DNA of 64,000 bases from an uncultured Acidimicrobiaceae bacterium (GCA_947259275.1 CAMYMH010000018.1:1-64000), one strand, 5' to 3'. Positions 1 through 64,000 are shown, counted from the stretch's first letter. A program made the numbers and translations. Notes: generated by a model from the sequence alone, not told the origin.

Positions 1-810
1 CGAAATCCAGCCCATGGCCTCGAGCTCGACAAATGCCTTCCACATCCCGATGATGCCGGTCCCTCCCCCGGTCGGGTAGAGGATGACATCGGGCAGGTCC
101 CAGGCGAGCTGCTCCGCCAGTTCCAGGCCCATCGTCTTCTTGCCTTCGATCCGGTATGGCTCTTTCAGCGTCGAATAGTCGAACCAGCCGGTTGAGGCCG
201 CGCCCTCCTCTACGATCTTGCCGCAGTCGTTGATGAGCCCGTTTACCCGCCATACCCGCCCACCCTGGAGAGCGATCTCTCGGACGTTCACCTCGGGCGT
301 GTCGGCCGGACAGAACACATACACTTCCATTCCGGCCCGGCTCCCATAGGCGGCGAGGGCAGCTCCGGCGTTTCCGTTGGTGGCCATGGCGACTCGCTTC
401 ACGCCAAGCTCGTTGGCCATCGAGACGGCCAGGGCCAGGCCGCGCGCCTTGAAAGACCCGGTCGGCAGCCGCGATTCGTCCTTTACCAGCACCGAGGCGG
501 CGCCGGCGCGAGCCTCGGTGTCCGGCAGCGAAACCAACGGGGTCATGACCTCGCCGAGCGAGACAATGTTGTCCGCCGAGCGGACCGGAAGGAACTCGCG
601 GTAGCGCCACAGGTCGGGAGGCCGGGCTGCCAGCGTCTCCTTGTCGAGTGCAGCCGAGATAGCCCCCAGGTCGTAACGGACCAGCAGCGGCTTGCCGGCA
701 TCGGACAGCCCGTAACGGCGATTGGGCTCATACCTGGCTCCGGTGGCGCTGCATTCGAGATTGGTGACGAATGTTGGGCGCTCGACGGTGAGGTTCTCAC
801 TGCTGTTCAT
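1..810 (-). CDS. thrC: Threonine synthase (PLP-dependent), C-terminus runs off the window start
   Basis: Reverse-strand translation from ATG at 808-810 (MNSSENLTVERPTFVTNLECSATGARYE...) includes VKDESRLPTGSFKARG and TNGNAGAALAAYGSRAG, typical of fold-type II PLP threonine synthase. Confidence 0.85.
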   Translation of the reverse strand, partial: MNSSENLTVERPTFVTNLECSATGARYEPNRRYGLSDAGKPLLVRYDLGAISAALDKETLAARPPDLWRYREFLPVRSADNIVSLGEVMTPLVSLPDTEARAGAASVLVKDESRLPTGSFKARGLALAVSMANELGVKRVAMATNGNAGAALAAYGSRAGMEVYVFCPADTPEVNVREIALQGGRVWRVNGLINDCGKIVEEGAASTGWFDYSTLKEPYRIEGKKTMGLELAEQLAWDLPDVILYPTGGGTGIIGMWKAFVELEAMGWIS

Positions 811-1634
811 GCGTCATCACCCCCTTTGGGCGTGAACCCCTCGATTTCCGGCAGCCGCCGCCTGCGGCTCAGCCAACGGATGATGAACCACGACAAGACG
901 GCCGCCAGGAGAAACGGGAGCAGCGCCACCCACCACGCCGTGGTAGGACCTTCCGGCTCCTCTTCGGCCGGGGGGCTGAAAGGCTGTCCTTCGAGATCCA
1001 CGAATTGAAAGTCGGGATCGACGGTCGCCTCGACCAAGACCACAACGTCGTCGCCCTCGGTGATGGCCGGCAGCAGATCCCATTCGAGCAGGCCCGGACC
1101 GAGCACCCGGTCGGCATTGTGATCGACGACCGAGCCCGGCACCTCGATCTGGAGGGTGACCATCAGAATCTCAGACAGATCACCGGGTACCAGCGAGAGC
1201 AACCGCGCCTGTTCGAACTCGGGAATGTCCCGGGTACGGCCGGCCATCGAAAGCGTCCCGTCGTCGAGTGACAGGTTGATGTCTTCGATGATGCTGTCTC
1301 CCGCCGAAAGCTGAGCGGCAATCTCGCCGGGGTCGAGGCCGGGAATGGTCACTCGGATGCCCTGCAGGTCGCCGCGGGAGAACTGCTCGGGCTCAACGCC
1401 CTCAACCGGCACCGGCAGCTCCGAGGCATCGAGGAACTCCGACAGGGCCCGCAGCACGTCCTCGGGGGCGTCGTCGATACCTCCGATGAGCTCGAGTGCC
1501 TCCTCGTCGAAGGCAAACTCGCTGATGACCGAGGCGGTGCCTTCGGGAGCGATCCGCAGCCGGGTAACCGACTCGGCCCGGCAGGCGGTGAGCACCAGTG
1601 CGAGCAGGCCGACAATGGTGAGGGTGTTTCTCAT
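807..1634 (-). CDS. Lipoprotein-like protein with C-terminal TM helix (LppM-like)
   Basis: 275-aa ORF, N-terminal lipobox-like LVLTAC, C-terminal hydrophobic segment followed by RRRRR. Confidence 0.6.
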   Translation of the reverse strand: MRNTLTIVGLLALVLTACRAESVTRLRIAPEGTASVISEFAFDEEALELIGGIDDAPEDVLRALSEFLDASELPVPVEGVEPEQFSRGDLQGIRVTIPGLDPGEIAAQLSAGDSIIEDINLSLDDGTLSMAGRTRDIPEFEQARLLSLVPGDLSEILMVTLQIEVPGSVVDHNADRVLGPGLLEWDLLPAITEGDDVVVLVEATVDPDFQFVDLEGQPFSPPAEEEPEGPTTAWWVALLPFLLAAVLSWFIIRWLSRRRRLPEIEGFTPKGGDDA

Positions 1635-1637
1635 GAC

Positions 1638-1934
1638 TCAGGAGAGGACGGTGGCCAGGCCCCAACCGGCCATGACGAGCCCAACGACGATGAGCCACCG
1701 CGCCCGCCCGACCCGCAGCTCACCGAGGCCCTCGGGTCGCTTGCCCCGGCGATCGTGCCACAGCGCCAGGCCGTTTCCACCCACCAGGGCGGCTCCCAGC
1801 GCCAGCACCAGCTGAGGAAAGAGAGCGTTGATGTCGAACAGATCCACAGCAGAGAGGGTAGACACGTCCCCGTCGCCGATCCCCGTCCCCAGACCCCTGC
1901 CGTCGCTGGCCTCAACACATCGAGAGGTTGCCAT
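1638..1934 (-). CDS. Small membrane protein
   Basis: 98-aa ORF with two hydrophobic segments, directly upstream of and co-directional with the previous ORF. Confidence 0.5.
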   Translation of the reverse strand: MATSRCVEASDGRGLGTGIGDGDVSTLSAVDLFDINALFPQLVLALGAALVGGNGLALWHDRRGKRPEGLGELRVGRARWLIVVGLVMAGWGLATVLS

Positions 1935-2950
1935 CTACCCTCGACGGTATGCGGGCTCAGCGGTTGGAGAAACCGGCACTGATAGAGACGGAACCTCTCG
2001 CGAGTGTTGACATTCGCGGCCCAGAGCCGGGGGCGGATGAGTTGGTGGTTGAGGTGGCGGCTTGCGGGGTGTGCCGGACGGATCTCCAGCTCGCCGAAGG
2101 GGATCTGGAGTCTCGTTCCCTACCCATCGTGCCGGGGCACCAGGTGGTGGGCCGGGTGGCTGCCCTCGGCGATGGCGTATCCGACTGGTCCATCGGGGAC
2201 CGGGTCGGCGTGGCCTGGCTGGCCGGCACTTGTGGCATCTGCCGCCACTGTCGGGCCGGGAGGGAGAACCTGTGCGAATCGGCAGAATTCACCGGGTGGG
2301 ATCGCGACGGCGGCTTCGCCGACCGGATGGTGGTTCGTTCGGATTTCGCGCTCCGTTTGCCGGATCGACCGGGGGACGTTCAATTGGCGCCGCTGTTGTG
2401 CGGTGGTGTCATCGGCTACCGGGCGCTCAAGGTGTCGGGAATCGAGCCGGGAGGCCGACTGGGGTTATTCGGATTTGGCGCATCGGCCCGAATCGCCATT
2501 CAGGTGGCGAGGCACTGGGAATGCGAGATTCTGGTGGCCACCCGCTCCCGGCCCGAGCAGGAGAGAGCGCGCCGGATGGGGGCATCGTGGGCAGGCGGAT
2601 ACGAGGACGTTCCCACCGGAGGCCTCGATGCCGCGGTGACGTTCGCCCCCAGCGGCAATGTGGTGGTTTCCGCACTGCGCAGCCTCGATCGGGGCGGGGT
2701 GGTCGCCGTCAACGCCATCCATCTCGACCGCGTCCCGCAATTCGATTACGACCTGCTTTGGTGGGAACGCCAGATCCGCAGTGTTGCCAACTACACACGC
2801 CGCGATGCTTCGGAATTTCTCGCCCTTGCTACAGACATGGGAATCGAGACCACAGTTCAGGAGTATCCACTGGAGCGGGCCAACGCCGCCCTGGAGGAAT
2901 TGAAGAATGGCACAACCAGAGGCACAGCTGTGCTCGTGATGGACCGCTAG
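1928..2950 (+). CDS. Zinc-binding alcohol dehydrogenase family protein
   Basis: CGVCRTDLQLAEGDL, GHQVVGRV, and structural Zn Cys cluster CGICRHCRAGRENLC. Confidence 0.9.
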   Translation: MPSTLDGMRAQRLEKPALIETEPLASVDIRGPEPGADELVVEVAACGVCRTDLQLAEGDLESRSLPIVPGHQVVGRVAALGDGVSDWSIGDRVGVAWLAGTCGICRHCRAGRENLCESAEFTGWDRDGGFADRMVVRSDFALRLPDRPGDVQLAPLLCGGVIGYRALKVSGIEPGGRLGLFGFGASARIAIQVARHWECEILVATRSRPEQERARRMGASWAGGYEDVPTGGLDAAVTFAPSGNVVVSALRSLDRGGVVAVNAIHLDRVPQFDYDLLWWERQIRSVANYTRRDASEFLALATDMGIETTVQEYPLERANAALEELKNGTTRGTAVLVMDR

Positions 2951-2988
2951 CAAGCGGAATACCGACGAGGACACAACCGTTCTCCACC

Positions 2989-3552
2989 ATGACGACCGTG
3001 GAGGTCCATATGGACACCCTCGAATGGCAGCGGAATCCGGAAGGCTATGAAAGCGCCGGATACATGATCCGCCGGCTCGAGGGACCGCAAGGTCCACGAT
3101 GGCGTCTCGAAGGAACCGACGAGCCGGCCCCATGGTTGGGCAGTCGCCGGTTGACCATGTCGGTCCACCCAACATTACGCAGCGCCAAGGATCGCGCTCG
3201 CCATGACGAGCGCGATCGAGTGCGCCGGGCCAGAGTGACGGGGCACCTGGCCGTTGGTATCGCGGCATCGCTCATCTTCGCCATGCTGGTCCCTCTCATG
3301 TCGAGCCTCGGCTGGTTCGTCGTCGCCTCGGTGGTGCTGTTCGTGGCGCTCCGATCGCTTGCGGACGCAGCCGGGGTGTGGCTGGGGGATGCGTGGGGAT
3401 GGACGCGCCACCGGGGCGAGCCGGAACCCATGACCTGGTCGAGTAGGCGGGTCCTCTCAGCGATGGAAAGCCTGCGGCGACGCCGCTTGGCGGCGGCCCA
3501 GATCGAGACCCCACCGGCGATCCTGATGCTGCCTCCGGATCCCCCCCAATAG
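2989..3552 (+). CDS. Hypothetical protein with two TM helices
   Basis: In-frame ATG at 2989 within the longer ORF 2062..3552; hydrophobic hairpin LAVGIAASLIFAMLVPLMSSLGWFVVASVVLFVAL. Confidence 0.55.
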   Translation: MTTVEVHMDTLEWQRNPEGYESAGYMIRRLEGPQGPRWRLEGTDEPAPWLGSRRLTMSVHPTLRSAKDRARHDERDRVRRARVTGHLAVGIAASLIFAMLVPLMSSLGWFVVASVVLFVALRSLADAAGVWLGDAWGWTRHRGEPEPMTWSSRRVLSAMESLRRRRLAAAQIETPPAILMLPPDPPQ

Positions 3553-3603
3553 CAAACCACCCGGTCTCGCTTCCCGGGGGCGCGGTCGTGCAACAATAAG
3601 GAA

Positions 3604-4491
3604 GTGACCCAGGAGTTCGAACAACCGCGTCGGCGTCAGGCTTATGAAGGCACCGTCGACTTGCCGCCCACCGAACCGCTCAGTGTCGACGCGGTCGAGA
3701 GCATCATCCGCCGGGCGGTTGAGCTGCAGGTAGACGACGACCTGGCACTTCCAACTCTCGACGAGAAGGCCCTGCATCGCGTAGCCGACGAGCTTGGTAT
3801 CGAGCCCGGCCATCTGCGGCGCGCCATCGCCGAGGCTCGCACCTCGCTGGAGCGAACCGACCCGGGCGTCTTCGATCGGTTGTTTGCCCCCGGTTCGATC
3901 ACCGAGAGTGCCATCGTGTACGCCGACCGGGAGACGGTCGAATCCCGCCTCGGTGATTGGATGTCCCGCCAGGAGGGGCTCCGCTTGCGGCGGAAGCTAG
4001 CCGATGGCGGTGTGTGGGAGCGCGATTCCCACGTCCTGACCCGCATTCGCATGGGCCTGCGGATGGGTCGTGGTTCCCGCGTGCTGCGGAACTCCCGCAA
4101 GGTCACTCATCGCGTCCAGGCGATTCGAGATGAGGAACAAGCGCTCGCCCTCGAAGCCGAGACCCACACCCTCAAGACGGTGGGAGCGGCCGCCGTCGCC
4201 GGATTGGGAGCGGTGGCCGCGGCGGGTGCCGCTTACGGCGCGGCGGCGGGTGTTCCCGAGATCGCCATCCCGGCTGCCGCCGGCGGGTTCCTGCTCGGGG
4301 GCGGCGCCATCATCATGGGCGTCAAGGTGTGGCTCAGCCGGGTTAAGGACGCACTCCGACGCGCCCTCGACAGCGTCTCGAGCCCCGACGTGATGGAAGG
4401 CGGCGACCCGCTCGAGCGACAGCTCCGGCGGCTTCGGAAGAACTTCAAGGAAGCCCGCCGGGAGTTCCGCGGCCGCAGCCGGTGGGTGTAG
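3604..4491 (+). CDS. Hypothetical protein with C-terminal TM region
   Basis: 295-aa ORF with Ala/Gly-rich hydrophobic region. Confidence 0.6.
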   Translation: MTQEFEQPRRRQAYEGTVDLPPTEPLSVDAVESIIRRAVELQVDDDLALPTLDEKALHRVADELGIEPGHLRRAIAEARTSLERTDPGVFDRLFAPGSITESAIVYADRETVESRLGDWMSRQEGLRLRRKLADGGVWERDSHVLTRIRMGLRMGRGSRVLRNSRKVTHRVQAIRDEEQALALEAETHTLKTVGAAAVAGLGAVAAAGAAYGAAAGVPEIAIPAAAGGFLLGGGAIIMGVKVWLSRVKDALRRALDSVSSPDVMEGGDPLERQLRRLRKNFKEARREFRGRSRWV

Positions 4492-4620
4492 CGAGAGGCC
4501 CAGCTGACAGGGGTCCCGTTCTTCCTCCCCCGGACTTCTATCCACGGTTGTCCCGTCCATAGGCGTTTTCTGGTTCTTGTTCCCCGCCCTTGAGGGCGGC
4601 CGGGCTTCGCCCGGCTTAGG

Positions 4621-5150
4621 AGTTGCGAAGCAACTCCACAGGAACGCGGAGCGTTCCCGGATTCGACGATGGCGGAGGCGGGGTGGGGGGCAACGCCTCC
4701 GGCGTTGCCAGGGAGTTACTACGTAACTCCATCGCGCGAGAGCAGTTGCGAAGCAACTGCCAAGGAACGCGCAGCGTTCCCGGATTCGACGATGGCGGAG
4801 CCGGGGTGGGCGGCAACGCCTCCGGCGTTGCTAGGGAGTTACTACGTAACTGCAGCGCGCGAGAGCAGTTGCGAAGCAACTGCCAAGGAACGCGGAGCGT
4901 TCCCGGATTCGACGATGGCGGAGGCGGGGCGGGGGGCAACGCCTCCGGCGTTGCTAAGGAGTGACTACGTAACTCCAGCGCGCGAGAGCAGTTGCGAAGC
5001 AACTGCCAAGGAACGCGCAGCGTTCCCGGATTCGACGATGGCGGAGGCGGGGCGGGGGGCAACGCCTCCGGCGTTGCTAGGGAGTTACTACGTAACTCCA
5101 GCGCGCGAGAGCAGTTGCGAAGCAACTGCCAAGGAACGCGCAGCGTTCCC
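4621..5150. repeat. Tandem array, exact 123-bp period, ~4.25 units; each full unit carries four short hairpins with 3-nt loops
   Basis: AGTTGCGAAGCAACT starts at 4621, 4744, 4867, 4990, 5113 (each +123). Unit 1 hairpins: 4619-4637 GGAGTTGC-GAA-GCAACTCC; 4641-4657 GGAACGC-GGA-GCGTTCC; 4690-4708 GCAACGCC-TCC-GGCGTTGC; 4712-4730 GGAGTTAC-TAC-GTAACTCC. Confidence 0.95.
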
Positions 5151-5151
5151 G

Positions 5152-5216
5152 CTCTCCCCCCATCCGTCGCCGACCCTGCGGTTCGGCGACACCTTCCCCT
5201 CGAGGGGAAGGATGAG
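5152..5216 (+). repeat. Dispersed intergenic element, copy A
   Basis: ctctccccccatccgtcgccgaccctgcggttcggcgacaccttcccctcgaggggaaggatgag; matches copies at 49457-49517 (+) and 17614-17674 (-). Confidence 0.7.
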
Positions 5217-5337
5217 TAGGACTCCGGGAAGGCTTCGCCTTCCTTGGCAACCCAAGCGGTTGCACCCCCTCCGGGGGGAGAAGGCAACCGCCCCCAGGGG
5301 TTAGCCGGTTGCGGCCCGACGCTAAACTGGCGCCCTT

Positions 5338-5408
5338 GCGGGTGTAGTTCAATGGTAGAACACGAGCTTCCCAAGCTCGGGACGGGGGTCCGATTCCCCT
5401 CACCCGCT
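5338..5408 (+). tRNA. tRNA-Gly (anticodon CCC)
   Basis: Acceptor GCGGGTG/CACCCGC, anticodon arm CGAGC-TTCCCAA-GCTCG, T-arm GGGGGTCCGATTCCCCT; located upstream of dcd. Confidence 0.93.
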
Positions 5409-5428
5409 CTGACCGCAGCGGAGTAGTC

Positions 5429-5992
5429 GTGATCTTTTCCGATCGCACCATGAAAGAAGCCCTCGCCGAGAAGCGGATCCAGGTCGATCCACTGGTCGAG
5501 GCCAACATCCAGCCGTCGAGCATCGACGTGCGGGTCGATTCGTACTTCCGAACGTTCGAGAATCACCGCTACCCGTTCATCGACCCCCGCACACCGCAGC
5601 CCGATCTCACCACCCAGGTAGAAGCCGACGGGGAAAACCCGTTCATGCTTCACCCCGGCGAATTCGTCCTCGGCTCGACGTTGGAGGTCGTTTCATTGGC
5701 CGACGACGTGGTGGCCCGGCTGGAAGGCAAGTCCAGCCTCGGACGGCTGGGCCTGCTGATCCACTCCACCGCCGGGTTCATCGACCCCGGCTTCTCCGGC
5801 CACATCACCCTCGAGCTATCGAACGTGGCCACCCTCCCCATCGCCATCTACCCCGGCATGAAGATCGGCCAGGTTTCCTTCTACGAGCTGTCGACACCGG
5901 CCGATCACCCCTACGGCAGTACCGAAGCGGGATCCAAATACCAGGGCCAGCGCGGTCCAACTCCCAGCCGGATCCACGAGGACTTCGGCTAG
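5429..5992 (+). CDS. dcd: dCTP deaminase
   Basis: [37 protein letters not shown] and [12 protein letters not shown] signatures; GTG start. Confidence 0.95.
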
Positions 5993-6034
5993 AGCGCCTT
6001 CGGCGCTCTAGCTCGGGAGTTGCTTCGCAACTCC
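5989..6034. repeat. Two adjacent 3-nt-loop hairpins at the dcd 3' end (first includes the stop codon)
   Basis: CTAGAGCGCC-TTC-GGCGCTCTAG (5989-6011) and GGAGTTGC-TTC-GCAACTCC (6016-6034). Confidence 0.85.
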
Positions 6035-6180
6035 TGGCTGACAGGTCAATTGGGTTCCTAAGCAGTCAACTCCTGGCTGACAGGGTCCCCCTACCCCTAC
6101 CTCCGACTGCCCAGCCGTCCAGCGCCGGTCGCTGCCCTCACCCGTAGCGCGTCGAGCCAGGTGCAAGTAGCCTCGGGCAG

Positions 6181-6495
6181 GTGAGGAACAAGGACAACCC
6201 GTTGTGGCTGATCCCGGCCAGCCTGGCACTGCTCATCCCGATCATCGCCGTTCTTTCAGAAGGGCCCACCGCGCTGGCCGTTCTCGTTGGGGCCGCCATC
6301 CTCACCCTCGCCGTGGCAGGCGGTAGCTGGTTCCTCATGCAGGAGCGCCACAAGCTACGCATGCGTGAGATCGAGGCCGAGGCCCGGCTGCAACAGGCTG
6401 CCAGCGACCATCTTTCAGCCGCCGAGCGCATCCTGGACAAGGACGACGGACTAACGACCTGGCAGCGGGAGGACCCGCCCCGGCTGACGAACTAG
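6181..6495 (+). CDS. Small membrane protein
   Basis: 104-aa ORF, two hydrophobic helices then charged helix. Confidence 0.55.
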   Translation: MRNKDNPLWLIPASLALLIPIIAVLSEGPTALAVLVGAAILTLAVAGGSWFLMQERHKLRMREIEAEARLQQAASDHLSAAERILDKDDGLTTWQREDPPRLTN

Positions 6496-7823
6496 CGACC
6501 TGCAGCCCACGGGAGCTTCACCTGGCCCAGCAGCAGCGCCCCCGCCGCCAGCAGCACGAGGGGCGTCACGGCCAACGCCAGCAGCCCATCGGCGCGGTAG
6601 AAGCCGCCGAGCGCAAGGAGGCCGAGGCCGAAGGCGGCGGCTACCGAGCCGAAGACCGCCGCCCACGGACCTCCACCCGACGTTGTCGCTCGCGCTCCTG
6701 ATCGCTCCAGACGGGAAAAGATCATCACCAGCGGTGTAGTCAGGACCGCCAGCGCCGCCACCCACACGGGGCGAGTGAGCCACCAGCCACCGGTGAGGGC
6801 GTCCCCTCGCAGCCCGAAGCCGGACAATTGTGCGAACAGGACACCAAAGGCCATCGCCGGGAGGTGCCACAGATACACGGTCATCGCCAGGCCGTTGGCG
6901 GCAATGACCGAGCCCCATACCCGCTCCCGCTGCAACCAGCGCCGAGCCGGCGCCTCCAGCAGCAGGATGATTCCGAACTGGAACAGGCCGACGGCCATGA
7001 GCATGATGGTGGGTGGCTGGGTGTTGCCGAACTCCTCGCCGGGGACGCCGAGCAGGCTACGCGAGTAGAGGCCAACTCCGGAGAGAGTGACCAGCGTGGC
7101 CAGCCCGGCCATGGCGATCAGGATGGCCCGGGCCCGGCCGGCCACCCTGCCGTCCCGCCAGAAGAATCCCAGCTGGTGAACGGCCACCCACACCAACAGA
7201 TAGTTGACGTACCCGATGCCACCGAGGCCGAGGTCTCGTACCAGCACGTCGACGAAGGCGGCAAGCGAGATCGAGGCCACCGGAACCAGCAGCCCAAACC
7301 GATCATGGAGGCCCAGCATCACCGGTACGAAGGGGATGACCAGCAGGTAGACACCCAGGAACCAGACCGGAACCGCCACCAGGGTGAGGCCGACCTGGAG
7401 AGTCTCGGGGCTCAGCCGAATCACATGGGCGAACACCACGGTGAGAACCGTCCACACAGCCGCGAAGGCGAGCGTAGGCCGAAGCAGCCGGGCCATCCGT
7501 CCCCGCAACCAGTCGCCATACGTGACCCCCTTGTCGCGGGCCGAGATCCATGAGGCCGAGTTGGCGAACCCGCCGACGATGAAGAAGATCGGCATCACCT
7601 GGAGACCCCAGGTGATGAACTGCATCCAGGGCACCAGGCCGAGGATGTTGTCGCCCTCGATGGCGCCGTCGGCGTCGATGGTGATGACGGCCATGAGCCA
7701 GTGGCCGACCACCACGACGAAGATGGAGAAGACCCGCAGCAGGTCGATGTACCGATTGCGAGTCGCAGGCGTACGGGCCACGAGCTCTTTGACGTTGATG
7801 CTCTTGGTTTGTGGGTTGTTCAT
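6492..7823 (-). CDS. Acyltransferase family 3-like multi-TM protein
   Basis: MNNPQTKSINVKELVARTPATRNRYIDLLRVFSIFVVVVGHWLM; the longer ORF to 8183 overlaps azlD, so ATG at 7823 preferred. Confidence 0.75.
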   Translation of the reverse strand: MNNPQTKSINVKELVARTPATRNRYIDLLRVFSIFVVVVGHWLMAVITIDADGAIEGDNILGLVPWMQFITWGLQVMPIFFIVGGFANSASWISARDKGVTYGDWLRGRMARLLRPTLAFAAVWTVLTVVFAHVIRLSPETLQVGLTLVAVPVWFLGVYLLVIPFVPVMLGLHDRFGLLVPVASISLAAFVDVLVRDLGLGGIGYVNYLLVWVAVHQLGFFWRDGRVAGRARAILIAMAGLATLVTLSGVGLYSRSLLGVPGEEFGNTQPPTIMLMAVGLFQFGIILLLEAPARRWLQRERVWGSVIAANGLAMTVYLWHLPAMAFGVLFAQLSGFGLRGDALTGGWWLTRPVWVAALAVLTTPLVMIFSRLERSGARATTSGGGPWAAVFGSVAAAFGLGLLALGGFYRADGLLALAVTPLVLLAAGALLLGQVKLPWAAGR

Positions 7824-7945
7824 GCCTCCATCGTCGAACGAAACGGCCGGTTCATCTATCGGGAGAGACCCCGATTTCCTACCCGGGGTCACCCTGAGGT
7901 CAGAGGCCAGCCGTTCTTCGTGGCCGACGGCAGTGGGCTCAAGCT

Positions 7946-8251
7946 TCAGCCGAGCCAGCGGGCGACCCAGTAGAAGGCTCCGCCTACCAGCAGGACCCCC
8001 GGCAGCGAGCGGCGGGTGATCACCGCCCCGACCACGCCACCGGTGGCAGCAACCAGACCGATGCCGGCTTCCGGTCCCCCGTCGGGCGCGGCCAGGCCGA
8101 GTGTGGCGAGAGCAACGAACAGCGCCAGCGGAAAGGTCTCCAGAAAGCCTCCCCACCTTCCCGTCGGGACCGGCCGCGGCCACACTAGGAACACCGCCCG
8201 GCTCGCGAACGTGATGCCGGCCATCGCAACCACCAGCGCCAGGTCACTCAC
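7946..8251 (-). CDS. azlD: AzlD-type branched-chain amino acid transport subunit
   Basis: Small 4-TM protein adjacent to AzlC-like gene, GTG start at 8249-8251. Confidence 0.75.
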   Translation of the reverse strand: MSDLALVVAMAGITFASRAVFLVWPRPVPTGRWGGFLETFPLALFVALATLGLAAPDGGPEAGIGLVAATGGVVGAVITRRSLPGVLLVGGAFYWVARWLG

Positions 8252-8927
8252 GAGCGGCCCGACTCCCGGGCCCCGCCAAACCCACGAGGGCGGCGACGGC
8301 CGCCGCTCCGGTGATCCGCCACGCCTCGGGGAGCGCAGAGGTAGACAGGAGCGCAGCGACAATGGCGGTCCCGACCACAATCCAATCTCGCCGGGTGCGC
8401 ACCAGCGCCGCCGCCAGGCCCAGGAAGATCAGCGGGAAGAAGACGTCGATGCCCCATTGTTCGGGGTCGATGGCCTCGCCCATCGCCGCCCCCAGCACGG
8501 TACCGGCCACCCATCCGCCGTACAGCACCAGATCGGTGGCGCCCTTGTAAGCCACCAGGTCTTCCTCGCCAAGGTCGGCGGCGTGGAGTGCCATCCCGAA
8601 GGTCTCGTCCACCAGAACCCAGGCCATCGCCACCCGGGTGGCCAGCGGGCGGGCTCCCAACAGCTGGGCGAGCCGGGCCGACATGGGGACATGGCGCAGC
8701 GCCAGGCCGGTGGTGGCGACCAGCACCGGTGCCGCGCCGGAGGCAAGGAGACCAACCATCGTGAACTGGGCAGCACCGGACACCACGATGACCGATGCCA
8801 GCACCGCCAGCCAGGGTGCCAGGCCCGCCTGCACGGCCAGAACTCCAAAGCCGGTCCCGAAGGCGCCCACCGCCAGGAACAGGACTGCTCCATCACGGAG
8901 GCCGCGCCGAAAGGACGAGCTGACCAT
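8244..8927 (-). CDS. azlC: AzlC family branched-chain amino acid permease
   Basis: FRRGLRDGAVLFLAVGAFGTGFGVLAVQAGL...SGAAQFTMVGLLASGA. Confidence 0.85.
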   Translation of the reverse strand: MVSSSFRRGLRDGAVLFLAVGAFGTGFGVLAVQAGLAPWLAVLASVIVVSGAAQFTMVGLLASGAAPVLVATTGLALRHVPMSARLAQLLGARPLATRVAMAWVLVDETFGMALHAADLGEEDLVAYKGATDLVLYGGWVAGTVLGAAMGEAIDPEQWGIDVFFPLIFLGLAAALVRTRRDWIVVGTAIVAALLSTSALPEAWRITGAAAVAALVGLAGPGSRAARE

Positions 8928-8946
8928 CAGCGGCCTGTGCCAAGAG

Positions 8947-9822
8947 TCATACGCCGGCGCCCAACTCGCCGGGTATCCGGGCGGCGCGTTCATTCGACCA
9001 GCCGACCATGACGCCGAAAATGACGACGAGAGCAATCCCCAGCCACCCGCGGGACCCGGGGTCCTCGTCGAGAATTAGCCAGGCCGCCACGACTGCCGCC
9101 ATCGGCTCGACGTACATGGTGGAGCTGAGCATCGACACCGGGACGCGATACATGGCACCGAGGTAGATGAGCCCGGAGATACCGGTCAGTCCAATGCCGA
9201 GGAACAGCACCAGCGGCAAGTCGCCGTCCATGTCGGGTATCGCAGTCACCGCCCACGGGAGCGTGACCAGCGAGGAAACGAGTCCCTGCCAGGCGCCGAA
9301 CCGGAGGGCGCCGAGGTCGGCAGCGCCCGGTTTCACATTCAGCAGCATTGCTGCCAGCAGCCCCCCGGAGGCCAGCGCCCACATAACCCCCTCGGCAGTA
9401 GCCCCGTTGGAGGGGTCGACGGCGACGGCGGCGCCGATAAAACCTCCCACCACGGCGAGCCCGGTCACGACGGCCAGGGGCTCGCCGAGCACTCGGGTGG
9501 CTGCGATCGACATGGCGGGTGCCGCCACGAACACCAGCACAAGTGCCACCAAAACCCGGGTGGTCTGGATGGCCTCAAAGAACGTGAACCAGTGGAGCGG
9601 CAACAACAGGCCACTGATGACGATCGAACGACGGGAGGTGTCTGGTATGCGAACCCCACCCCAGGCCGTCAGCAACAGAAATTGAAAGATGGTCGCCAGC
9701 CAGATGCGGCTGGCCGCCAGCTGGCCGCTCGACAAGCCAACTTCCCGCACGATCACTGGGATGATTCCCCAGGAGCTGGCGAGGGCAACCAGTACAATCG
9801 GGGGCCAGAGGCGGTCGAACAC
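8947..9822 (-). CDS. DMT-superfamily (EamA) transporter
   Basis: ~10-TM protein with SSWGIIPVIVRE and SSTMYVEPMAAVVAAWLILDEDP. Confidence 0.85.
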   Translation of the reverse strand: MFDRLWPPIVLVALASSWGIIPVIVREVGLSSGQLAASRIWLATIFQFLLLTAWGGVRIPDTSRRSIVISGLLLPLHWFTFFEAIQTTRVLVALVLVFVAAPAMSIAATRVLGEPLAVVTGLAVVGGFIGAAVAVDPSNGATAEGVMWALASGGLLAAMLLNVKPGAADLGALRFGAWQGLVSSLVTLPWAVTAIPDMDGDLPLVLFLGIGLTGISGLIYLGAMYRVPVSMLSSTMYVEPMAAVVAAWLILDEDPGSRGWLGIALVVIFGVMVGWSNERAARIPGELGAGV

Positions 9823-9907
9823 CGCCGCAGCCTACCGGCCATTAAGTTCCTCAAGCCGGGTGATTTCGGTGCCGAAAACCATCGGTGATTCGATCAACGA
9901 CAGTCCA

Positions 9908-9925
9908 TACTCCAATTATGGAGTA
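9908..9925. promoter_or_regulatory. Perfect inverted repeat TACTCCA-ATTA-TGGAGTA (possible operator)
   Basis: 7-bp perfect arms, 4-bp spacer, 83 bp upstream of the EamA start on the minus strand. Confidence 0.4.
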
Positions 9926-9965
9926 ACTCCCTTCCTTGGACTCCTCCTCAGCTCGTAGATCGGAT

Positions 9966-9993
9966 TGGAGAGGGCCCCGTCGCAAGGCGGGGC
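9966..9993. terminator. GC-rich hairpin, likely terminator
   Basis: agGGCCCCGtcgcaaggCGGGGCCctttcg adjacent to the 3' end of the minus-strand gene at 10003. Confidence 0.5.
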
Positions 9994-10002
9994 CCTTTCG
10001 CG

Positions 10003-11157
10003 TCAGCTCTCGGCGGTCTCGAGTCCTTCGAGTGCCTGGAGGTAGGTTTCTCGCACCGCCATCGACTGGCGAACCTCCTGGAGAAGCCCGTCGAAAAACT
10101 CCCGACGGTAGGTCGGCTCGGTGGCGGCATTGACCGTGAAATAGAGACCGGAAAAAGCGGCCAGGAAGCCCGCCGCTCGCAGCAACTCCTCGGTGAGCAC
10201 GATGCGATCACCCCGGAACGACACCGAGTACAGCTCGTTGAGTGGCTGCTCGGTCCACTGGACCAGAGTGTCGGTGTTCATGATGACCAGGCCGAACACC
10301 ACGAAGAACAACCCAATGAAGACACTCACAGCCAGAACCAGCACCCCCTGACTGAACACGAGCACGAGGCCAACGTTTCCCCGTTGGCGGCGTGACAGCG
10401 GGTAGTCGGGAAGGTCCGAAGTGCCCACCACCCCCTCCATCGGCGTGCCGCGGCACAACGTCGCCACCGCTTGAACCGAGTGAAATGTCGCCAGCTCACT
10501 CACCTCACCGGGCAACCGCGAAAGAAGAAACACCACGCCAAGCAGAACAAACAACCCCAGCCCTGCCAGCAGCAGAGTGACGTCGATCCGCGACGTCACT
10601 TGCCAAACCTCGGCATTGATAAACAGGAAAGCATTGAAGAGGAGCAGCAGCGGGAGGGCTCGCATTCCGATGCGGACCGCACCGCCGATATCGCTGAAGA
10701 GGCGCCGGATGGCCCAGGACAGAATTGCCACCACGCCGTAGCTGGCTGCAAGATAGACGACGCCCAGGATGACGATGTTGGAGATGATCGTCAGCCCGGC
10801 GGTGGAAAACTGCCCACCGAAAACAATCGGGACGAAGGCAGGGCCGAGGATGAAGACCGCCAGTTCCAGCCGGCCCACTCGCTCGGGACGGGTGAGCAAC
10901 GGTCGGACCCCCCGAAGCCAGTTGACTCCTGCCCAGATGGCGAGCAGCAGCGCCACGCCCCCGATGGCGACGCCGATGTTCTCGCCGATGGAGAAGTCGT
11001 CGCTGAGCGCCCCGATCATGCTGAACAGGAAAATCACAATCAGAAGTGGTAGCACCCGGGTGAACACATCCTCAGCGGCGTTGTAGTTGGCGATGAGGTG
11101 GGGGACACCCCGGCGCAGGAACCAGCGCTCGGTGTCGGCAATCGAATCGGTGCTCAT
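10003..11157 (-). CDS. Multi-TM membrane protein
   Basis: ATG at 11155-11157 (MSTDSIADTERWFLRRG...); several hydrophobic segments. Confidence 0.65.
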   Translation of the reverse strand: MSTDSIADTERWFLRRGVPHLIANYNAAEDVFTRVLPLLIVIFLFSMIGALSDDFSIGENIGVAIGGVALLLAIWAGVNWLRGVRPLLTRPERVGRLELAVFILGPAFVPIVFGGQFSTAGLTIISNIVILGVVYLAASYGVVAILSWAIRRLFSDIGGAVRIGMRALPLLLLFNAFLFINAEVWQVTSRIDVTLLLAGLGLFVLLGVVFLLSRLPGEVSELATFHSVQAVATLCRGTPMEGVVGTSDLPDYPLSRRQRGNVGLVLVFSQGVLVLAVSVFIGLFFVVFGLVIMNTDTLVQWTEQPLNELYSVSFRGDRIVLTEELLRAAGFLAAFSGLYFTVNAATEPTYRREFFDGLLQEVRQSMAVRETYLQALEGLETAES

Positions 11158-11222
11158 TCCGGCAAGTTTGGTGGCTGGGATCCCAGGTGCGAAGCACCCG
11201 GTGCAACAACTAGCCTCTCGCC

Positions 11223-12002
11223 ATGGATTCGATCGCCGATGAACGCGCCTACTTCTCCCAACGGTGGCCCGAACTGCGCACGGTCCTCGAAGAGTCGGGG
11301 CCTGCCGGCCTGGTCGCGACCATCCTGGCCAGCGACTCCGATGCAGAACGGGCCGCCCTGTTCCGGTTTGCTCGCCAGGGCCTGGTACTCGACGAATGGG
11401 AAGGCAAGGGCCGCCTCGACGCCTACCTGACGGTGACAAACGCAGGCCGCGAGTGGCTGAGTGAGCGGGCCGAGGCCGTGACGCCCGAGGAGCGCAAGAG
11501 CTACCTGGCCGTTCTCGCCGAACTCACCTTCAACTTCGCCGCCGACATTGCCGATTGCTGGCCGGGCGACGACGAGCCCCGCGATCAGAGACACTTCCAG
11601 CTTGGCATGGAGGTCGCCGAGCAGTCGGTCGGACTGCGTGAGGAACTCGGCAAGCCGGACAGCTCCAAACATCTCGGCTGGTGGGCGTTCGGCTATCACC
11701 AGTTGCGCCTCGGCCACACCGACGGCGCCGTCGACGGCATGGAACGATCCCTCGAGCACGCCCGCCGGGCCGCTCGCGAGGCCGGCGAACACGATGAAAT
11801 CTCCTCCCAGGCCCCGTTCCCGGTGCTCATCGGCGCCGGTTATCTCGGCCTGGCCCGCATCGCCGACGGCGAGCCCTCAGGACCCGACCTCTACGGGGAG
11901 GCAATTGCCGCCTTCCGCGCCCAGCTGACCGATGAGGAACGCAGGGACGACGCCCAATTCGGCATCGATCAGCTCGAGCGGGTACGGGCGTTCATATCGT
12001 GA
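11223..12002 (+). CDS. Hypothetical protein (TPR-like helical)
   Basis: 259-aa ORF; 4-nt overlap with next ORF. Confidence 0.6.
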   Translation: MDSIADERAYFSQRWPELRTVLEESGPAGLVATILASDSDAERAALFRFARQGLVLDEWEGKGRLDAYLTVTNAGREWLSERAEAVTPEERKSYLAVLAELTFNFAADIADCWPGDDEPRDQRHFQLGMEVAEQSVGLREELGKPDSSKHLGWWAFGYHQLRLGHTDGAVDGMERSLEHARRAAREAGEHDEISSQAPFPVLIGAGYLGLARIADGEPSGPDLYGEAIAAFRAQLTDEERRDDAQFGIDQLERVRAFIS

Positions 12003-12397
12003 GCGAGTTCCCAACTCCCGACATGGCCCTGACCCATATCCTCGTGGTCGACGACCTGGAGCGCTCAACCGCCTGGTACCGCGATGTGCTCGGCGCCGAG
12101 CTGTACCGGGAGTACGGCGGGTCGTCGGCAGTGTTCACGTTCAACGGGACCTGGTTGCTCCTCGTCACCGGCGGAGACCCAACTCCCGACAAGCCCGACA
12201 TCTCGTTCGCTGTCCCCGCAGACCGGGGAGTGGTCGATCATTCGTTCACCATCCGGGTAGAGGACTGCCGCCAGGCTTACGGGACTTTGCGTGATCGGGG
12301 CGCCGAGTTCCTCACGCCGCCATACGACTGGAGTGGTGAGATCCGCTGCTTTTTTCGTGATCCGGACGGACACCTCTTCGAGATCAGCCAGGTGTGA
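11999..12397 (+). CDS. VOC/glyoxalase family protein
   Basis: VVDDLERSTAWYRDVLGAELYREYGG...FFRDPDGHLFEISQV. Confidence 0.9.
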   Translation: MSEFPTPDMALTHILVVDDLERSTAWYRDVLGAELYREYGGSSAVFTFNGTWLLLVTGGDPTPDKPDISFAVPADRGVVDHSFTIRVEDCRQAYGTLRDRGAEFLTPPYDWSGEIRCFFRDPDGHLFEISQV

Positions 12398-12442
12398 CCG
12401 GCGTTCTCCCGGATCATGCGCGCCCGCAGTAACGTCCCTCGC

Positions 12443-12964
12443 ATGTCCGGCCTAAATCGTTACCGCATCTCGTCCGCCCAGTCGACCGTAACCATCGTCG
12501 GGGAAACATCGCTGCACCCGATCACCGTGAACGTAACCCCGAACGGTTGGATGGAGGCGAGGATCGAGAACGGCGAGTTCATCGCCGACAACGACCTCAG
12601 AGGTCAGGTCGAAATCGCCGTCATCGAGTTCCGCTCCGGCAATCCGCTGGTCGATCGGGAGACCCGACGCCGGCTCAACGCCAAGCGTTATCCCACCATT
12701 CGAGGCGAACTGAGCGAGGTGGTAACGATCGAAGGACCTAAGGCAACCGTCAAAGGGGTGGTCACCTTCATCGGCCAGGATGTCGAACTCGAAGGAGATA
12801 TCGGCATCGCCGACTCGTCAGACCGCGTCATCAACCTCGTGGGCGAAGGTCAGATGGACGTGCAATGGTGGGGCCTCGAGCCACCAACCTTGCTGGTCTT
12901 GAAAATGGAGCCGGTGGTCAGAGTGTCCGTCGATCTTCTCTTTGAGCAAGTCGACGCCCCCTGA
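12443..12964 (+). CDS. YceI-like protein
   Basis: YRISSAQSTVTIVGETSLHPI...LVDRETRRRLNAKRYPTIRG. Confidence 0.7.
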   Translation: MSGLNRYRISSAQSTVTIVGETSLHPITVNVTPNGWMEARIENGEFIADNDLRGQVEIAVIEFRSGNPLVDRETRRRLNAKRYPTIRGELSEVVTIEGPKATVKGVVTFIGQDVELEGDIGIADSSDRVINLVGEGQMDVQWWGLEPPTLLVLKMEPVVRVSVDLLFEQVDAP

Positions 12965-12998
12965 CCCCACCGTGCCAGGCTCCAGCCGGCCGAGGGCG

Positions 12999-13280
12999 TC
13001 AGCCGAGAGACCCCATCACCTTCATAACGGTGTGCTGCGGATCCAGGCCGGCGGCCTCGAACACCTTGAACGCCGGGTGGGTCTGCTCGTCGTGGAGCGC
13101 TCGATCATGCGCCTCGGTACTGTCCCAGATCGCTGCCACGCGTACGTAGTCGCCATCGGCAACCAGATAGGCAGACACGAGTCCATCGGGTTGTTCTCCG
13201 ACCACCAGGTCCGACCACTCGCCGAACAGATTGTCCCTGTCGGCCTCGCCGGCCTCCGCATGCGCCATCGAAAGAATCAC
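12999..13280 (-). CDS. Small hypothetical protein (possible dimeric alpha/beta barrel)
   Basis: 93-aa ORF. Confidence 0.4.
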   Translation of the reverse strand: MILSMAHAEAGEADRDNLFGEWSDLVVGEQPDGLVSAYLVADGDYVRVAAIWDSTEAHDRALHDEQTHPAFKVFEAAGLDPQHTVMKVMGSLG

Positions 13281-13386
13281 GTTGTCTCCTGATTGGATTG
13301 GAAAAGGCTACCCGTCCAGGGCTCAGCCTGCTCCGCTGATCCCATCAGCTCGGCACCCCAGAAGGGAGCACGACAAGTGGAAAGGG

Positions 13387-13752
13387 CTAGAAGTTCCGGG
13401 CCGCTTCGATGTCGTCGACGCCGAACACGACCTCGCCTTCCATCGTGATGTAGAGCAGGTCGACGTTGACACCCAGGTCCGCCATTCGCCGCGCCAGCGT
13501 GCCCAACTCGCCCGGCTTGTCGTGGGCCTTGAAGGTGAGCACGGGGCGAACCGGTCCCGCCTCCAGCCCCGCGCCACCGACCGCGGCGGCTGCCGCATCG
13601 GGGTCATCAACCATGAGGTGGATTACGCCCCGGCCTTCGCAGGCGAAGCCACAGCCACCTTTGATGTTGATGCCGGCGCTTCCCAGCGCTTCCCCCAGGT
13701 CGGCGATCGTGCCAGGCCGATCAGCCAGAAATACTGTCAGATCCCATGCCAT
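13387..13752 (-). CDS. Tandem ACT-domain protein
   Basis: LTVFLADRPGTIADLGEALGSAGINIKG ... LTFKAHDKPGELGTLARRMADLGVNVDLLYI. Confidence 0.8.
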   Translation of the reverse strand: MAWDLTVFLADRPGTIADLGEALGSAGINIKGGCGFACEGRGVIHLMVDDPDAAAAAVGGAGLEAGPVRPVLTFKAHDKPGELGTLARRMADLGVNVDLLYITMEGEVVFGVDDIEAARNF

Positions 13753-13966
13753 GACGGCTCCTCTCTCTCTGCAGTCAGTCCCTCTCGGAACATACTCTCC
13801 GGCCCTGCCCCGTGCCCGACTCCCTCCGATCGCAGTGCCAACTGGCCGTCTGGGAGGTGCGGGCTGGCCCCGAAGCCGTCGGCTCGTCGTTGAGCCGCGA
13901 TGCGTAGTCTCGGAGGGGAAGAACTCCCTCCAGGGGGGAGAGACCATCGCATCGGGAGGTGCAACC

Positions 13967-14359
13967 ATGACCAGTCATCCGAATCTCGAAAGTGCCCGCG
14001 CCGGATACGAGGCGTTCGCGGCCGGCGACATGGCTACCGTGAACGAACTCTTCGCCGATGACATCGTGTGGCACTCCGGCGGAAACAACATCCTGAGCGG
14101 TGACTACCAAGGCAAGGAGGCCGTCTTCAACTTCTTCGGTCGGCTGATGCAGGAAAGTGACGGCAGTTTCAAGAACGACATCCACGACATGCTCGCCAAC
14201 GACGAACACGGCGTCGCCCTCGTTACCGCCACCGCCACCCGCGGCGGTAAGTCGCTCGAGGCCCGGGCAGTCCACATCTTCCATATGCGCGACGGGAAGA
14301 TGACCGAGTTCTGGGCCTTCCCGGAGGACCAGAGCCAGTTCGACGACTTCTGGTCGTAA
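13967..14359 (+). CDS. SnoaL-like/NTF2-fold protein
   Basis: ARAGYEAFAAGDMATVNELFADDIVWHSGG...MRDGKMTEFW. Confidence 0.85.
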   Translation: MTSHPNLESARAGYEAFAAGDMATVNELFADDIVWHSGGNNILSGDYQGKEAVFNFFGRLMQESDGSFKNDIHDMLANDEHGVALVTATATRGGKSLEARAVHIFHMRDGKMTEFWAFPEDQSQFDDFWS

Positions 14360-14380
14360 TCCTCCTTCTTCTGACCTCGT

Positions 14381-15058
14381 TCAGGTCCCTAAGAAACGGA
14401 TCACCACATCGTCGAGCGGTTTGCGGGTGATGTCGGGGACCAGGCAATCGTCTGCCGGGTAGCCGATGGGCAGCATGGCAAACGGCCGCTCGTTCTCGGG
14501 ACGGCCGAGCAGCTTGGTTAGAAACGCCATCGGACTCGGTGTGTGAGTCAGGGTGGCAAGGCCCATTTGGTGGATGGCGGCAATGAACATCCCACAGGCG
14601 ATGCCAACGCTCTCCTTGACGTAGAAGTGCTTGAGGCGGTTACCGGCGGGATCGACCCCATACCGTTGCTCGAAGAGCACCACGATCCAGGGAACGGTCT
14701 CGAGGAACTCCTTGTGCCAGTCGGTGCCGAGCGGACGGAGCGCCTCCAGCCAGTCGTCCGGCAGCCGCCCACCCTGATAGTTGGTGCGTTCCTCTTCCTC
14801 GGCTGCCTCTCGGATCTGGCGTTTGAGGTCATGGTCGCCGATGAGCACGAAGGTCCACGGTTGGCGATGAGCACCGGAAGGGGCGGTTGAGGCCGTGGCA
14901 ATCGCCTGTTCGATCGCCTCACGGGGAACCGGGTCGGCGCTGAACATCCGTACGCTCCGACGCCCTTCCATCAAGTCAAAGAACCATTGGGCGCGTTCAA
15001 TGACCTCTGGTTGAGGGACGCGGCCGGGGCGATACGGAATGAATGTCGGATTGGTCAT
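14381..15058 (-). CDS. Nitroreductase family protein
   Basis: FDLMEGRRSVRMFSADPVPREAIEQAIATASTAPSGAHRQPWTFVLIGD. Confidence 0.9.
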   Translation of the reverse strand: MTNPTFIPYRPGRVPQPEVIERAQWFFDLMEGRRSVRMFSADPVPREAIEQAIATASTAPSGAHRQPWTFVLIGDHDLKRQIREAAEEEERTNYQGGRLPDDWLEALRPLGTDWHKEFLETVPWIVVLFEQRYGVDPAGNRLKHFYVKESVGIACGMFIAAIHQMGLATLTHTPSPMAFLTKLLGRPENERPFAMLPIGYPADDCLVPDITRKPLDDVVIRFLGT

Positions 15059-15095
15059 GGCACCTCCTGGCTGACCGACCCTACCGGGCCGGCCA

Positions 15096-16346
15096 TCAGC
15101 CGGCACGCCCGACGAAGATGTCGATCACATGGTCTTGTTCGCTGTGCTGGGACGGCACTACCGACGGGGTGAGGCCGGCGGAGCGCATCGCCTCCAACCA
15201 GGTTGCGCGGGGGAATAAGCCGAGCTCGTGGACTTCCTCGAGTACCTCGGTCTTGCCGTTCTCCTCGAACCAATAGGTCATTTCCATCAGGTAGGTCGAG
15301 TCACCGGGGTCGGGGTCCCGGGTCCGCGATTCGTAGCGAAGGGCGCGGGTTTCGTCCTGGTGGCCTCCCGAGCCGGTTACCGGTCGAAACGTCTCCACTA
15401 CCTCGTCGGGGGCGAAGAGGACGGCTCCCCCCCGCCGGCAATGCACGGCGGCAGTTTCGATGGCCGCGCGTAGATCCTCCTCAGTTGTCAGGTAGTCGAC
15501 CGCGTCGTGGACGAAGACCGCGTCGAATCGTCGCTCCAGGCGCACCCTTCGCATGTCGCCGACTACGTGTTCACATTCGGGGTTGATGGTTTGGCTCAAC
15601 GCCAGCATGGCGGGGGAGAGGTCGACCAGTGTCAGCGCGGCGTGGTGCTTCATGTGAGATGCGTTGTTGCCGCCGCCGCTTCCAAGCTCGAGGATGGTTT
15701 CGACCGGCCCGGTAGCCGCTTTCTGAATCTCGGCAAGGTAGAAGGCCGCTTCCTCCTCGTATTCGGCGGGAGCCGTTAGGAGATGGAACCAGCCGGCCAG
15801 GTCGGTATATATGCGCGGGAGCGGAGCCAGCCGGCGAAGAAGCTCATCGACGATGTCATGCACGGACCGGCCTTGCACCTGAACTGCGATGTCCGAAACG
15901 GCACCGAAATGCGAATGGCGGTGCTTCGCCTGGGCGGCCAGCAGCTCGGTTGGTTCCAGCCCGAGGCTGCGGCGGTGAGTTCCTGCCCGCACCCGCTCGG
16001 CGAGGTAGCCGGGCTCGGCCTGGAGCCACACGACCGTATGGGGTGCCAGGAGCGCCCGACTTTCCTCATCCTCCACCACACTGGCCGCAGCCGCGATAAT
16101 CACTGCTTCCGACCCGAATGACGCCAGCGCGTTGGCCAGCTGCGCCGCTTCGATCGCGTGGAACTCCTCGACGCCGAGGCGCTCGGCGAGCTCCCGACCG
16201 GTGGCATCGTACTCGGCCTCGATCCCCGCGTCGTTGTCGATGAAACGGTACCCGAGCCGGTCGGCGAGGGCGCGTCCAAGGGTGGTCTTGCCCGACCCCA
16301 TCAGCCCAACCAGCACGATTGGCTTGGGATAGTCCGAGTACGCCAC
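15096..16346 (-). CDS. Fusion: shikimate-kinase-like P-loop domain + class I SAM methyltransferase
   Basis: N-terminal GLMGSGKTTLGRALADRLGYRFIDNDAGIE; C-terminal ILELGSGGGNNASHMK...VDLSPAMLALS...FDAVFVHDAVDYL; single uninterrupted frame; GTG start. Confidence 0.8.
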   Translation of the reverse strand: MAYSDYPKPIVLVGLMGSGKTTLGRALADRLGYRFIDNDAGIEAEYDATGRELAERLGVEEFHAIEAAQLANALASFGSEAVIIAAAASVVEDEESRALLAPHTVVWLQAEPGYLAERVRAGTHRRSLGLEPTELLAAQAKHRHSHFGAVSDIAVQVQGRSVHDIVDELLRRLAPLPRIYTDLAGWFHLLTAPAEYEEEAAFYLAEIQKAATGPVETILELGSGGGNNASHMKHHAALTLVDLSPAMLALSQTINPECEHVVGDMRRVRLERRFDAVFVHDAVDYLTTEEDLRAAIETAAVHCRRGGAVLFAPDEVVETFRPVTGSGGHQDETRALRYESRTRDPDPGDSTYLMEMTYWFEENGKTEVLEEVHELGLFPRATWLEAMRSAGLTPSVVPSQHSEQDHVIDIFVGRAG

Positions 16347-16463
16347 CTAGCCGCCCAGGGCTGATATCTCCGCCGCCACGCGGCGGTTGAGCGAGAGCAC
16401 TATGTCCCACCCTCCCAGCTCGACGACGAGGTTGTCACCACCGACGCTCACCACACCTGCCAT
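16347..16463 (-). CDS. 38-aa ORF abutting the downstream fusion gene
   Basis: MAGVVSVGGDNLVVELGGWDIVLSLNRRVAAEISALGG; TAG immediately followed by GTG of the next gene. Confidence 0.45.
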   Translation of the reverse strand: MAGVVSVGGDNLVVELGGWDIVLSLNRRVAAEISALGG

Positions 16464-16526
16464 AGCGCGACGCTACCGGATCAGGGCCGGAGGGGGGGCA
16501 GCGGGTCGCGGGCAGCAGGCAGCTGG

Positions 16527-17504
16527 TTACTCGTCGATGTGGCCGGGGGGTTTGCCGAGGCGGGAGTGGAGCGCGGCTTGCCGGTCGTCGACGATGCGGC
16601 GGGCAATGCTGTCGACCGCGTGGGTGATCCACATGAAGGTCTGAGAGCCTTCCTCGTAGTTCGCCTCGCCGAAGGAGTCGACCCTGCCCTGTTGTTGCAG
16701 CCGGTTCACCTGCTCGAACTCGGCTTCCGACTCGGGCTTGTACACCGCCAGGGTCTTGCCGCCATTGCTCTTGACGACCGAGAAGACCGGAACGTCGCTC
16801 GGGCCGTCGGCAATGTAGATCATGTTCTGGAATGGAACCCGGCGATCCTCATGGGCGACCTTGGCATTGACGTCGACGTTGGGGTTCTTGTTGGTTCCTT
16901 TGTTGACCTCGAACACCGCCCGGGTCTTGGTGGTGTTGTCGACGCTGTAGATGACATGGGACAGAACCCGATCTTGGTCGAAGAGCTTCGTCTGAGTGCG
17001 ATCGTCCAGGTACCCCGGCTGGGCGTCGGCCTCGGCAAACTCGCAGGCCCACACCTGCTCGACGTAAGGGGCGATGGCGCTACCGAGAATCATCTGGCGG
17101 AGGCCGCTCGACACGATGTAATGCTCGACTTCGATGCCATGCTCGCCGTAATCGGACGAGGCTTCGAGCCGCTTGCGGATCTGGTCGAAGAAGTCGGGCA
17201 GCCCAGCGTAGAACTGTATGTCGGCACCCAGTTCTCGCAGCATCCGGTTGTTGAGGCCTTCGAACTTGCCTGCTTTGACGTAGGTCAGGATGTGATGGAG
17301 GTACAGGGTGTCGGGACCGATGAGGTCCGCTCCACGCCGACGGTAGAAATCGGGGAGGGCGTCAACCTCTCGCCAAAACTCGAGCGGGTCGACGTCGAAG
17401 TGGCGGAACAAAGGCAACTGCATGTAGCCGGGAATCAGCGTTCGGTCGAAGTCCCACATGAGGGCGATCGTGCTTTGGGGTAGGAGCGTGCGGGTCATCA
17501 CCAA
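16527..17504 (-). CDS. HAD-family hydrolase
   Basis: ALMWDFDRTLIPGYMQ motif I (DFDRT) and VIYSVDNTTKTRAV...MIYIADGPSDVPVFSVVKSNGGKTLAVY. Confidence 0.8.
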   Translation of the reverse strand: MVMTRTLLPQSTIALMWDFDRTLIPGYMQLPLFRHFDVDPLEFWREVDALPDFYRRRGADLIGPDTLYLHHILTYVKAGKFEGLNNRMLRELGADIQFYAGLPDFFDQIRKRLEASSDYGEHGIEVEHYIVSSGLRQMILGSAIAPYVEQVWACEFAEADAQPGYLDDRTQTKLFDQDRVLSHVIYSVDNTTKTRAVFEVNKGTNKNPNVDVNAKVAHEDRRVPFQNMIYIADGPSDVPVFSVVKSNGGKTLAVYKPESEAEFEQVNRLQQQGRVDSFGEANYEEGSQTFMWITHAVDSIARRIVDDRQAALHSRLGKPPGHIDE

Positions 17505-17613
17505 TCAATGTCGGCTGCGCCTCAGCCTATCTGGAGTCAGAGCGCGAAATCCAGAGGATTTTTCGAGAACGCCACCCTACGTGGCCGCGGGTACCACAAG
17601 TCTCTCCCTCCCT

Positions 17614-17674
17614 TCTCATCCTCCCCCGGAGAGGTGGCCCGTAGGGTCGGAGGGGGCGGAGAAGAGCGAGCCGG
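17614..17674 (-). repeat. Dispersed intergenic element, copy C (diverged, reverse orientation)
   Basis: Reverse complement ctctccgccccctccgaccctacgggccacctctccgggggaggatgag resembles copy A. Confidence 0.5.
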
Positions 17675-17739
17675 CCTGGAAGATCCGACGAGGTGTATTT
17701 TGGGCCCGGACCGATGAGCAGGACCGTAAGGAAGGCCGG

Positions 17740-18378
17740 ATGGACAAGACGGCGATAATCGAGCTGATCCGGGTGGCGTTCTCGCAGGTTCCCCGCCCGC
17801 ACAGCCCGTTCCCCCTGGGATACGACGGAGACCTCGAGGCAGCCGACCTGTTCCGATCGGCAGCGGATTGGCAGGCGATGGATCCCGCAGTTCTTGACAC
17901 AAACTACGACGCCCTCGGCTTCATGTCCGAAGGCGGGTTTCGCTTCTTCATGCCGGCATATCTGATTGCGGATCTCAACCAACAGCTCGATAGCGCCGAC
18001 CCTTCATTTCACCTTGGCGTCCTGTTCGATGACGTCATCGAGGTCCCGGTGGGAGACAAGGTGTTCGAGAACCGAATTGGGCCATCGCAGCTCTTCGGAC
18101 CCCGCGGGGGCTATGGGGCCATGACGGTTGGCGACTATGTCCGCTACCGAAACTCGGTTTTCACTCGTGAGGAGGCCGCCGCCATCGTTGCCTACCTCGA
18201 GTACCGACGTGACCTGCCGGACGCCGTGGACGGCGACGCCATCGATGCGGTGCTGGAATCGTTCTGGCGGGACCGAGCCGAGAATGCCCCCACCTCCGAC
18301 GCCCTGACCGAACACCTGCGAGCCGAGCGCGAGTATTTGGAAGCGCTAGGCGTTCCCGTGCCAGAAGGAGACTCCTAG
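17740..18378 (+). CDS. Hypothetical protein
   Basis: In-frame ATG at 17740; 212 aa. Confidence 0.6.
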   Translation: MDKTAIIELIRVAFSQVPRPHSPFPLGYDGDLEAADLFRSAADWQAMDPAVLDTNYDALGFMSEGGFRFFMPAYLIADLNQQLDSADPSFHLGVLFDDVIEVPVGDKVFENRIGPSQLFGPRGGYGAMTVGDYVRYRNSVFTREEAAAIVAYLEYRRDLPDAVDGDAIDAVLESFWRDRAENAPTSDALTEHLRAEREYLEALGVPVPEGDS

Positions 18379-18379
18379 C

Positions 18380-18754
18380 TCAAATCCATTCGTCGGATGC
18401 GGTGAGCTGCGAATCCGTGGCATTGCCGGTGTTTACGGTTCCGGCAGGTTCGAGAAGAACCACCTCGCATTCCTTCTCGGCCACGGGCCGGTGGCTAACC
18501 CCCCGCGGCACCACGAAGAACTCACCCGGGCCAAGCACCGCGTCATCCAGCCCGTCCAATTGAATCGTCAACGACCCGGTCAGAACAAGAAAGAACTCAT
18601 CGGTGTCGTCGTGCTCGTGCCAGACGAACTCCCCCTGGACCTTGACGATCTTGATGTCCAGATCGTTCATTTGCCCAACGATGCGGGGAGCCCAATGCTC
18701 GTCGATCTGGTCCAGCTTGCCGGCCAGACTCACGACCGAATCCGGTTTGGCCAC
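18380..18754 (-). CDS. Cupin-domain protein
   Basis: GEFVWHEHDDTDEFFLVLTGSLTIQL...GPGEFFVVPRGVSHRPVAEKE. Confidence 0.9.
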   Translation of the reverse strand: MAKPDSVVSLAGKLDQIDEHWAPRIVGQMNDLDIKIVKVQGEFVWHEHDDTDEFFLVLTGSLTIQLDGLDDAVLGPGEFFVVPRGVSHRPVAEKECEVVLLEPAGTVNTGNATDSQLTASDEWI

Positions 18755-20109
18755 TAGACAGCCACGTCGCGACCGAGGTCGCTGAACAGCGTGAACTCGC
18801 CGAGGAACGTCATGTCGACTCGTCCGGTGGCCCCGGCGCGGTGCTTGGCGACGTTCACCTCGGCTACTCCCTTGTTTTCGGGGTTCTCGGGGTGGTAGTA
18901 CTCGTCCCGGTAGATGAACATCACTACGTCCGAGTCCTGCTCGATTGCTCCCGACTCGCGCAGATCGCCGAGCATGGGCCGCTTGTCCTGGCGTTGCTCG
19001 AGGGCTCGGTTCAGCTGGGACACGGCGATGATCGGCACGTGCAGCTCCCGGGCCAGATTCTTGAGGTTGCGACTTATCTCTGCAATCTCCTGCTGACGGT
19101 TTTCGGTCCGGCGATTGCCACCGGTCATGAGCTGGATGTAGTCGACCACCACCAGCTCAAGGCCCCGTTGACGTTTGAGTCGCCGGCATTTGGCGCGGAT
19201 CTCCGTGACGGTGAGCGACGCTGAGTCGTCGACGTAGAGGGGAGCTTCGTACAGCTGGCCGGCGGCGGCGGCCACCTTTTGCCACTGGCCTTCCCCGAGC
19301 TGACCGGTTCGCAGCTTCTGCGAGTCCACCCGGCCGAGTGAGCACAACAGCCGCTGCACCACCTCGTCCCGGCTCATCTCCAACGTGAAGATGGCGACCG
19401 TGTGACCGGCCCGGGCCACGTTGAGAGCAATGTTCGCTGACAGCGTCGACTTTCCCATGCTCGGCCGCGCCGCGATCACCACGAGGTTGGCGGGGTGGAG
19501 GCCGGCCAGTTTGCGGTCGAGGTCCTTGAATCCGGTGGGAAGACCGGTGACCTCCGACCCCCGGCTGCCGAGTTCTTCGATCTGCTCGAGCGTGCTGTTG
19601 ATCAACGGGCTGACCGGCACCAAACCGTCGCCCATGCGCTTCTCGGCTACCTGGAAGATCGCCTGCTCCGCCTGATCCATCACCTCTGCGATGTCGGCGT
19701 CCTCGAAGGCAAGTCCTCCGATCGCGGAACTGGCTTCCAGCAACCTCCGGCGCTGCGAGTTCTCCTCGACAATGGTGGCGTAGTAATCGACGTTGCTGGC
19801 GGTCGGCACCTTGTCGATGAGACCGGTCAGATACGCAATGCCCCCCATCCGATCCAACTGCTCCCGACGACTCAAGGCGTCGGAGACGGTGATGGCATCC
19901 ACCGGCTGGTTGGCGTCGAACAGCTCGACGATGGCCTCAAATATGAGCTGGTGGGCCGGCTTGTAGAAATCGGCAGGATCCAGGTGGTCCATCACCGTGT
20001 TGACCGCCTCGGAAGAGATCATGGATGCCCCCAGCACCGACTCTTCGGCGTCGAGGTTGGAGGGCGGTACCCGGAGCTGGGACCGTTGCTCCTGGTAGTC
20101 GATCGCCAT
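18754..20109 (-). CDS. dnaB: Replicative DNA helicase
   Basis: VIAARPSMGKSTLSANIALN; LELVVVDYIQLM; DLRESGAIEQDSDVVMFIYRDEYY. No intein seen. Confidence 0.97.
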   Translation of the reverse strand: MAIDYQEQRSQLRVPPSNLDAEESVLGASMISSEAVNTVMDHLDPADFYKPAHQLIFEAIVELFDANQPVDAITVSDALSRREQLDRMGGIAYLTGLIDKVPTASNVDYYATIVEENSQRRRLLEASSAIGGLAFEDADIAEVMDQAEQAIFQVAEKRMGDGLVPVSPLINSTLEQIEELGSRGSEVTGLPTGFKDLDRKLAGLHPANLVVIAARPSMGKSTLSANIALNVARAGHTVAIFTLEMSRDEVVQRLLCSLGRVDSQKLRTGQLGEGQWQKVAAAAGQLYEAPLYVDDSASLTVTEIRAKCRRLKRQRGLELVVVDYIQLMTGGNRRTENRQQEIAEISRNLKNLARELHVPIIAVSQLNRALEQRQDKRPMLGDLRESGAIEQDSDVVMFIYRDEYYHPENPENKGVAEVNVAKHRAGATGRVDMTFLGEFTLFSDLGRDVAV

Positions 20110-20121
20110 CAGCGCGGCCTC

Positions 20122-20568
20122 CTATGCCGGAACGACGTCGAGCGCGACCTGGAATTCCACCTCGGGGTGGGTGCGGACCGTGACCTCGTGCAAACCAATC
20201 GCCCGGATGGGAGGCTGCACCACAATCGCGCTCCGCTCGACGTCGAGACCCGCGAAGGTCTTGATCGCCTGGGCAACGTCACCGGGTCCGATGGAGCCGA
20301 ACAGCTTGCCCTCGTCACCGGCCCGGGCTGCGATGACCACCCGGATCCCGGACAGGGCATCCTTGATTTGGTCGGCCACTTCGCGGGCTCTCTGTTCGGC
20401 CTCGATGCGAGCCTCCCGCATGGCTTCGGCCTGACGGAGATTCCCGTCGGATGCCTTGACGCCGAGCGCGCGCGGCATCAAGTAGTTGCGGGCATAGCCG
20501 TCGGCTACGTCGACCACATCGCCCTTCCTGCCGAGCTCGTCGACGTCCTTGGTGAGAATCAGCTTCAT
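20122..20568 (-). CDS. rplI: 50S ribosomal protein L9
   Basis: [33 protein letters not shown]. Confidence 0.97.
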
Positions 20569-20855
20569 CGACCGTCGCCCTGCAAGCCGGTGTAGGGAAG
20601 CAGCGCCAGCTCCCGCCCGTTCTTGATCGCCACCGCCAGCTCTCGCTGGTGGCGACCGCAGGTGCCGGTAACCCGGCGCGCCCGGATCTTGGCCCGGTCG
20701 GACATGAATCGCCGCAGCATGGCGGTGTCCTTGTAGTCGATGTAGTCGACCTTCTCGGTGCAGAAGTAACAGACGAGCTTGCGAGGTCGCCGGTCCGGGC
20801 GCTCCCGGCGCCGGCGGCCCTTGCTCGAACTGGAGGAAGTTGCTTTGCGTGCCAT
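20565..20855 (-). CDS. rpsR: 30S ribosomal protein S18
   Basis: [57 protein letters not shown]. Confidence 0.97.
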
Positions 20856-21301
20856 TAGAACGGTGCCTCGTCCGGCCCGAAGTCGTCGCGGGCGACCGGA
20901 GCGGCGGGAACCGTCGCCGGCTGGCCACCACCAAAGTTGTCCGAGCGTGGTGTCTTGGTCACCGACGCCGTCGCCCAGCGGATGGAGGGGCCGAGCTCGT
21001 CGATACGGACCTCGACAATGGAGCGCTTGTCGCCCTCCTGGGTCTCCCACGACCGCTGCTCGAGGCTGCCGGTGATGATCACCCGCATCCCCTTTTGGAG
21101 GGATTCGGCGGCGTTCTCGGCCGCTTCGCGCCACAGCGTGCCGCCAAAGAAGCTCGTCTCCTCCTGCCATTGGTCCTGCTGATCACGCCAGCGCCGGTTG
21201 ACGGCCACGCGAATCTTGGCCATGGCAATGCCCGACGGTGTGAACCGGAGCTCGGGATCCTCAACCAGGTTGCCGACGAGGGTTACTGAATTTCCTGCCA
21301 T
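20855..21301 (-). CDS. ssb: Single-stranded DNA-binding protein
   Basis: [38 protein letters not shown]. Confidence 0.97.
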
Positions 21302-21338
21302 TGATGCTCTCTCTTCGTTCTCGGTTGTTCTCTATCTA

Positions 21339-21653
21339 TCACGCAGGTGTGACAGTTTCGGGCTTCCGGTTGTCGGTGCGAATGAATTTGTGCCTTACCA
21401 CCGCATCCGTCAGGGAAAGTGTCCGGTCGACCTCGTCGAGTGCGCCGGGCTCGGCCTCCAGATAGAACACTGAATAGAACCCTTCACGCATGTGGTCGAT
21501 TTCGTAGGCGAAGCGTCGCTTGCCCCAGAATTCGGTCTCTCCCACCTCGACGCCCTGAGTCTTCAGGGCTGTCTCTATTTGACTCACCGCCGTCCGGACC
21601 TCGGTTTCGGCCAGGTCCGGCCGGTGGATGGTCATCAGCTCGTAGCTGCGCAT
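21339..21653 (-). CDS. rpsF: 30S ribosomal protein S6
   Basis: MRSYELMTIHRPDLAE...GVEVGETEFWGKRRFAYEIDHMREGFY. Confidence 0.96.
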   Translation of the reverse strand: MRSYELMTIHRPDLAETEVRTAVSQIETALKTQGVEVGETEFWGKRRFAYEIDHMREGFYSVFYLEAEPGALDEVDRTLSLTDAVVRHKFIRTDNRKPETVTPA

Positions 21654-21763
21654 CCTTGTTTACCTCCTCTGGACGTCCGGGTTCGGACGGCCCCGCATGG
21701 GGCAGGAATATGGGGAAGGCCGAGATTGTAACCCGCCCACCGGGTTGGAAGCCAGGGGGACGC

Positions 21764-22318
21764 CTAGATTTCTTTCCCGCTCCCGCGGAGGGCGCCGATG
21801 AGTACCAGCCGGGCGTCGACGGCCAGGTCGTCGAGCGATCCGAGCGGAGCTTCGAGGGCGTACTGGGCGGCCCCGTTCGACGAGTACCTGGGGCAGTCCT
21901 CGACCAGGCACGGCGACATGGAGGTGTTTGTCACCAGGAATCCGTCGGAGTCAAAGAAGGCTATGTCCAGCGGAATAATCGTGTCCTTCATCCAGAAGGT
22001 GCGCTCGGCCTGGTTGTCGAAGATGAAGAGCATCCCGTCGAGCGGGCTCAGATCCTCCACCCCCATCAGCCCTTGGACGCGTTGCTCGTGGGTGTCGGCC
22101 ACCGCCACGGTGAGGGCTTCGCCGTTCAGCTCGATTATGGCGCGGCCGAAGTCGGCAGACACCCCTACCAGCGGCCGGGTAGTGGTCGTGGTGGTCGGCG
22201 GCAGGGTGGTGATGGTTCTATCCGGGGTCGACGTGCCCGGTGTGGGCGAGCTACCGGTGGTGCCGTCGGCACCCGGGTCGTCCGAACAGGCCGCCAGGGC
22301 AAGCACGGCGACAAGCAC
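21764..22318 (-). CDS. DUF192-family lipoprotein
   Basis: VAVADTHEQRVQGLMGVEDLSPLDGMLFIFDNQAERTFWMKDTIIPLDIAFFDSDG. Confidence 0.9.
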   Translation of the reverse strand: MLVAVLALAACSDDPGADGTTGSSPTPGTSTPDRTITTLPPTTTTTTRPLVGVSADFGRAIIELNGEALTVAVADTHEQRVQGLMGVEDLSPLDGMLFIFDNQAERTFWMKDTIIPLDIAFFDSDGFLVTNTSMSPCLVEDCPRYSSNGAAQYALEAPLGSLDDLAVDARLVLIGALRGSGKEI

Positions 22319-22341
22319 CAGCCCAGCCCCGGGCCGCCGGG

Positions 22342-23223
22342 TTAGAAAGCGTCGAACGCGTCCCCCCGGGGCTCATCGCGCAGCAAAGCGCGGGCAGCTT
22401 CCTCACTCATTGAGTAGGACTCGTCGTCCGAGGGGAAGGTTCCCTTCTCGACGTCGGAAAAGAAATCCGCAAGTGCCTCGATCGCGTCGTCCTGCAGGCG
22501 GGCGTACTGGCGCACGAACTTGGCCAGGTGCCCGTCGTGGAGGCCGAGCACGTCGTGGAACACGAGCACCTGGCCGTCGGTGTGTGGCCCGGCGCCGATG
22601 CCGACGGTAGGAACCGAAACCTCCTTGGTAATGATCTCGGCGACCACGGTAGGAACCCCTTCCAACACGATGGCGAAGACACCCGCCTCGGCCAGGGCAT
22701 CCGCGTCACGAATGAGGTCGCGGGCGGCTTCGGTCGCCTTCCCCTGCACCTTGTATCCGCCTTGGGCGTGCACCGATTGCGGAGTGAGGCCGAGGTGACC
22801 CATCACCGGGATCTCAGCATCCAGGATGCCCTCGATCACGCTGAGGCGCTTGCGCCCGCCCTCGACCTTGACGGCTTCTGCTCCGCCCTCTCTGACCATG
22901 CGGCCGGCGTTGGCCACCGCATCGGCGGTCGAGCCGTGGTAGCTGAGCCACGGCATGTCGCCCACAACCAGGGGGGCCGGGTGGGCGCGGGCTACAGCTG
23001 CCGTGTGGTGGATCATGACGTCGAGGTCGACCGACAGGGTGTCGTCGAAGCCGAGAACAACGTTTGCCAGCGAGTCGCCAACCAGAATGATGTCGGCTCC
23101 GGCCCGATCGGCGATGGTGGCCGTGGGGTAGTCGTAGGCGGTGATCATTCTGATCCGGGGGCCACCCTTGCGGGCGAGGATCAAAGGCGCGGTCACCTTC
23201 TTGCGGGGAGTTGCGATTTCCAC
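22342..23223 (-). CDS. panB: 3-methyl-2-oxobutanoate hydroxymethyltransferase
   Basis: MITAYDYPTATIADRAGADIILVGDSLANVVLGFDDTL. Confidence 0.95.
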   Translation of the reverse strand: MEIATPRKKVTAPLILARKGGPRIRMITAYDYPTATIADRAGADIILVGDSLANVVLGFDDTLSVDLDVMIHHTAAVARAHPAPLVVGDMPWLSYHGSTADAVANAGRMVREGGAEAVKVEGGRKRLSVIEGILDAEIPVMGHLGLTPQSVHAQGGYKVQGKATEAARDLIRDADALAEAGVFAIVLEGVPTVVAEIITKEVSVPTVGIGAGPHTDGQVLVFHDVLGLHDGHLAKFVRQYARLQDDAIEALADFFSDVEKGTFPSDDESYSMSEEAARALLRDEPRGDAFDAF

Positions 23224-23454
23224 GGTGCTCCTATCTCCCCACCGCAGTGGTTGGGGGACGTCGCGGTCTCTCTTGTCTGTGTCCGTTCGGCCTCGGCCGC
23301 CCGAAGGTCGCCCGTGCCTCCCTCAGATTACTTCGGCGGAGGAGCCTACGGGCATGACCGGAGCCCGTCCCGCCCATCCAGTGAACGGTTGCCGGCCGGG
23401 CCGGTCGGGGAATAGGCTGCTGGCGCCACAACCCGAGCCTGACAGGACTCACCG

Positions 23455-24228
23455 ATGACGGGACACTCACTTCTCGCAGGCCGGGTCGCAGTTGTCACCG
23501 GAGGCGGCAGCGGGATTGGGCTCGCGATCGCCGAGCGACTCGGCTCGGCCGGAGCCAGGGTCGTGATCGGCGACCTCACCGAAGAGGCCGCCGAGGTGGC
23601 GGCAGACATCGACGCCGACTTCGTGCACGGTGACCTGGCCGAGCCGAGCGCCTGTCGGGCCCTCATCGGCACGACGCTGGAGCGCCACCAGGCGGTGCAC
23701 ATTCTGGTCAACAACGCCGGCTTCCAGCACGTGGCACCCATCCACGAGTTCCCCGAGGACACCTGGCAGCGGATGCTCGCCGTGATGCTGACCGCACCCT
23801 TCCTGCTCACCCGCTTCGCCTGGCCCAGCATGGTCGCTGCCCAGTGGGGCCGGGTCATCAATATCTCGTCCATCCACGGTCTGGTTGCCTCCCCCCACAA
23901 GGCCGGGTACATCTCCGCCAAGCACGGCATGATCGGCCTCACCCGCACGGCCGCCCTCGAAGGCGGCGAAGACGGCATCACCGCCAATGCCATTTGCCCC
24001 GCCTATGTGAGGACGCCGCTGGTAGAAAACCAGGTCGAGGACCAGGCCGCCGCCCGCGGCATCTCGGCCGACCGCGTCATCTCCGACGTGATGCTGGAGC
24101 CGGCCGCCGTCAAACGCCTCATCGAGCCGCACGAGGTCGCCGCCTTCGCTGAGTTCTTGTGTCGGGACGAGGCGAGCGCCATCACCGGGGCCACCCTGAC
24201 GATGGATCTCGGGTGGACGGCCCGGTGA
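23455..24228 (+). CDS. SDR-family dehydrogenase (3-hydroxybutyrate dehydrogenase-like)
   Basis: GRVAVVTGGGSGIGLAIAERL; NNAGFQHV; GYISAKHGMIGLTRTAALE. Confidence 0.88.
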   Translation: MTGHSLLAGRVAVVTGGGSGIGLAIAERLGSAGARVVIGDLTEEAAEVAADIDADFVHGDLAEPSACRALIGTTLERHQAVHILVNNAGFQHVAPIHEFPEDTWQRMLAVMLTAPFLLTRFAWPSMVAAQWGRVINISSIHGLVASPHKAGYISAKHGMIGLTRTAALEGGEDGITANAICPAYVRTPLVENQVEDQAAARGISADRVISDVMLEPAAVKRLIEPHEVAAFAEFLCRDEASAITGATLTMDLGWTAR

Positions 24229-24255
24229 TCCTCGACAAGTTCGACGGCGGCTGAC

Positions 24256-24714
24256 GTGCGCCGCGCCGTCCTCTTGCGCAGCGTGATCCGGGTTATGAGG
24301 ACCGACACCGTCGTGCACGACGCCGCCTACATGTGGACTCGCCATCGATGGGCGATGCCGTTCGGCGCGCTGGTTCTCGCAGCCGCGGTTCTGCTGGCGC
24401 CGGTGGTCGGTATCGAAGACTGGCCAACCCGGGTCGTCATCGGACTCGCCGTCGCCAGCGTCGCCGTCTTGGCAGCCACCGACTACCGGGTGGTGGCTCA
24501 GACCGGTGACGGGATTGTGTTGCTCAGGGCCAGCAAGATTCGCCAGGTCGCCACCGGGTTCGTGGAAACGCTGCCCCCGGACGCTCAACTGGTGCAAGTG
24601 GGCGGAACCATCCTGGCCGCCGATTGGCAGGTAGGAGATCGTCGCTACACGGTGGCACGCAGCTCCGAGCAGGCCATGAACCGGATGGCGGCGGCCGGAT
24701 CAGCCAACTCGTAA
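24256..24714 (+). CDS. Hypothetical membrane protein
   Basis: 152-aa ORF with two hydrophobic helices. Confidence 0.5.
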   Translation: MRRAVLLRSVIRVMRTDTVVHDAAYMWTRHRWAMPFGALVLAAAVLLAPVVGIEDWPTRVVIGLAVASVAVLAATDYRVVAQTGDGIVLLRASKIRQVATGFVETLPPDAQLVQVGGTILAADWQVGDRRYTVARSSEQAMNRMAAAGSANS

Positions 24715-24749
24715 ACGCCGGGTGCCGGCAACCACGGCATCAAAACCAG

Positions 24750-24780
24750 AAGTGGGGTAGGCCTGCAGCCCACCCCACTT
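24750..24780. terminator. Hairpin between convergent genes
   Basis: AAGTGGGGTaggcctgcagcccACCCCACTT. Confidence 0.7.
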
Positions 24781-24793
24781 CCAATCGGATTGC

Positions 24794-26047
24794 CTACAGA
24801 GCGAAGGCTCGAAGCATTGACGACTCGGCCAGCGAATGCCACTCCTGCACCTTGTCGCGGAACTCGCGCCACGGAGCAAGGATCTCGGCGAAGCGGCCGT
24901 CACCGGCAGCCACGTCGTCGAGCACAGACTCGAAGTCGGTTTTGAATGCCGTCAAAACGTCCTCGGGGAATTCCCTGATTTCTGCGACCGCCTGGACGTC
25001 CGCCAGAGCATCCGAATTGAGCACATCGTATTTGGCCATCGTGCCGATATTGGCTGCTTTGGCTGCATTCTCCACCGCGGCTTGGTACTCCTCAGGCAGC
25101 TCGTTCCACGCCGTGAGCGGCACCACAACCTCGAGGGACGAGCCGGGCTCCCACCAGCCGGGGTGATAGTTGAAGACCCGGCTGCCGAGCTGACCCAATC
25201 CGAGGATCAGGTCGTCGTAGGGTCCCACCCACTCGGCGGCATCGATTGCCCCGGTTTCGATCGACGAAACGATGTCGCCTCCGGCGACCGTCACCTGTTC
25301 GGCGCCGAGGTTGTTGAAGGTCCGCCCGGCCAGGCCGGGAATCCTCATCTTGAGGCCCTGCAGGTCGGCGACCGAGTTGATCTCCTTGGTGAACCAACCA
25401 CCCATCTGAACGCCGGTGTTGCCGGCCGGGAACTGGATGAGCCCGAACTCCTCGGCGTAGAACTCCCGCAACATTTCGAGGCCGCCACCCTCGTACAGCC
25501 ACGCATTCTGCTGACGCGACGTGAGGCCGAAGGGAACCGCAGTACCGAACTGCATGACCGGGCTTTGGCCGACGTAGTAGTAGGAGGCCGAGTGCCCGGC
25601 ATCGGCACCACCGTCGCGCACCGCGGTCAGTACTTCGAGACCGGGGACGAGCTCGCCGCCAACTCGGGGAGTAACCCTGAACTTGTTGCCCGTCATCCTG
25701 GCCAGCTCGTCGGCGAAGATCTGTGCTCCTGCGCCGATCGTGCCGATGAGCGAACCGGGCCAGCTGGTCGGCATCTGCCACTCGATCTCCGGCAAATCGG
25801 ATTGCGTCAGGTCGACGGTGGTTGGCGTCGTATCGCCGGGAACCGTCGTGGCACCCGCCACCGTGGTGGCGCCCGGCACGGTGGTGGCGGCGTCGTCATC
25901 CGAAGAGCAGGCCGCCAACAGCGACCCGGCGGCAAGGAAGCCGGCCGCCCCCACACCGGTCTTGATGAAGTTACGCCGACTGAGTGCGGTATCCCTCGGT
26001 TCCGCGCCCGTCGGACTCTCTTCGGTGGAAAGATTGGACTCGTTCAC
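24794..26047 (-). CDS. TRAP transporter substrate-binding protein (DctP-like), Tat signal
   Basis: LSRRNFIKTGVGAAGFLAAGSLLAACSSDDD; GGWFTKEINSVADLQGLKMRIPGLAGRTFNNLGAEQV. Confidence 0.92.
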   Translation of the reverse strand: MNESNLSTEESPTGAEPRDTALSRRNFIKTGVGAAGFLAAGSLLAACSSDDDAATTVPGATTVAGATTVPGDTTPTTVDLTQSDLPEIEWQMPTSWPGSLIGTIGAGAQIFADELARMTGNKFRVTPRVGGELVPGLEVLTAVRDGGADAGHSASYYYVGQSPVMQFGTAVPFGLTSRQQNAWLYEGGGLEMLREFYAEEFGLIQFPAGNTGVQMGGWFTKEINSVADLQGLKMRIPGLAGRTFNNLGAEQVTVAGGDIVSSIETGAIDAAEWVGPYDDLILGLGQLGSRVFNYHPGWWEPGSSLEVVVPLTAWNELPEEYQAAVENAAKAANIGTMAKYDVLNSDALADVQAVAEIREFPEDVLTAFKTDFESVLDDVAAGDGRFAEILAPWREFRDKVQEWHSLAESSMLRAFAL

Positions 26048-26117
26048 TCAGCCATCCTCCTCGTAGGGGTTGGTCATTTCTAGCACCTGTCGACGGCCGA
26101 TGTCGTCAGTTGCGAAC

Positions 26118-27530
26118 CTAGGACGTTGGGGTTTGCACAAACAGGTCGTAGGAGAATTCGACGATCGCGGGAAAGAACCCCAGGATCACCAGCGCAGCTC
26201 CCTGCAGCACCATGAAGGGGATGGCCCCTTTGTGGATGTCGGCAGTCTTGACTTCGGGGGGCGCCACGCTCTGTAAGTAGAACAGGGAGAAGCCGACCGG
26301 CGGCGAGATAAACGCCATGTTCAGGTTCACCGCCATCATCACCGTGAACCAGATCTTTTCCTGCTGGCTGAAACCGAGCGCCTCCATGGCCGGTATGAAG
26401 ATGGGGACCACGATGAATGTGATTTCGAGGAACTCCAGATTGATGCCGAGCAAGAACACGGCAATCATCGCCACGATCACAAAGCCGGTCTTGCCGCCAC
26501 CAATGCTCGCCAAGAAGTCGGCGGTGGCATCAGAGCCACCAAGTTGCAGGAACATGAGCGAGAAGAACGACGAGGCGAAGAGAAGGGTCATCACCAGGAT
26601 GCTGATGTTGGCGGTTGATTTGGCAGCTTCTCGCAACGCTTTGGGCGTGAGCCGCCACCGTGGGGTGATGTGAGTGGCACCGGCTCGGATGAGAACCTTG
26701 TCGAAGTAGTAGGCAAGCAGAGCGAGCAGCAAGGCACCAAAGACACCCACCGCGCCGGATTCTGAGGGCGTGGCTATTCCCTGGAAGATGGCCGCGAGGA
26801 CGGCGAAGATCAACAGGATGATGGGCACGACGGAAAAGAGCACTTCGAGTGCCAAAACCTTCCCGCGCAGGGTTCGTTCCTCGAGCGGCATGGCCGGACC
26901 CAGCCCGGGGCGCGCGTAGGAAACCCCGATTGCGTAGGACGCGTAGAGCCCGCTGAGAATGAGCCCGGGGACGAGAGCACCGGCGAACAAGCCAATGATG
27001 CCGACACCCATCTGTTGGGCAAGGAGAATCAAGACCAGGCTCGGCGGCAGTAGCTGAGCCAGCGTACCTGAGGCGATGATCACCCCGGTGGCCAGCTTGT
27101 GGTCGTACCCGAGACGAACCATGGTGGGTAGTGACAGAAGCCCCATCACGATCACCGTGGCGGCAACCACACCAGTGGCGGCCGCCAGCAGGGTCCCCAC
27201 CAGCACAACCGCCGCGGCCACCCCGCCCTTGATCGGCCCCAGCACCATCCCAATGGCACTGAGTAGCCGTTCGGCCAGCCCGGAACGCTCGAGGATCGCT
27301 CCCATCAAGACGAAGAACGGCACTGCCAGCAGAGTGGAGTCCGAAACGGCGCCAAACCATCGTGACGGCAAGTTGTTGAGGGTGGCGGGATCGAATTGCC
27401 CGGTGAGGTCGCCGACGAACGAAAAGAGCAGGGCGGTAGCCGCAAAAGAAAACGCCACGTTGTATCCAGTGAGGATCATCGTTAAGAAGACGGCAAACAT
27501 GACCATCGACAGGACGACGCCGAGGTCCAT
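26118..27530 (-). CDS. TRAP transporter large permease (DctM-like)
   Basis: Multi-TM; VPFFVLMGAILERSGLAERLL; PPSLVLILLAQQMGVGIIGLFAGALVPG. Confidence 0.92.
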   Translation of the reverse strand: MDLGVVLSMVMFAVFLTMILTGYNVAFSFAATALLFSFVGDLTGQFDPATLNNLPSRWFGAVSDSTLLAVPFFVLMGAILERSGLAERLLSAIGMVLGPIKGGVAAAVVLVGTLLAAATGVVAATVIVMGLLSLPTMVRLGYDHKLATGVIIASGTLAQLLPPSLVLILLAQQMGVGIIGLFAGALVPGLILSGLYASYAIGVSYARPGLGPAMPLEERTLRGKVLALEVLFSVVPIILLIFAVLAAIFQGIATPSESGAVGVFGALLLALLAYYFDKVLIRAGATHITPRWRLTPKALREAAKSTANISILVMTLLFASSFFSLMFLQLGGSDATADFLASIGGGKTGFVIVAMIAVFLLGINLEFLEITFIVVPIFIPAMEALGFSQQEKIWFTVMMAVNLNMAFISPPVGFSLFYLQSVAPPEVKTADIHKGAIPFMVLQGAALVILGFFPAIVEFSYDLFVQTPTS

Positions 27531-28253
27531 CTACTCGACCCGCAGAGGTGCTTCGTGGATGGCCACGCCGGCCAAATCCTCGCGATCCATCAAGACCAGT
27601 ATCTGCTTGATGATTTCGGCGACAATCTGGGTCGCCATGAGGATGAATCCGATGAGAATCAGCAGCTTGATCGGTCCTCGAGGAAGCCCGCCTGCATCGG
27701 TCGACTGCTCCCAGATCTCCCACACCTTCCACGTCTCCCACGATCCATCAAAGGAACGTCCCATGCCGGTCATCGCCCAACCCCAGAGGACTTGGATCGA
27801 CATGTACAGGAAGGGCAGAAAGAGAAAGAGGTGGATGGTCAAGTCGATCTTGGCCTTGCGCTTGTTCGAGAAGTCGGCCCACCAGAAGTCGATGCGAGGG
27901 TTCACGCCTTCCCGAACGCCATAGTTCAGAGCCAGCAGAAAGAGGGCGCCGAACACCATCCACTGAAGATCGAAAATCTCGCCGATGATGATGTCGGTTT
28001 CGATGTACCGGGCCACATAGCGGGTGACGACATTGAAAAGGCCGAGGATGAAGACCACCCACACCAGGATCCATGACACTCTTCCGGAGAAGGTGGTCAC
28101 CGCTTCAATGACGACCCGCATCCGGTACAGCAGGCCTGCGATCCCGCCGGGGATCTCGAGCGGCTCGGCTTCCTCACGCGCCGCGGTGAGATCTTCCAGC
28201 AGCTCTTCAGCTGCCGAGGTGGCGTCTGGTTTTCCACCAACGCGCCAGCTCAC
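27531..28253 (-). CDS. TRAP transporter small permease (DctQ-like)
   Basis: Four-TM protein directly upstream of the large permease; GTG start at 28251-28253 preferred over the longer ORF. Confidence 0.8.
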   Translation of the reverse strand: MSWRVGGKPDATSAAEELLEDLTAAREEAEPLEIPGGIAGLLYRMRVVIEAVTTFSGRVSWILVWVVFILGLFNVVTRYVARYIETDIIIGEIFDLQWMVFGALFLLALNYGVREGVNPRIDFWWADFSNKRKAKIDLTIHLFLFLPFLYMSIQVLWGWAMTGMGRSFDGSWETWKVWEIWEQSTDAGGLPRGPIKLLILIGFILMATQIVAEIIKQILVLMDREDLAGVAIHEAPLRVE

Positions 28254-28302
28254 TCGACTCCTCCCAACTCTGTCATGAGTTAACGTCCGCACGTTACAAC
28301 AA

Positions 28303-29022
28303 ATGGTTCTGCGGAGCATGAGCGGGGAGAGAGCGTCGATCGGCGGCGGGCGAACATTCTCAGCCATCGCCGCGATGCTGCTCATGGTGGCGGCCGGCTG
28401 TGGCTCTGGTGCGCACTCGGGCGAGACCATCGCGCCGGGGTTTGATCCGGCCAAGCGAGCCGTCCGCCTCGAAACCGAAGGCTGCGGATTCGCCTCGGGC
28501 CGGACCGGATCCGGAGTCGCCGTCGGTGACGGTGTGGTGGTTACGGTGGCCCACCTGGTGGCCCGGGCGGACGGAATTGTGGCGTCGGTGGGTGATGCCG
28601 GCTCTGAGAACGCCGTGGTCACCGCCGTCGACCTGGAGCGGGACCTGGCCACCCTGCGCCTACCCCCCAATGGGATACCGGACGTCGAGATGGCTTCAGT
28701 CGGCGTTGGTGCGGAGGGGCTGATCGTCGGGGGCGCCGCCTCGGGAACCGTTCCGTTCGAGGTCAAACAGGTGGTCAGCTTGACGATTGAGGAGGTGCTT
28801 GGCACCGATCGTCACAGCCGACTGGGCTACGAGTTGGCGGCCGAGACTGTGGACGGAGACTCGGGAGCCGGCGCCTACGACGATGAGAATCGACTGATTG
28901 GCATCGTGTTCGCCACCGGTCAAGAAGGAGAGTCGAGCTGGATCACCTCGAGTGCTGAGATCCAAGACTTCATCGACAGCGACGATGACCCCTCGTACGG
29001 TTCTACGCAATGCAAGGATTAA
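28303..29022 (+). CDS. Secreted/lipoprotein trypsin-like serine protease
   Basis: VVVTVAHLV (His), DLERDLATLRL (Asp), VDGDSGAGAY (Ser); lipobox-like VAAGC. Confidence 0.75.
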   Translation: MVLRSMSGERASIGGGRTFSAIAAMLLMVAAGCGSGAHSGETIAPGFDPAKRAVRLETEGCGFASGRTGSGVAVGDGVVVTVAHLVARADGIVASVGDAGSENAVVTAVDLERDLATLRLPPNGIPDVEMASVGVGAEGLIVGGAASGTVPFEVKQVVSLTIEEVLGTDRHSRLGYELAAETVDGDSGAGAYDDENRLIGIVFATGQEGESSWITSSAEIQDFIDSDDDPSYGSTQCKD

Positions 29023-29425
29023 CCACCCATCAGGCGTCACCCTTTCCTCTATTAGATCTGGCCGGCTGCTGAGGCCGCCTCGACCGCGACAGCGGGCGGA
29101 CTTTGGCGAGTCCGCGGCACCCGGACAGTCCGGCGAGTCGGCTGTGGCTTCCGTTTCTTCCGGCGTGAGATGGTGCGTGCTGCCTGGTACCGATGCTCTT
29201 CGATCGCTTTGACTGCGTTGTAGTTGGCGAACATCTTCCTCCCCTTTCGCCTGAGACCAAGGTACGGGGCGCTGCTCACCACTTACTCACAGTTGCGGGG
29301 TGCGCCTAACGAGTCACTAACAATCGGACAGACCACTGCAGACCAGCGGCACGTTGGGTGTGACACGGAGCTGTTGGACTCTCAAAGGAAACAGTCGGCG
29401 AGCCCAGCCGAAGATCAAGCCCCCA

Positions 29426-32410
29426 TTAACGACTCGTAATGTCTTCGAAGGTGGCGCACGGGTCAATCCGATAGGTCTCGCACTGATCCTCGGTAAACCC
29501 CCGAGTGACCCCTGCTCGTGCCGACGCGATCAAATCCTCGGTGAGAAGCGAGACCGTCGCCCAGGTTCCGGTCTGTGTCCCTACAAGTACATGGTTCTCG
29601 TCCCTCCAATGGATGTCGGCCACACCCGGCACAGGGATCGAGTTCAGCTTGTCACCGGTGTCGAGGTCGTAGACATGCACACCGTTCTCATCACCGAGGG
29701 CCAGTCGTCGAAGGTCAGACTCGACCGCTATAGCCTGGACACGACCGAGCTCGATCGGGAAGAACCAGATGTCCCAGGTCGTCATGTCCACCAAACCGAT
29801 CGATTCGACTCTGTAGAACACACTCGTTCCCCAATCGGCTTCGAACCGATCGCCGCCGTCTGGAATGCGGGCCAGCTCTTCGCCCGTGACCAGGTCCTCA
29901 AACAGCACCTGACCTTGTGACGAGCCACCGATCCACTCATCCGAGAATCCGCCCACGAATTCGAATGGGGATGCCGGACTCAGCTCACCCATCGGGGTGC
30001 CATCCTTCGGATCGATCAGTGTCAAGGTGCCGTCTCCAAACCTGACGAGCTGGGAGCCGTCTTGTTTGGGAGCCCAGAAGTACGGAATCGGGAACGCACC
30101 ATCATCACACAACCCGGTTACCGGATCGACATCGCAACCGGCCAGGCGAGCCTGCTCTCCCGTCATCGGGTCATAGGTGAACCAGGCCGAAGGTGCGGAG
30201 GCGCCACCGCTGTAAGACTCAGTGATCAGGAACCGATCGTCGGCAAGCGGGGTTATGGGCTGTTGTCCGGCAACCGGCTGGCCCACCAGCGCCCCCGAGT
30301 TGAGATCGAAGAAGAAGACCTGCGACTCGAAGGTCCCGGGATCGGTCGCGACGAATGCCCCGATCGTCTGACCCGGGATGTTCGAGTTGGCGCTTATGAG
30401 CGCGTAGGTGCCAACCTCGCCAACCGGGTCGAGGCCGACGTTGGGACTGAGATCCCAGACCTTGAACTGCCCGTTCTGGTGGCCGGTGAACAAACGGCGG
30501 CCGTCCGAGGTGATCGCCGCGTTGACGGCAGGGCCGCTTGGCAGGCTGAACACCTGCTGGCCGGTCTCGATGTCCCAAACCGGCGTCTCCGCGCCCTGGG
30601 TCGGTACTGCATAGAGACGATCGGACCCTGAGAAACCGAAGCTCATGGTGTTGTCGGAGGGTATCGCCGGGAGCGGCGTGAACATGTCGATTGGTTTGCC
30701 GGTCGACGTGTCATAGGCGGCCAGGGTGCCGCAGTCCGCCGGTCGGGGGATAGGCGAGAACAGGAGACAGGGGTCGTTTGGAGTGTTGAACGTGATGACG
30801 GTGGAGCCGTCTGGCGACACGTCCCCGAGGCCCTGGACGCCCTCCAAGAATGTGGGCTCCGAGTAGTCCGGCGGTTCATAGATGGCCACGTCTCCCAGAG
30901 GAGAGAAGGCAAAGAGCCGGCCCGTGCTGTCGAACGACGCCTCATAGGCCTCCGGTTGACCAACGCCCCCGATGAGCTCGAAGGTCTCGCCATCGAGCAC
31001 CTCGACCGGCGATTCGCATCCATCGAGCACAACGAACGACGACCCGTCGGGTGACCAACCGGTCGGTGTCACGACATTGCCGCACTCGGACGCAATCGTG
31101 TTCACGATGGAACCATCGGAGGCGTCGATTATCAGGAACCGGCTGAGGGAGCCAAAGAGACCCAAAGAGAGCCGCTCGCCATCGGGACTGACCGTTAGGT
31201 GGAGGAAGAGATAGTCGCCCTCACTGTCGGGGTCGAAGATATTCGCGACCACCCCCTCGTACTCCCACAACTTCTCGAGATCCGACGTCGAATAGGCCTG
31301 CACGACGAGGGCTTGCGGGAACCCCCCGACCGGAAATCCGTTGACAACGAACAGTGTGGAGTCATCCGGCGAGAGGGCGACAAATGTCCCGTCGGTGTAG
31401 CCGGTTTCGACCACGGCTTCCAAGCGGTCTTCCTGCACGGCCTGCCACAACGCGTCGATCACCTCTTGCGGCTGATCCTGCCCCGCAGGCGAGGCATCGA
31501 TTGCCTCCAGGGTGAGGAGGATCGAGAGCTCGGGGTCTTCGTCGAGAAGGTTGATGGCCGAGGCTGCCAGCTCGCGGGCCACCGCCAAGGCGGCGCTGGC
31601 GTCGGCCTGTTGGCGAGCATCGGCTTCGGCGGCGGCGTTCCGCTCCGCCAAGGCAGCATTGTCGTCTGCCTCTACCCGCGCTTCTGCTTCGGCGACGGCG
31701 TTGGCTTCGGCCAGGGCCTGACTGTCGCGGGCGTCGTTTCGTTGCCCGATGGCGAAGACGCCGGCCACTACCGCGGCGGTGGCGAGGACGGCCAGCCCAA
31801 TGCCAGCTGCCCAGGCGGTGCGGACCGTGCGGCGGTGTTGGCGGACCTCCTCCGATTCGAGCTCATCCTTGGGAATCCCCCGAATTGCAGATGCCACATC
31901 AGCGACCGCCGCCAGAAACGCCGGGTTCTTCAGATCGAGGTTCTCGTCACCCTTGGCGAAGCGAAGGTCGACCCAGCGGGGCTCCTCCGAGAACACCCCG
32001 CCGAGGGCAGCCGGGACCGACGAACCCGTTACATCACCGTTCTCCCAGCCGAAGTCGCCGTCGGTCACCACCGGGAGGATTCGATCAGCCGGTTTGTTGG
32101 CTACCCAATGTTCAATCTCTTTGCCCACCCACTCCGACGAAGCAGCATCCGGGGACAACATGAGAACAAACCAGCCCGAATCGTCGAGAGCCTCGGTGAT
32201 CGAAGACCACAGATGCGGGTTGGCCGCCAACGACGACTCGTCCCGGAAGATCCGCACCGCCCGCCGCTTCCACCACGGCTTGGCGAACTTCTGCAACCCC
32301 GCCTGCAACCGGGGCGCCAACAAATCGTCGGCCGCGTGGGAGTAGGAGATGAACCCGTCATAGGTGACCTTCTCCACGTCAGTAGCGCTTGTCCCCTTGG
32401 TTGTTTCCAT
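29426..32410 (-). CDS. TIR-TM-coiled coil-beta-propeller protein, paralog 1
   Basis: TYDGFISYSHAADDLLAPRLQ...SSEWVGKEIEHWV (candidate catalytic Glu); TM WAAGIGLAVLATAAVVAGVFAIG; WD40/YVTN-like repeats; tail CETYRIDPCATFEDITSR. ATG at 32408-32410 preferred. Confidence 0.9.
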   Translation of the reverse strand: METTKGTSATDVEKVTYDGFISYSHAADDLLAPRLQAGLQKFAKPWWKRRAVRIFRDESSLAANPHLWSSITEALDDSGWFVLMLSPDAASSEWVGKEIEHWVANKPADRILPVVTDGDFGWENGDVTGSSVPAALGGVFSEEPRWVDLRFAKGDENLDLKNPAFLAAVADVASAIRGIPKDELESEEVRQHRRTVRTAWAAGIGLAVLATAAVVAGVFAIGQRNDARDSQALAEANAVAEAEARVEADDNAALAERNAAAEADARQQADASAALAVARELAASAINLLDEDPELSILLTLEAIDASPAGQDQPQEVIDALWQAVQEDRLEAVVETGYTDGTFVALSPDDSTLFVVNGFPVGGFPQALVVQAYSTSDLEKLWEYEGVVANIFDPDSEGDYLFLHLTVSPDGERLSLGLFGSLSRFLIIDASDGSIVNTIASECGNVVTPTGWSPDGSSFVVLDGCESPVEVLDGETFELIGGVGQPEAYEASFDSTGRLFAFSPLGDVAIYEPPDYSEPTFLEGVQGLGDVSPDGSTVITFNTPNDPCLLFSPIPRPADCGTLAAYDTSTGKPIDMFTPLPAIPSDNTMSFGFSGSDRLYAVPTQGAETPVWDIETGQQVFSLPSGPAVNAAITSDGRRLFTGHQNGQFKVWDLSPNVGLDPVGEVGTYALISANSNIPGQTIGAFVATDPGTFESQVFFFDLNSGALVGQPVAGQQPITPLADDRFLITESYSGGASAPSAWFTYDPMTGEQARLAGCDVDPVTGLCDDGAFPIPYFWAPKQDGSQLVRFGDGTLTLIDPKDGTPMGELSPASPFEFVGGFSDEWIGGSSQGQVLFEDLVTGEELARIPDGGDRFEADWGTSVFYRVESIGLVDMTTWDIWFFPIELGRVQAIAVESDLRRLALGDENGVHVYDLDTGDKLNSIPVPGVADIHWRDENHVLVGTQTGTWATVSLLTEDLIASARAGVTRGFTEDQCETYRIDPCATFEDITSR

Positions 32411-35340
32411 TAGCGGCTCCTGATCTCTTCGAGGGTTGGGCAGGGGTCGATGCGGTAGGTGTCGCATTCCCCGGTCGTGAAGCCACGAGTCGCGCCTGCC
32501 GCTGCCGAGGCAATGAGGTCCTCTGTCCGAAGTGACACGGTCGCCCAAATGCCGATCTTCCCACCGACCAACACCGTGTGCTCGTCGATCCAGTGGATGT
32601 CCGAAACGCTCGGCATCGGAATCGAAACCAGAGGGTCACCGCTATCGAGGTCAAACACGTGGAGACCGTTCTCATCCCCCAATGCGACGCGACGCAGGTC
32701 GTATTCCACACCTAATCCCCGCACCCGGCCGACATCCAAGGAGTGTTCTCGCGTCTCCCAGGTCGACGTGTCGGTAACGAAGAGCGCCAATCCATTCCAT
32801 ATCACGAGGGTGGATCCGTCCGAGTCGCCCCTGGGAAAGTCGGTTCCTTGCTCGACGCGGGCCAGCTCCTCGCCGGTCGCGCGATCCTCGACAATCAGAT
32901 CCCCTTGGTCCAGGTTCCCAACGACCCACGTGTCCGAGAAGCCATCGATGAAGTTGAACCGGCTCTCCGGGTTGTATTCGCCGACTGTGGCCAGGGTGAC
33001 CGCGTCGATAAGCGTGAACACGCCGTTCTCCCGAGCCATGAGTTCCGACCCATCGATCGAAGTAGCCACCCACAGGTCGGGGGCCAACGGTTCACCGGAA
33101 TCCATGCACAGCCCGTTCGTAAGGTCAACGACGCATCCGGCGACGAACGACTTCTCCCCCGTCTCTGGATCGACAACCGACCACTCGCCTGTCTGATCGT
33201 TCGTGAGGAAACGCCCTTCAGCCAGGGGCGAACCCCAGGGAAAGCCGGCGACCGAGTCGACGAGGGTCCCGGTCACCGTGTCGAAGAAGAAGGTCCTCGA
33301 CTCGCCGGTCTCTAGATCGATGCCCCAGAATGCGCCGAGACTCGACCCGACAACGAAACTGTCGGCGTTGACCCATCCATACGTGCCCAGATCACCGACC
33401 TGGTCGAAGCCGACGGTCGGGCTCAAATCCCACACCCTGACAACCCCACCGGCGTGCCCGGTATAGAGCCAGCGTCCGTCAAAGCTCATCGCCGTATCCC
33501 ACGTCGGTTCACTGCGGACTTCGAAAAGCTGGTCGCCGCTGGCGATGTCCCAAACGACAGTCGCCTCGCCTTGTGTTGGGGAAAGGAACACACCGGTGGG
33601 GCCCGAGAATTTCAGGCCGAGGTCGTTGGGAAACACCGGCAGAGGTGTGAGGTGATCGAGCACAGCTCCGGTCACGGAGTCGTACGCCACCAGGCCGTCC
33701 TCCGGGTTGAACGTGACGACGGTGGATCCATCAGCCGTGATATCTCCATACCCTCGAACGCCGTCGATGGCCTGCGCGGATGAGTAGCCGGGGAGGCCAT
33801 GAACCGTAACTTCGTTCTCGATGCTTGCGAACAGATACAGACGCTCCGATGCGTCAAATCGACTGATGAGACCTCGATGATCCTCGAACTCTGAGAGTGC
33901 GGCAGGCGCGTCGACGAGTGCCACCTGTTCGAAGGTCCGACCGTCGAGCACCTCCGCCCAGGTGCCTGCCGTGGTACCGACGCGTTCGCACAGTCCCAGC
34001 ACAGGGTTCACTACCAGGTGACTGCCGCTTGGTGACCAGCTTGCTCCCATCTGAGATGCGCACTCGGGGTAGTCGATCGTGCGGTCCTCGGTGCCGTCGG
34101 CGGTATCGAGGATGATCACTCGCCCCTCCCGAGTGCCTTCCCCTGTCTCAGACGCCCTCGAGGCTCCCACGGCGATCGTTGTCCCATCTGGGCGGTAGGC
34201 GACGGTCGTAAACCGGTCCGTGTCGGAGCCCTGGTATTCCCAGAGAAGCTCTCCCTCGGGGGCGGAACGCGCTTGCACCGATGCAACTCCGTCATCTGTC
34301 ACAACCAGAGTCGAACCATCGGGTGACACCGCGAGGCTCGTGTTCCCGTCGTGACCCGTGTCGATGACACGCACCAGCCGATCTTGCTGAATGGCCCGCC
34401 AGAGGGCATCGATGAGCTCCGCCGGTTGCTCCTCTCCGACGGGCGTCTCTTCGATCGCCTCGAGCGCGAGCAGAATCGACAGCTCCGGATCCTCATCGAG
34501 CACATTGACCGCTGAGGCGCCGAGTTCCCGAGCCCTCGCCAGAGCGGCGCTGCGGGTGGCTTCTTCGGCGTTGGCTTGGGCCTGCGCCGCGTTCTGTTCG
34601 GCGAGATCGGCGTTGGCGTCGGCCTCGCTGCGGGCCAGCTTCTCGGCGGCCGCGTTATCTCTCGCGTCGTTGCGTTGGCCGATGGCGAAGATCCCGGCTA
34701 CTACCGCGGCAACCGCAAGGACGGTGACAGCTATCCCAGCGCCCCAGGCCGTTCGGACGGTGCGACGGTGTTGGCGGACTTCCTCGGACTCCAGTTCATC
34801 CTTGGGGATCCCTCGAATCGCAGATGCCACATCGGCCACCGCGGCCGAGAAGGTCGGGTTCTTTAGGTCCAGATGCTCCTCACCCCGAGCGAACCGGAGA
34901 TCGACCCACCGGGGCTCCTCACTGAACACACCACTCAACGCTGGTGGCACGGATGAGCCAGCAACATCACCGTTCTCCCACCCAAACTCACCATCGGTAA
35001 CCACAGGGAGGATCCGATCAGCGGGTTTATTGGCTACCCAATGTTCGATCTCTTTGCCCACCCATTCAGAGGAGGCGGCATCTTGGGAAAGCAGGAGCAC
35101 AAACCAACCGGAATCGTTCAACGCCTCCGTTATCGAGGACCACAGATGAGGATTGGCCGCCAACGACGACTCGTCTCGGAAGATGCGGACTGCCCGGCGT
35201 TTCCACCACGGCTTGGCGAACCGCTGCAACCCCGCCTGCAACCGGGGAGCCAGCAAGTCATCGGCTGCATGGCTGTAGGAGATGAACCCGTCATAGGTCG
35301 CCGGAGCTGTATCGAACGTGGTGCGCTCGGCGGTATCCAT
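32410..35340 (-). CDS. TIR-TM-coiled coil-beta-propeller protein, paralog 2
   Basis: Same architecture; tail CDTYRIDPCPTLEEIRSR; stop TAA overlaps paralog 1 ATG (TAATG). Confidence 0.92.
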   Translation of the reverse strand: MDTAERTTFDTAPATYDGFISYSHAADDLLAPRLQAGLQRFAKPWWKRRAVRIFRDESSLAANPHLWSSITEALNDSGWFVLLLSQDAASSEWVGKEIEHWVANKPADRILPVVTDGEFGWENGDVAGSSVPPALSGVFSEEPRWVDLRFARGEEHLDLKNPTFSAAVADVASAIRGIPKDELESEEVRQHRRTVRTAWGAGIAVTVLAVAAVVAGIFAIGQRNDARDNAAAEKLARSEADANADLAEQNAAQAQANAEEATRSAALARARELGASAVNVLDEDPELSILLALEAIEETPVGEEQPAELIDALWRAIQQDRLVRVIDTGHDGNTSLAVSPDGSTLVVTDDGVASVQARSAPEGELLWEYQGSDTDRFTTVAYRPDGTTIAVGASRASETGEGTREGRVIILDTADGTEDRTIDYPECASQMGASWSPSGSHLVVNPVLGLCERVGTTAGTWAEVLDGRTFEQVALVDAPAALSEFEDHRGLISRFDASERLYLFASIENEVTVHGLPGYSSAQAIDGVRGYGDITADGSTVVTFNPEDGLVAYDSVTGAVLDHLTPLPVFPNDLGLKFSGPTGVFLSPTQGEATVVWDIASGDQLFEVRSEPTWDTAMSFDGRWLYTGHAGGVVRVWDLSPTVGFDQVGDLGTYGWVNADSFVVGSSLGAFWGIDLETGESRTFFFDTVTGTLVDSVAGFPWGSPLAEGRFLTNDQTGEWSVVDPETGEKSFVAGCVVDLTNGLCMDSGEPLAPDLWVATSIDGSELMARENGVFTLIDAVTLATVGEYNPESRFNFIDGFSDTWVVGNLDQGDLIVEDRATGEELARVEQGTDFPRGDSDGSTLVIWNGLALFVTDTSTWETREHSLDVGRVRGLGVEYDLRRVALGDENGLHVFDLDSGDPLVSIPMPSVSDIHWIDEHTVLVGGKIGIWATVSLRTEDLIASAAAGATRGFTTGECDTYRIDPCPTLEEIRSR

Positions 35341-38300
35341 CAGTTCTCGTCAGCCTCAGCCGGGCACGGATCAATGCGGTAAACCTCACACTCGTCCGTT
35401 GTCAGGTCTCGTTTCAGGCGACTCATCGCGAGATCGATCAGCTCGTCGATGTCGAGAGTCAGCGTTGTCCACAGGCCTCCGGACGTCGCCACGGCAATGT
35501 GTTGATCGTCGAGCCAGTGCCCATCCGACGCCCCTTCCAGAGGAACCCGGTGAAGCTCGATCCCGGTCGCGAGGTCCCAGACTCTGACAAAACCATCCGT
35601 CCCACTGGTCATGAGCATCGAATCGTCTGGCGAAAACGATAGGCCGCGGATTGTCGCATCACCGGTACCAACCGATCGCGTAACGGTCCAGCTCTCCGTG
35701 TCATAGACAGATACATTTCCAGGCCGGTCCGAGACGGCGAGGGCCGCACCGTCGTGAGTCAGCTCAACCTTGAACCCTGTGAACGAACCGAGGACCTCGT
35801 GCGATTCAATGTCGAGCACCGTCAGCTCTTCGATGTTTTGACTACTCGTGACCGGTGTCCGGAGGTTGGAGACAACCACCCAGTCGCCCCCAAAGGCCTC
35901 GACACCACCGTGCGCTGGATCAAGCTGGTACTCGCTGATCGGATCGAGGGTTTCGGGATCGTACAGAAGCAACTCGCCGAAAGCCGAGGTAACCAGCAAC
36001 CGGTCACCAAGCGGGTTTAGGAAGAAGCGTTCGAGCGCAAACCAATCGCCTTCTCGATCGCTACACGGTCCCACAAATTGGGCAGTCGCAACCAGCATCA
36101 GGTCGGCGAAGTTCGCCCGGCACCCAACGATTTCTTCAACAGAACCGTCAGCCGGGTTCCACGCCACGACTGGTCCCATTTCGAAATCGCCTTCGAACTG
36201 ATTCCCGCTTCGCTCAAGGGTGACAATCCGCCCGTCGTTGAGGACGGCGGCCGGGGAGCCCACCGAGGTCGGCGACGATGCACCGCCCAGGATCCCGGTT
36301 CGTGCGTCGAACGTCCGGAACAACCAACCATTTTCGTCGTCGACCGTGAGAAGCGCACCATGCACCCCGTTGGCGGCCATGGCGTTTGCCTGCGCCCAAG
36401 CTCCGTGCAGAACAGTATTGAACTCACCCACCGATGCCCCGGACAAATCCCATGTACTGATCGCGTTTGATCCGAGGTGATACAGGATCTCCGACTCATC
36501 GTCGTAAGCGATGCCGCCCAGGAACGGGGCCTGGCCGGTCGCCGGCATTGTCTGCACCGGTTCACCGGTCGTGAGGTCCCACATGATGGTCGCATTCCCC
36601 GCGGAACCAGCGATGACCAAGTTGCCATCATCAGAGAACCGGATTGACGTGGGCGCGGCGGGAAGGCCGGTGAGGCGATCCATCAGCTCACCCGTAGCCA
36701 GGTCGTGAATTTGAACGCTCGGTGAGAAACCATGCGACGCAACGAGCGAACCGTCGGGGCTCAGCGCAGGATGAAAATGGTCGGGAAGCTCAGCGAGCAC
36801 CTCGCCGGTCGTCACATCATGGACCAGCACGCCGCCGTTAAAGGGGTTGGTTACCACCCGCTGTGAGTCGTCCGACCAAGAAGTAACCACAGAAATAGAG
36901 GAGAGGGGGAAGCTCGCCGACGGTTCGAACGTGTCACTATCGAGGAGAGCCAATCGCCATCGACCTTCCGGCCCCTCGCAGTTCGCCTCGTCACTGGTGA
37001 CGACCGGCCAGGCAGAACCGTCGGGGGACTGCGGGCCGAGAATGAATCCCGGGCAGGGTGCGAACTCGACTTCCGTTTTCAGCTCACCGCTGAGTGCGTC
37101 AAGGACGACCAAGCGACCCGGCCTGTCATCTGGTTGATCGGGCCGATTCACTGCTGGGAACCCGGGCGACGATGAGTCGACAAGACTGAACGCAAGGGTG
37201 CCGCCGTCCACCGAGAAGAACAACTCAGAGGGGAAATCGACCGTCGCGTCGTCGTTGTAGACCCACACTTCGTCCCAAGTTGATGTGTCGAAGACCCGAA
37301 CCGTCGCCGTTTCCGCAGACAGGACAGCGAATCGGGCGCCATCGGGTGAAAGAGCGCTGTAAGCGACCTGCTCACCACCCGGTATTGGGATCGTGTTGAG
37401 CAGGTTCGTGGAATGAGTGGCTTCCCGGAGAGCAACGAGGGACTCCACTGGAGGATCTTCTTCACCAGCAAGCGAGGCCAAGGCGAGGAGAATTGACAAC
37501 TGGGGGTCGACGTCAAGCGTGTTGATAGCCGCTCCAGCTAACTCACGAGCTTGAGCTAGCTGGGCGTTGCGAGTCGCTTCCTCGGCGTTGGCGTCAGCAT
37601 CCTGGCGGGCGACCGCCTCGGCGTCGGCATTCTCCTGGGCGATCCTGGCGTTCTCTTCTGCAAGAGCGGCGTTTTCGCGCGCATCGTTGCGTTGCCCCAC
37701 CGCGAAGACCGAGGCAACTACCGAGACAATGGCAAGCACTGCGAGTCCGATGCCGGCTGCCCAGGCGGTACGGACGGTGCGGCGATGTTGGCGGACTTCT
37801 TCTGACTCCAATTCATCTTTGGGGATACCGCGAATCGCGGAGGCCACGTCGGCCACGGCCGCTGAAAACGTCGGGTTCTTTAGATCAAGGTTCTCGTCAC
37901 CCTTTGCGAACCGCAGATCGACCCACCGCGGCTCCTCCCTGAACACCCCACGCAAGGCAAGGGGAACACTGGATCCGGCGACATCCCCGTTCTCCCAACC
38001 GAACTCCCCATCTGTAACAACCGGCAGCATCCGATCGGCTGGCTTGTTGGCTACCCAATGTTCAATCTCCTTGCCCACCCACTCCGATCCCGCAGCATCG
38101 GGAGAAAGAAGCAGCACAAACCAGCCCGAATCCTCCAAAGCTTCGGTGATCGAAGACCACAAATGGGGGTTGGCTGCCAACGATGACTCGTCCCGGAAGA
38201 TCCGCACCGCCCGGCGTTTCCACCACGGCTTAGCGAACCGCTGCAACCCCGCCTGCAACCGCGGGGCCAACAAATCGTCGGCTGCATGGCTGTAGGAGAT

Positions 38301-38360
38301 GAACCCGTCATAGGTCACCGGAGAGGCAGCAGCCGGAGCGGTCCGCTCAGCAGCGTCCAC
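35340..38360 (-). CDS. TIR-TM-coiled coil-beta-propeller protein, paralog 3
   Basis: Same architecture; GTG start; tail CEVYRIDPCPAEADEN; stop overlaps paralog 2 ATG (TGATG). Confidence 0.92.
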   Translation of the reverse strand: MDAAERTAPAAASPVTYDGFISYSHAADDLLAPRLQAGLQRFAKPWWKRRAVRIFRDESSLAANPHLWSSITEALEDSGWFVLLLSPDAAGSEWVGKEIEHWVANKPADRMLPVVTDGEFGWENGDVAGSSVPLALRGVFREEPRWVDLRFAKGDENLDLKNPTFSAAVADVASAIRGIPKDELESEEVRQHRRTVRTAWAAGIGLAVLAIVSVVASVFAVGQRNDARENAALAEENARIAQENADAEAVARQDADANAEEATRNAQLAQARELAGAAINTLDVDPQLSILLALASLAGEEDPPVESLVALREATHSTNLLNTIPIPGGEQVAYSALSPDGARFAVLSAETATVRVFDTSTWDEVWVYNDDATVDFPSELFFSVDGGTLAFSLVDSSSPGFPAVNRPDQPDDRPGRLVVLDALSGELKTEVEFAPCPGFILGPQSPDGSAWPVVTSDEANCEGPEGRWRLALLDSDTFEPSASFPLSSISVVTSWSDDSQRVVTNPFNGGVLVHDVTTGEVLAELPDHFHPALSPDGSLVASHGFSPSVQIHDLATGELMDRLTGLPAAPTSIRFSDDGNLVIAGSAGNATIMWDLTTGEPVQTMPATGQAPFLGGIAYDDESEILYHLGSNAISTWDLSGASVGEFNTVLHGAWAQANAMAANGVHGALLTVDDENGWLFRTFDARTGILGGASSPTSVGSPAAVLNDGRIVTLERSGNQFEGDFEMGPVVAWNPADGSVEEIVGCRANFADLMLVATAQFVGPCSDREGDWFALERFFLNPLGDRLLVTSAFGELLLYDPETLDPISEYQLDPAHGGVEAFGGDWVVVSNLRTPVTSSQNIEELTVLDIESHEVLGSFTGFKVELTHDGAALAVSDRPGNVSVYDTESWTVTRSVGTGDATIRGLSFSPDDSMLMTSGTDGFVRVWDLATGIELHRVPLEGASDGHWLDDQHIAVATSGGLWTTLTLDIDELIDLAMSRLKRDLTTDECEVYRIDPCPAEADEN

Positions 38361-41300
38361 TACCGACTCCGGATCTCATCAAGCGTCGGGCACGGATCGA
38401 TGCGGTAGGTCTCGCACTCTTGGCTTGTGAACGACCGGCGCAGTCGATCGCGGGTCTCACTCAGGAACTCCTCGGTCGACAGAGAAATGGTTCCTATGCC
38501 ACCCGAGGTCGTCCCGACCACTATGTTCAGATCGTCCAGCCAGTGAACGTCGGCCACGTTGGGCAGACCCATCTGCTGGACGACGCTTCCCGTTGCGACG
38601 TCAACGACTCGCAGACTTGCAAGGTCGGCGATAGCCAGCTTCGACCCGTCACTGTTGAAGGCAACGCTCAGAACGCGGGTTTCGGTGGTGATCGAGGCGA
38701 CTTCCTCCCAAGTGTCCGTATCGGTCACGACGACCGACAGAAAGTTGCGAACGCTGGCAACACTCCCACGATCCGGCGAGACTTCGATGTCGGACACGAT
38801 TCTGTCGAGCCGGTAGAGGACCTCGCCGGTGCGCAGGTCATAGGCAACGCCGCTGTCATTGAAGCCGCCGAAGATCCAAGACTCTCCGCTCACCGATCTA
38901 CCCCCAAAGCGCTCGGAGGAGCGATATGGGTCCTGGGCGCTTGGCTCCTCGTCCGGACCACTCGACGCCACCAGGTCCCCGGTTTCGGCATCGAAGGCTC
39001 GGAAATGCCCTGTGAATTGGGGCAACGCGCCTTGAAGTTCAAACCCGTAGGCAAGGACCTTGTCGCCATTGGGAGAAATGAGTACGCGGTAGTTCGGGGG
39101 CCCGCTGGCTTCGGCACAAAATCGATTGCCAGTGCTCGGGTCGGTCTCGCGTTCACAGTCAAACAACACGACCGACTCGCCCGTTGACGGATCCCATATG
39201 ACACCAGTCGTTGACAGCCGCCCCTGGGTGGCAGAGTTGCCAACGAGGACAGCGCCGAGGTCGGTCAAGACAAACTTGCCGTTGGGGAGACCGTGCTCCA
39301 CGGCCAAACCCTCCACAGGTTCGCCTACCAGCTCGCCGGTTGAACGATCGACGAACTGAGAGGCAATCGACTCCGAGTTCGGATCGCTGGTCGTAACCAT
39401 GCCCACGAGCTCGGGTCCAACCACGAAGCTGTTGAGTGTCCTGAAATCGTCATCGGCGAATGTGAACCCGCGCAAATCTCCGGAGATGTCCACACCAACC
39501 GGAGCCTCGCTCATGTCCCAGATCTTCACACCCGGCTCGTCACCGGTCGTATAGAGCAGTTGCGTCTCAGGGTTGTAGGAGGAGGAGATGAGGGGGCCTG
39601 TCGGGAGCCGATGGAGCAGCCGGTTGGTCGCCAGGTCGTAGACGAAGCTGTAGCGCGCGTCGGTTCCGACCACGCCGAGCCGCCCGTCTCTCGTGACTGT
39701 GACCGCGGGCATCCTGGGGGCGTCTGTCCCGTTATAGAGAACGTCCATCGTGTCTCCGCTAGCTGCGTCTACGATCCAAGCGCTGAACGCGGTGCCGCCG
39801 GTGGCGGTCGTCGAGTGTCCGAGCAGGTATCTGTCACCGGTCGGGTAGACATCCCCAAACCCCGTCGCCCCAGATCGAGAACGTGGTTCGAATGTCTCAG
39901 CTTCGAACGTGTAAATCACCCCCTGAAAGGAGGTGACATGAAGGGCGCCTGTGTCATCGAAGCGGGGGCGCAGAGCAACAGTGGCTTCCGGCACGTCCAG
40001 CGTCGCGACCCGGGCCCAAGTGGCCGTCTCGAAGACATCAATCCACGTATTTCCACTGCCGCGGTCACACCCACCGCCGCTCGATACGACCAGGAACCTT
40101 CCGTCGGGTGACCATTCCGGATGCCAGATCGTGGAGCATTCGTCGTAGGGGATCGTGTGCAGGGCTTCGCCAGTGTCGGCGTGGAGGATGACGACTCGGG
40201 CGAAGAGATCGTCCGCCTCCTCGGTCTGGAACGGATTGAGGAAGGATGTGCTGTCAACAATCAGCAGCGCCACGCGACCGTCGGGACCTATCGCTGGGAA
40301 GTCAAAGAAATCAACCGTGTCCTCTTCCACATATGTCCAGATCGGTTCACCGTTGGTCGCGTCCATCAGCACCAGTTCCCGCGGCCCGTCGAAATAGGCA
40401 AAGCGGGTGGCGTCTGGTGACAGATCGGAGTGCCAGAAGCCTCCATAATCCCACTCGTCGACCAGACGGTTGGCATCGCCAGCCCGCCATAGGGCATTGA
40501 GCACCTCAAGAGGAGGATCCTCGTCGGTGGGCGAACTATCGATTGAGTGAAGAGCGAGGAGCGTCGCGAGTTCCGGATCCTTGTCGAGCGCTGCCACTGC
40601 GGACGCAGCGAACTCGCGCGCAGTCGCCAGCTGCGCGTTCAGGTCCGCTCGACCAGCCTCATCATTGGCCCGTTCAGCTTCCTGGTTGGCACGTTCGGCT
40701 TCGGTCTTAGCGGTATCGGCGTTCTCCCTAGCGTCGTTGCGCTGGCCGATAGCAAACACTCCGGCGACAATCGCTGCGATCGCCAGGACCGTAACCGCGA
40801 TACCGGCGGCCCAGGCGGTGCGCACCGTGCGCCGGTGTTGGCGCACCTCCTCCGACGCGAGCTCGTCCTTCGGCACTCCCCTAATCGCGGAGGCCACATC
40901 AGCAAGCGCAGAGGAGAACTCCGGATTCTTGAGATCTAGGTTCTCGTCACCCCGGGCAAACCGCAGGTCCACCCAGCGGGGTTCTCCATCAAAAACACCG
41001 TGCAGAGCCGGGGGCACTGATGATCCTGCTACGTCACCATCATTCCAAGTGAATTCCCCATCGGTAACGACGGGCAGGATCCGGCCGGAATCCTTGTTAG
41101 CAACCCAATGCTCGATCTCCTTACCCACCCACTCCGAAGAAGCCGCATCGGGAGACAGGAGCAACACAAACCAACCCGAGTCGTCCAGGGCCTCGGCAAT
41201 CGAACTCCACAAATGCGGGTTGGCCGCCAGCGAGGACTCGTCTCGGAAGATCCGCACCGCTCGCCGTTTCCACCATGGTTTGGCGAACCGCTGCAACCCG

Positions 41301-41410
41301 GCCTGCAATCGGGGAGCCAACAAGTCATCGGCGGCGTGACTGTAGGAAATGAACCCGTCATAGGTCGTCGGAACCTGAAGCTCAACCGTGCCGCGCTCAG
41401 CAATATCCAT
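38360..41410 (-). CDS. TIR-TM-coiled coil-beta-propeller protein, paralog 4
   Basis: Same architecture; tail CETYRIDPCPTLDEIRSR; stop TAG overlaps paralog 3 GTG (TAGTG). ATG at 41410 preferred; in-frame ATG at 41434 also possible. Confidence 0.92.
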   Translation of the reverse strand: MDIAERGTVELQVPTTYDGFISYSHAADDLLAPRLQAGLQRFAKPWWKRRAVRIFRDESSLAANPHLWSSIAEALDDSGWFVLLLSPDAASSEWVGKEIEHWVANKDSGRILPVVTDGEFTWNDGDVAGSSVPPALHGVFDGEPRWVDLRFARGDENLDLKNPEFSSALADVASAIRGVPKDELASEEVRQHRRTVRTAWAAGIAVTVLAIAAIVAGVFAIGQRNDARENADTAKTEAERANQEAERANDEAGRADLNAQLATAREFAASAVAALDKDPELATLLALHSIDSSPTDEDPPLEVLNALWRAGDANRLVDEWDYGGFWHSDLSPDATRFAYFDGPRELVLMDATNGEPIWTYVEEDTVDFFDFPAIGPDGRVALLIVDSTSFLNPFQTEEADDLFARVVILHADTGEALHTIPYDECSTIWHPEWSPDGRFLVVSSGGGCDRGSGNTWIDVFETATWARVATLDVPEATVALRPRFDDTGALHVTSFQGVIYTFEAETFEPRSRSGATGFGDVYPTGDRYLLGHSTTATGGTAFSAWIVDAASGDTMDVLYNGTDAPRMPAVTVTRDGRLGVVGTDARYSFVYDLATNRLLHRLPTGPLISSSYNPETQLLYTTGDEPGVKIWDMSEAPVGVDISGDLRGFTFADDDFRTLNSFVVGPELVGMVTTSDPNSESIASQFVDRSTGELVGEPVEGLAVEHGLPNGKFVLTDLGAVLVGNSATQGRLSTTGVIWDPSTGESVVLFDCERETDPSTGNRFCAEASGPPNYRVLISPNGDKVLAYGFELQGALPQFTGHFRAFDAETGDLVASSGPDEEPSAQDPYRSSERFGGRSVSGESWIFGGFNDSGVAYDLRTGEVLYRLDRIVSDIEVSPDRGSVASVRNFLSVVVTDTDTWEEVASITTETRVLSVAFNSDGSKLAIADLASLRVVDVATGSVVQQMGLPNVADVHWLDDLNIVVGTTSGGIGTISLSTEEFLSETRDRLRRSFTSQECETYRIDPCPTLDEIRSR

Positions 41411-41553
41411 CAGCCACTCGTGGCCAGTACCCAATTAAGGGCAAGGCCGGAGCCTTGGATAACCGATGAACTGGCAACGGACTGCGGACATTCCCCATAC
41501 ATAATCGCTTCCTCGTCCTTACGCGAACCTACTGGAAACTTGGCATGTCGGCC

Positions 41554-44481
41554 TCACACTTCGCTTACGGCCTGTAAATCGCCGCCAGCGCGGCGGCGCA
41601 GCACATAGAGCGGCATATCCCCGAATTGCTTGGCGGTTGGCATATGTCCGACGTACTGGCACTCGAAACTGTCGATTTCGGAGAGCATCGCCAAGGCCGC
41701 GAAGGCATGGGTGGTGTAGATCTCGCCCTCGGGGGTACGGGGCTCAATTCGGGCCGCCTCGGTCAATCCGACACCGAAGAACAGGTCGCTCTCCGCAATC
41801 GGGTCCCATCCCTCAAACACCGGGGCGGCGTGGGCGGCCACCCGCAACCCGCGTAGCTGCGAAAGCCCAGCCTTCTCTGTGTGGATAGCCTGGCCGGCGG
41901 CGACCAGGTCGAGGGCGCACTCGGCGGCGGCGGCCACATCGTCGAACACCAGGCTGATGCCATCCCCCCAGGTCCGGCCAGACAGCAGCTGGTCACGGAA
42001 CGGCTGGATGTGGTCGGCCAGCTGCTTCATCACGACTTCTTGGAACGCCACGAGTTGGGCGTCGGAGAGCTTGGAAAAGCCGGCGAAGTCGGCGAAGACA
42101 ATGGCCCGCACCTGCCGTTGATGGGCTGCCGGTGGGGTGGGGCCTCCCGCGGACTCGCCGGCCGGTACTGAGATGATGGAGGAGGGTGCTCCGGTGTGAG
42201 ACCAATGGGCCACGTCAACGGCGGTGCCGGCGGTGGCAGCCGGTTCGTTTCCGTCCCAGACGGCTACCTGATGAGCATCGGTCTGCAGAAACTGCGCCCG
42301 CAGGAGCGCATCACCCATGGCCACCCGGGCGCAGTAGTCGAACAGCACCGGGTCGTCGAGGTATTCACCCGTCGTCGCCAGCTCGACCGACTCGGCCTGC
42401 GCCAGGCACTCCTCAAAACGCTCGACCCAGTCACCGCCCGCTGTCACCACCGAGGTCCGAACAAACTCCTCCTGGGGAAACGGCAGCACCACGTTGAGCT
42501 CGGCGCCCCGTGCCAGTAAAGCCTCCGCCGCCAGGATGTCGGCCCCGGCCGCCAATGACCCGAACCCGATTCCGACTCCCAACTCTTCGAAGCTGGCGTC
42601 CAGTTCGGACCGCACTCGCTCCTCCTCCTCAGCCGGGAAGCGGCCCTTCTGTCCCTCGGGAAGGATGCGGTGGCCGCAGAAGTGGACAACGGTTGGGTTG
42701 CGAATGGGAGCGAGTATCTCTGTGTCGATCCCCTTCAGCTCACACACCAGCGTGAGCTGCTTGAGAGTGGTGGCCCGTTGGGAAAGGAGGCCTTCTCCCG
42801 CCTCGGCGGCGGTGACGAGGGCCCCCCGGGCCCGGTCCATGTCGTCCAGAATCAACGCGGCTTCGGCTTCGGTCGAGGCGTCCCAGTAGCCATGGCCCTG
42901 CAGGCTGTCGCTGGCGAGGGCCTGGTCGGCCAACTTGGCGGCCCGCTCGGTATCGCCGGCCAGCAACCACATGGTGGCGGCGTTGGCGGCGTGATAGGCC
43001 GAATCGGTGTTAAGGAAAGCCGTCTCGTACCCCCGGGCCGACCGTTCCGCCCACTCCCGGCGACGATCGGGCTGGGCCAACGCCTCGTCCTTGTCCAGAC
43101 GCGCCAAGAGCACGGTGAGGTCCTCGGCCAGCTGGGGAGCCAGCGTCGCGGGGTCGAGTGTGTCGAGGCCGAACTGCTCATACCGCCGCCGGGCCTGAGA
43201 CGTAGCACCGGCCCGAGCCAGCGCCAGAACCGCTAGATAGCGGGTGACCGGGGCGGCTCGCCCGCGTTCAATCTGGCCGGCGGCGAAGTCATAGGCCTGC
43301 AGGTAGTGGCCCCGGCGGATGAGATCACGCAGATCGTCCGGCAGGTCGGCTTCGGTCTCCGAGTCGCCCTCGTCGAGGCCCACCCGGGCCCGGAAGGTGT
43401 TGGTGTCGTAGACGCTGACCGTTGTCGGGGTCAGCGCCCGCACGGTGGCGCTGCGTACCGTTCCAAGAATGGAGGCGAGCTCACCGAAGTACCGACCCGG
43501 GCCCAACTCGGCGACCCGCACTTGCTCGCCGGCGGGACCGTTCTTCAAGACTTCGACCCGCCCGTCTTCTATCCAGTAGATGGCCGAAGCCCGGGTTCCT
43601 TGCTCCACGATGATGTCACCCGGCCCAAAGTTGAGAATCTGCACCTCGTCGTCGAGCTCGGTGGGGGCCGGCTCATACTCGCTCAGCGCCGGATCGTGCA
43701 GGAGGATGCGCTCTTCCAGGTCAATCAGCTCGGGCCACGGCTCGATGCCGAGCTCGTCCCCCAGCCGGGCTCGCAGATCTTTGAACGCGGCCAACGCTTC
43801 GGCCTGGCGACCGGAGCGATAGAGGGCGAGCATGAGGAGCTCCCATAAACGCTCCCGGAATGGGAAGGACTCGACCAGGCCGAACAATTCACCGGCCACC
43901 TGGTCGTGGCCGCCGTCGGCCAGGGTGGCGTCCATCAACGACTCCACGGCTTGTAGGCGTTCTTCTTCGAGCTGGCGGGCTGCTTGCTCGGCGAACTCGA
44001 ACTCCCGCAGATCAGAAAGAGCCGGACCGCGCCACTGGGCCAGGGCCTGGCGATAGCTCTCGCAGGCCTGGCTGGCGTGGCCGAGCGTGTGGAGCTGACG
44101 AGCCCTCCGCGACTGGACCCGGAACCGGTTCAGATCGGTGTTGGCGGCTGGAATCTCGAGCCGGTAGCCGCCCGACTCGGTGACGATGAGATCTTCTCCC
44201 ACGGCGTCCCGCAGACGGTTGACGGCCGTGTGCAGAGCGGCCTCGGGCCGAGTTAGCTCCTGGTCCCCCCAGAGGGCGTCCACGATCGCGTCGATCGGAA
44301 CCATGTTCGGAGCCCGGATCGCCAGCAGAGCCAGGAGGCCACGGGGTTTGGCGCCCGGCAACGCGAGTACCTCTCCCGATGTGTCCACCAGCTCGAGCGA
44401 CCCGAGCATTCGCAGGTCCACAACGGTCACCACCCTATCGAAACCCGGTTGGGTAGAGCTGGACGGTGCGTCTGCCACCAT
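41554..44481 (-). CDS. Multidomain regulator: SARP-type wHTH + BTAD + cNMP-binding + TPR-like + putative SLOG/Rossmann + class III nucleotide cyclase
   Basis: LRMLGSLELVD...KPRGLLALLAIRA (wHTH); BTAD helical region; IIVEQGTRASAIYWIEDGRVEVLKNG...GPGRYFGELASILGTVRSATVRA (cNMP); VHFCGHRILP...GFGSLAAGADILAAEALLARGAELNVVLPF (SLOG-like); AIVFADFAGFSKLSD...TWGDGISLVFDD...GVGLTEAARIEP (cyclase). Confidence 0.85.
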   Translation of the reverse strand: MVADAPSSSTQPGFDRVVTVVDLRMLGSLELVDTSGEVLALPGAKPRGLLALLAIRAPNMVPIDAIVDALWGDQELTRPEAALHTAVNRLRDAVGEDLIVTESGGYRLEIPAANTDLNRFRVQSRRARQLHTLGHASQACESYRQALAQWRGPALSDLREFEFAEQAARQLEEERLQAVESLMDATLADGGHDQVAGELFGLVESFPFRERLWELLMLALYRSGRQAEALAAFKDLRARLGDELGIEPWPELIDLEERILLHDPALSEYEPAPTELDDEVQILNFGPGDIIVEQGTRASAIYWIEDGRVEVLKNGPAGEQVRVAELGPGRYFGELASILGTVRSATVRALTPTTVSVYDTNTFRARVGLDEGDSETEADLPDDLRDLIRRGHYLQAYDFAAGQIERGRAAPVTRYLAVLALARAGATSQARRRYEQFGLDTLDPATLAPQLAEDLTVLLARLDKDEALAQPDRRREWAERSARGYETAFLNTDSAYHAANAATMWLLAGDTERAAKLADQALASDSLQGHGYWDASTEAEAALILDDMDRARGALVTAAEAGEGLLSQRATTLKQLTLVCELKGIDTEILAPIRNPTVVHFCGHRILPEGQKGRFPAEEEERVRSELDASFEELGVGIGFGSLAAGADILAAEALLARGAELNVVLPFPQEEFVRTSVVTAGGDWVERFEECLAQAESVELATTGEYLDDPVLFDYCARVAMGDALLRAQFLQTDAHQVAVWDGNEPAATAGTAVDVAHWSHTGAPSSIISVPAGESAGGPTPPAAHQRQVRAIVFADFAGFSKLSDAQLVAFQEVVMKQLADHIQPFRDQLLSGRTWGDGISLVFDDVAAAAECALDLVAAGQAIHTEKAGLSQLRGLRVAAHAAPVFEGWDPIAESDLFFGVGLTEAARIEPRTPEGEIYTTHAFAALAMLSEIDSFECQYVGHMPTAKQFGDMPLYVLRRRAGGDLQAVSEV

Positions 44482-44528
44482 GCCGAACAGTGTGGGTTGA
44501 CAGCCTCACGAACCGCTAACAGCTGGGG

Positions 44529-45530
44529 TTAGCCGGGGACCTGCAACTCCTTTCGCACCGAGGATTTGAGCAGGTCAGGGGCGAATGAGCCATCCAGGGC
44601 ATTGTGCTGGAGCTGTCGTAGTTCGTCGACGCTCAACCTGTGCACGTCATGGGCCAGCCAAAGCTCGCTGGTGAGATCGGTGCTGAAGTAGGCGGGGTCG
44701 TCGGTGTTGATGGTCACGGTGACGCCGGCGTTGATCAGCCGACGGATCGGGTGAGCTTCGACGCTCGGTGCCACCCTTAGCAGCACGTTCGACGTCATCG
44801 ACACCTCGAGCGGGATGCCGTGCTCGGCCAAATAGTCGACCAGGGCGGGGTCTTCAATCGAGCGGACGCCATGGCCGATGCGATCGGCTCCCAAGGCGCG
44901 GATGGCTCCCCACACACTCTCGGCCCCAACCGTTTCTCCGGCATGGGGAACCGAGCCGAGACCGGCCGCCTTCGCCTTCTCGAACGAGGCCGCGAACCAT
45001 TCGGCGGGATAACCGACTTCGGGTCCCCCCAAACCCAGCGCCACAACACCATCGGGCGCAGACGGTCCCGTGATCAGGTCGGCAGTGAAGCCGAGGTCGG
45101 GATCTTCGAGCTCGCGGGGGATGTCGCAGATCCAGGACAGCTCGACGCCGTGATCCAGGCGAGCCCGCCGGCGCCCTTCGTTGAGCCCGTCCACATACTC
45201 GGCCATCTCCAGGCCGCGCCGGTGGTGGTTGAAGGGGGTGGTGGTGACCTCGACGTACCGCACGTTCTGCGCAGCCAGTTCCTCAGCAAGGGTGGTGGTT
45301 GCCGTCACGAAATCCTCGCCATCGTTGAGCACCTCGAGGCCCTGGATGAAGAGCCGCAAGAAGTCGTCGAAGCTCTCGAAGCGGTATTGCGTCGTTAGCT
45401 CCTCGGCCGAGCCCACTCCGAGATCGACGTCGTGACGTTTGGCCAAGTCCAACATGGTGGCCGGTCGCAGCGAGCCCTCGAGGTGCAGGTGCAGCTCTAC
45501 CTTCGGCAGTGCGGCGATTAGGTCCGGCAT
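44529..45530 (-). CDS. add: Adenosine deaminase
   Basis: LPKVELHLHLEGSLRP; SVPHAGETVG; DRIGHGVRSIEDP; TINTDDPAYF. Confidence 0.93.
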   Translation of the reverse strand: MPDLIAALPKVELHLHLEGSLRPATMLDLAKRHDVDLGVGSAEELTTQYRFESFDDFLRLFIQGLEVLNDGEDFVTATTTLAEELAAQNVRYVEVTTTPFNHHRRGLEMAEYVDGLNEGRRRARLDHGVELSWICDIPRELEDPDLGFTADLITGPSAPDGVVALGLGGPEVGYPAEWFAASFEKAKAAGLGSVPHAGETVGAESVWGAIRALGADRIGHGVRSIEDPALVDYLAEHGIPLEVSMTSNVLLRVAPSVEAHPIRRLINAGVTVTINTDDPAYFSTDLTSELWLAHDVHRLSVDELRQLQHNALDGSFAPDLLKSSVRKELQVPG

Positions 45531-45536
45531 GCCGGT

Positions 45537-45921
45537 TCAGTCGAGTTCGACCGGGTCGCCCACCCGAATGATGCCGCCTTCGACGATGGTGCCAGTCACG
45601 CCGGCGAGTTCCACCAGCGCAGCAGTCACCGATCACCGAAACCACCACCTCCCCAAGCCGGATAGTGGCTCCCGGTTCCCGATTGAACCGGCCCTCCGAA
45701 ATCGTTATCTGACGACGGGTCGAGCCCGAAGGGATCTCGCTGCCCCATTTGGCGGCTACCTCGCCGAGCTCCTCGTCACTCACGATGGTGATCTGGCGGC
45801 GCGACCCGAACTTGCGATCCCCCACCAGGCCCTGGCCGGCGATCGCCTCGACCTCGTCGACTCCCCGGACGGGCTCGGGCCAGCCGGCCTCGGCGACGTG
45901 GATTCCGGATACGTGTGCCAT
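45537..45921 (-). pseudogene. MOSC-domain protein with a frameshift near its middle
   Basis: Frame 1: MAHVSGIHVAEAGWPEPV...GDRKFGSRRQITIVSDEEL...GEVVVSVIGD; frame 2 resumes TAALVELAGVTGTIVEGGIIRVGDPVELD*. Span 385 nt = 3n+1. Confidence 0.7.
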
Positions 45922-45970
45922 GGCGAAGCAGTGTAGGGAGGCGGTGAAGAAAGGCTGGTCTGGCCGTCGC

Positions 45971-46666
45971 CTACTCCGCCTGCCGGTGATAGGCGTGGTC
46001 GAGGAGGTGGAACAGAGCACTCACCATCGCCAACTGCTCGAGAGCTCGCTCGGGGCTGTCACGATGCAGCAGCTCATGGCGCTTGGGGCTCTCGATCCCC
46101 TCCACCACCCCCATGAACAGCAGCCGCAGGCCCTCCTGCTCGGTCTCGCCCGCCTTCCCATCCTGGACAGCGAGGGCGATCGGCGGCGGTTCTCCCGACA
46201 GGGCCTGAGCCATCAACTCGCTCCCCGAGGCCTCGATCCCGCTCTGGCGGCTCACTCGATGCTCGAGCGCCAGCAATCCCTGCAGCACTGCCTCGGAATA
46301 GGAACCGGCGCCGAACAGAGTGGCGGCGGCGGCAATCACCTCGGCATGGAGGTCCGGGAGACCCAGGCTGGGGGCCTCGTGCGACCGGGGCGGCAGGGCT
46401 CCTTCCCAGAAGACGTCGGTGTGGCTGGGCGACGCGAGGTCGTAGACCTTGATATCCGCCGCCACCAGGCGGGTGCTGGTCCCGGCGGCGTCTGAGTACT
46501 CGACAACATCACCGCGGGAGATGGGAGCGCTCACCGGGAACAGGCCCCGGTAGGCATCGATGTGGGCCTCGACCTGGCGGTGTTTCTCCGCCGAGGTGCC
46601 CGGATTGTTGACCACCGTCACCGTCCTCTTCTCGAGGTCGGACAAGGCAGCAGGCAACCGCTTCAT
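45971..46666 (-). CDS. TIGR02391/Hypoth_Ymh-like protein
   Basis: LHAEVIAAAATLFGAGSYSEAVLQGLLALEHRVSRQSG...GLRLLFMGVVEGIESPKRHELLHRD...QLAMVSALFHLLDHA. Confidence 0.6.
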   Translation of the reverse strand: MKRLPAALSDLEKRTVTVVNNPGTSAEKHRQVEAHIDAYRGLFPVSAPISRGDVVEYSDAAGTSTRLVAADIKVYDLASPSHTDVFWEGALPPRSHEAPSLGLPDLHAEVIAAAATLFGAGSYSEAVLQGLLALEHRVSRQSGIEASGSELMAQALSGEPPPIALAVQDGKAGETEQEGLRLLFMGVVEGIESPKRHELLHRDSPERALEQLAMVSALFHLLDHAYHRQAE

Positions 46667-46707
46667 GTCACGAACCTACCAAACGCGGGTACGGCCTTGC
46701 TCTTGAA

Positions 46708-47940
46708 CTAGTTGATGGCGGGGACGGCGGCACGCCTCGAAATGAGTAGGTAGGTCTCCATGTCTCCCTTGCCCTTGACCGACACCAGGCCCCGGGGCTC
46801 ACACAGGTACTGGTCCCGGATCAGCTCATAGGTGGCGGCACTCAATTGAACCGATCCCGCCACCCCTCCCGACTCCATACGACTGGCGGTATTGACGGCG
46901 TCACCCCACAGGTCGTAGGAGAACTTGTGAGTTCCGATGATCCCGGCGACGACCGGCCCGGAGTTGATGCCGATCCGGAGCGCGATCTTGCGGCCATCGA
47001 AATCGTTGGCGGCAACATGGTCACGAATTCGCAATGCCAGTTCGGCCACCGCGTAGGCGTGATCCGGTCGAGCCACCGGCACTCCCGACGCCACCATGTA
47101 CTCGTCACCGACCGTCTTGATCTTCTCCAAGCCCAGCTCATCGACAAAGGAGTCGAAGGTCGAGAACACGTCGTTGAGCAGACCGACCAGCTCGGAAGGA
47201 GTCATCCCGGCCGACATCGGGGTGAAGTCGACCACGTCGGCAAACAACACCGAAGCCGAGTCAAAGTGATCGGCGATCATCGTGTGGTCCGCCTTGAGGC
47301 GGCCGGCGATTTCGTCGGGGAGAATGTTGTGCAGCAGGTCGTCCGATTGCCTCTGGAACCGGTCCCGCTGCCGGACGAAGTACGCCATAGTGGCAAAGGC
47401 AACCGCAGTCACACCGATGAAATTGAAGGCAAGTTCCCCGGAAGTTCCCTCGACGATGTAGTGAGGCTCTATCCACTCAGGGAGCGCAACCGCAGCCACG
47501 ACTATGACTACGAAGCCGACGAACCACCAGAATCCCGCTCTGAGGCCGAGTGCAAAGAGGGCGCCGAGAACATTCATGAGCCCCCAGAGGATCGCACCCG
47601 AGGATGGCTGGATCCCTCCCAGGAGGATCGTTTCCACCAGGATTACCAACATTACGAAAAGAAGAAGGACGTTGAATATCCCTGCGAACCAATGCGGCTT
47701 GAGGCGCAGCGCAATCAGTGACCCCGAGATGTGCAGAGCCGTCCAGAGGGACGTCGCCGCCAACCATGCTCGACCAGATCCAAGACCGTCGAGCCCTCCC
47801 ACAACGTTGAGTGCTACAAAGAGGATCGACACACCCACAATGATCCGCCGCCTGCCCCGCTGGTCATCAGACTCCCCTGGGAACGAGCCGATCGAGAGGA
47901 AGCGCTCCCACATCCGACGTGCCCGGGCCATGGCAGTCAT
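46708..47940 (-). CDS. Membrane class III adenylate cyclase, copy 1
   Basis: N-terminal TM helices; SVLFADVVDFTPMSAGM; KIKTVGDEYM; SYDLWGDAVNTASRMES. Confidence 0.93.
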   Translation of the reverse strand: MTAMARARRMWERFLSIGSFPGESDDQRGRRRIIVGVSILFVALNVVGGLDGLGSGRAWLAATSLWTALHISGSLIALRLKPHWFAGIFNVLLLFVMLVILVETILLGGIQPSSGAILWGLMNVLGALFALGLRAGFWWFVGFVVIVVAAVALPEWIEPHYIVEGTSGELAFNFIGVTAVAFATMAYFVRQRDRFQRQSDDLLHNILPDEIAGRLKADHTMIADHFDSASVLFADVVDFTPMSAGMTPSELVGLLNDVFSTFDSFVDELGLEKIKTVGDEYMVASGVPVARPDHAYAVAELALRIRDHVAANDFDGRKIALRIGINSGPVVAGIIGTHKFSYDLWGDAVNTASRMESGGVAGSVQLSAATYELIRDQYLCEPRGLVSVKGKGDMETYLLISRRAAVPAIN

Positions 47941-48012
47941 ATGGCGACCATAGTGGACGGATGCCCACGCCCGCCGATTCCTCTTCGATGACGGTTGTCG
48001 GCGGCACCACAC

Positions 48013-49245
48013 TCAGCTGGTTGCAGGGGCGTTGGCACGTCTCGATACGAGCATATAGGTCTTCATGTCCCCTTTACCCCTCACCGGGACCACGCCGCGG
48101 GGCTCGCAGACGAACCGGTCCTGGATCAGTTCGTGTGTCGCCGCGCTCACCTGGACCGATCCCGCTAGGCCCGCCGACTCCATTCGACTGGCGGTATTGA
48201 CGGCGTCACCCCACAGGTCGTAAGAGAACTTGCTGGTCCCGATGATCCCGGCGACCACCGGCCCGGAGTTGATGCCAATCCGGAGCGCAATCTTGCGGCC
48301 ATCGAAATCGTTGGCGGCAACATGGTCACGAATTCGCAATGCTAGTTCGGCCACCGCGTAGGCGTGATCCGGTCGAGCCACCGGCACTCCCGACGCCACC
48401 ATGTACTCGTCACCCACCGTCTTGATCTTCTCCAAGCCCAACTCATCGACAAAGGAGTCGAAGGTCGAGAACACGTCGTTGAGCAGACCGACCAGCTCGG
48501 AAGGAGTCATCCCAGCCGACATCGGGGTGAAGTCGACCACGTCGGCAAACAACACCGAAGCCGAGTCAAAGTGATCGGCGATCATCTCCTCCTCCTCCTT
48601 GAGCCGGTTGGCAATCTCATCGGGGAGGATGTTGTGCAGCAAGTCGTCCGACTCTTTCTGGAGTCGGTTCCGTTGTCGAACGAAGTACGCCATGGTGGCA
48701 AAGGCAAAGGCAGTCACCGCGGCGATGTTGAAGGCAAACTCGCCCGAAGTCCCTTCGACGATGTACCGGGGCTCGATCCAGTTGGGGAGCACGGTGGCGG
48801 CCGCGACGGCGATCAAGAAGCCGATGAACCAGGCAAATGCTGCCCTGAGGCTGAGGGCAACTAGCGCACCCAGCACTGCCAGAAGCCCGAACAGGATCTC
48901 GCCGGAGGATGGTTGGAGCCCACCCAGGACGACGGTGGTCGCCAGCGTCTCCGCCAGCACGAAGAGGAAGGCAACATGCAGGATCGCGGTGAACCATCGG
49001 GGTCTGAGCCGGAGCACGATGAGCGCCCCAACGAGGTATGCGACCGTCCCGAAGGAAATCGCCGACATCCACGGCCGACCCGACCCGAGCTCGGAGAACC
49101 CGCCCACCACGTTGGGTGGTACAGAGAGCACAAAGACGCCCACGATGATGCGCCTGCTCCCCCGCCGAGAACGAGACTCCTCCGGGTACGAACCGAGGGA
49201 TAGGAAGTACTCCCATATCCGGCGTACCCGGGACGTGGCACCCAT
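48013..49245 (-). CDS. Membrane class III adenylate cyclase, copy 2
   Basis: Same architecture as copy 1 at a constant 1305-bp offset. Confidence 0.93.
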   Translation of the reverse strand: MGATSRVRRIWEYFLSLGSYPEESRSRRGSRRIIVGVFVLSVPPNVVGGFSELGSGRPWMSAISFGTVAYLVGALIVLRLRPRWFTAILHVAFLFVLAETLATTVVLGGLQPSSGEILFGLLAVLGALVALSLRAAFAWFIGFLIAVAAATVLPNWIEPRYIVEGTSGEFAFNIAAVTAFAFATMAYFVRQRNRLQKESDDLLHNILPDEIANRLKEEEEMIADHFDSASVLFADVVDFTPMSAGMTPSELVGLLNDVFSTFDSFVDELGLEKIKTVGDEYMVASGVPVARPDHAYAVAELALRIRDHVAANDFDGRKIALRIGINSGPVVAGIIGTSKFSYDLWGDAVNTASRMESAGLAGSVQVSAATHELIQDRFVCEPRGVVPVRGKGDMKTYMLVSRRANAPATS

Positions 49246-49359
49246 ACCGCGACCATAGTGGTCGGGTACGCACGCTCGCCGGGTCGGAAGCCTTCCCCGG
49301 AGGGACGGTGTTGCTTTGTGACGGTGCGATCCCGCGCGCTACCTGGTTGGCCGGTTGTT

Positions 49360-49407
49360 GTCATCCCCGCCCTGAGGGCGGGGTGGCTCCGCCGGAGGCG
49401 GAGCCGG
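49360..49407. repeat. Adjacent GC-rich hairpins
   Basis: CCCCGCCCTgAGGGCGGGG and GGCTCCGCC-GGA-GGCGGAGCC. Confidence 0.75.
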
Positions 49408-49456
49408 GGTGGGGGAGGCCCCGAACCCAGCCATTGACTGTATCGGGAGGCTCATT

Positions 49457-49517
49457 GCCTCCCCCCATCCGCCACCGACCCTGCGGGCCGGCGCCACCTT
49501 CCCCTCAAGGGGAAGGA
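49457..49517 (+). repeat. Dispersed intergenic element, copy B
   Basis: gcctccccccatccgccaccgaccctgcgggccggcgccaccttcccctcaaggggaagga, close to copy A. Confidence 0.7.
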
Positions 49518-49552
49518 ACAGAAGACTCCGTGGTAACGCGCCCCCCTCCCGA

Positions 49553-50866
49553 CTAGTGGCCGTTGGAGCCGACCGGGTCGAGCAGCTCGGGGGGAGCGAT
49601 CGTCTCCTGGAAGGTGAACTCGGGGTAGGCCTCACCTCCGTGTTCGCTGCGGTCGAGACCCAGCCTCTCCTCGTCCGGTCCCACCCGCATGCCATGAACC
49701 AGATCGATGGCCTTGAACACCACCAGCGAGGTGACGAACACCCACCCAACGATGGCGGCGATGCCGGTGAGCTGCGTGATGAGGTCGCCCCCGCCCCATA
49801 TTGCCACCGCCAGCACGCCCCAAATCCCAGCCGTCCCGTGCACCGAGATCGCCCCCACCGGATCGTCGATCCTGGCACGTTCAATGCCGATGATCGAGAT
49901 AACTACGAGGGTTCCGGCGATTCCGCCCACCAGGATCGACGCCCCGAAAGGAATGCTGGCGGCGCCGGCGGTGATGCCGACCAGTCCGCCGAGGGCGCCA
50001 TTCAGCGTGAGCCCGACGTCTGGCTTTCCAGTGACCTTCCACGACACGAACATGGCTGCGGTGGCTCCGGCGGCCGGGGCCAGGGTGGTGGTGACCACCA
50101 CCGAGGCGAAGTCCACTCCGACTGCCGCCAGCGTGGACCCGCCGTTGAAGCCGTACCAGCCGAACCACAGGATGAACACGCCGAGGGCGCCGAGGGTCAG
50201 CGAGTGCCCGGGAATGGTCCGGATTTCCCCGCCTGGCCCGTACTTGCCCATCCGGGGGCCGACCACCAGCACCGCAGCCAGTGCCGCCACCGCACCGGTC
50301 AGGTGCACGACGCCCGAACCGGCGAAGTCTACGAAGCCCCGCTCGGCCAGCCAGCCTTCGCCGTTCCACACCCAATGCGACACAATCGGATAGATGATGG
50401 CGGTGATGAACGGCGTGTACAGCAGGTAGGCGGTGAACTTGACGCGTTCGGCCACCGCTCCGGAGATGATGGTGGCGGCGGTGGCGGCAAACACCGCCTG
50501 GAAGAACCACTCCGAGGCTCGTGCCTGGTCGGAGAAGAACCAGTTGCCGGTCGAGAAGAAGCCTCCAACCGAGGACCCGCCGTAGGCAAGGGCGAAGCCC
50601 ATCGCCCAGTAGGCGAGGGCGCCCACCGAGAAGTCCATGAAGTTCTTCATGATGATGTTGCCGGCGTTCTTGGCCCGGGTGAACCCGGACTCGACGAGGG
50701 CGAAGCCCGCCTGCATGAACATCACCAGCATGCCGGCGATGACCACCCACACCTCGTCGAGGGCGGTCGCAACATCGGTGAGGTTGGTCTGGGCGCTGGC
50801 GGCAAGGGCGAGCGGCCCCACCAACGCAACCCCCGCCATCACGGTGACGAGCATCAGACGTTTCAC
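49553..50866 (-). CDS. amt: Ammonium transporter
   Basis: MFMQAGFALVESGFTRAKNAGNIIMKNFMDF; LGVFILWFGWYGFNGGS; GTG start at 50864-50866. Confidence 0.95.
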   Translation of the reverse strand: MKRLMLVTVMAGVALVGPLALAASAQTNLTDVATALDEVWVVIAGMLVMFMQAGFALVESGFTRAKNAGNIIMKNFMDFSVGALAYWAMGFALAYGGSSVGGFFSTGNWFFSDQARASEWFFQAVFAATAATIISGAVAERVKFTAYLLYTPFITAIIYPIVSHWVWNGEGWLAERGFVDFAGSGVVHLTGAVAALAAVLVVGPRMGKYGPGGEIRTIPGHSLTLGALGVFILWFGWYGFNGGSTLAAVGVDFASVVVTTTLAPAAGATAAMFVSWKVTGKPDVGLTLNGALGGLVGITAGAASIPFGASILVGGIAGTLVVISIIGIERARIDDPVGAISVHGTAGIWGVLAVAIWGGGDLITQLTGIAAIVGWVFVTSLVVFKAIDLVHGMRVGPDEERLGLDRSEHGGEAYPEFTFQETIAPPELLDPVGSNGH

Positions 50867-50984
50867 GATTCTTCCTCCTGGTTTCGTACTAGGGAGCACC
50901 GTAAGGGACGCCGATTTCGTGGCCGTAACCGCCTGGTTACAGGTGGGTGGCGTGTTTGTTAAGCGAACGTTGCCGGGAACAGTC

Positions 50985-52232
50985 CTACGGGGGCGCGCCA
51001 CTGGTGGTGTAGGTGTGACCCAGCTTGGTTCTCCATCGGTGACCGCCGCCGGGTAGTGGGGTTTGGGTCCAACCGGCGGTGGTGCGGATGCGGTGGTCGT
51101 GGCGGCACAGCGGAGCCAGGTTGGGAGTGATGGTTGGACCCCCCTCGGCGTACGGGATGCGATGGTCGAGGTCGCAGTCGGTAGCCGGCATGCGACAGCC
51201 GGGAAAGACGCAGGCCCGATCCCGAGCGTTGACCTCTCTGCGCTGGCTGGTGGTGGGACGGCGACGGGTGATCCCATTGGCGAGCACCCCACCGTCGAGG
51301 TCGGTGATCGTGTAACGCCACTCCGCGCCTGGACTCTCATCGGTCAACTGACGTGCGATATCGGCAATCACCGGCCCGTACCCGGCCAGCTCCCCGGGGT
51401 GATCGGCTAACCGGGTGAGGGTCTCGAGATCAACCTGGATGTCGACCCCTCCCCGACCCCGACCCGATTCGGCCTTGGCCGCACCCTGGAGAAGGTCGAT
51501 GAAGATGTCGGCCCGGAGTTGATCCATGCTGCGTTCATCACCGCTGCGACGCAAGGACAGGGCGATACGATTGATCCGGCGGGTGATGACAGCTACCCGG
51601 TGGGGCGGCAAATTCAACCCGGAGAGCTGGGCCGTTCCGTCCGGAGTGGGTTCTGATACCACCCGCCGGTCCGACACTGCCTTCCGGTACCGCTCGGTGG
51701 CCTCATCGGGGTCGGTCTCGATGCCCAGCCGGCGCAACCGAGCGGCGAGTTGCCCGGTGGTCAAGCTCGGGGCATCGGCGAGCACCTGGTCGACCACCTG
51801 GCGGGCACCAGCCCGGGTCAGATGACTCGTACCGGTGACGATGGTGTGGGCTCGGCGTCGATCAATGTTGCCGCCGGCCAGCAAGTCCCACAGATCGGGG
51901 ACCCGGTGCTGTAGATCTAACGCCAAGTTCAGTTCGGTGTCGGCAGCCCGACGGGTCAGGCACAAGGCAACTCGGATCTCGGCCGCCGTCGCCTCATGCG
52001 CGATTTGATAGTCGTCCTCTGATTGGTGAATGGTGGCCGAGATGGCGGCCATGTCCGCATAGGTGTGAGCGGCGTAGTGCGATGCCATCCGCTGGTGGGC
52101 CCGCAGCACCACCACCTGGTCATAGCCAGACAGTGATGAAACATTGATCGTCGCCAGGGCTGCGGCCAGCTCCGGACCCGGCGCCACCTGGTCGAGATCG
52201 GGAATGACTTGGTTCTCTGCCTTGTCGAACAT
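50985..52232 (-). CDS. HNH endonuclease, DUF222/13E12-repeat family
   Basis: CVFPGCRMPATDCDLDHRIPYAEGGPTITPNLAPLCRHDHRIRT. Confidence 0.92.
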   Translation of the reverse strand: MFDKAENQVIPDLDQVAPGPELAAALATINVSSLSGYDQVVVLRAHQRMASHYAAHTYADMAAISATIHQSEDDYQIAHEATAAEIRVALCLTRRAADTELNLALDLQHRVPDLWDLLAGGNIDRRRAHTIVTGTSHLTRAGARQVVDQVLADAPSLTTGQLAARLRRLGIETDPDEATERYRKAVSDRRVVSEPTPDGTAQLSGLNLPPHRVAVITRRINRIALSLRRSGDERSMDQLRADIFIDLLQGAAKAESGRGRGGVDIQVDLETLTRLADHPGELAGYGPVIADIARQLTDESPGAEWRYTITDLDGGVLANGITRRRPTTSQRREVNARDRACVFPGCRMPATDCDLDHRIPYAEGGPTITPNLAPLCRHDHRIRTTAGWTQTPLPGGGHRWRTKLGHTYTTSGAPP

Positions 52233-52463
52233 ATGTTCGATTATATCAGGTGCCTGTGACGTTAACTAGACCTAAGACCCGTAGAATCTTGATTTCACTC
52301 GAAATTTCGTGTAGGTCTCGGGCACTCGCCGAGTCATTGAGCGCGGCGACACCCATCCCCCTGCGGGCCAACCCCACCCAAAGAGGCGGGCTTGCACGCT
52401 CGTCACCGACCCCCGGTCACGCCACACTGGTGGGGCGTACAATCGCCCCTAGAGGAGGTTCCG

Positions 52464-53768
52464 ATGGCAATCTCGGTATTCCTCGCTGACGACAACCTCA
52501 TTGTGCGGGAAGGCGTCAAGGCACTGCTCGACCTCGAAGAGGATTTCGAGGTGGTGGGCCAGGGCGCCGACTACGACGAGCTGGTCGAAGGCGCCGAAGC
52601 CGCTCACCCCCAGGTGATCGTGACCGACATTCGCATGCCCCCCGACTTCTCCCGGGAAGGTATCGACGCCGCCAAAGAGGTACGCAAACGCCACCCCGGC
52701 ACCGGCGTCGTGATCCTCTCCCAGTTCGACGACCCGGACTACGCCGTCTCACTCCTCTCGGAGGGTGCATCCGGCTATGCCTACCTCCTCAAGGACCGCG
52801 TCGGTGAAGGAGACCAACTGGCAAGGGCCGTTCGCGAGGTTGCCGCCGGTGGTTCGGTCCTCGACCCCACCATCGTCGAAGGGCTGACCACGCCGGTGCG
52901 GGCGGACTCCTCGCTGTCCCCGGCCGAGGAGGATCTCCTCCAACAGCTGGCGGAGGGAAAGACGGTCAACGCCATCGCCCTCCAGCGCAAGACCACTCCG
53001 GCCGACGCCAACGCCGCCATCGAGGCGCTGTTCTTGAAGCTGGCCGAGGGCCTCGCCTCGGGCCGGAGCGACAGCCTCAACCGCCTGAAGCGGCTCCGCC
53101 AGGCCATCGTCGACCGTGAAGAACTGGGGGAGTCGATGGCACGCTTGCTTCCCGGCGGAATCGCCGAGAAGCTGCGCCGCGAGGGGAAGCGGATCGGCGA
53201 GACGGAGAAGCTCACCGTCACCGTCCTGATGGGCGACATCCGCGGCTACACCACCATCGCCGAGCGCACCGACCCCAGCGTCCTGGCCGCTCAGCTCAAT
53301 GAGCACCGGGCCGCCATGAACCACGCCATCCTCGAGGGCGGCGGCACCATCATGCAGTTCGTCGGCGACGCCGTGGTGGCCGTGTTTGGTGCCCCACTCC
53401 CCCAGGACGACCACGCCGATCGAGCCGTCACGACCGCCGGCGCCATGCATGAAGCACAGGCGGCTCTCAACGCCGTATGGGAGGCCGAGGCCCGAGAGCC
53501 ATTTGGGCTCGGGATCGGGCTGTCGACCGGCGAAGTGGCTGCCGCCCTCCTGGGATCCGATGAGCGCCTGGAATGGACTGTGATCGGAGACACCGTCAAC
53601 CTCACCCAGCGGGTGCAGCAGTGGGCCGAACCCGGCGAGACGGTAATGACGAAAGCTACCTGGGAGGCCTGTACCAGCCCGGTCGAGGTCGACGAGTTGG
53701 AACCCGCCCATGTCAAAGGCCGGGAAGCCCAGGTCGTCGCCTATCGCTTCCCGAGGAGAGAGTCATGA
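52464..53768 (+). CDS. Receiver domain + degenerate LuxR-type HTH + class III nucleotide cyclase
   Basis: ISVFLADDNLIVREGVKALL...VIVTDIRMPP (REC); LSPAEEDLLQQLAEGKTVNAIALQRKTTPADANAAIEALFLKLAEG (GerE-like); VTVLMGDIRGYTTIAERTD...FVGDAVVAVFGAP...IGDTVNLTQRVQ. RBS gaggagg before ATG. Confidence 0.9.
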   Translation: MAISVFLADDNLIVREGVKALLDLEEDFEVVGQGADYDELVEGAEAAHPQVIVTDIRMPPDFSREGIDAAKEVRKRHPGTGVVILSQFDDPDYAVSLLSEGASGYAYLLKDRVGEGDQLARAVREVAAGGSVLDPTIVEGLTTPVRADSSLSPAEEDLLQQLAEGKTVNAIALQRKTTPADANAAIEALFLKLAEGLASGRSDSLNRLKRLRQAIVDREELGESMARLLPGGIAEKLRREGKRIGETEKLTVTVLMGDIRGYTTIAERTDPSVLAAQLNEHRAAMNHAILEGGGTIMQFVGDAVVAVFGAPLPQDDHADRAVTTAGAMHEAQAALNAVWEAEAREPFGLGIGLSTGEVAAALLGSDERLEWTVIGDTVNLTQRVQQWAEPGETVMTKATWEACTSPVEVDELEPAHVKGREAQVVAYRFPRRES

Positions 53769-55870
53769 CGAGATCAGCTGCCGGCAATACCTCCTGGATA
53801 AGCGACCGGACCCTGGTTCGGGCCCTGCGCGCGATGATGGCCGTCGGCGCCGCCCTCGCCGTGATCGGATCGGTGATGTTCTTCGCCACCGGCCATGCCA
53901 GCTCCTGGTGGTCGGACTTCATGGCGTACATCACGCTGTTCTCGGTCTTCTTCGCCGGCTTCGTTTGGCTGGTGATCCCCCATCAGCCGCGGAACACGGT
54001 TGTGTGGGCCATGGCCACGATGGGCTTGTTCGGCGGCGTGTACGTAGCCGGCTGGGCCTGGGTCGGGCTGCTGGTCGTCGACGACCTGGACCTGGTTCTA
54101 GGCGCCTCGACCATACCGACCGATCTCTCGCTGCCCGCTTCGTGGACTCTCATGGTCGTTGAGGGACTGGTGACCGCAGCAATCTTCACATTCATGACCT
54201 TCGGCCTGCTCCTGTTCCCGGACGGGAGATTGCCCTCGCCCCGCTGGCGTTGGGTCGGCGCGCTCGCCGGTTTCGGGATTCTGGTCGGGGCTGTGGGCAC
54301 GGGTTGGAGTTATCGCCGGGGGAGCACGGAACTGGACGCAGGAATCCTGAGCGACATCGGAGCTACTGCCTTCTTAATCGCCTCCGTCCTGTCCTTGGCA
54401 GCTCTCGTCGGCCGTTTCCGGCGCAGCCGCGGAGCGACCCGACAGCAGTTCAAGTGGATCGTGTGGGGTGCCTCTCTCTACATACCGGCCCAAATCGCCG
54501 TCATGTTCTTCGTTGACACCTCCTACGAGGATGTCGTTTTCCCTGTGTTCATGGCAACACTGCCGGTTTTTGTGGGTTCCTACGGCATCGCGGTCGGCAA
54601 GTACCGGCTGTACGACGTCGACGTGGTCATCTCGCGGACGGTCGCCTACGTCGCGCTGGCAACCGTGATCGCGGCCCTGTACGGGGCCGCCGTTCTCAGC
54701 CTCATCTTCCTCTTCGGCGACCCCGATGAGGGGGGAAGTGACCTGGGCTTGGTTCTGCCGGCCACCGTATTGGTGGCGATTGTGTTCGAGCCGCTCCGGA
54801 TAAGGCTGCAGCGGTGGGCCGACCGCATCGTGTACGGCAAACGGGCTGCGCCACATGAGATCCTTTCCCAGCTGACGGCGCAACTCTCCGACACCTCGGC
54901 CGGCGCGGGCTTGGTGGGACTCGCTCACCTCCTGCGCGAAGGCACAGCAGCCGATAGTGCGGTGGTGTGGCTTCGGGTCGGAGATCGGTTGCGGGTTGAA
55001 GCCGCCTCACCGGAGGACGCCCGGCTGAGCGTTTTGGATCTTGCCTCCGAAGAGGATCTACCCACCTCAGAGTTGGAGCTATCGGTGCCGGTACACCATG
55101 GGGGCGAGTTGCTGGGAGCGCTTGGCATCAGCAAACCCCGTTCGCACCCGGTCACGCCTGCCGATGAAGATCTGCTGGCCGACGTTGCGGCCGGTGCCGG
55201 CCTCCTGCTGCGCAACCTGCGACTCAATGCGGAGCTGGCCGACCGGGCGACCGAGCTGCAGGCATCGAGGCGTCGTCTGATCGCCGCTCAAGATGCCGCC
55301 CGTCACCGCTTGGAGCGAGACCTCCACGACGGCGCCCAACAGGAAGTAGTAGCACTCAAGGTCAGGCTCGGCCTCGCCCAAACCATCGCCGAGCGGGAAG
55401 GCGCCCACGATGTGGCCGTGAAAGTGGCGGACTTGGCTGACGGTACCCAGCAGGCGGTGGATGCAATGCGGGCGGTGGCTCGTGGCATCTATCCGCCGTT
55501 GCTCGAGGCCGAGGGGCTGGGACCTGCGCTGGGGGCAGCCAACCGCTCTGTCGACCTGCCCGTGCAGTTCGACCTGGAGGCGCTTCCCCGCTACTCGAAG
55601 GAAGTCGAAGAAACCGTCTACTTCTGCCTGCTGGCTGCCATGAACCGGGCCAAGATGGCGGGCGCGACATCCCTGCAGGTGGATCTGCGAGGAACCGATG
55701 CCTCACTGGCCGCCACCGTGACCTACGACTCGGCCGACCGCGGCGACTTGACCGCCGTCACCGATCGGGTTGATGCCTTCGGCGGAACTGTCACCACCGC
55801 CCCCACCGCCGAAGGGACCACGCTCGAACTGGAACTCCCGGTCAGGGGCCGGGTATTGGAGCCGGCATGA
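53765..55870 (+). CDS. NarL-family membrane sensor kinase: intact DHp His, degenerate ATPase domain
   Basis: RLERDLHDGAQQEVVALKVRLG; C-terminal TVYFCLLAAMNRAKMAGATS and VTYDSADRGD lack canonical N and DxG motifs. Confidence 0.88.
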   Translation: MTRSAAGNTSWISDRTLVRALRAMMAVGAALAVIGSVMFFATGHASSWWSDFMAYITLFSVFFAGFVWLVIPHQPRNTVVWAMATMGLFGGVYVAGWAWVGLLVVDDLDLVLGASTIPTDLSLPASWTLMVVEGLVTAAIFTFMTFGLLLFPDGRLPSPRWRWVGALAGFGILVGAVGTGWSYRRGSTELDAGILSDIGATAFLIASVLSLAALVGRFRRSRGATRQQFKWIVWGASLYIPAQIAVMFFVDTSYEDVVFPVFMATLPVFVGSYGIAVGKYRLYDVDVVISRTVAYVALATVIAALYGAAVLSLIFLFGDPDEGGSDLGLVLPATVLVAIVFEPLRIRLQRWADRIVYGKRAAPHEILSQLTAQLSDTSAGAGLVGLAHLLREGTAADSAVVWLRVGDRLRVEAASPEDARLSVLDLASEEDLPTSELELSVPVHHGGELLGALGISKPRSHPVTPADEDLLADVAAGAGLLLRNLRLNAELADRATELQASRRRLIAAQDAARHRLERDLHDGAQQEVVALKVRLGLAQTIAEREGAHDVAVKVADLADGTQQAVDAMRAVARGIYPPLLEAEGLGPALGAANRSVDLPVQFDLEALPRYSKEVEETVYFCLLAAMNRAKMAGATSLQVDLRGTDASLAATVTYDSADRGDLTAVTDRVDAFGGTVTTAPTAEGTTLELELPVRGRVLEPA

Positions 55871-57999
55871 CACGTTCAGCTACCGCCGAGACGGTGACCG
55901 ATACCACCGTGACCGCTCGCACACTGATTCGATTTCTGCGGGTAGCGGTTGTCATCGGCGGCGCCCTCGCTGTGATGGGATCGGCGATACTCATCGTCGA
56001 CGGACATGCCGGATCCTGGTGGTCGGATGCTTTCGCGTTCTTCGCGCTGTTTTCGGTATTCTTCGGCGTGTTCGGGTGGCTGGTGGCTCCTCAACAGCCC
56101 CGCAACGGGGTGGTGTGGACCATGGTGGCCTCCGCCTTCTTTTTCGGCCTCTTCATCGTCGGCGTCGCCGGCGCCGTATTGGTCGTCGACGATCCGGACG
56201 GGTTCTTGGCCGCCTCCCAGTCAATAATCGCCTCCGATATCCCCACGTCAGCAGCCTGGATCCTGATGTTCACTCAGCCAGGCTTTCTGTTGGCTTTGTT
56301 CCCGCTGTTGACCTTTGGTCTGCTGCTGTTCCCCGACGGCACGCTGCCGTCGCCCCGGTGGCGTTGGGTGGGTGTGCTGGCCGGCGTCAGCATCATCGTT
56401 GGGACCGTGGGTTGGGCCTGGGGTTATCACCCTGGGAACACTGAGCCCGCCGAGGAGTCTCTACTCCTCAGCGCCGGGTTCGTGCTCGTCGGGCCCGCCG
56501 TCATCATGTCTCTGGTGGCCCTCATCGGCCGATTTCGGCGCAGCACAGGAGCCACCCGACAGCAGTTCAAGTGGGTGGTGTGGGGTACCTCGATCTTCGT
56601 ACCCGCCAACGTGATCGCCTTCGCTCTCGGGGGCGAAACCGAATCCACCGACAACCTGCTCGCGCTTCTGGTCGTGGTGGCGGGGACCATCTTCCTCGCT
56701 TCCTATGGGATCGCAGTCGGCAAGTACCGGCTCTTCGATATCGACATCGTCATCAACAAGACCGTGATGGTGACGGCATTGGGCGTGGTCATCGCCGCCC
56801 TCTATGTCGGGGTCGTGGTCGGGCTGGGGTCGCTGCTGGGCAGCGGCGCCGAGGTCGGGGTGCAGGTAGCGGCCACCGTGGTAGTAGCCCTGGCGTTCGG
56901 GCCCGTCCGCCGTCGGGCCCAGCGATGGGCCAACCGAGTTGTTTACGGCGAGCGGGCTACTCCCTATGAAGTGCTGGCCCGGTTCTCGCACCGAGCGGCG
57001 GACACAGCCGACGACGAGCTGCTGGCCCGGATACCCAGGCTCATAGTCGACGGCACCGGAGCCGTCGAGGCGGCGCTGTGGGTGCGATCCGACGACGGGT
57101 TCCGGCCGGCAGCCACCTGGCCGGAGGGCGCAGATCGATCAGAAATGCCTCCAGCCGACTCGTTCGACGATCCCAACGCCGACTACTCGTTGCCCGTCTT
57201 CCACGACGGTGAGCTTCTGGGGGGCCTCTCGCTGGTCAATGCCCGGGGCGAGGCGATGCCGCCCGCCGAAGAGACTCTGGTGGCGAACCTGGCGTCGGGG
57301 ATCGGCATGGCACTGCGCAACGCCGGGCTCACGGCTCAGCTTCGAGGCCAGGTGGCCGAGCTGGAGGCTTCGCGGGAGCGAATCCTGGCGGCCGCCGACG
57401 ACGCCCGCCGGAGTCTGGAGCGGGACCTCGACAGCGGACCGCAGCAGCAGTTGGTGGCATTGAAAGTCATGCTGGGACCGACCCGCAAGCAGGCCGCCCA
57501 AGCCGACGCCACCAAGACCGCCGAGCTCCTGGCGCAACTCGAAGCCGACGCCGGCCAGGCGATTCGGACGGTCAGGGAATTCTCCGGCGGGGTGTATCCA
57601 CCGCTGCTGGAGGCCGAGGGCCTGGCAGCCACGATTGCTCAACATACCCAGAAATCTGCGCTTCCCGTCGCGGTCGAGGCGGACGGCCTCGGCCGATACC
57701 CACGGGAGATCGAGGCGGCGGTGTACTTCACCATCCTCGAAGCACTCCAGAACATCGCCAAGTATGCGAACGCCTCGACGGTGTCGGTGCGCCTGCAGGA
57801 AGCAGACGGCGAGCTCAGCTTCGAGGTGACCGACGACGGGGCCGGTTTTGACCCGGCGACCGTGGTAGCCGGGTCCGGGCTGGCCAACATGTCAGACCGG
57901 CTCGACGCCGCCGGGGGCAGTTTGAACATGGAATCGGCACCTGGAAGGGGCACGACCGTCCGGGGGAAGGTGCCGGTCGGCGACCTGGTCGGCGCCTAG
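55867..57999 (+). CDS. NarL-family membrane sensor kinase: intact ATPase domain, DHp His replaced by Asp
   Basis: SLERDLDSGPQQQLVALKVMLG; ATPase ILEALQNIAKYANAS, VTDDGAGFD, GSGLANMSDRLDAAGG, GRGTTV. Confidence 0.88.
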   Translation: MTRSATAETVTDTTVTARTLIRFLRVAVVIGGALAVMGSAILIVDGHAGSWWSDAFAFFALFSVFFGVFGWLVAPQQPRNGVVWTMVASAFFFGLFIVGVAGAVLVVDDPDGFLAASQSIIASDIPTSAAWILMFTQPGFLLALFPLLTFGLLLFPDGTLPSPRWRWVGVLAGVSIIVGTVGWAWGYHPGNTEPAEESLLLSAGFVLVGPAVIMSLVALIGRFRRSTGATRQQFKWVVWGTSIFVPANVIAFALGGETESTDNLLALLVVVAGTIFLASYGIAVGKYRLFDIDIVINKTVMVTALGVVIAALYVGVVVGLGSLLGSGAEVGVQVAATVVVALAFGPVRRRAQRWANRVVYGERATPYEVLARFSHRAADTADDELLARIPRLIVDGTGAVEAALWVRSDDGFRPAATWPEGADRSEMPPADSFDDPNADYSLPVFHDGELLGGLSLVNARGEAMPPAEETLVANLASGIGMALRNAGLTAQLRGQVAELEASRERILAAADDARRSLERDLDSGPQQQLVALKVMLGPTRKQAAQADATKTAELLAQLEADAGQAIRTVREFSGGVYPPLLEAEGLAATIAQHTQKSALPVAVEADGLGRYPREIEAAVYFTILEALQNIAKYANASTVSVRLQEADGELSFEVTDDGAGFDPATVVAGSGLANMSDRLDAAGGSLNMESAPGRGTTVRGKVPVGDLVGA

Positions 58000-58367
58000 C
58001 TTCCGACTTGCCGCCACAGCTCCTCGAGCGCGTCCATGCCGAACTCGGACTTGGGAATGAACGCAAACGCCCCGGCATCCAGGGCGGTGTGCCGGTAATC
58101 GCCGGACTCGTGGGTGGACATGACCACCACCGGGGGTGGATGGTCGAGACTCATGATTCGACGGGTGGCCTCCAGACCGTCGATGCCGGGCATCTGGACG
58201 TCCATGAGAACCAGATCCGGCTCGAGGGCGGCGGCCATCTCCACTGCTTGCTCCCCGTTCTCGGCCTCCCCCGCCACCGCGAACCCGTCGGTCATCTCGA
58301 CCACCATGCGGGACGCCTCGCGAAAGGGCGGCTGATCGTCGACTATCAACACCTGGATCTCACTCAT
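57996..58367 (-). CDS. Stand-alone receiver-domain protein
   Basis: IQVLIVDDQPPFREASRMVVE...DLVLMDVQMPGIDGLEATRRI...VVVMSTHES...AFIPKSEF. Confidence 0.9.
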   Translation of the reverse strand: MSEIQVLIVDDQPPFREASRMVVEMTDGFAVAGEAENGEQAVEMAAALEPDLVLMDVQMPGIDGLEATRRIMSLDHPPPVVVMSTHESGDYRHTALDAGAFAFIPKSEFGMDALEELWRQVGS

Positions 58368-58440
58368 GGAACCATCATCCATACGGTTGGCTGGCCTGAC
58401 CACCGGGAAGACCCGACTCGCGGGGTGGTGCTGGCACGGA

Positions 58441-59109
58441 TCACTCCGGACCCAGCCCGAAATAGAGAAGAACCGCCCGCACCCGGCGATGGATGTCTTC
58501 GGTCTGTGACAGATCCAGTTTCGTGAAGATGGAGTTGATGTGCTTTTCAACCGACCGAGCCGAAATGAACAGCGCCTCCCCGATGGCGGCGTTGGTGCCG
58601 CCCTTGGCCATCTCGGCGAGTACCTCTCGTTCCCGGTCGGTGAGTCGGTCCAGCACCGAGTCCTTGTCTCCGGCCTGTGCCTCGATGAGGGTCTCAACCA
58701 CCCGCGGATCGATGACCGAGCCACCGTCGGCCACCCGCCTGATGGCGGCACCGAGCTCCTCAAGATTCGCCACCCGCTCTTTCAGCAGGTAGGCCCGGCC
58801 GTCGGAACCGCCCTCGAAAAGGTGCATCGCATACTCGGGTTCGATGTAATGACTCAGTACCACGACGCCGATCTCCGGGTATTCGGCTCTGATCACATTG
58901 GCAGCTCTGATCCCCTCGTCGGTCTGGGTGGGAGGCATGCGGATGTCGGTGAGCACAACCTGGGGCCGATGTTCCTCGACCGCGGCCAGCAGCTCGTCAT
59001 AGGTCTCGCAACTGGCCACAAGCTCGAGGTCGTCATCGAGCGCCAGGAGGTTCCCGATGCCCTCGCGCATCAGAAAACTGTCCTCGGCCAGGACGAGGCG
59101 CACGGTCAT
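58441..59109 (-). CDS. NarL/FixJ-type response regulator with LuxR HTH
   Basis: VRLVLAEDSFLMREGIGNLL...VVLTDIRMPP...LTDREREVLAEMAKGGTNAAIGEALFISARSVEKHINSIFTKL. Confidence 0.95.
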   Translation of the reverse strand: MTVRLVLAEDSFLMREGIGNLLALDDDLELVASCETYDELLAAVEEHRPQVVLTDIRMPPTQTDEGIRAANVIRAEYPEIGVVVLSHYIEPEYAMHLFEGGSDGRAYLLKERVANLEELGAAIRRVADGGSVIDPRVVETLIEAQAGDKDSVLDRLTDREREVLAEMAKGGTNAAIGEALFISARSVEKHINSIFTKLDLSQTEDIHRRVRAVLLYFGLGPE

Positions 59110-59147
59110 GTCAGGAGCCTACTTAGGGGCCTCCACCCCCTGCCCTG

Positions 59148-60248
59148 CTAGTCGATGCCCATCGGGCCTCCGAGAAAGCGGGCCTGGCCGTCGAAGCCGA
59201 TTTCGGATACCTCGCCGGTGGAGAGGTTGATGAGGAAGGCGTCGATGTAGGGGGCCTGGTAGGCGCCGGTTGCGGTGCGATTCACGATCAGCTGGTCTCC
59301 GCTCAGGTCCATCCCCTTCCCAACCCACCCCTGGTCGGGCCGCTCGAACTCCCGCCGAAACAGCTCCGCGCCCGTGTCGAGATCGACCACGACCACGATG
59401 AATCGAAACTCGGCACCGTCGAGCTCCAGCTGGTGATAGGCGAGTCGTCCGTCGTCACTCAACTCGGCGTACTGGTAGCAAGACTGACCCACGAGGCGAT
59501 TCGTCGCCTCGTCGTACAACTGGCCATCGGCACAGAACCCATCCGCTCCATACGGGTCTCCCTCGAAGCCGACCCGTGTGCCCGACTCCGCGTAGTACGT
59601 GAAGCCGCTGGTGGCCTCAGCATGCCAATAGGCGACGACATTTGGCCCACCGGCCGAAACCTCGATCGAGCCCGACTCCCATCCGCCAGTCACCGCGAAC
59701 TCGTCGACTGTGCGGTTTTCGAGGCCGTAGCTGCGGAGGGTCTCCCGAGCGTTGTCGGGGTTGTCGCCCTCGGTTCTCGTGTACCAGACGAACCCGTCTC
59801 CGACATCCCGGAGCTTGAGGTATTGGTCACCGGTCGGGACGAGGAGGTCGTGGGGCTCGAACGAATCGGACGGGAGATAGGAGATGATGGTGGCGTTCGG
59901 GTCCCGGAGCCCGGCGTCCGACGAGCGTTGAAATACCAGGCCGCCGGACCCATCGGCAATCGCCAGCTCCACCGGACCGTCAACCAGCTGGAAGACGAAA
60001 TCGCCCTCCACCAGGAAGGCCCCGTCGTCGTTGGCAACCGTCAGCGCAGCATCCACACCGACGGCAAGTGAGGTCCCGGTGGTGGGGGCTTCCGTGGTAG
60101 TGGTGGCTGGGCTGGTGGTGGCAGTCGTGGGCGGCCGCGAAGTCGACGTTGAGGTGGCGGCCGGTTGGCCGGTCGTAACGGCATCCTCGTCGGCACATGC
60201 GGCCCCGACGATCGCCAAAGCCAGGATCACGGCGCCGTACCGTCTCAC
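59148..60248 (-). CDS. Secreted lipoprotein, function unknown
   Basis: GTG start VRRYGAVILALAIVGAACADED then Thr/Ser-rich linker. Confidence 0.65.
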   Translation of the reverse strand: MRRYGAVILALAIVGAACADEDAVTTGQPAATSTSTSRPPTTATTSPATTTTEAPTTGTSLAVGVDAALTVANDDGAFLVEGDFVFQLVDGPVELAIADGSGGLVFQRSSDAGLRDPNATIISYLPSDSFEPHDLLVPTGDQYLKLRDVGDGFVWYTRTEGDNPDNARETLRSYGLENRTVDEFAVTGGWESGSIEVSAGGPNVVAYWHAEATSGFTYYAESGTRVGFEGDPYGADGFCADGQLYDEATNRLVGQSCYQYAELSDDGRLAYHQLELDGAEFRFIVVVVDLDTGAELFRREFERPDQGWVGKGMDLSGDQLIVNRTATGAYQAPYIDAFLINLSTGEVSEIGFDGQARFLGGPMGID

Positions 60249-60333
60249 AATCACTTGGTGACCCTCACAGACGACATCTTGGTGGATGAGACGCTCCGGG
60301 CGTGGCATTCGGGTCCTGCCAATATTGGGGGCT

Positions 60334-61701
60334 ATGGAACGCATCGCCGTTGTCGGCCGGACCAGCCGTACGCAGATCGCTTGGATGGCGGCGGTGGCCT
60401 CCGTCGGTCTTCTCATCACCTGGCAGATGTCGCTCAGCTGGCCGCACAACTACGACGAGGGCTTCAACTATTTCTTCTTTGGGCAGCGGGGTTTTCGGTT
60501 CACGGTCGACAACTACACGTACCCCAACAACCACATCCTCTTCAGTCTCTTGCAGGCCACGATCCCCCGCTCGCTGGTGGACGCCGAACCGCTGGTGCTT
60601 CGCATCCCCAACATCTTCATCTCGGCCGGGCTGCTGGTGGTGCTCACCGCCGAGGTGCGACGTCGTTGGAGCAGCGTCCCCCTGGCAGTAGCGCTCGTCC
60701 TGGCCGGTCCCTGGTCGATCATCTTCTTCCCGGTGGCGCGCGGCTATCAACTCGGTGCCTTGCTGGTTGCGGTGAGCCTGCTGGTGGTATCGCGCTACCC
60801 CGATGATTCCTGGACGCCTGCGGTCGCGGCCATCGTCATGGCCCTGGCCGCCTGGACGGTGCCGACTTTCGCATTTGGGGCACCGGTCCTCACCGCGCTG
60901 TGGGCGGTTCGGCGCCGGTGGGGAGCCGCCGCCATCTACTCATCGATGTTCGTTTTCCTCGCCTTCCTCATGTATCTGCCGGTGCTCGACGAACTGTTCA
61001 GCGAGGGTGCCAGCGGCCGCAACGAGACGCTTCCGTTTACCCGGTTCGCCCGCGACGTCACCGGTGAGTTGTTCTTCCTCCCCGACTGGGCGGCCCTGGT
61101 GCTGGTCGGCCTGGCATTGTGGGCACTGGTCGAGGCAGGCCGCCGTCTGGTTGCCCGCACCGACGACGACCGGGACCGCTGGAGCGGGCTGCTGCTGGGA
61201 TATCCGGCGATGTTCCTGCTGGTGGCCGAGCTCCTGCCCCGCTTCAGTGACGTCACTTCGCCGTTCTTTCGCAACGCCACCTTCGCCTCCCTGTTCCTAC
61301 CGGCCGGGATCTGGTTGTCGTCGGTGTGGTCGCGGCCCATCGTCAAGATCCTGCTGATCGGGCTGCTCGCCTGGAATAGCGTGCTCGGGTTCAATCTCTA
61401 TCGGGGGGTGACCGACGGGTCGCGCATCGTTGAATACGAGGGCACGTTCATCGGTCAGACACCCCGCCTCGACAACGTCCTGGCCGCCGAGGACCTCACC
61501 GAGATTCGTTGCGCCTGGACCGACGAGTGGACCTGTCGCCTCTACGAGAAGCACTTCCAGGATCGAGGGGTCCTGGTGACGTGGAACGTCGACACCATTG
61601 AGGCAACCCAATGCGCGGTCGGCCGCTACCCACCCTGGCCCGGAACCGGCATCGACCTCATCTACACCGACGGCAGGCGCGGCCTCGTCTGTTTTGACTA
61701 G
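60334..61701 (+). CDS. Multi-TM glycosyltransferase-like (GT-C/ArnT-type) membrane protein
   Basis: SWPHNYDEGFNYFFFGQRGF acidic motif in first loop; many TM helices. Confidence 0.6.
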   Translation: MERIAVVGRTSRTQIAWMAAVASVGLLITWQMSLSWPHNYDEGFNYFFFGQRGFRFTVDNYTYPNNHILFSLLQATIPRSLVDAEPLVLRIPNIFISAGLLVVLTAEVRRRWSSVPLAVALVLAGPWSIIFFPVARGYQLGALLVAVSLLVVSRYPDDSWTPAVAAIVMALAAWTVPTFAFGAPVLTALWAVRRRWGAAAIYSSMFVFLAFLMYLPVLDELFSEGASGRNETLPFTRFARDVTGELFFLPDWAALVLVGLALWALVEAGRRLVARTDDDRDRWSGLLLGYPAMFLLVAELLPRFSDVTSPFFRNATFASLFLPAGIWLSSVWSRPIVKILLIGLLAWNSVLGFNLYRGVTDGSRIVEYEGTFIGQTPRLDNVLAAEDLTEIRCAWTDEWTCRLYEKHFQDRGVLVTWNVDTIEATQCAVGRYPPWPGTGIDLIYTDGRRGLVCFD

Positions 61702-61720
61702 CCACCCTTAGGCTCCCGCC

Positions 61721-62197
61721 ATGGCACGCAAAGACATCAGCATGACCCACGACGAGCAGCAGGCCTTCCTCGGCCAGGGGCATACCCTCATCGTCACCAC
61801 CATCGGAACCGACGGGTGGCCGCACGTCGCGCCGATGTGGTACTTCATGGATGGGGAACGGGTGGCGTTCCGGTCATTCACCAGGTCGCAGAAGATGGTC
61901 AACCTGGCGCGGGACCCGAAGCTGACTGTGCTCCTCGAGGACGGGAAGACCTACCAGGAGCTGCGCGGGGTCATGATCAAGGGAACCGCCACCCTCATCC
62001 GCGACCCGGCCGACGTGCTGCGAATGTACGGGGAGTTGAGCCGCCGGTATCCCATGGCCGGGACCGAAGTCGTGCCGCTGGAGGGAGCGGCACTCGAGGC
62101 TGCCTTCGGGCGCTTCGCATCCAAGAACACCGGTGTAGTCGTCGAACCGGAATCGGTCGTGAGCTGGGATCACCGCAAACTGGCAGGGGCGTACTGA
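61721..62197 (+). CDS. Pyridoxamine 5'-phosphate oxidase-fold (PPOX/F420-type) protein
   Basis: FLGQGHTLIVTTIGTDGWPHVAPMWYFMDGERVAFRSFTRSQKMVNLARDPKLTVLLEDG. Confidence 0.85.
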   Translation: MARKDISMTHDEQQAFLGQGHTLIVTTIGTDGWPHVAPMWYFMDGERVAFRSFTRSQKMVNLARDPKLTVLLEDGKTYQELRGVMIKGTATLIRDPADVLRMYGELSRRYPMAGTEVVPLEGAALEAAFGRFASKNTGVVVEPESVVSWDHRKLAGAY

Positions 62198-62240
62198 GCA
62201 CCAGCTTGCGGGTTCTCCTCCCCCGGAGGGGGAGGTGGCC

Positions 62241-62405
62241 GGGAAGGCTTCGCCTTCCTTGGCAGTTGCGGAGCAACTGCATAGCAACCAGAAGGGTTGC
62301 CCCCCTCCCCAGCTTCGCTGGGACTCCGGGAAGGCTTCACCTTCCTTGGCAGTTGCGGAGCAACTGCATAGCAACCCGAAGGGTTGCCCCCCTCCGGGGG
62401 GAGAG
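62241..62405. repeat. Two ~87-bp direct repeats made of short hairpins
   Basis: GGAAGGC-TTC-GCCTTCC, GCAGTTGC-GGA-GCAACTGC, GCAACC-AGAA-GGGTTGC; unit starts 62241 and 62328. Confidence 0.85.
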
Positions 62406-62421
62406 GTTTGAAGGAAGACAG

Positions 62422-64000
62422 CTAGAGGTCGGTCTCGGCCGAACGGACTCCGTCGCCGCCTGCCTGCTTGACGAGATACATGGCGGTGTCGGCACGGTCC
62501 AACAGAATCTCGACGGTCTGATCTGAATTGTCCGCCAAGAGCGCGAGGCCGATGCTGACCCGAATCGGCAGCGGGCCGACCTCGGTGTCGAAGGGGGTGT
62601 CCCCGATGGAGCCGCGGACTCGCTCGGCCACGTCGAGGGCCGTCTTGAGGTCGGTCTCGGGCAAGAGGACGGCAAATTCTTCACCGCCGTACCGACCAAC
62701 CAGGTCGATGTCCCGGACCGCGTGGCGGCACCGTTCGGCCAGGTGCCGAAGCACTTCGTCCCCGATGGCATGGCCGTAGGTGTCGTTGACCCGCTTGAAC
62801 CCGTCGATATCGAGCATCAAGGCCGAAAGCGGGCGACCGGTCCGCTCGGCGCGCTCCAGCTCGCGGCGGGCGATTTCGAAGAAGCCGCGTCGGTTGTGGA
62901 GCCCGGTGAGCTCGTCGGTGACCGCCAGCCGCTGGACTTCCTCAAACAGCCGGGCGTTCTCGATGGCGATCGCTGCCTGATTGGCCATGGCCTCCAGCAG
63001 CACCAGATCGTGGCGACCGAACTCCGCCTCCCCGACCTGGTTGAGCGCGGTCAGCACACCAAAGGCCTTGCCGGCGTAGCTGAGCGGGGCAACCATCACC
63101 GCTCCCGCTCCGGTGGCTTCTCGTCGCGCCCTCGCCTGGGGGCCTTCGCGTTCGTCCGGCCGGTGAGCCGGAGAGATGATCCCCTTGTGCTCGCGCATGA
63201 CGTATCCGGCCAGGCCATCCCACAGCTCGTCGAAGGTGACGGCCACGATGCGATCTCGCCCTTCCCCCCCTCGCACGAAGTGAACCAGTTTCTTGGCTCG
63301 CGGGTTCATGGTGACCAGAGACACCCCGGTGGCCGGAATCGCCTCGGCGACACCGTCCACCACCGACTGGAGGGTCTGTTCGAGCGACGAGCCCTCGATG
63401 AGGTTCTGGGCGACTTGGTACAGCGTCTCGGTCTTGGCGAGGGTGGCCTGGGTGCGCTGGAACAGACGGGCGTTCTGAATCGCCACCGCCGCGTGGTCGC
63501 CAAAGGCGCCGACGATCATGGCCTCTTCGAGGCTGTAGGCGGCTCCCTCGCTGGCAACCGTGAGCAACCCGATCACCCGATTGCGCGCCATCAGCGGGAC
63601 TCCGATGAACGATCTCATGGAGGCATCACCAACGTAGATGCCGGTGGCCGGCGCGTCGCCATCGGAGATGATGACCGGGGCGGTGCCCTCCACGAGTTGG
63701 GCGATGATCGGATCGTCCGTTATGGAGATGGCGGACTGGCGCAGCGTTTCGGCATCATCGAAGCCCCGGCTCGCCATGACCCGCATGGAGTCGTCGATCC
63801 GGAGCATGAGCGTGGCGGTGTCAGAAGGAAGTACCTGGTCGAGACCGGCGAGAACGCCCGCCAGCACGCCGCGCAGGTCGAGCGTGCTGGTCATGCCGGC
63901 CGTGACATCGCGCAAGGTATCGGCCAGCCGGCGCTGCCGTTGCTCGGATTGAAGGCGCATCGAGTAGCCGATGACCATTCCGGCCTCGCTGGCCATCGCC
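62422..64000 (-). CDS. GAF-domain diguanylate cyclase (GGDEF), N-terminus may extend past the window
   Basis: Two GAF-like regions; DELTGLHNRRGFFEIARRELERAERTGRPLSALMLDIDGFKRVND; GRYGGEEFAVLLPET. Confidence 0.92.
   Translation of the reverse strand, partial: AMASEAGMVIGYSMRLQSEQRQRRLADTLRDVTAGMTSTLDLRGVLAGVLAGLDQVLPSDTATLMLRIDDSMRVMASRGFDDAETLRQSAISITDDPIIAQLVEGTAPVIISDGDAPATGIYVGDASMRSFIGVPLMARNRVIGLLTVASEGAAYSLEEAMIVGAFGDHAAVAIQNARLFQRTQATLAKTETLYQVAQNLIEGSSLEQTLQSVVDGVAEAIPATGVSLVTMNPRAKKLVHFVRGGEGRDRIVAVTFDELWDGLAGYVMREHKGIISPAHRPDEREGPQARARREATGAGAVMVAPLSYAGKAFGVLTALNQVGEAEFGRHDLVLLEAMANQAAIAIENARLFEEVQRLAVTDELTGLHNRRGFFEIARRELERAERTGRPLSALMLDIDGFKRVNDTYGHAIGDEVLRHLAERCRHAVRDIDLVGRYGGEEFAVLLPETDLKTALDVAERVRGSIGDTPFDTEVGPLPIRVSIGLALLADNSDQTVEILLDRADTAMYLVKQAGGDGVRSAETDL

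Follow-up and report, generated by a model that had tools for sequence, protein, structure and literature searches.

How might a row of TIR genes be coupled to a neighboring gene whose product joins a DNA-binding activator module to nucleotide-binding domains and a nucleotide cyclase? This question is raised by a locus of an uncultured Acidimicrobiaceae bacterium (GCA_947259275.1, contig CAMYMH010000018.1), which we analyzed within a stretch of 64,000 nucleotides, hereafter the window.

Domain architecture of the regulator and its TIR neighbors

The regulator is encoded on the minus strand by a single uninterrupted ORF with an ATG start, and the locus has the following layout:

41554–44481, minus: regulator gene, wHTH-BTAD-cNMP-binding-TPR-S-SLOG-class III cyclase as predicted, 975 aa (ORF and translation, Pfam, structure models)
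44158–44346, minus: winged-helix Trans_reg_C domain, residues 46–108 (Pfam)
43702–44139, minus: BTAD, the SARP activator domain, residues 115–260 (Pfam, E 5e-43)
43387–43632, minus: cNMP_binding domain, residues 284–365, with the phosphate cassette FGELASILGTVRSA (Pfam, E 1e-18)
42727–43332, minus: TPR-S helical sensor region, residues 384–585 (Pfam PF20308; family profile against 5ulm)
42157–42714, minus: predicted SLOG Rossmann domain, residues 590–775 (AF2, Foldseek, conservation)
41587–42129, minus: predicted class III nucleotide cyclase, residues 785–965 (profile, fold, residues)
41435–41553, minus: gap of 119 bp from the regulator stop to the first TIR gene (ORF coordinates)
38360–41434, minus: TIR gene 1, TIR_2 with a hydrophobic segment near aa 204 and a weak WD40-propeller signal (Pfam, hydropathy)
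35340–38360, minus: TIR gene 2, TIR-TM-WD40 (Pfam, hydropathy)
32410–35340, minus: TIR gene 3, TIR-TM-WD40 (Pfam, hydropathy)
29426–32548, minus: TIR gene 4, TIR-TM-propeller, the true start probably lying within the ORF (Pfam, hydropathy)

The initial annotation had described one 975-aa ORF with wHTH and BTAD, a cNMP-binding domain, a helical region, a Rossmann segment and a class III cyclase, and the ORF, Pfam and profile/structure comparisons agree with that layout. At the N-terminus, Pfam recovers the wHTH plus BTAD combination of the SARPs: the Trans_reg_C match is marginal (E 1e-5; 26.0 bits vs a cut-off of 26.2) and exceeds the cut-off in the relatives L037, L038 and L039, and the AfsR model matches residues 22–273 with 162 bits. 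The phosphate cassette of the cNMP domain contains G333, E334 and R343. The Rossmann segment and the cyclase both escape Pfam, which also finds no SIR2 and no kinase domain in the regulator. What the annotation called a helical repeat region is indeed helical, and its identity had been overlooked: PF20308 matches residues 403–504 (E 1e-9; 39.3 bits vs a cut-off of 27.6), and we therefore assign the region to TPR-S (“Tetratricopeptide Repeats-Sensor”).

As the same annotation held, the regulator stands upstream of a TIR array; four genes of the TIR-TM-WD40 type, spanning 29426–41434 on the regulator's strand and abutting or overlapping one another, begin 119 bp downstream of it, and their TIR domains match Pfam ThsB_TIR. 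No sigma-70-type promoter or terminator was found in the gap 41435–41553. Farther out, an adenosine deaminase-family gene (44529–45530, minus) precedes the regulator by 47 bp on their common strand; it was rejected as a conserved partner, there being no homologue near the relatives. A DctP/DctM/DctQ TRAP transporter (24794–28805, minus) lies downstream of the TIR array.

Two candidate sensors: a divergent SLOG domain and TPR-S

Residues 384–975 were modeled by AlphaFold from an alignment of 71 with a pLDDT of 93.9 and a pTM of 0.92. A fold search with this whole core returned cyclases only among the matches listed, and the Rossmann segment (residues 590–775) was therefore modeled separately (AF2, 61 sequences), yielding a pLDDT of 95.6 and a pTM of 0.92. 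In a Foldseek comparison of this model against the PDB, DprA, the DprA-like ShosA, LOG/‘lysine decarboxylase-like’ proteins, the Moco carrier protein and TRPM2 with ADP-ribose rank high, at E-values from 7e-5 to 5e-3 and with modest TM-scores of 0.32–0.54 to the query; DprA is at the top (E 7e-5, probability 1.0), and the match to TRPM2 presumably falls on its SLOG-like N-terminal part. Among viral models the best match has TM-scores of 0.69/0.74 and the second, a DprA-like phage protein, 0.64/0.76, while more of these matches carry a YspA/cpYpsA SLOG annotation. The initial annotation had guessed at a SLOG domain and proposed structure prediction as a check; the modeled fold is that of a SLOG domain.

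The loops of the family agree with this assignment: a G-H pair follows strand 1 (603–604), a G.LA.GAD motif follows strand 2 (641–648; GSLAAGAD in the regulator itself), and a WDG motif (742–744) precedes an AGT (751–753) of the [AG]GT type near the C-terminal end. G603 is present in 72 of 72 relatives, H604 in 69 and T753 in 60, and G641, L643 and A644 are conserved in 100% and G646–D648 in 97–99% of the same set. No Pfam SLOG model matches the segment, and the DprA model does so weakly in two of 61 members (best E 0.047); likewise, a sequence search of the PDB detects no SLOG domain, the profile finds none of the ThsA chains in the PDB at E≤10, and its hhalign comparisons with DprA and TIR profiles score no better than reversed decoys. 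Since sequence models miss the segment in this way, we regard the family as a divergent one. YAcAr (PF10686), taken as a reference SLOG family, was found in one genome only of the order to which the bacterium belongs. Shorter ORFs at four loci (L032, L033, L034 and L036) have the same SLOG-type motifs with no TPR-S or cyclase match, and that of L036 weakly matches YAcAr/cpYpsA SLOG.

The TPR-S region is at least as likely a sensor as the SLOG domain. Its family profile matches animal ASK1/MAP3K5 (5ulm, E 0.0011), and PF13281, the ASK1 TRAF-binding region, is over its cut-off in the relatives L090, L095, L098 and L116.

A class III cyclase with an altered base pocket

The C-terminal family profile matches solved class III cyclases with E-values down to 1.8e-17 (3mr7), and the structure model matches the same fold at E 2e-8. 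The regulator has the two metal-binding aspartates (D798 and D840) and the transition-state arginine (R911) of this class, and these occur jointly in 60 of the 72 relatives. Its base pocket lacks the canonical purine-selecting lysine and transition-state asparagine: R836 stands where lysine is usual and T907 where asparagine is usual, and in the family the former position is mostly asparagine, inside an N[TS]WGD motif, and the latter threonine or serine. This non-canonical pocket leaves the activity and the product uncertain. Pyrimidine selection by Pycsar cyclases depends on residues close to the second metal aspartate, and these differ by clade (PMC11224242); by analogy, a non-purine product of the predicted cyclase is therefore possible.

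Twelve relatives that form one clade (support 0.98; L090, L093, L095, L098, L099, L100, L102, L109, L112, L113, L114 and L116) have a degraded, probably inactive cyclase with no metal aspartate. Most of them still have a TIR neighbor, and a cyclase output is therefore not universal in the family.

Linkage to TIR genes in other genomes

A single genome scan yielded 214 encoded relatives of the TPR-S plus SLOG unit, the best 80 of which were analyzed with their flanks, many of these loci lying on short MAG contigs. Nearly all of the 80 are TPR-S–SLOG–cyclase proteins of ~500–660 aa, from Alpha-, Beta- and Gammaproteobacteria, Verrucomicrobiota, Actinobacteria and others; no relatives were found in phage records. 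TIR genes were collected with an iterated profile that grew from 39 to 60 matches, a growth that raised the suspicion of drift and led us to check the added sequences individually; all proved TIR-like except that of L111, which was dropped. The initial annotation had made its reading depend on linkage to TIR-propeller genes in other genomes, and such linkage is present: a TIR gene lies within 10 kb at 49 of the best 80 loci (L111 removed), and in an alphaproteobacterial MAG (L076) the linked gene is of the TIR-WD40 type. Of all the neighbors of TPR-S–SLOG–cyclase genes, TIR is the commonest family; among the 54 loci having at least 4 kb of flank on both sides, 35 have a TIR gene within 3 kb, and the density of TIR genes falls from 221/Mb in the first kb to 71–74/Mb at 1–3 kb and <10/Mb past 4 kb. 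The other 31 of the 80 loci, several on short contigs, show no TIR gene in the available stretch.

A hydrophobic segment, mostly near aa 160–215, was detected by hydropathy in 46 of 53 neighboring TIR proteins. It usually follows the TIR domain, and many of the proteins then continue into TPR, WD40, CHASE2 or LprI modules. This arrangement, whose topology rests on hydropathy, suggests a receptor role at the membrane for the TIR proteins, with the TPR-S–SLOG–cyclase protein as their soluble transducer. A glutamate motif of the S.WV..E type is matched by 40 of the 53 TIRs, the simple motif being absent from the other 13.

In about 12 proteobacterial loci (among them L049, L057, L082, L090, L093, L099, L100, L102, L105, L109 and L116), a small gene of about 135–245 aa sits between TIR and transducer; its products share a C-terminal DP.I.N.G-like motif, and that of L090 weakly matches, at its C-terminus, PF20301 pNTSase1 (‘Predicted novel nucleotide synthetase’). 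A search for the PF20301 family was positive in none of six genomes and likewise in none of the controls, and this negative therefore carries no weight. On a Caballeronia plasmid (L138; NZ_CP049320.1, 20529–33061), TPR-S-SLOG-cyclase, TIR, WD40 and DUF4231 genes lie within 13 kb. Matches to both the TIR_2 and the TPR-S families were also obtained in the alphaproteobacterium Caulobacter vibrioides, used as a control genome.

The SARP–cNMP fusion as an Acidimicrobiia-type clade

The fusion of the SARP and cNMP modules to this core forms a single clade (support 1.0), seen only in Acidimicrobiia-type genomes, and each of the six fused relatives retains the cNMP phosphate cassette. Within the order, the fused regulator occurs in the genomes G000, G012, G007, G096, G008 and G001, and the TIR subfamily of the window (≥74% identical) in G000, G012, G007, G096 and G011; both are present in four genomes, the regulator only in two, the TIR subfamily only in one and neither in 130 (Fisher p 5e-6). 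A TIR gene directly follows the regulator in G012 and lies 455 bp upstream of it in G007. The fused relative L039 of G001, on a 1.7-Mb chromosome, has no TIR gene within 10 kb. The genomes G016 and G017, which belong to the same genus as the window, have unfused relatives, that of G017 (L073) with a TIR gene 1 kb downstream. The fused regulator of G096 (L025; contig C14, 2976–5897) is broken by in-frame stops or a frame change, reflecting either a pseudogene or an assembly error.

A candidate signaling route and its alternatives

Taken as a whole, the locus is in our view best explained, tentatively and at somewhat less than an even chance, by a regulator that transduces, in the cytoplasm, the signal of membrane-bound TIR proteins. 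Judged from the single hydrophobic stretch that follows the TIR domain, these proteins would span the membrane, their TIR domain facing the cytoplasm and their WD40 propeller facing outward. On stimulation, TIR domains with the conserved glutamate motif would, as expected from TIR biochemistry, make an NAD+-derived nucleotide; the family annotation of TPR-S, the SLOG fold and the TIR linkage point to these two regions as its putative sensors, which would switch the cyclase on. With D798, D840 and R911, the cyclase is predicted to make a 3',5'-cyclic nucleotide. In the Acidimicrobiia fusion clade, this product, or cAMP from other cyclases, might bind the fused cNMP domain, which may act in cis or in trans to alter DNA binding by the wHTH-BTAD module; the transcriptional target would probably be the TIR operon just downstream. 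The ligand, the cyclase product and the DNA target are thus what we infer around observed domains, folds, linkage and residue conservation, and the closed signaling loop that the initial annotation envisaged is plausible. Its fullest form would be a two-messenger relay with two protein types from receptor to promoter: four paralogous transmembrane TIR receptors with different WD40 ectodomains emit an NAD+-derived signal to TPR-S/SLOG, and a resulting cyclic mononucleotide is read in the same protein and passed to DNA. We consider this relay unlikely, with an appreciable minority chance.

An enzymatic SLOG domain, which would take off a base or break down the TIR product, serving as a damper or off-switch and leaving TPR-S as the sole sensor, would fit the strongly conserved polar positions H604, D648, E653, R688 and D743, which would suit an active site, and the LOG-type enzymes of the same fold. 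However, the LOG motif PGGxGTxxE is here AGTxxD, with a variable last position (D756 in 54 of 72), and DprA and TRPM2, both among the top structural matches, function by binding and not by cleavage, so that we hold this role to be distinctly unlikely. The flow of signal could also run in the direction seen in Pycsar, the cyclase responding first and its cyclic nucleotide driving the TIR effectors. A class III cyclase adjoins TIR genes here as it does there, and PADLOC, which gives single-domain matches only on the locus proteins, relates the cNMP domain of the regulator to PycTIR (E 2e-8) and PycC (E 1e-5) and the cyclase of L105 to PycC (E 1e-6). Yet scans of the TIR partners turned up no cNMP-binding domain in any of them; such a domain is found instead in the cyclase protein, and there in one clade only. 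This direction is quite improbable.

Two further readings were considered. A tandem pair of multi-TM class III cyclases, both with the canonical Lys/Asp/Asn base pocket, lies 2.2 kb upstream (46708–49245, minus); their cAMP could tune the regulator, which would then activate the TIR operon as any SARP does, its TPR-S-SLOG-cyclase tail being a passive scaffold. The existence of a degraded-cyclase clade would fit this. But these membrane cyclases do not recur close to the fused relatives, apart from one weak match to a cyclase domain at the border of L028, and TPR-S, SLOG and the catalytic residues show strong conservation across phyla, which makes this account improbable. Just as improbable is a mere sharing of stress or defense islands, in which TIR and TPR-S-SLOG would have no direct biochemical link. 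Orientation to the TIR gene does vary among loci, and some loci have no TIR gene; against it, TIR genes peak in the first kb and reach background by 4 kb, many are on the same strand with one conserved small gene intervening, and in the window's genome the sole TPR-S match is the regulator, adjoining four of the five TIR_2 genes.

Relationship to known systems and implications

TPR-S sensor systems were reportedly described by Burroughs and Aravind in the Journal of Bacteriology in 2020. We take PF20301 and PF20308 to come from that work, and the near-consecutive accessions suggest one common study. The core TIR plus TPR-S pairing was probably already predicted there, and what looks like the new part is the SARP–cNMP fusion with the TIR–WD40 array. 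The locus resembles those systems in a TPR-S region over the cut-off, a TIR gene next door and, among its relatives in proteobacteria, an additional small gene, but differs in its N-terminal SARP wHTH-BTAD plus cNMP fusion, in its four-gene TIR-TM-WD40 array and in that no small third gene was seen between TIR and regulator at the window locus. With Thoeris (ThsB TIR and the SIR2-SLOG ThsA) it shares the pairing of a TIR enzyme, here matching ThsB_TIR, with a SLOG protein, whereas the regulator has no SIR2 effector of the ThsA kind and is predicted to act through a cyclase and, at this locus, transcription. AfsR/SARP regulators likewise have wHTH and BTAD, but the regulator is without their NB-ARC/STAND ATPase, and its sensor half is instead cNMP-TPR-S-SLOG-cyclase. 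As in Pycsar (PycC with PycTIR/PycTM; PMC11224242), a class III cyclase with an altered base pocket, a cNMP-binding domain and TIR meet at one locus; here, in contrast, it is the cyclase protein and not a TIR or TM effector that carries the cNMP domain, the TIRs are predicted to be membrane-anchored, and TPR-S and SLOG are added as candidate sensors. Finally, the TPR region is, by its profile matches, homologous to the TRAF-binding region (PF13281) of animal ASK1/MAP3K5, while the regulator is bacterial and its predicted output is a cyclase or transcription factor rather than a Ser/Thr kinase.

This homology makes the locus relevant to the bacterial ancestry of a stress pathway found in eukaryotes. 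Most known bacterial TIR systems lead to cell death or NAD+ depletion; a TIR partner resembling a membrane receptor, together with a cytoplasmic partner whose output would be a cyclase and, within this clade, a transcription factor as well, would represent TIR signaling for gene regulation. The locus offers a compact and testable set of steps: binding of a TIR product by SLOG or TPR-S, the nucleotide made by the cyclase, and its reading by the same polypeptide.
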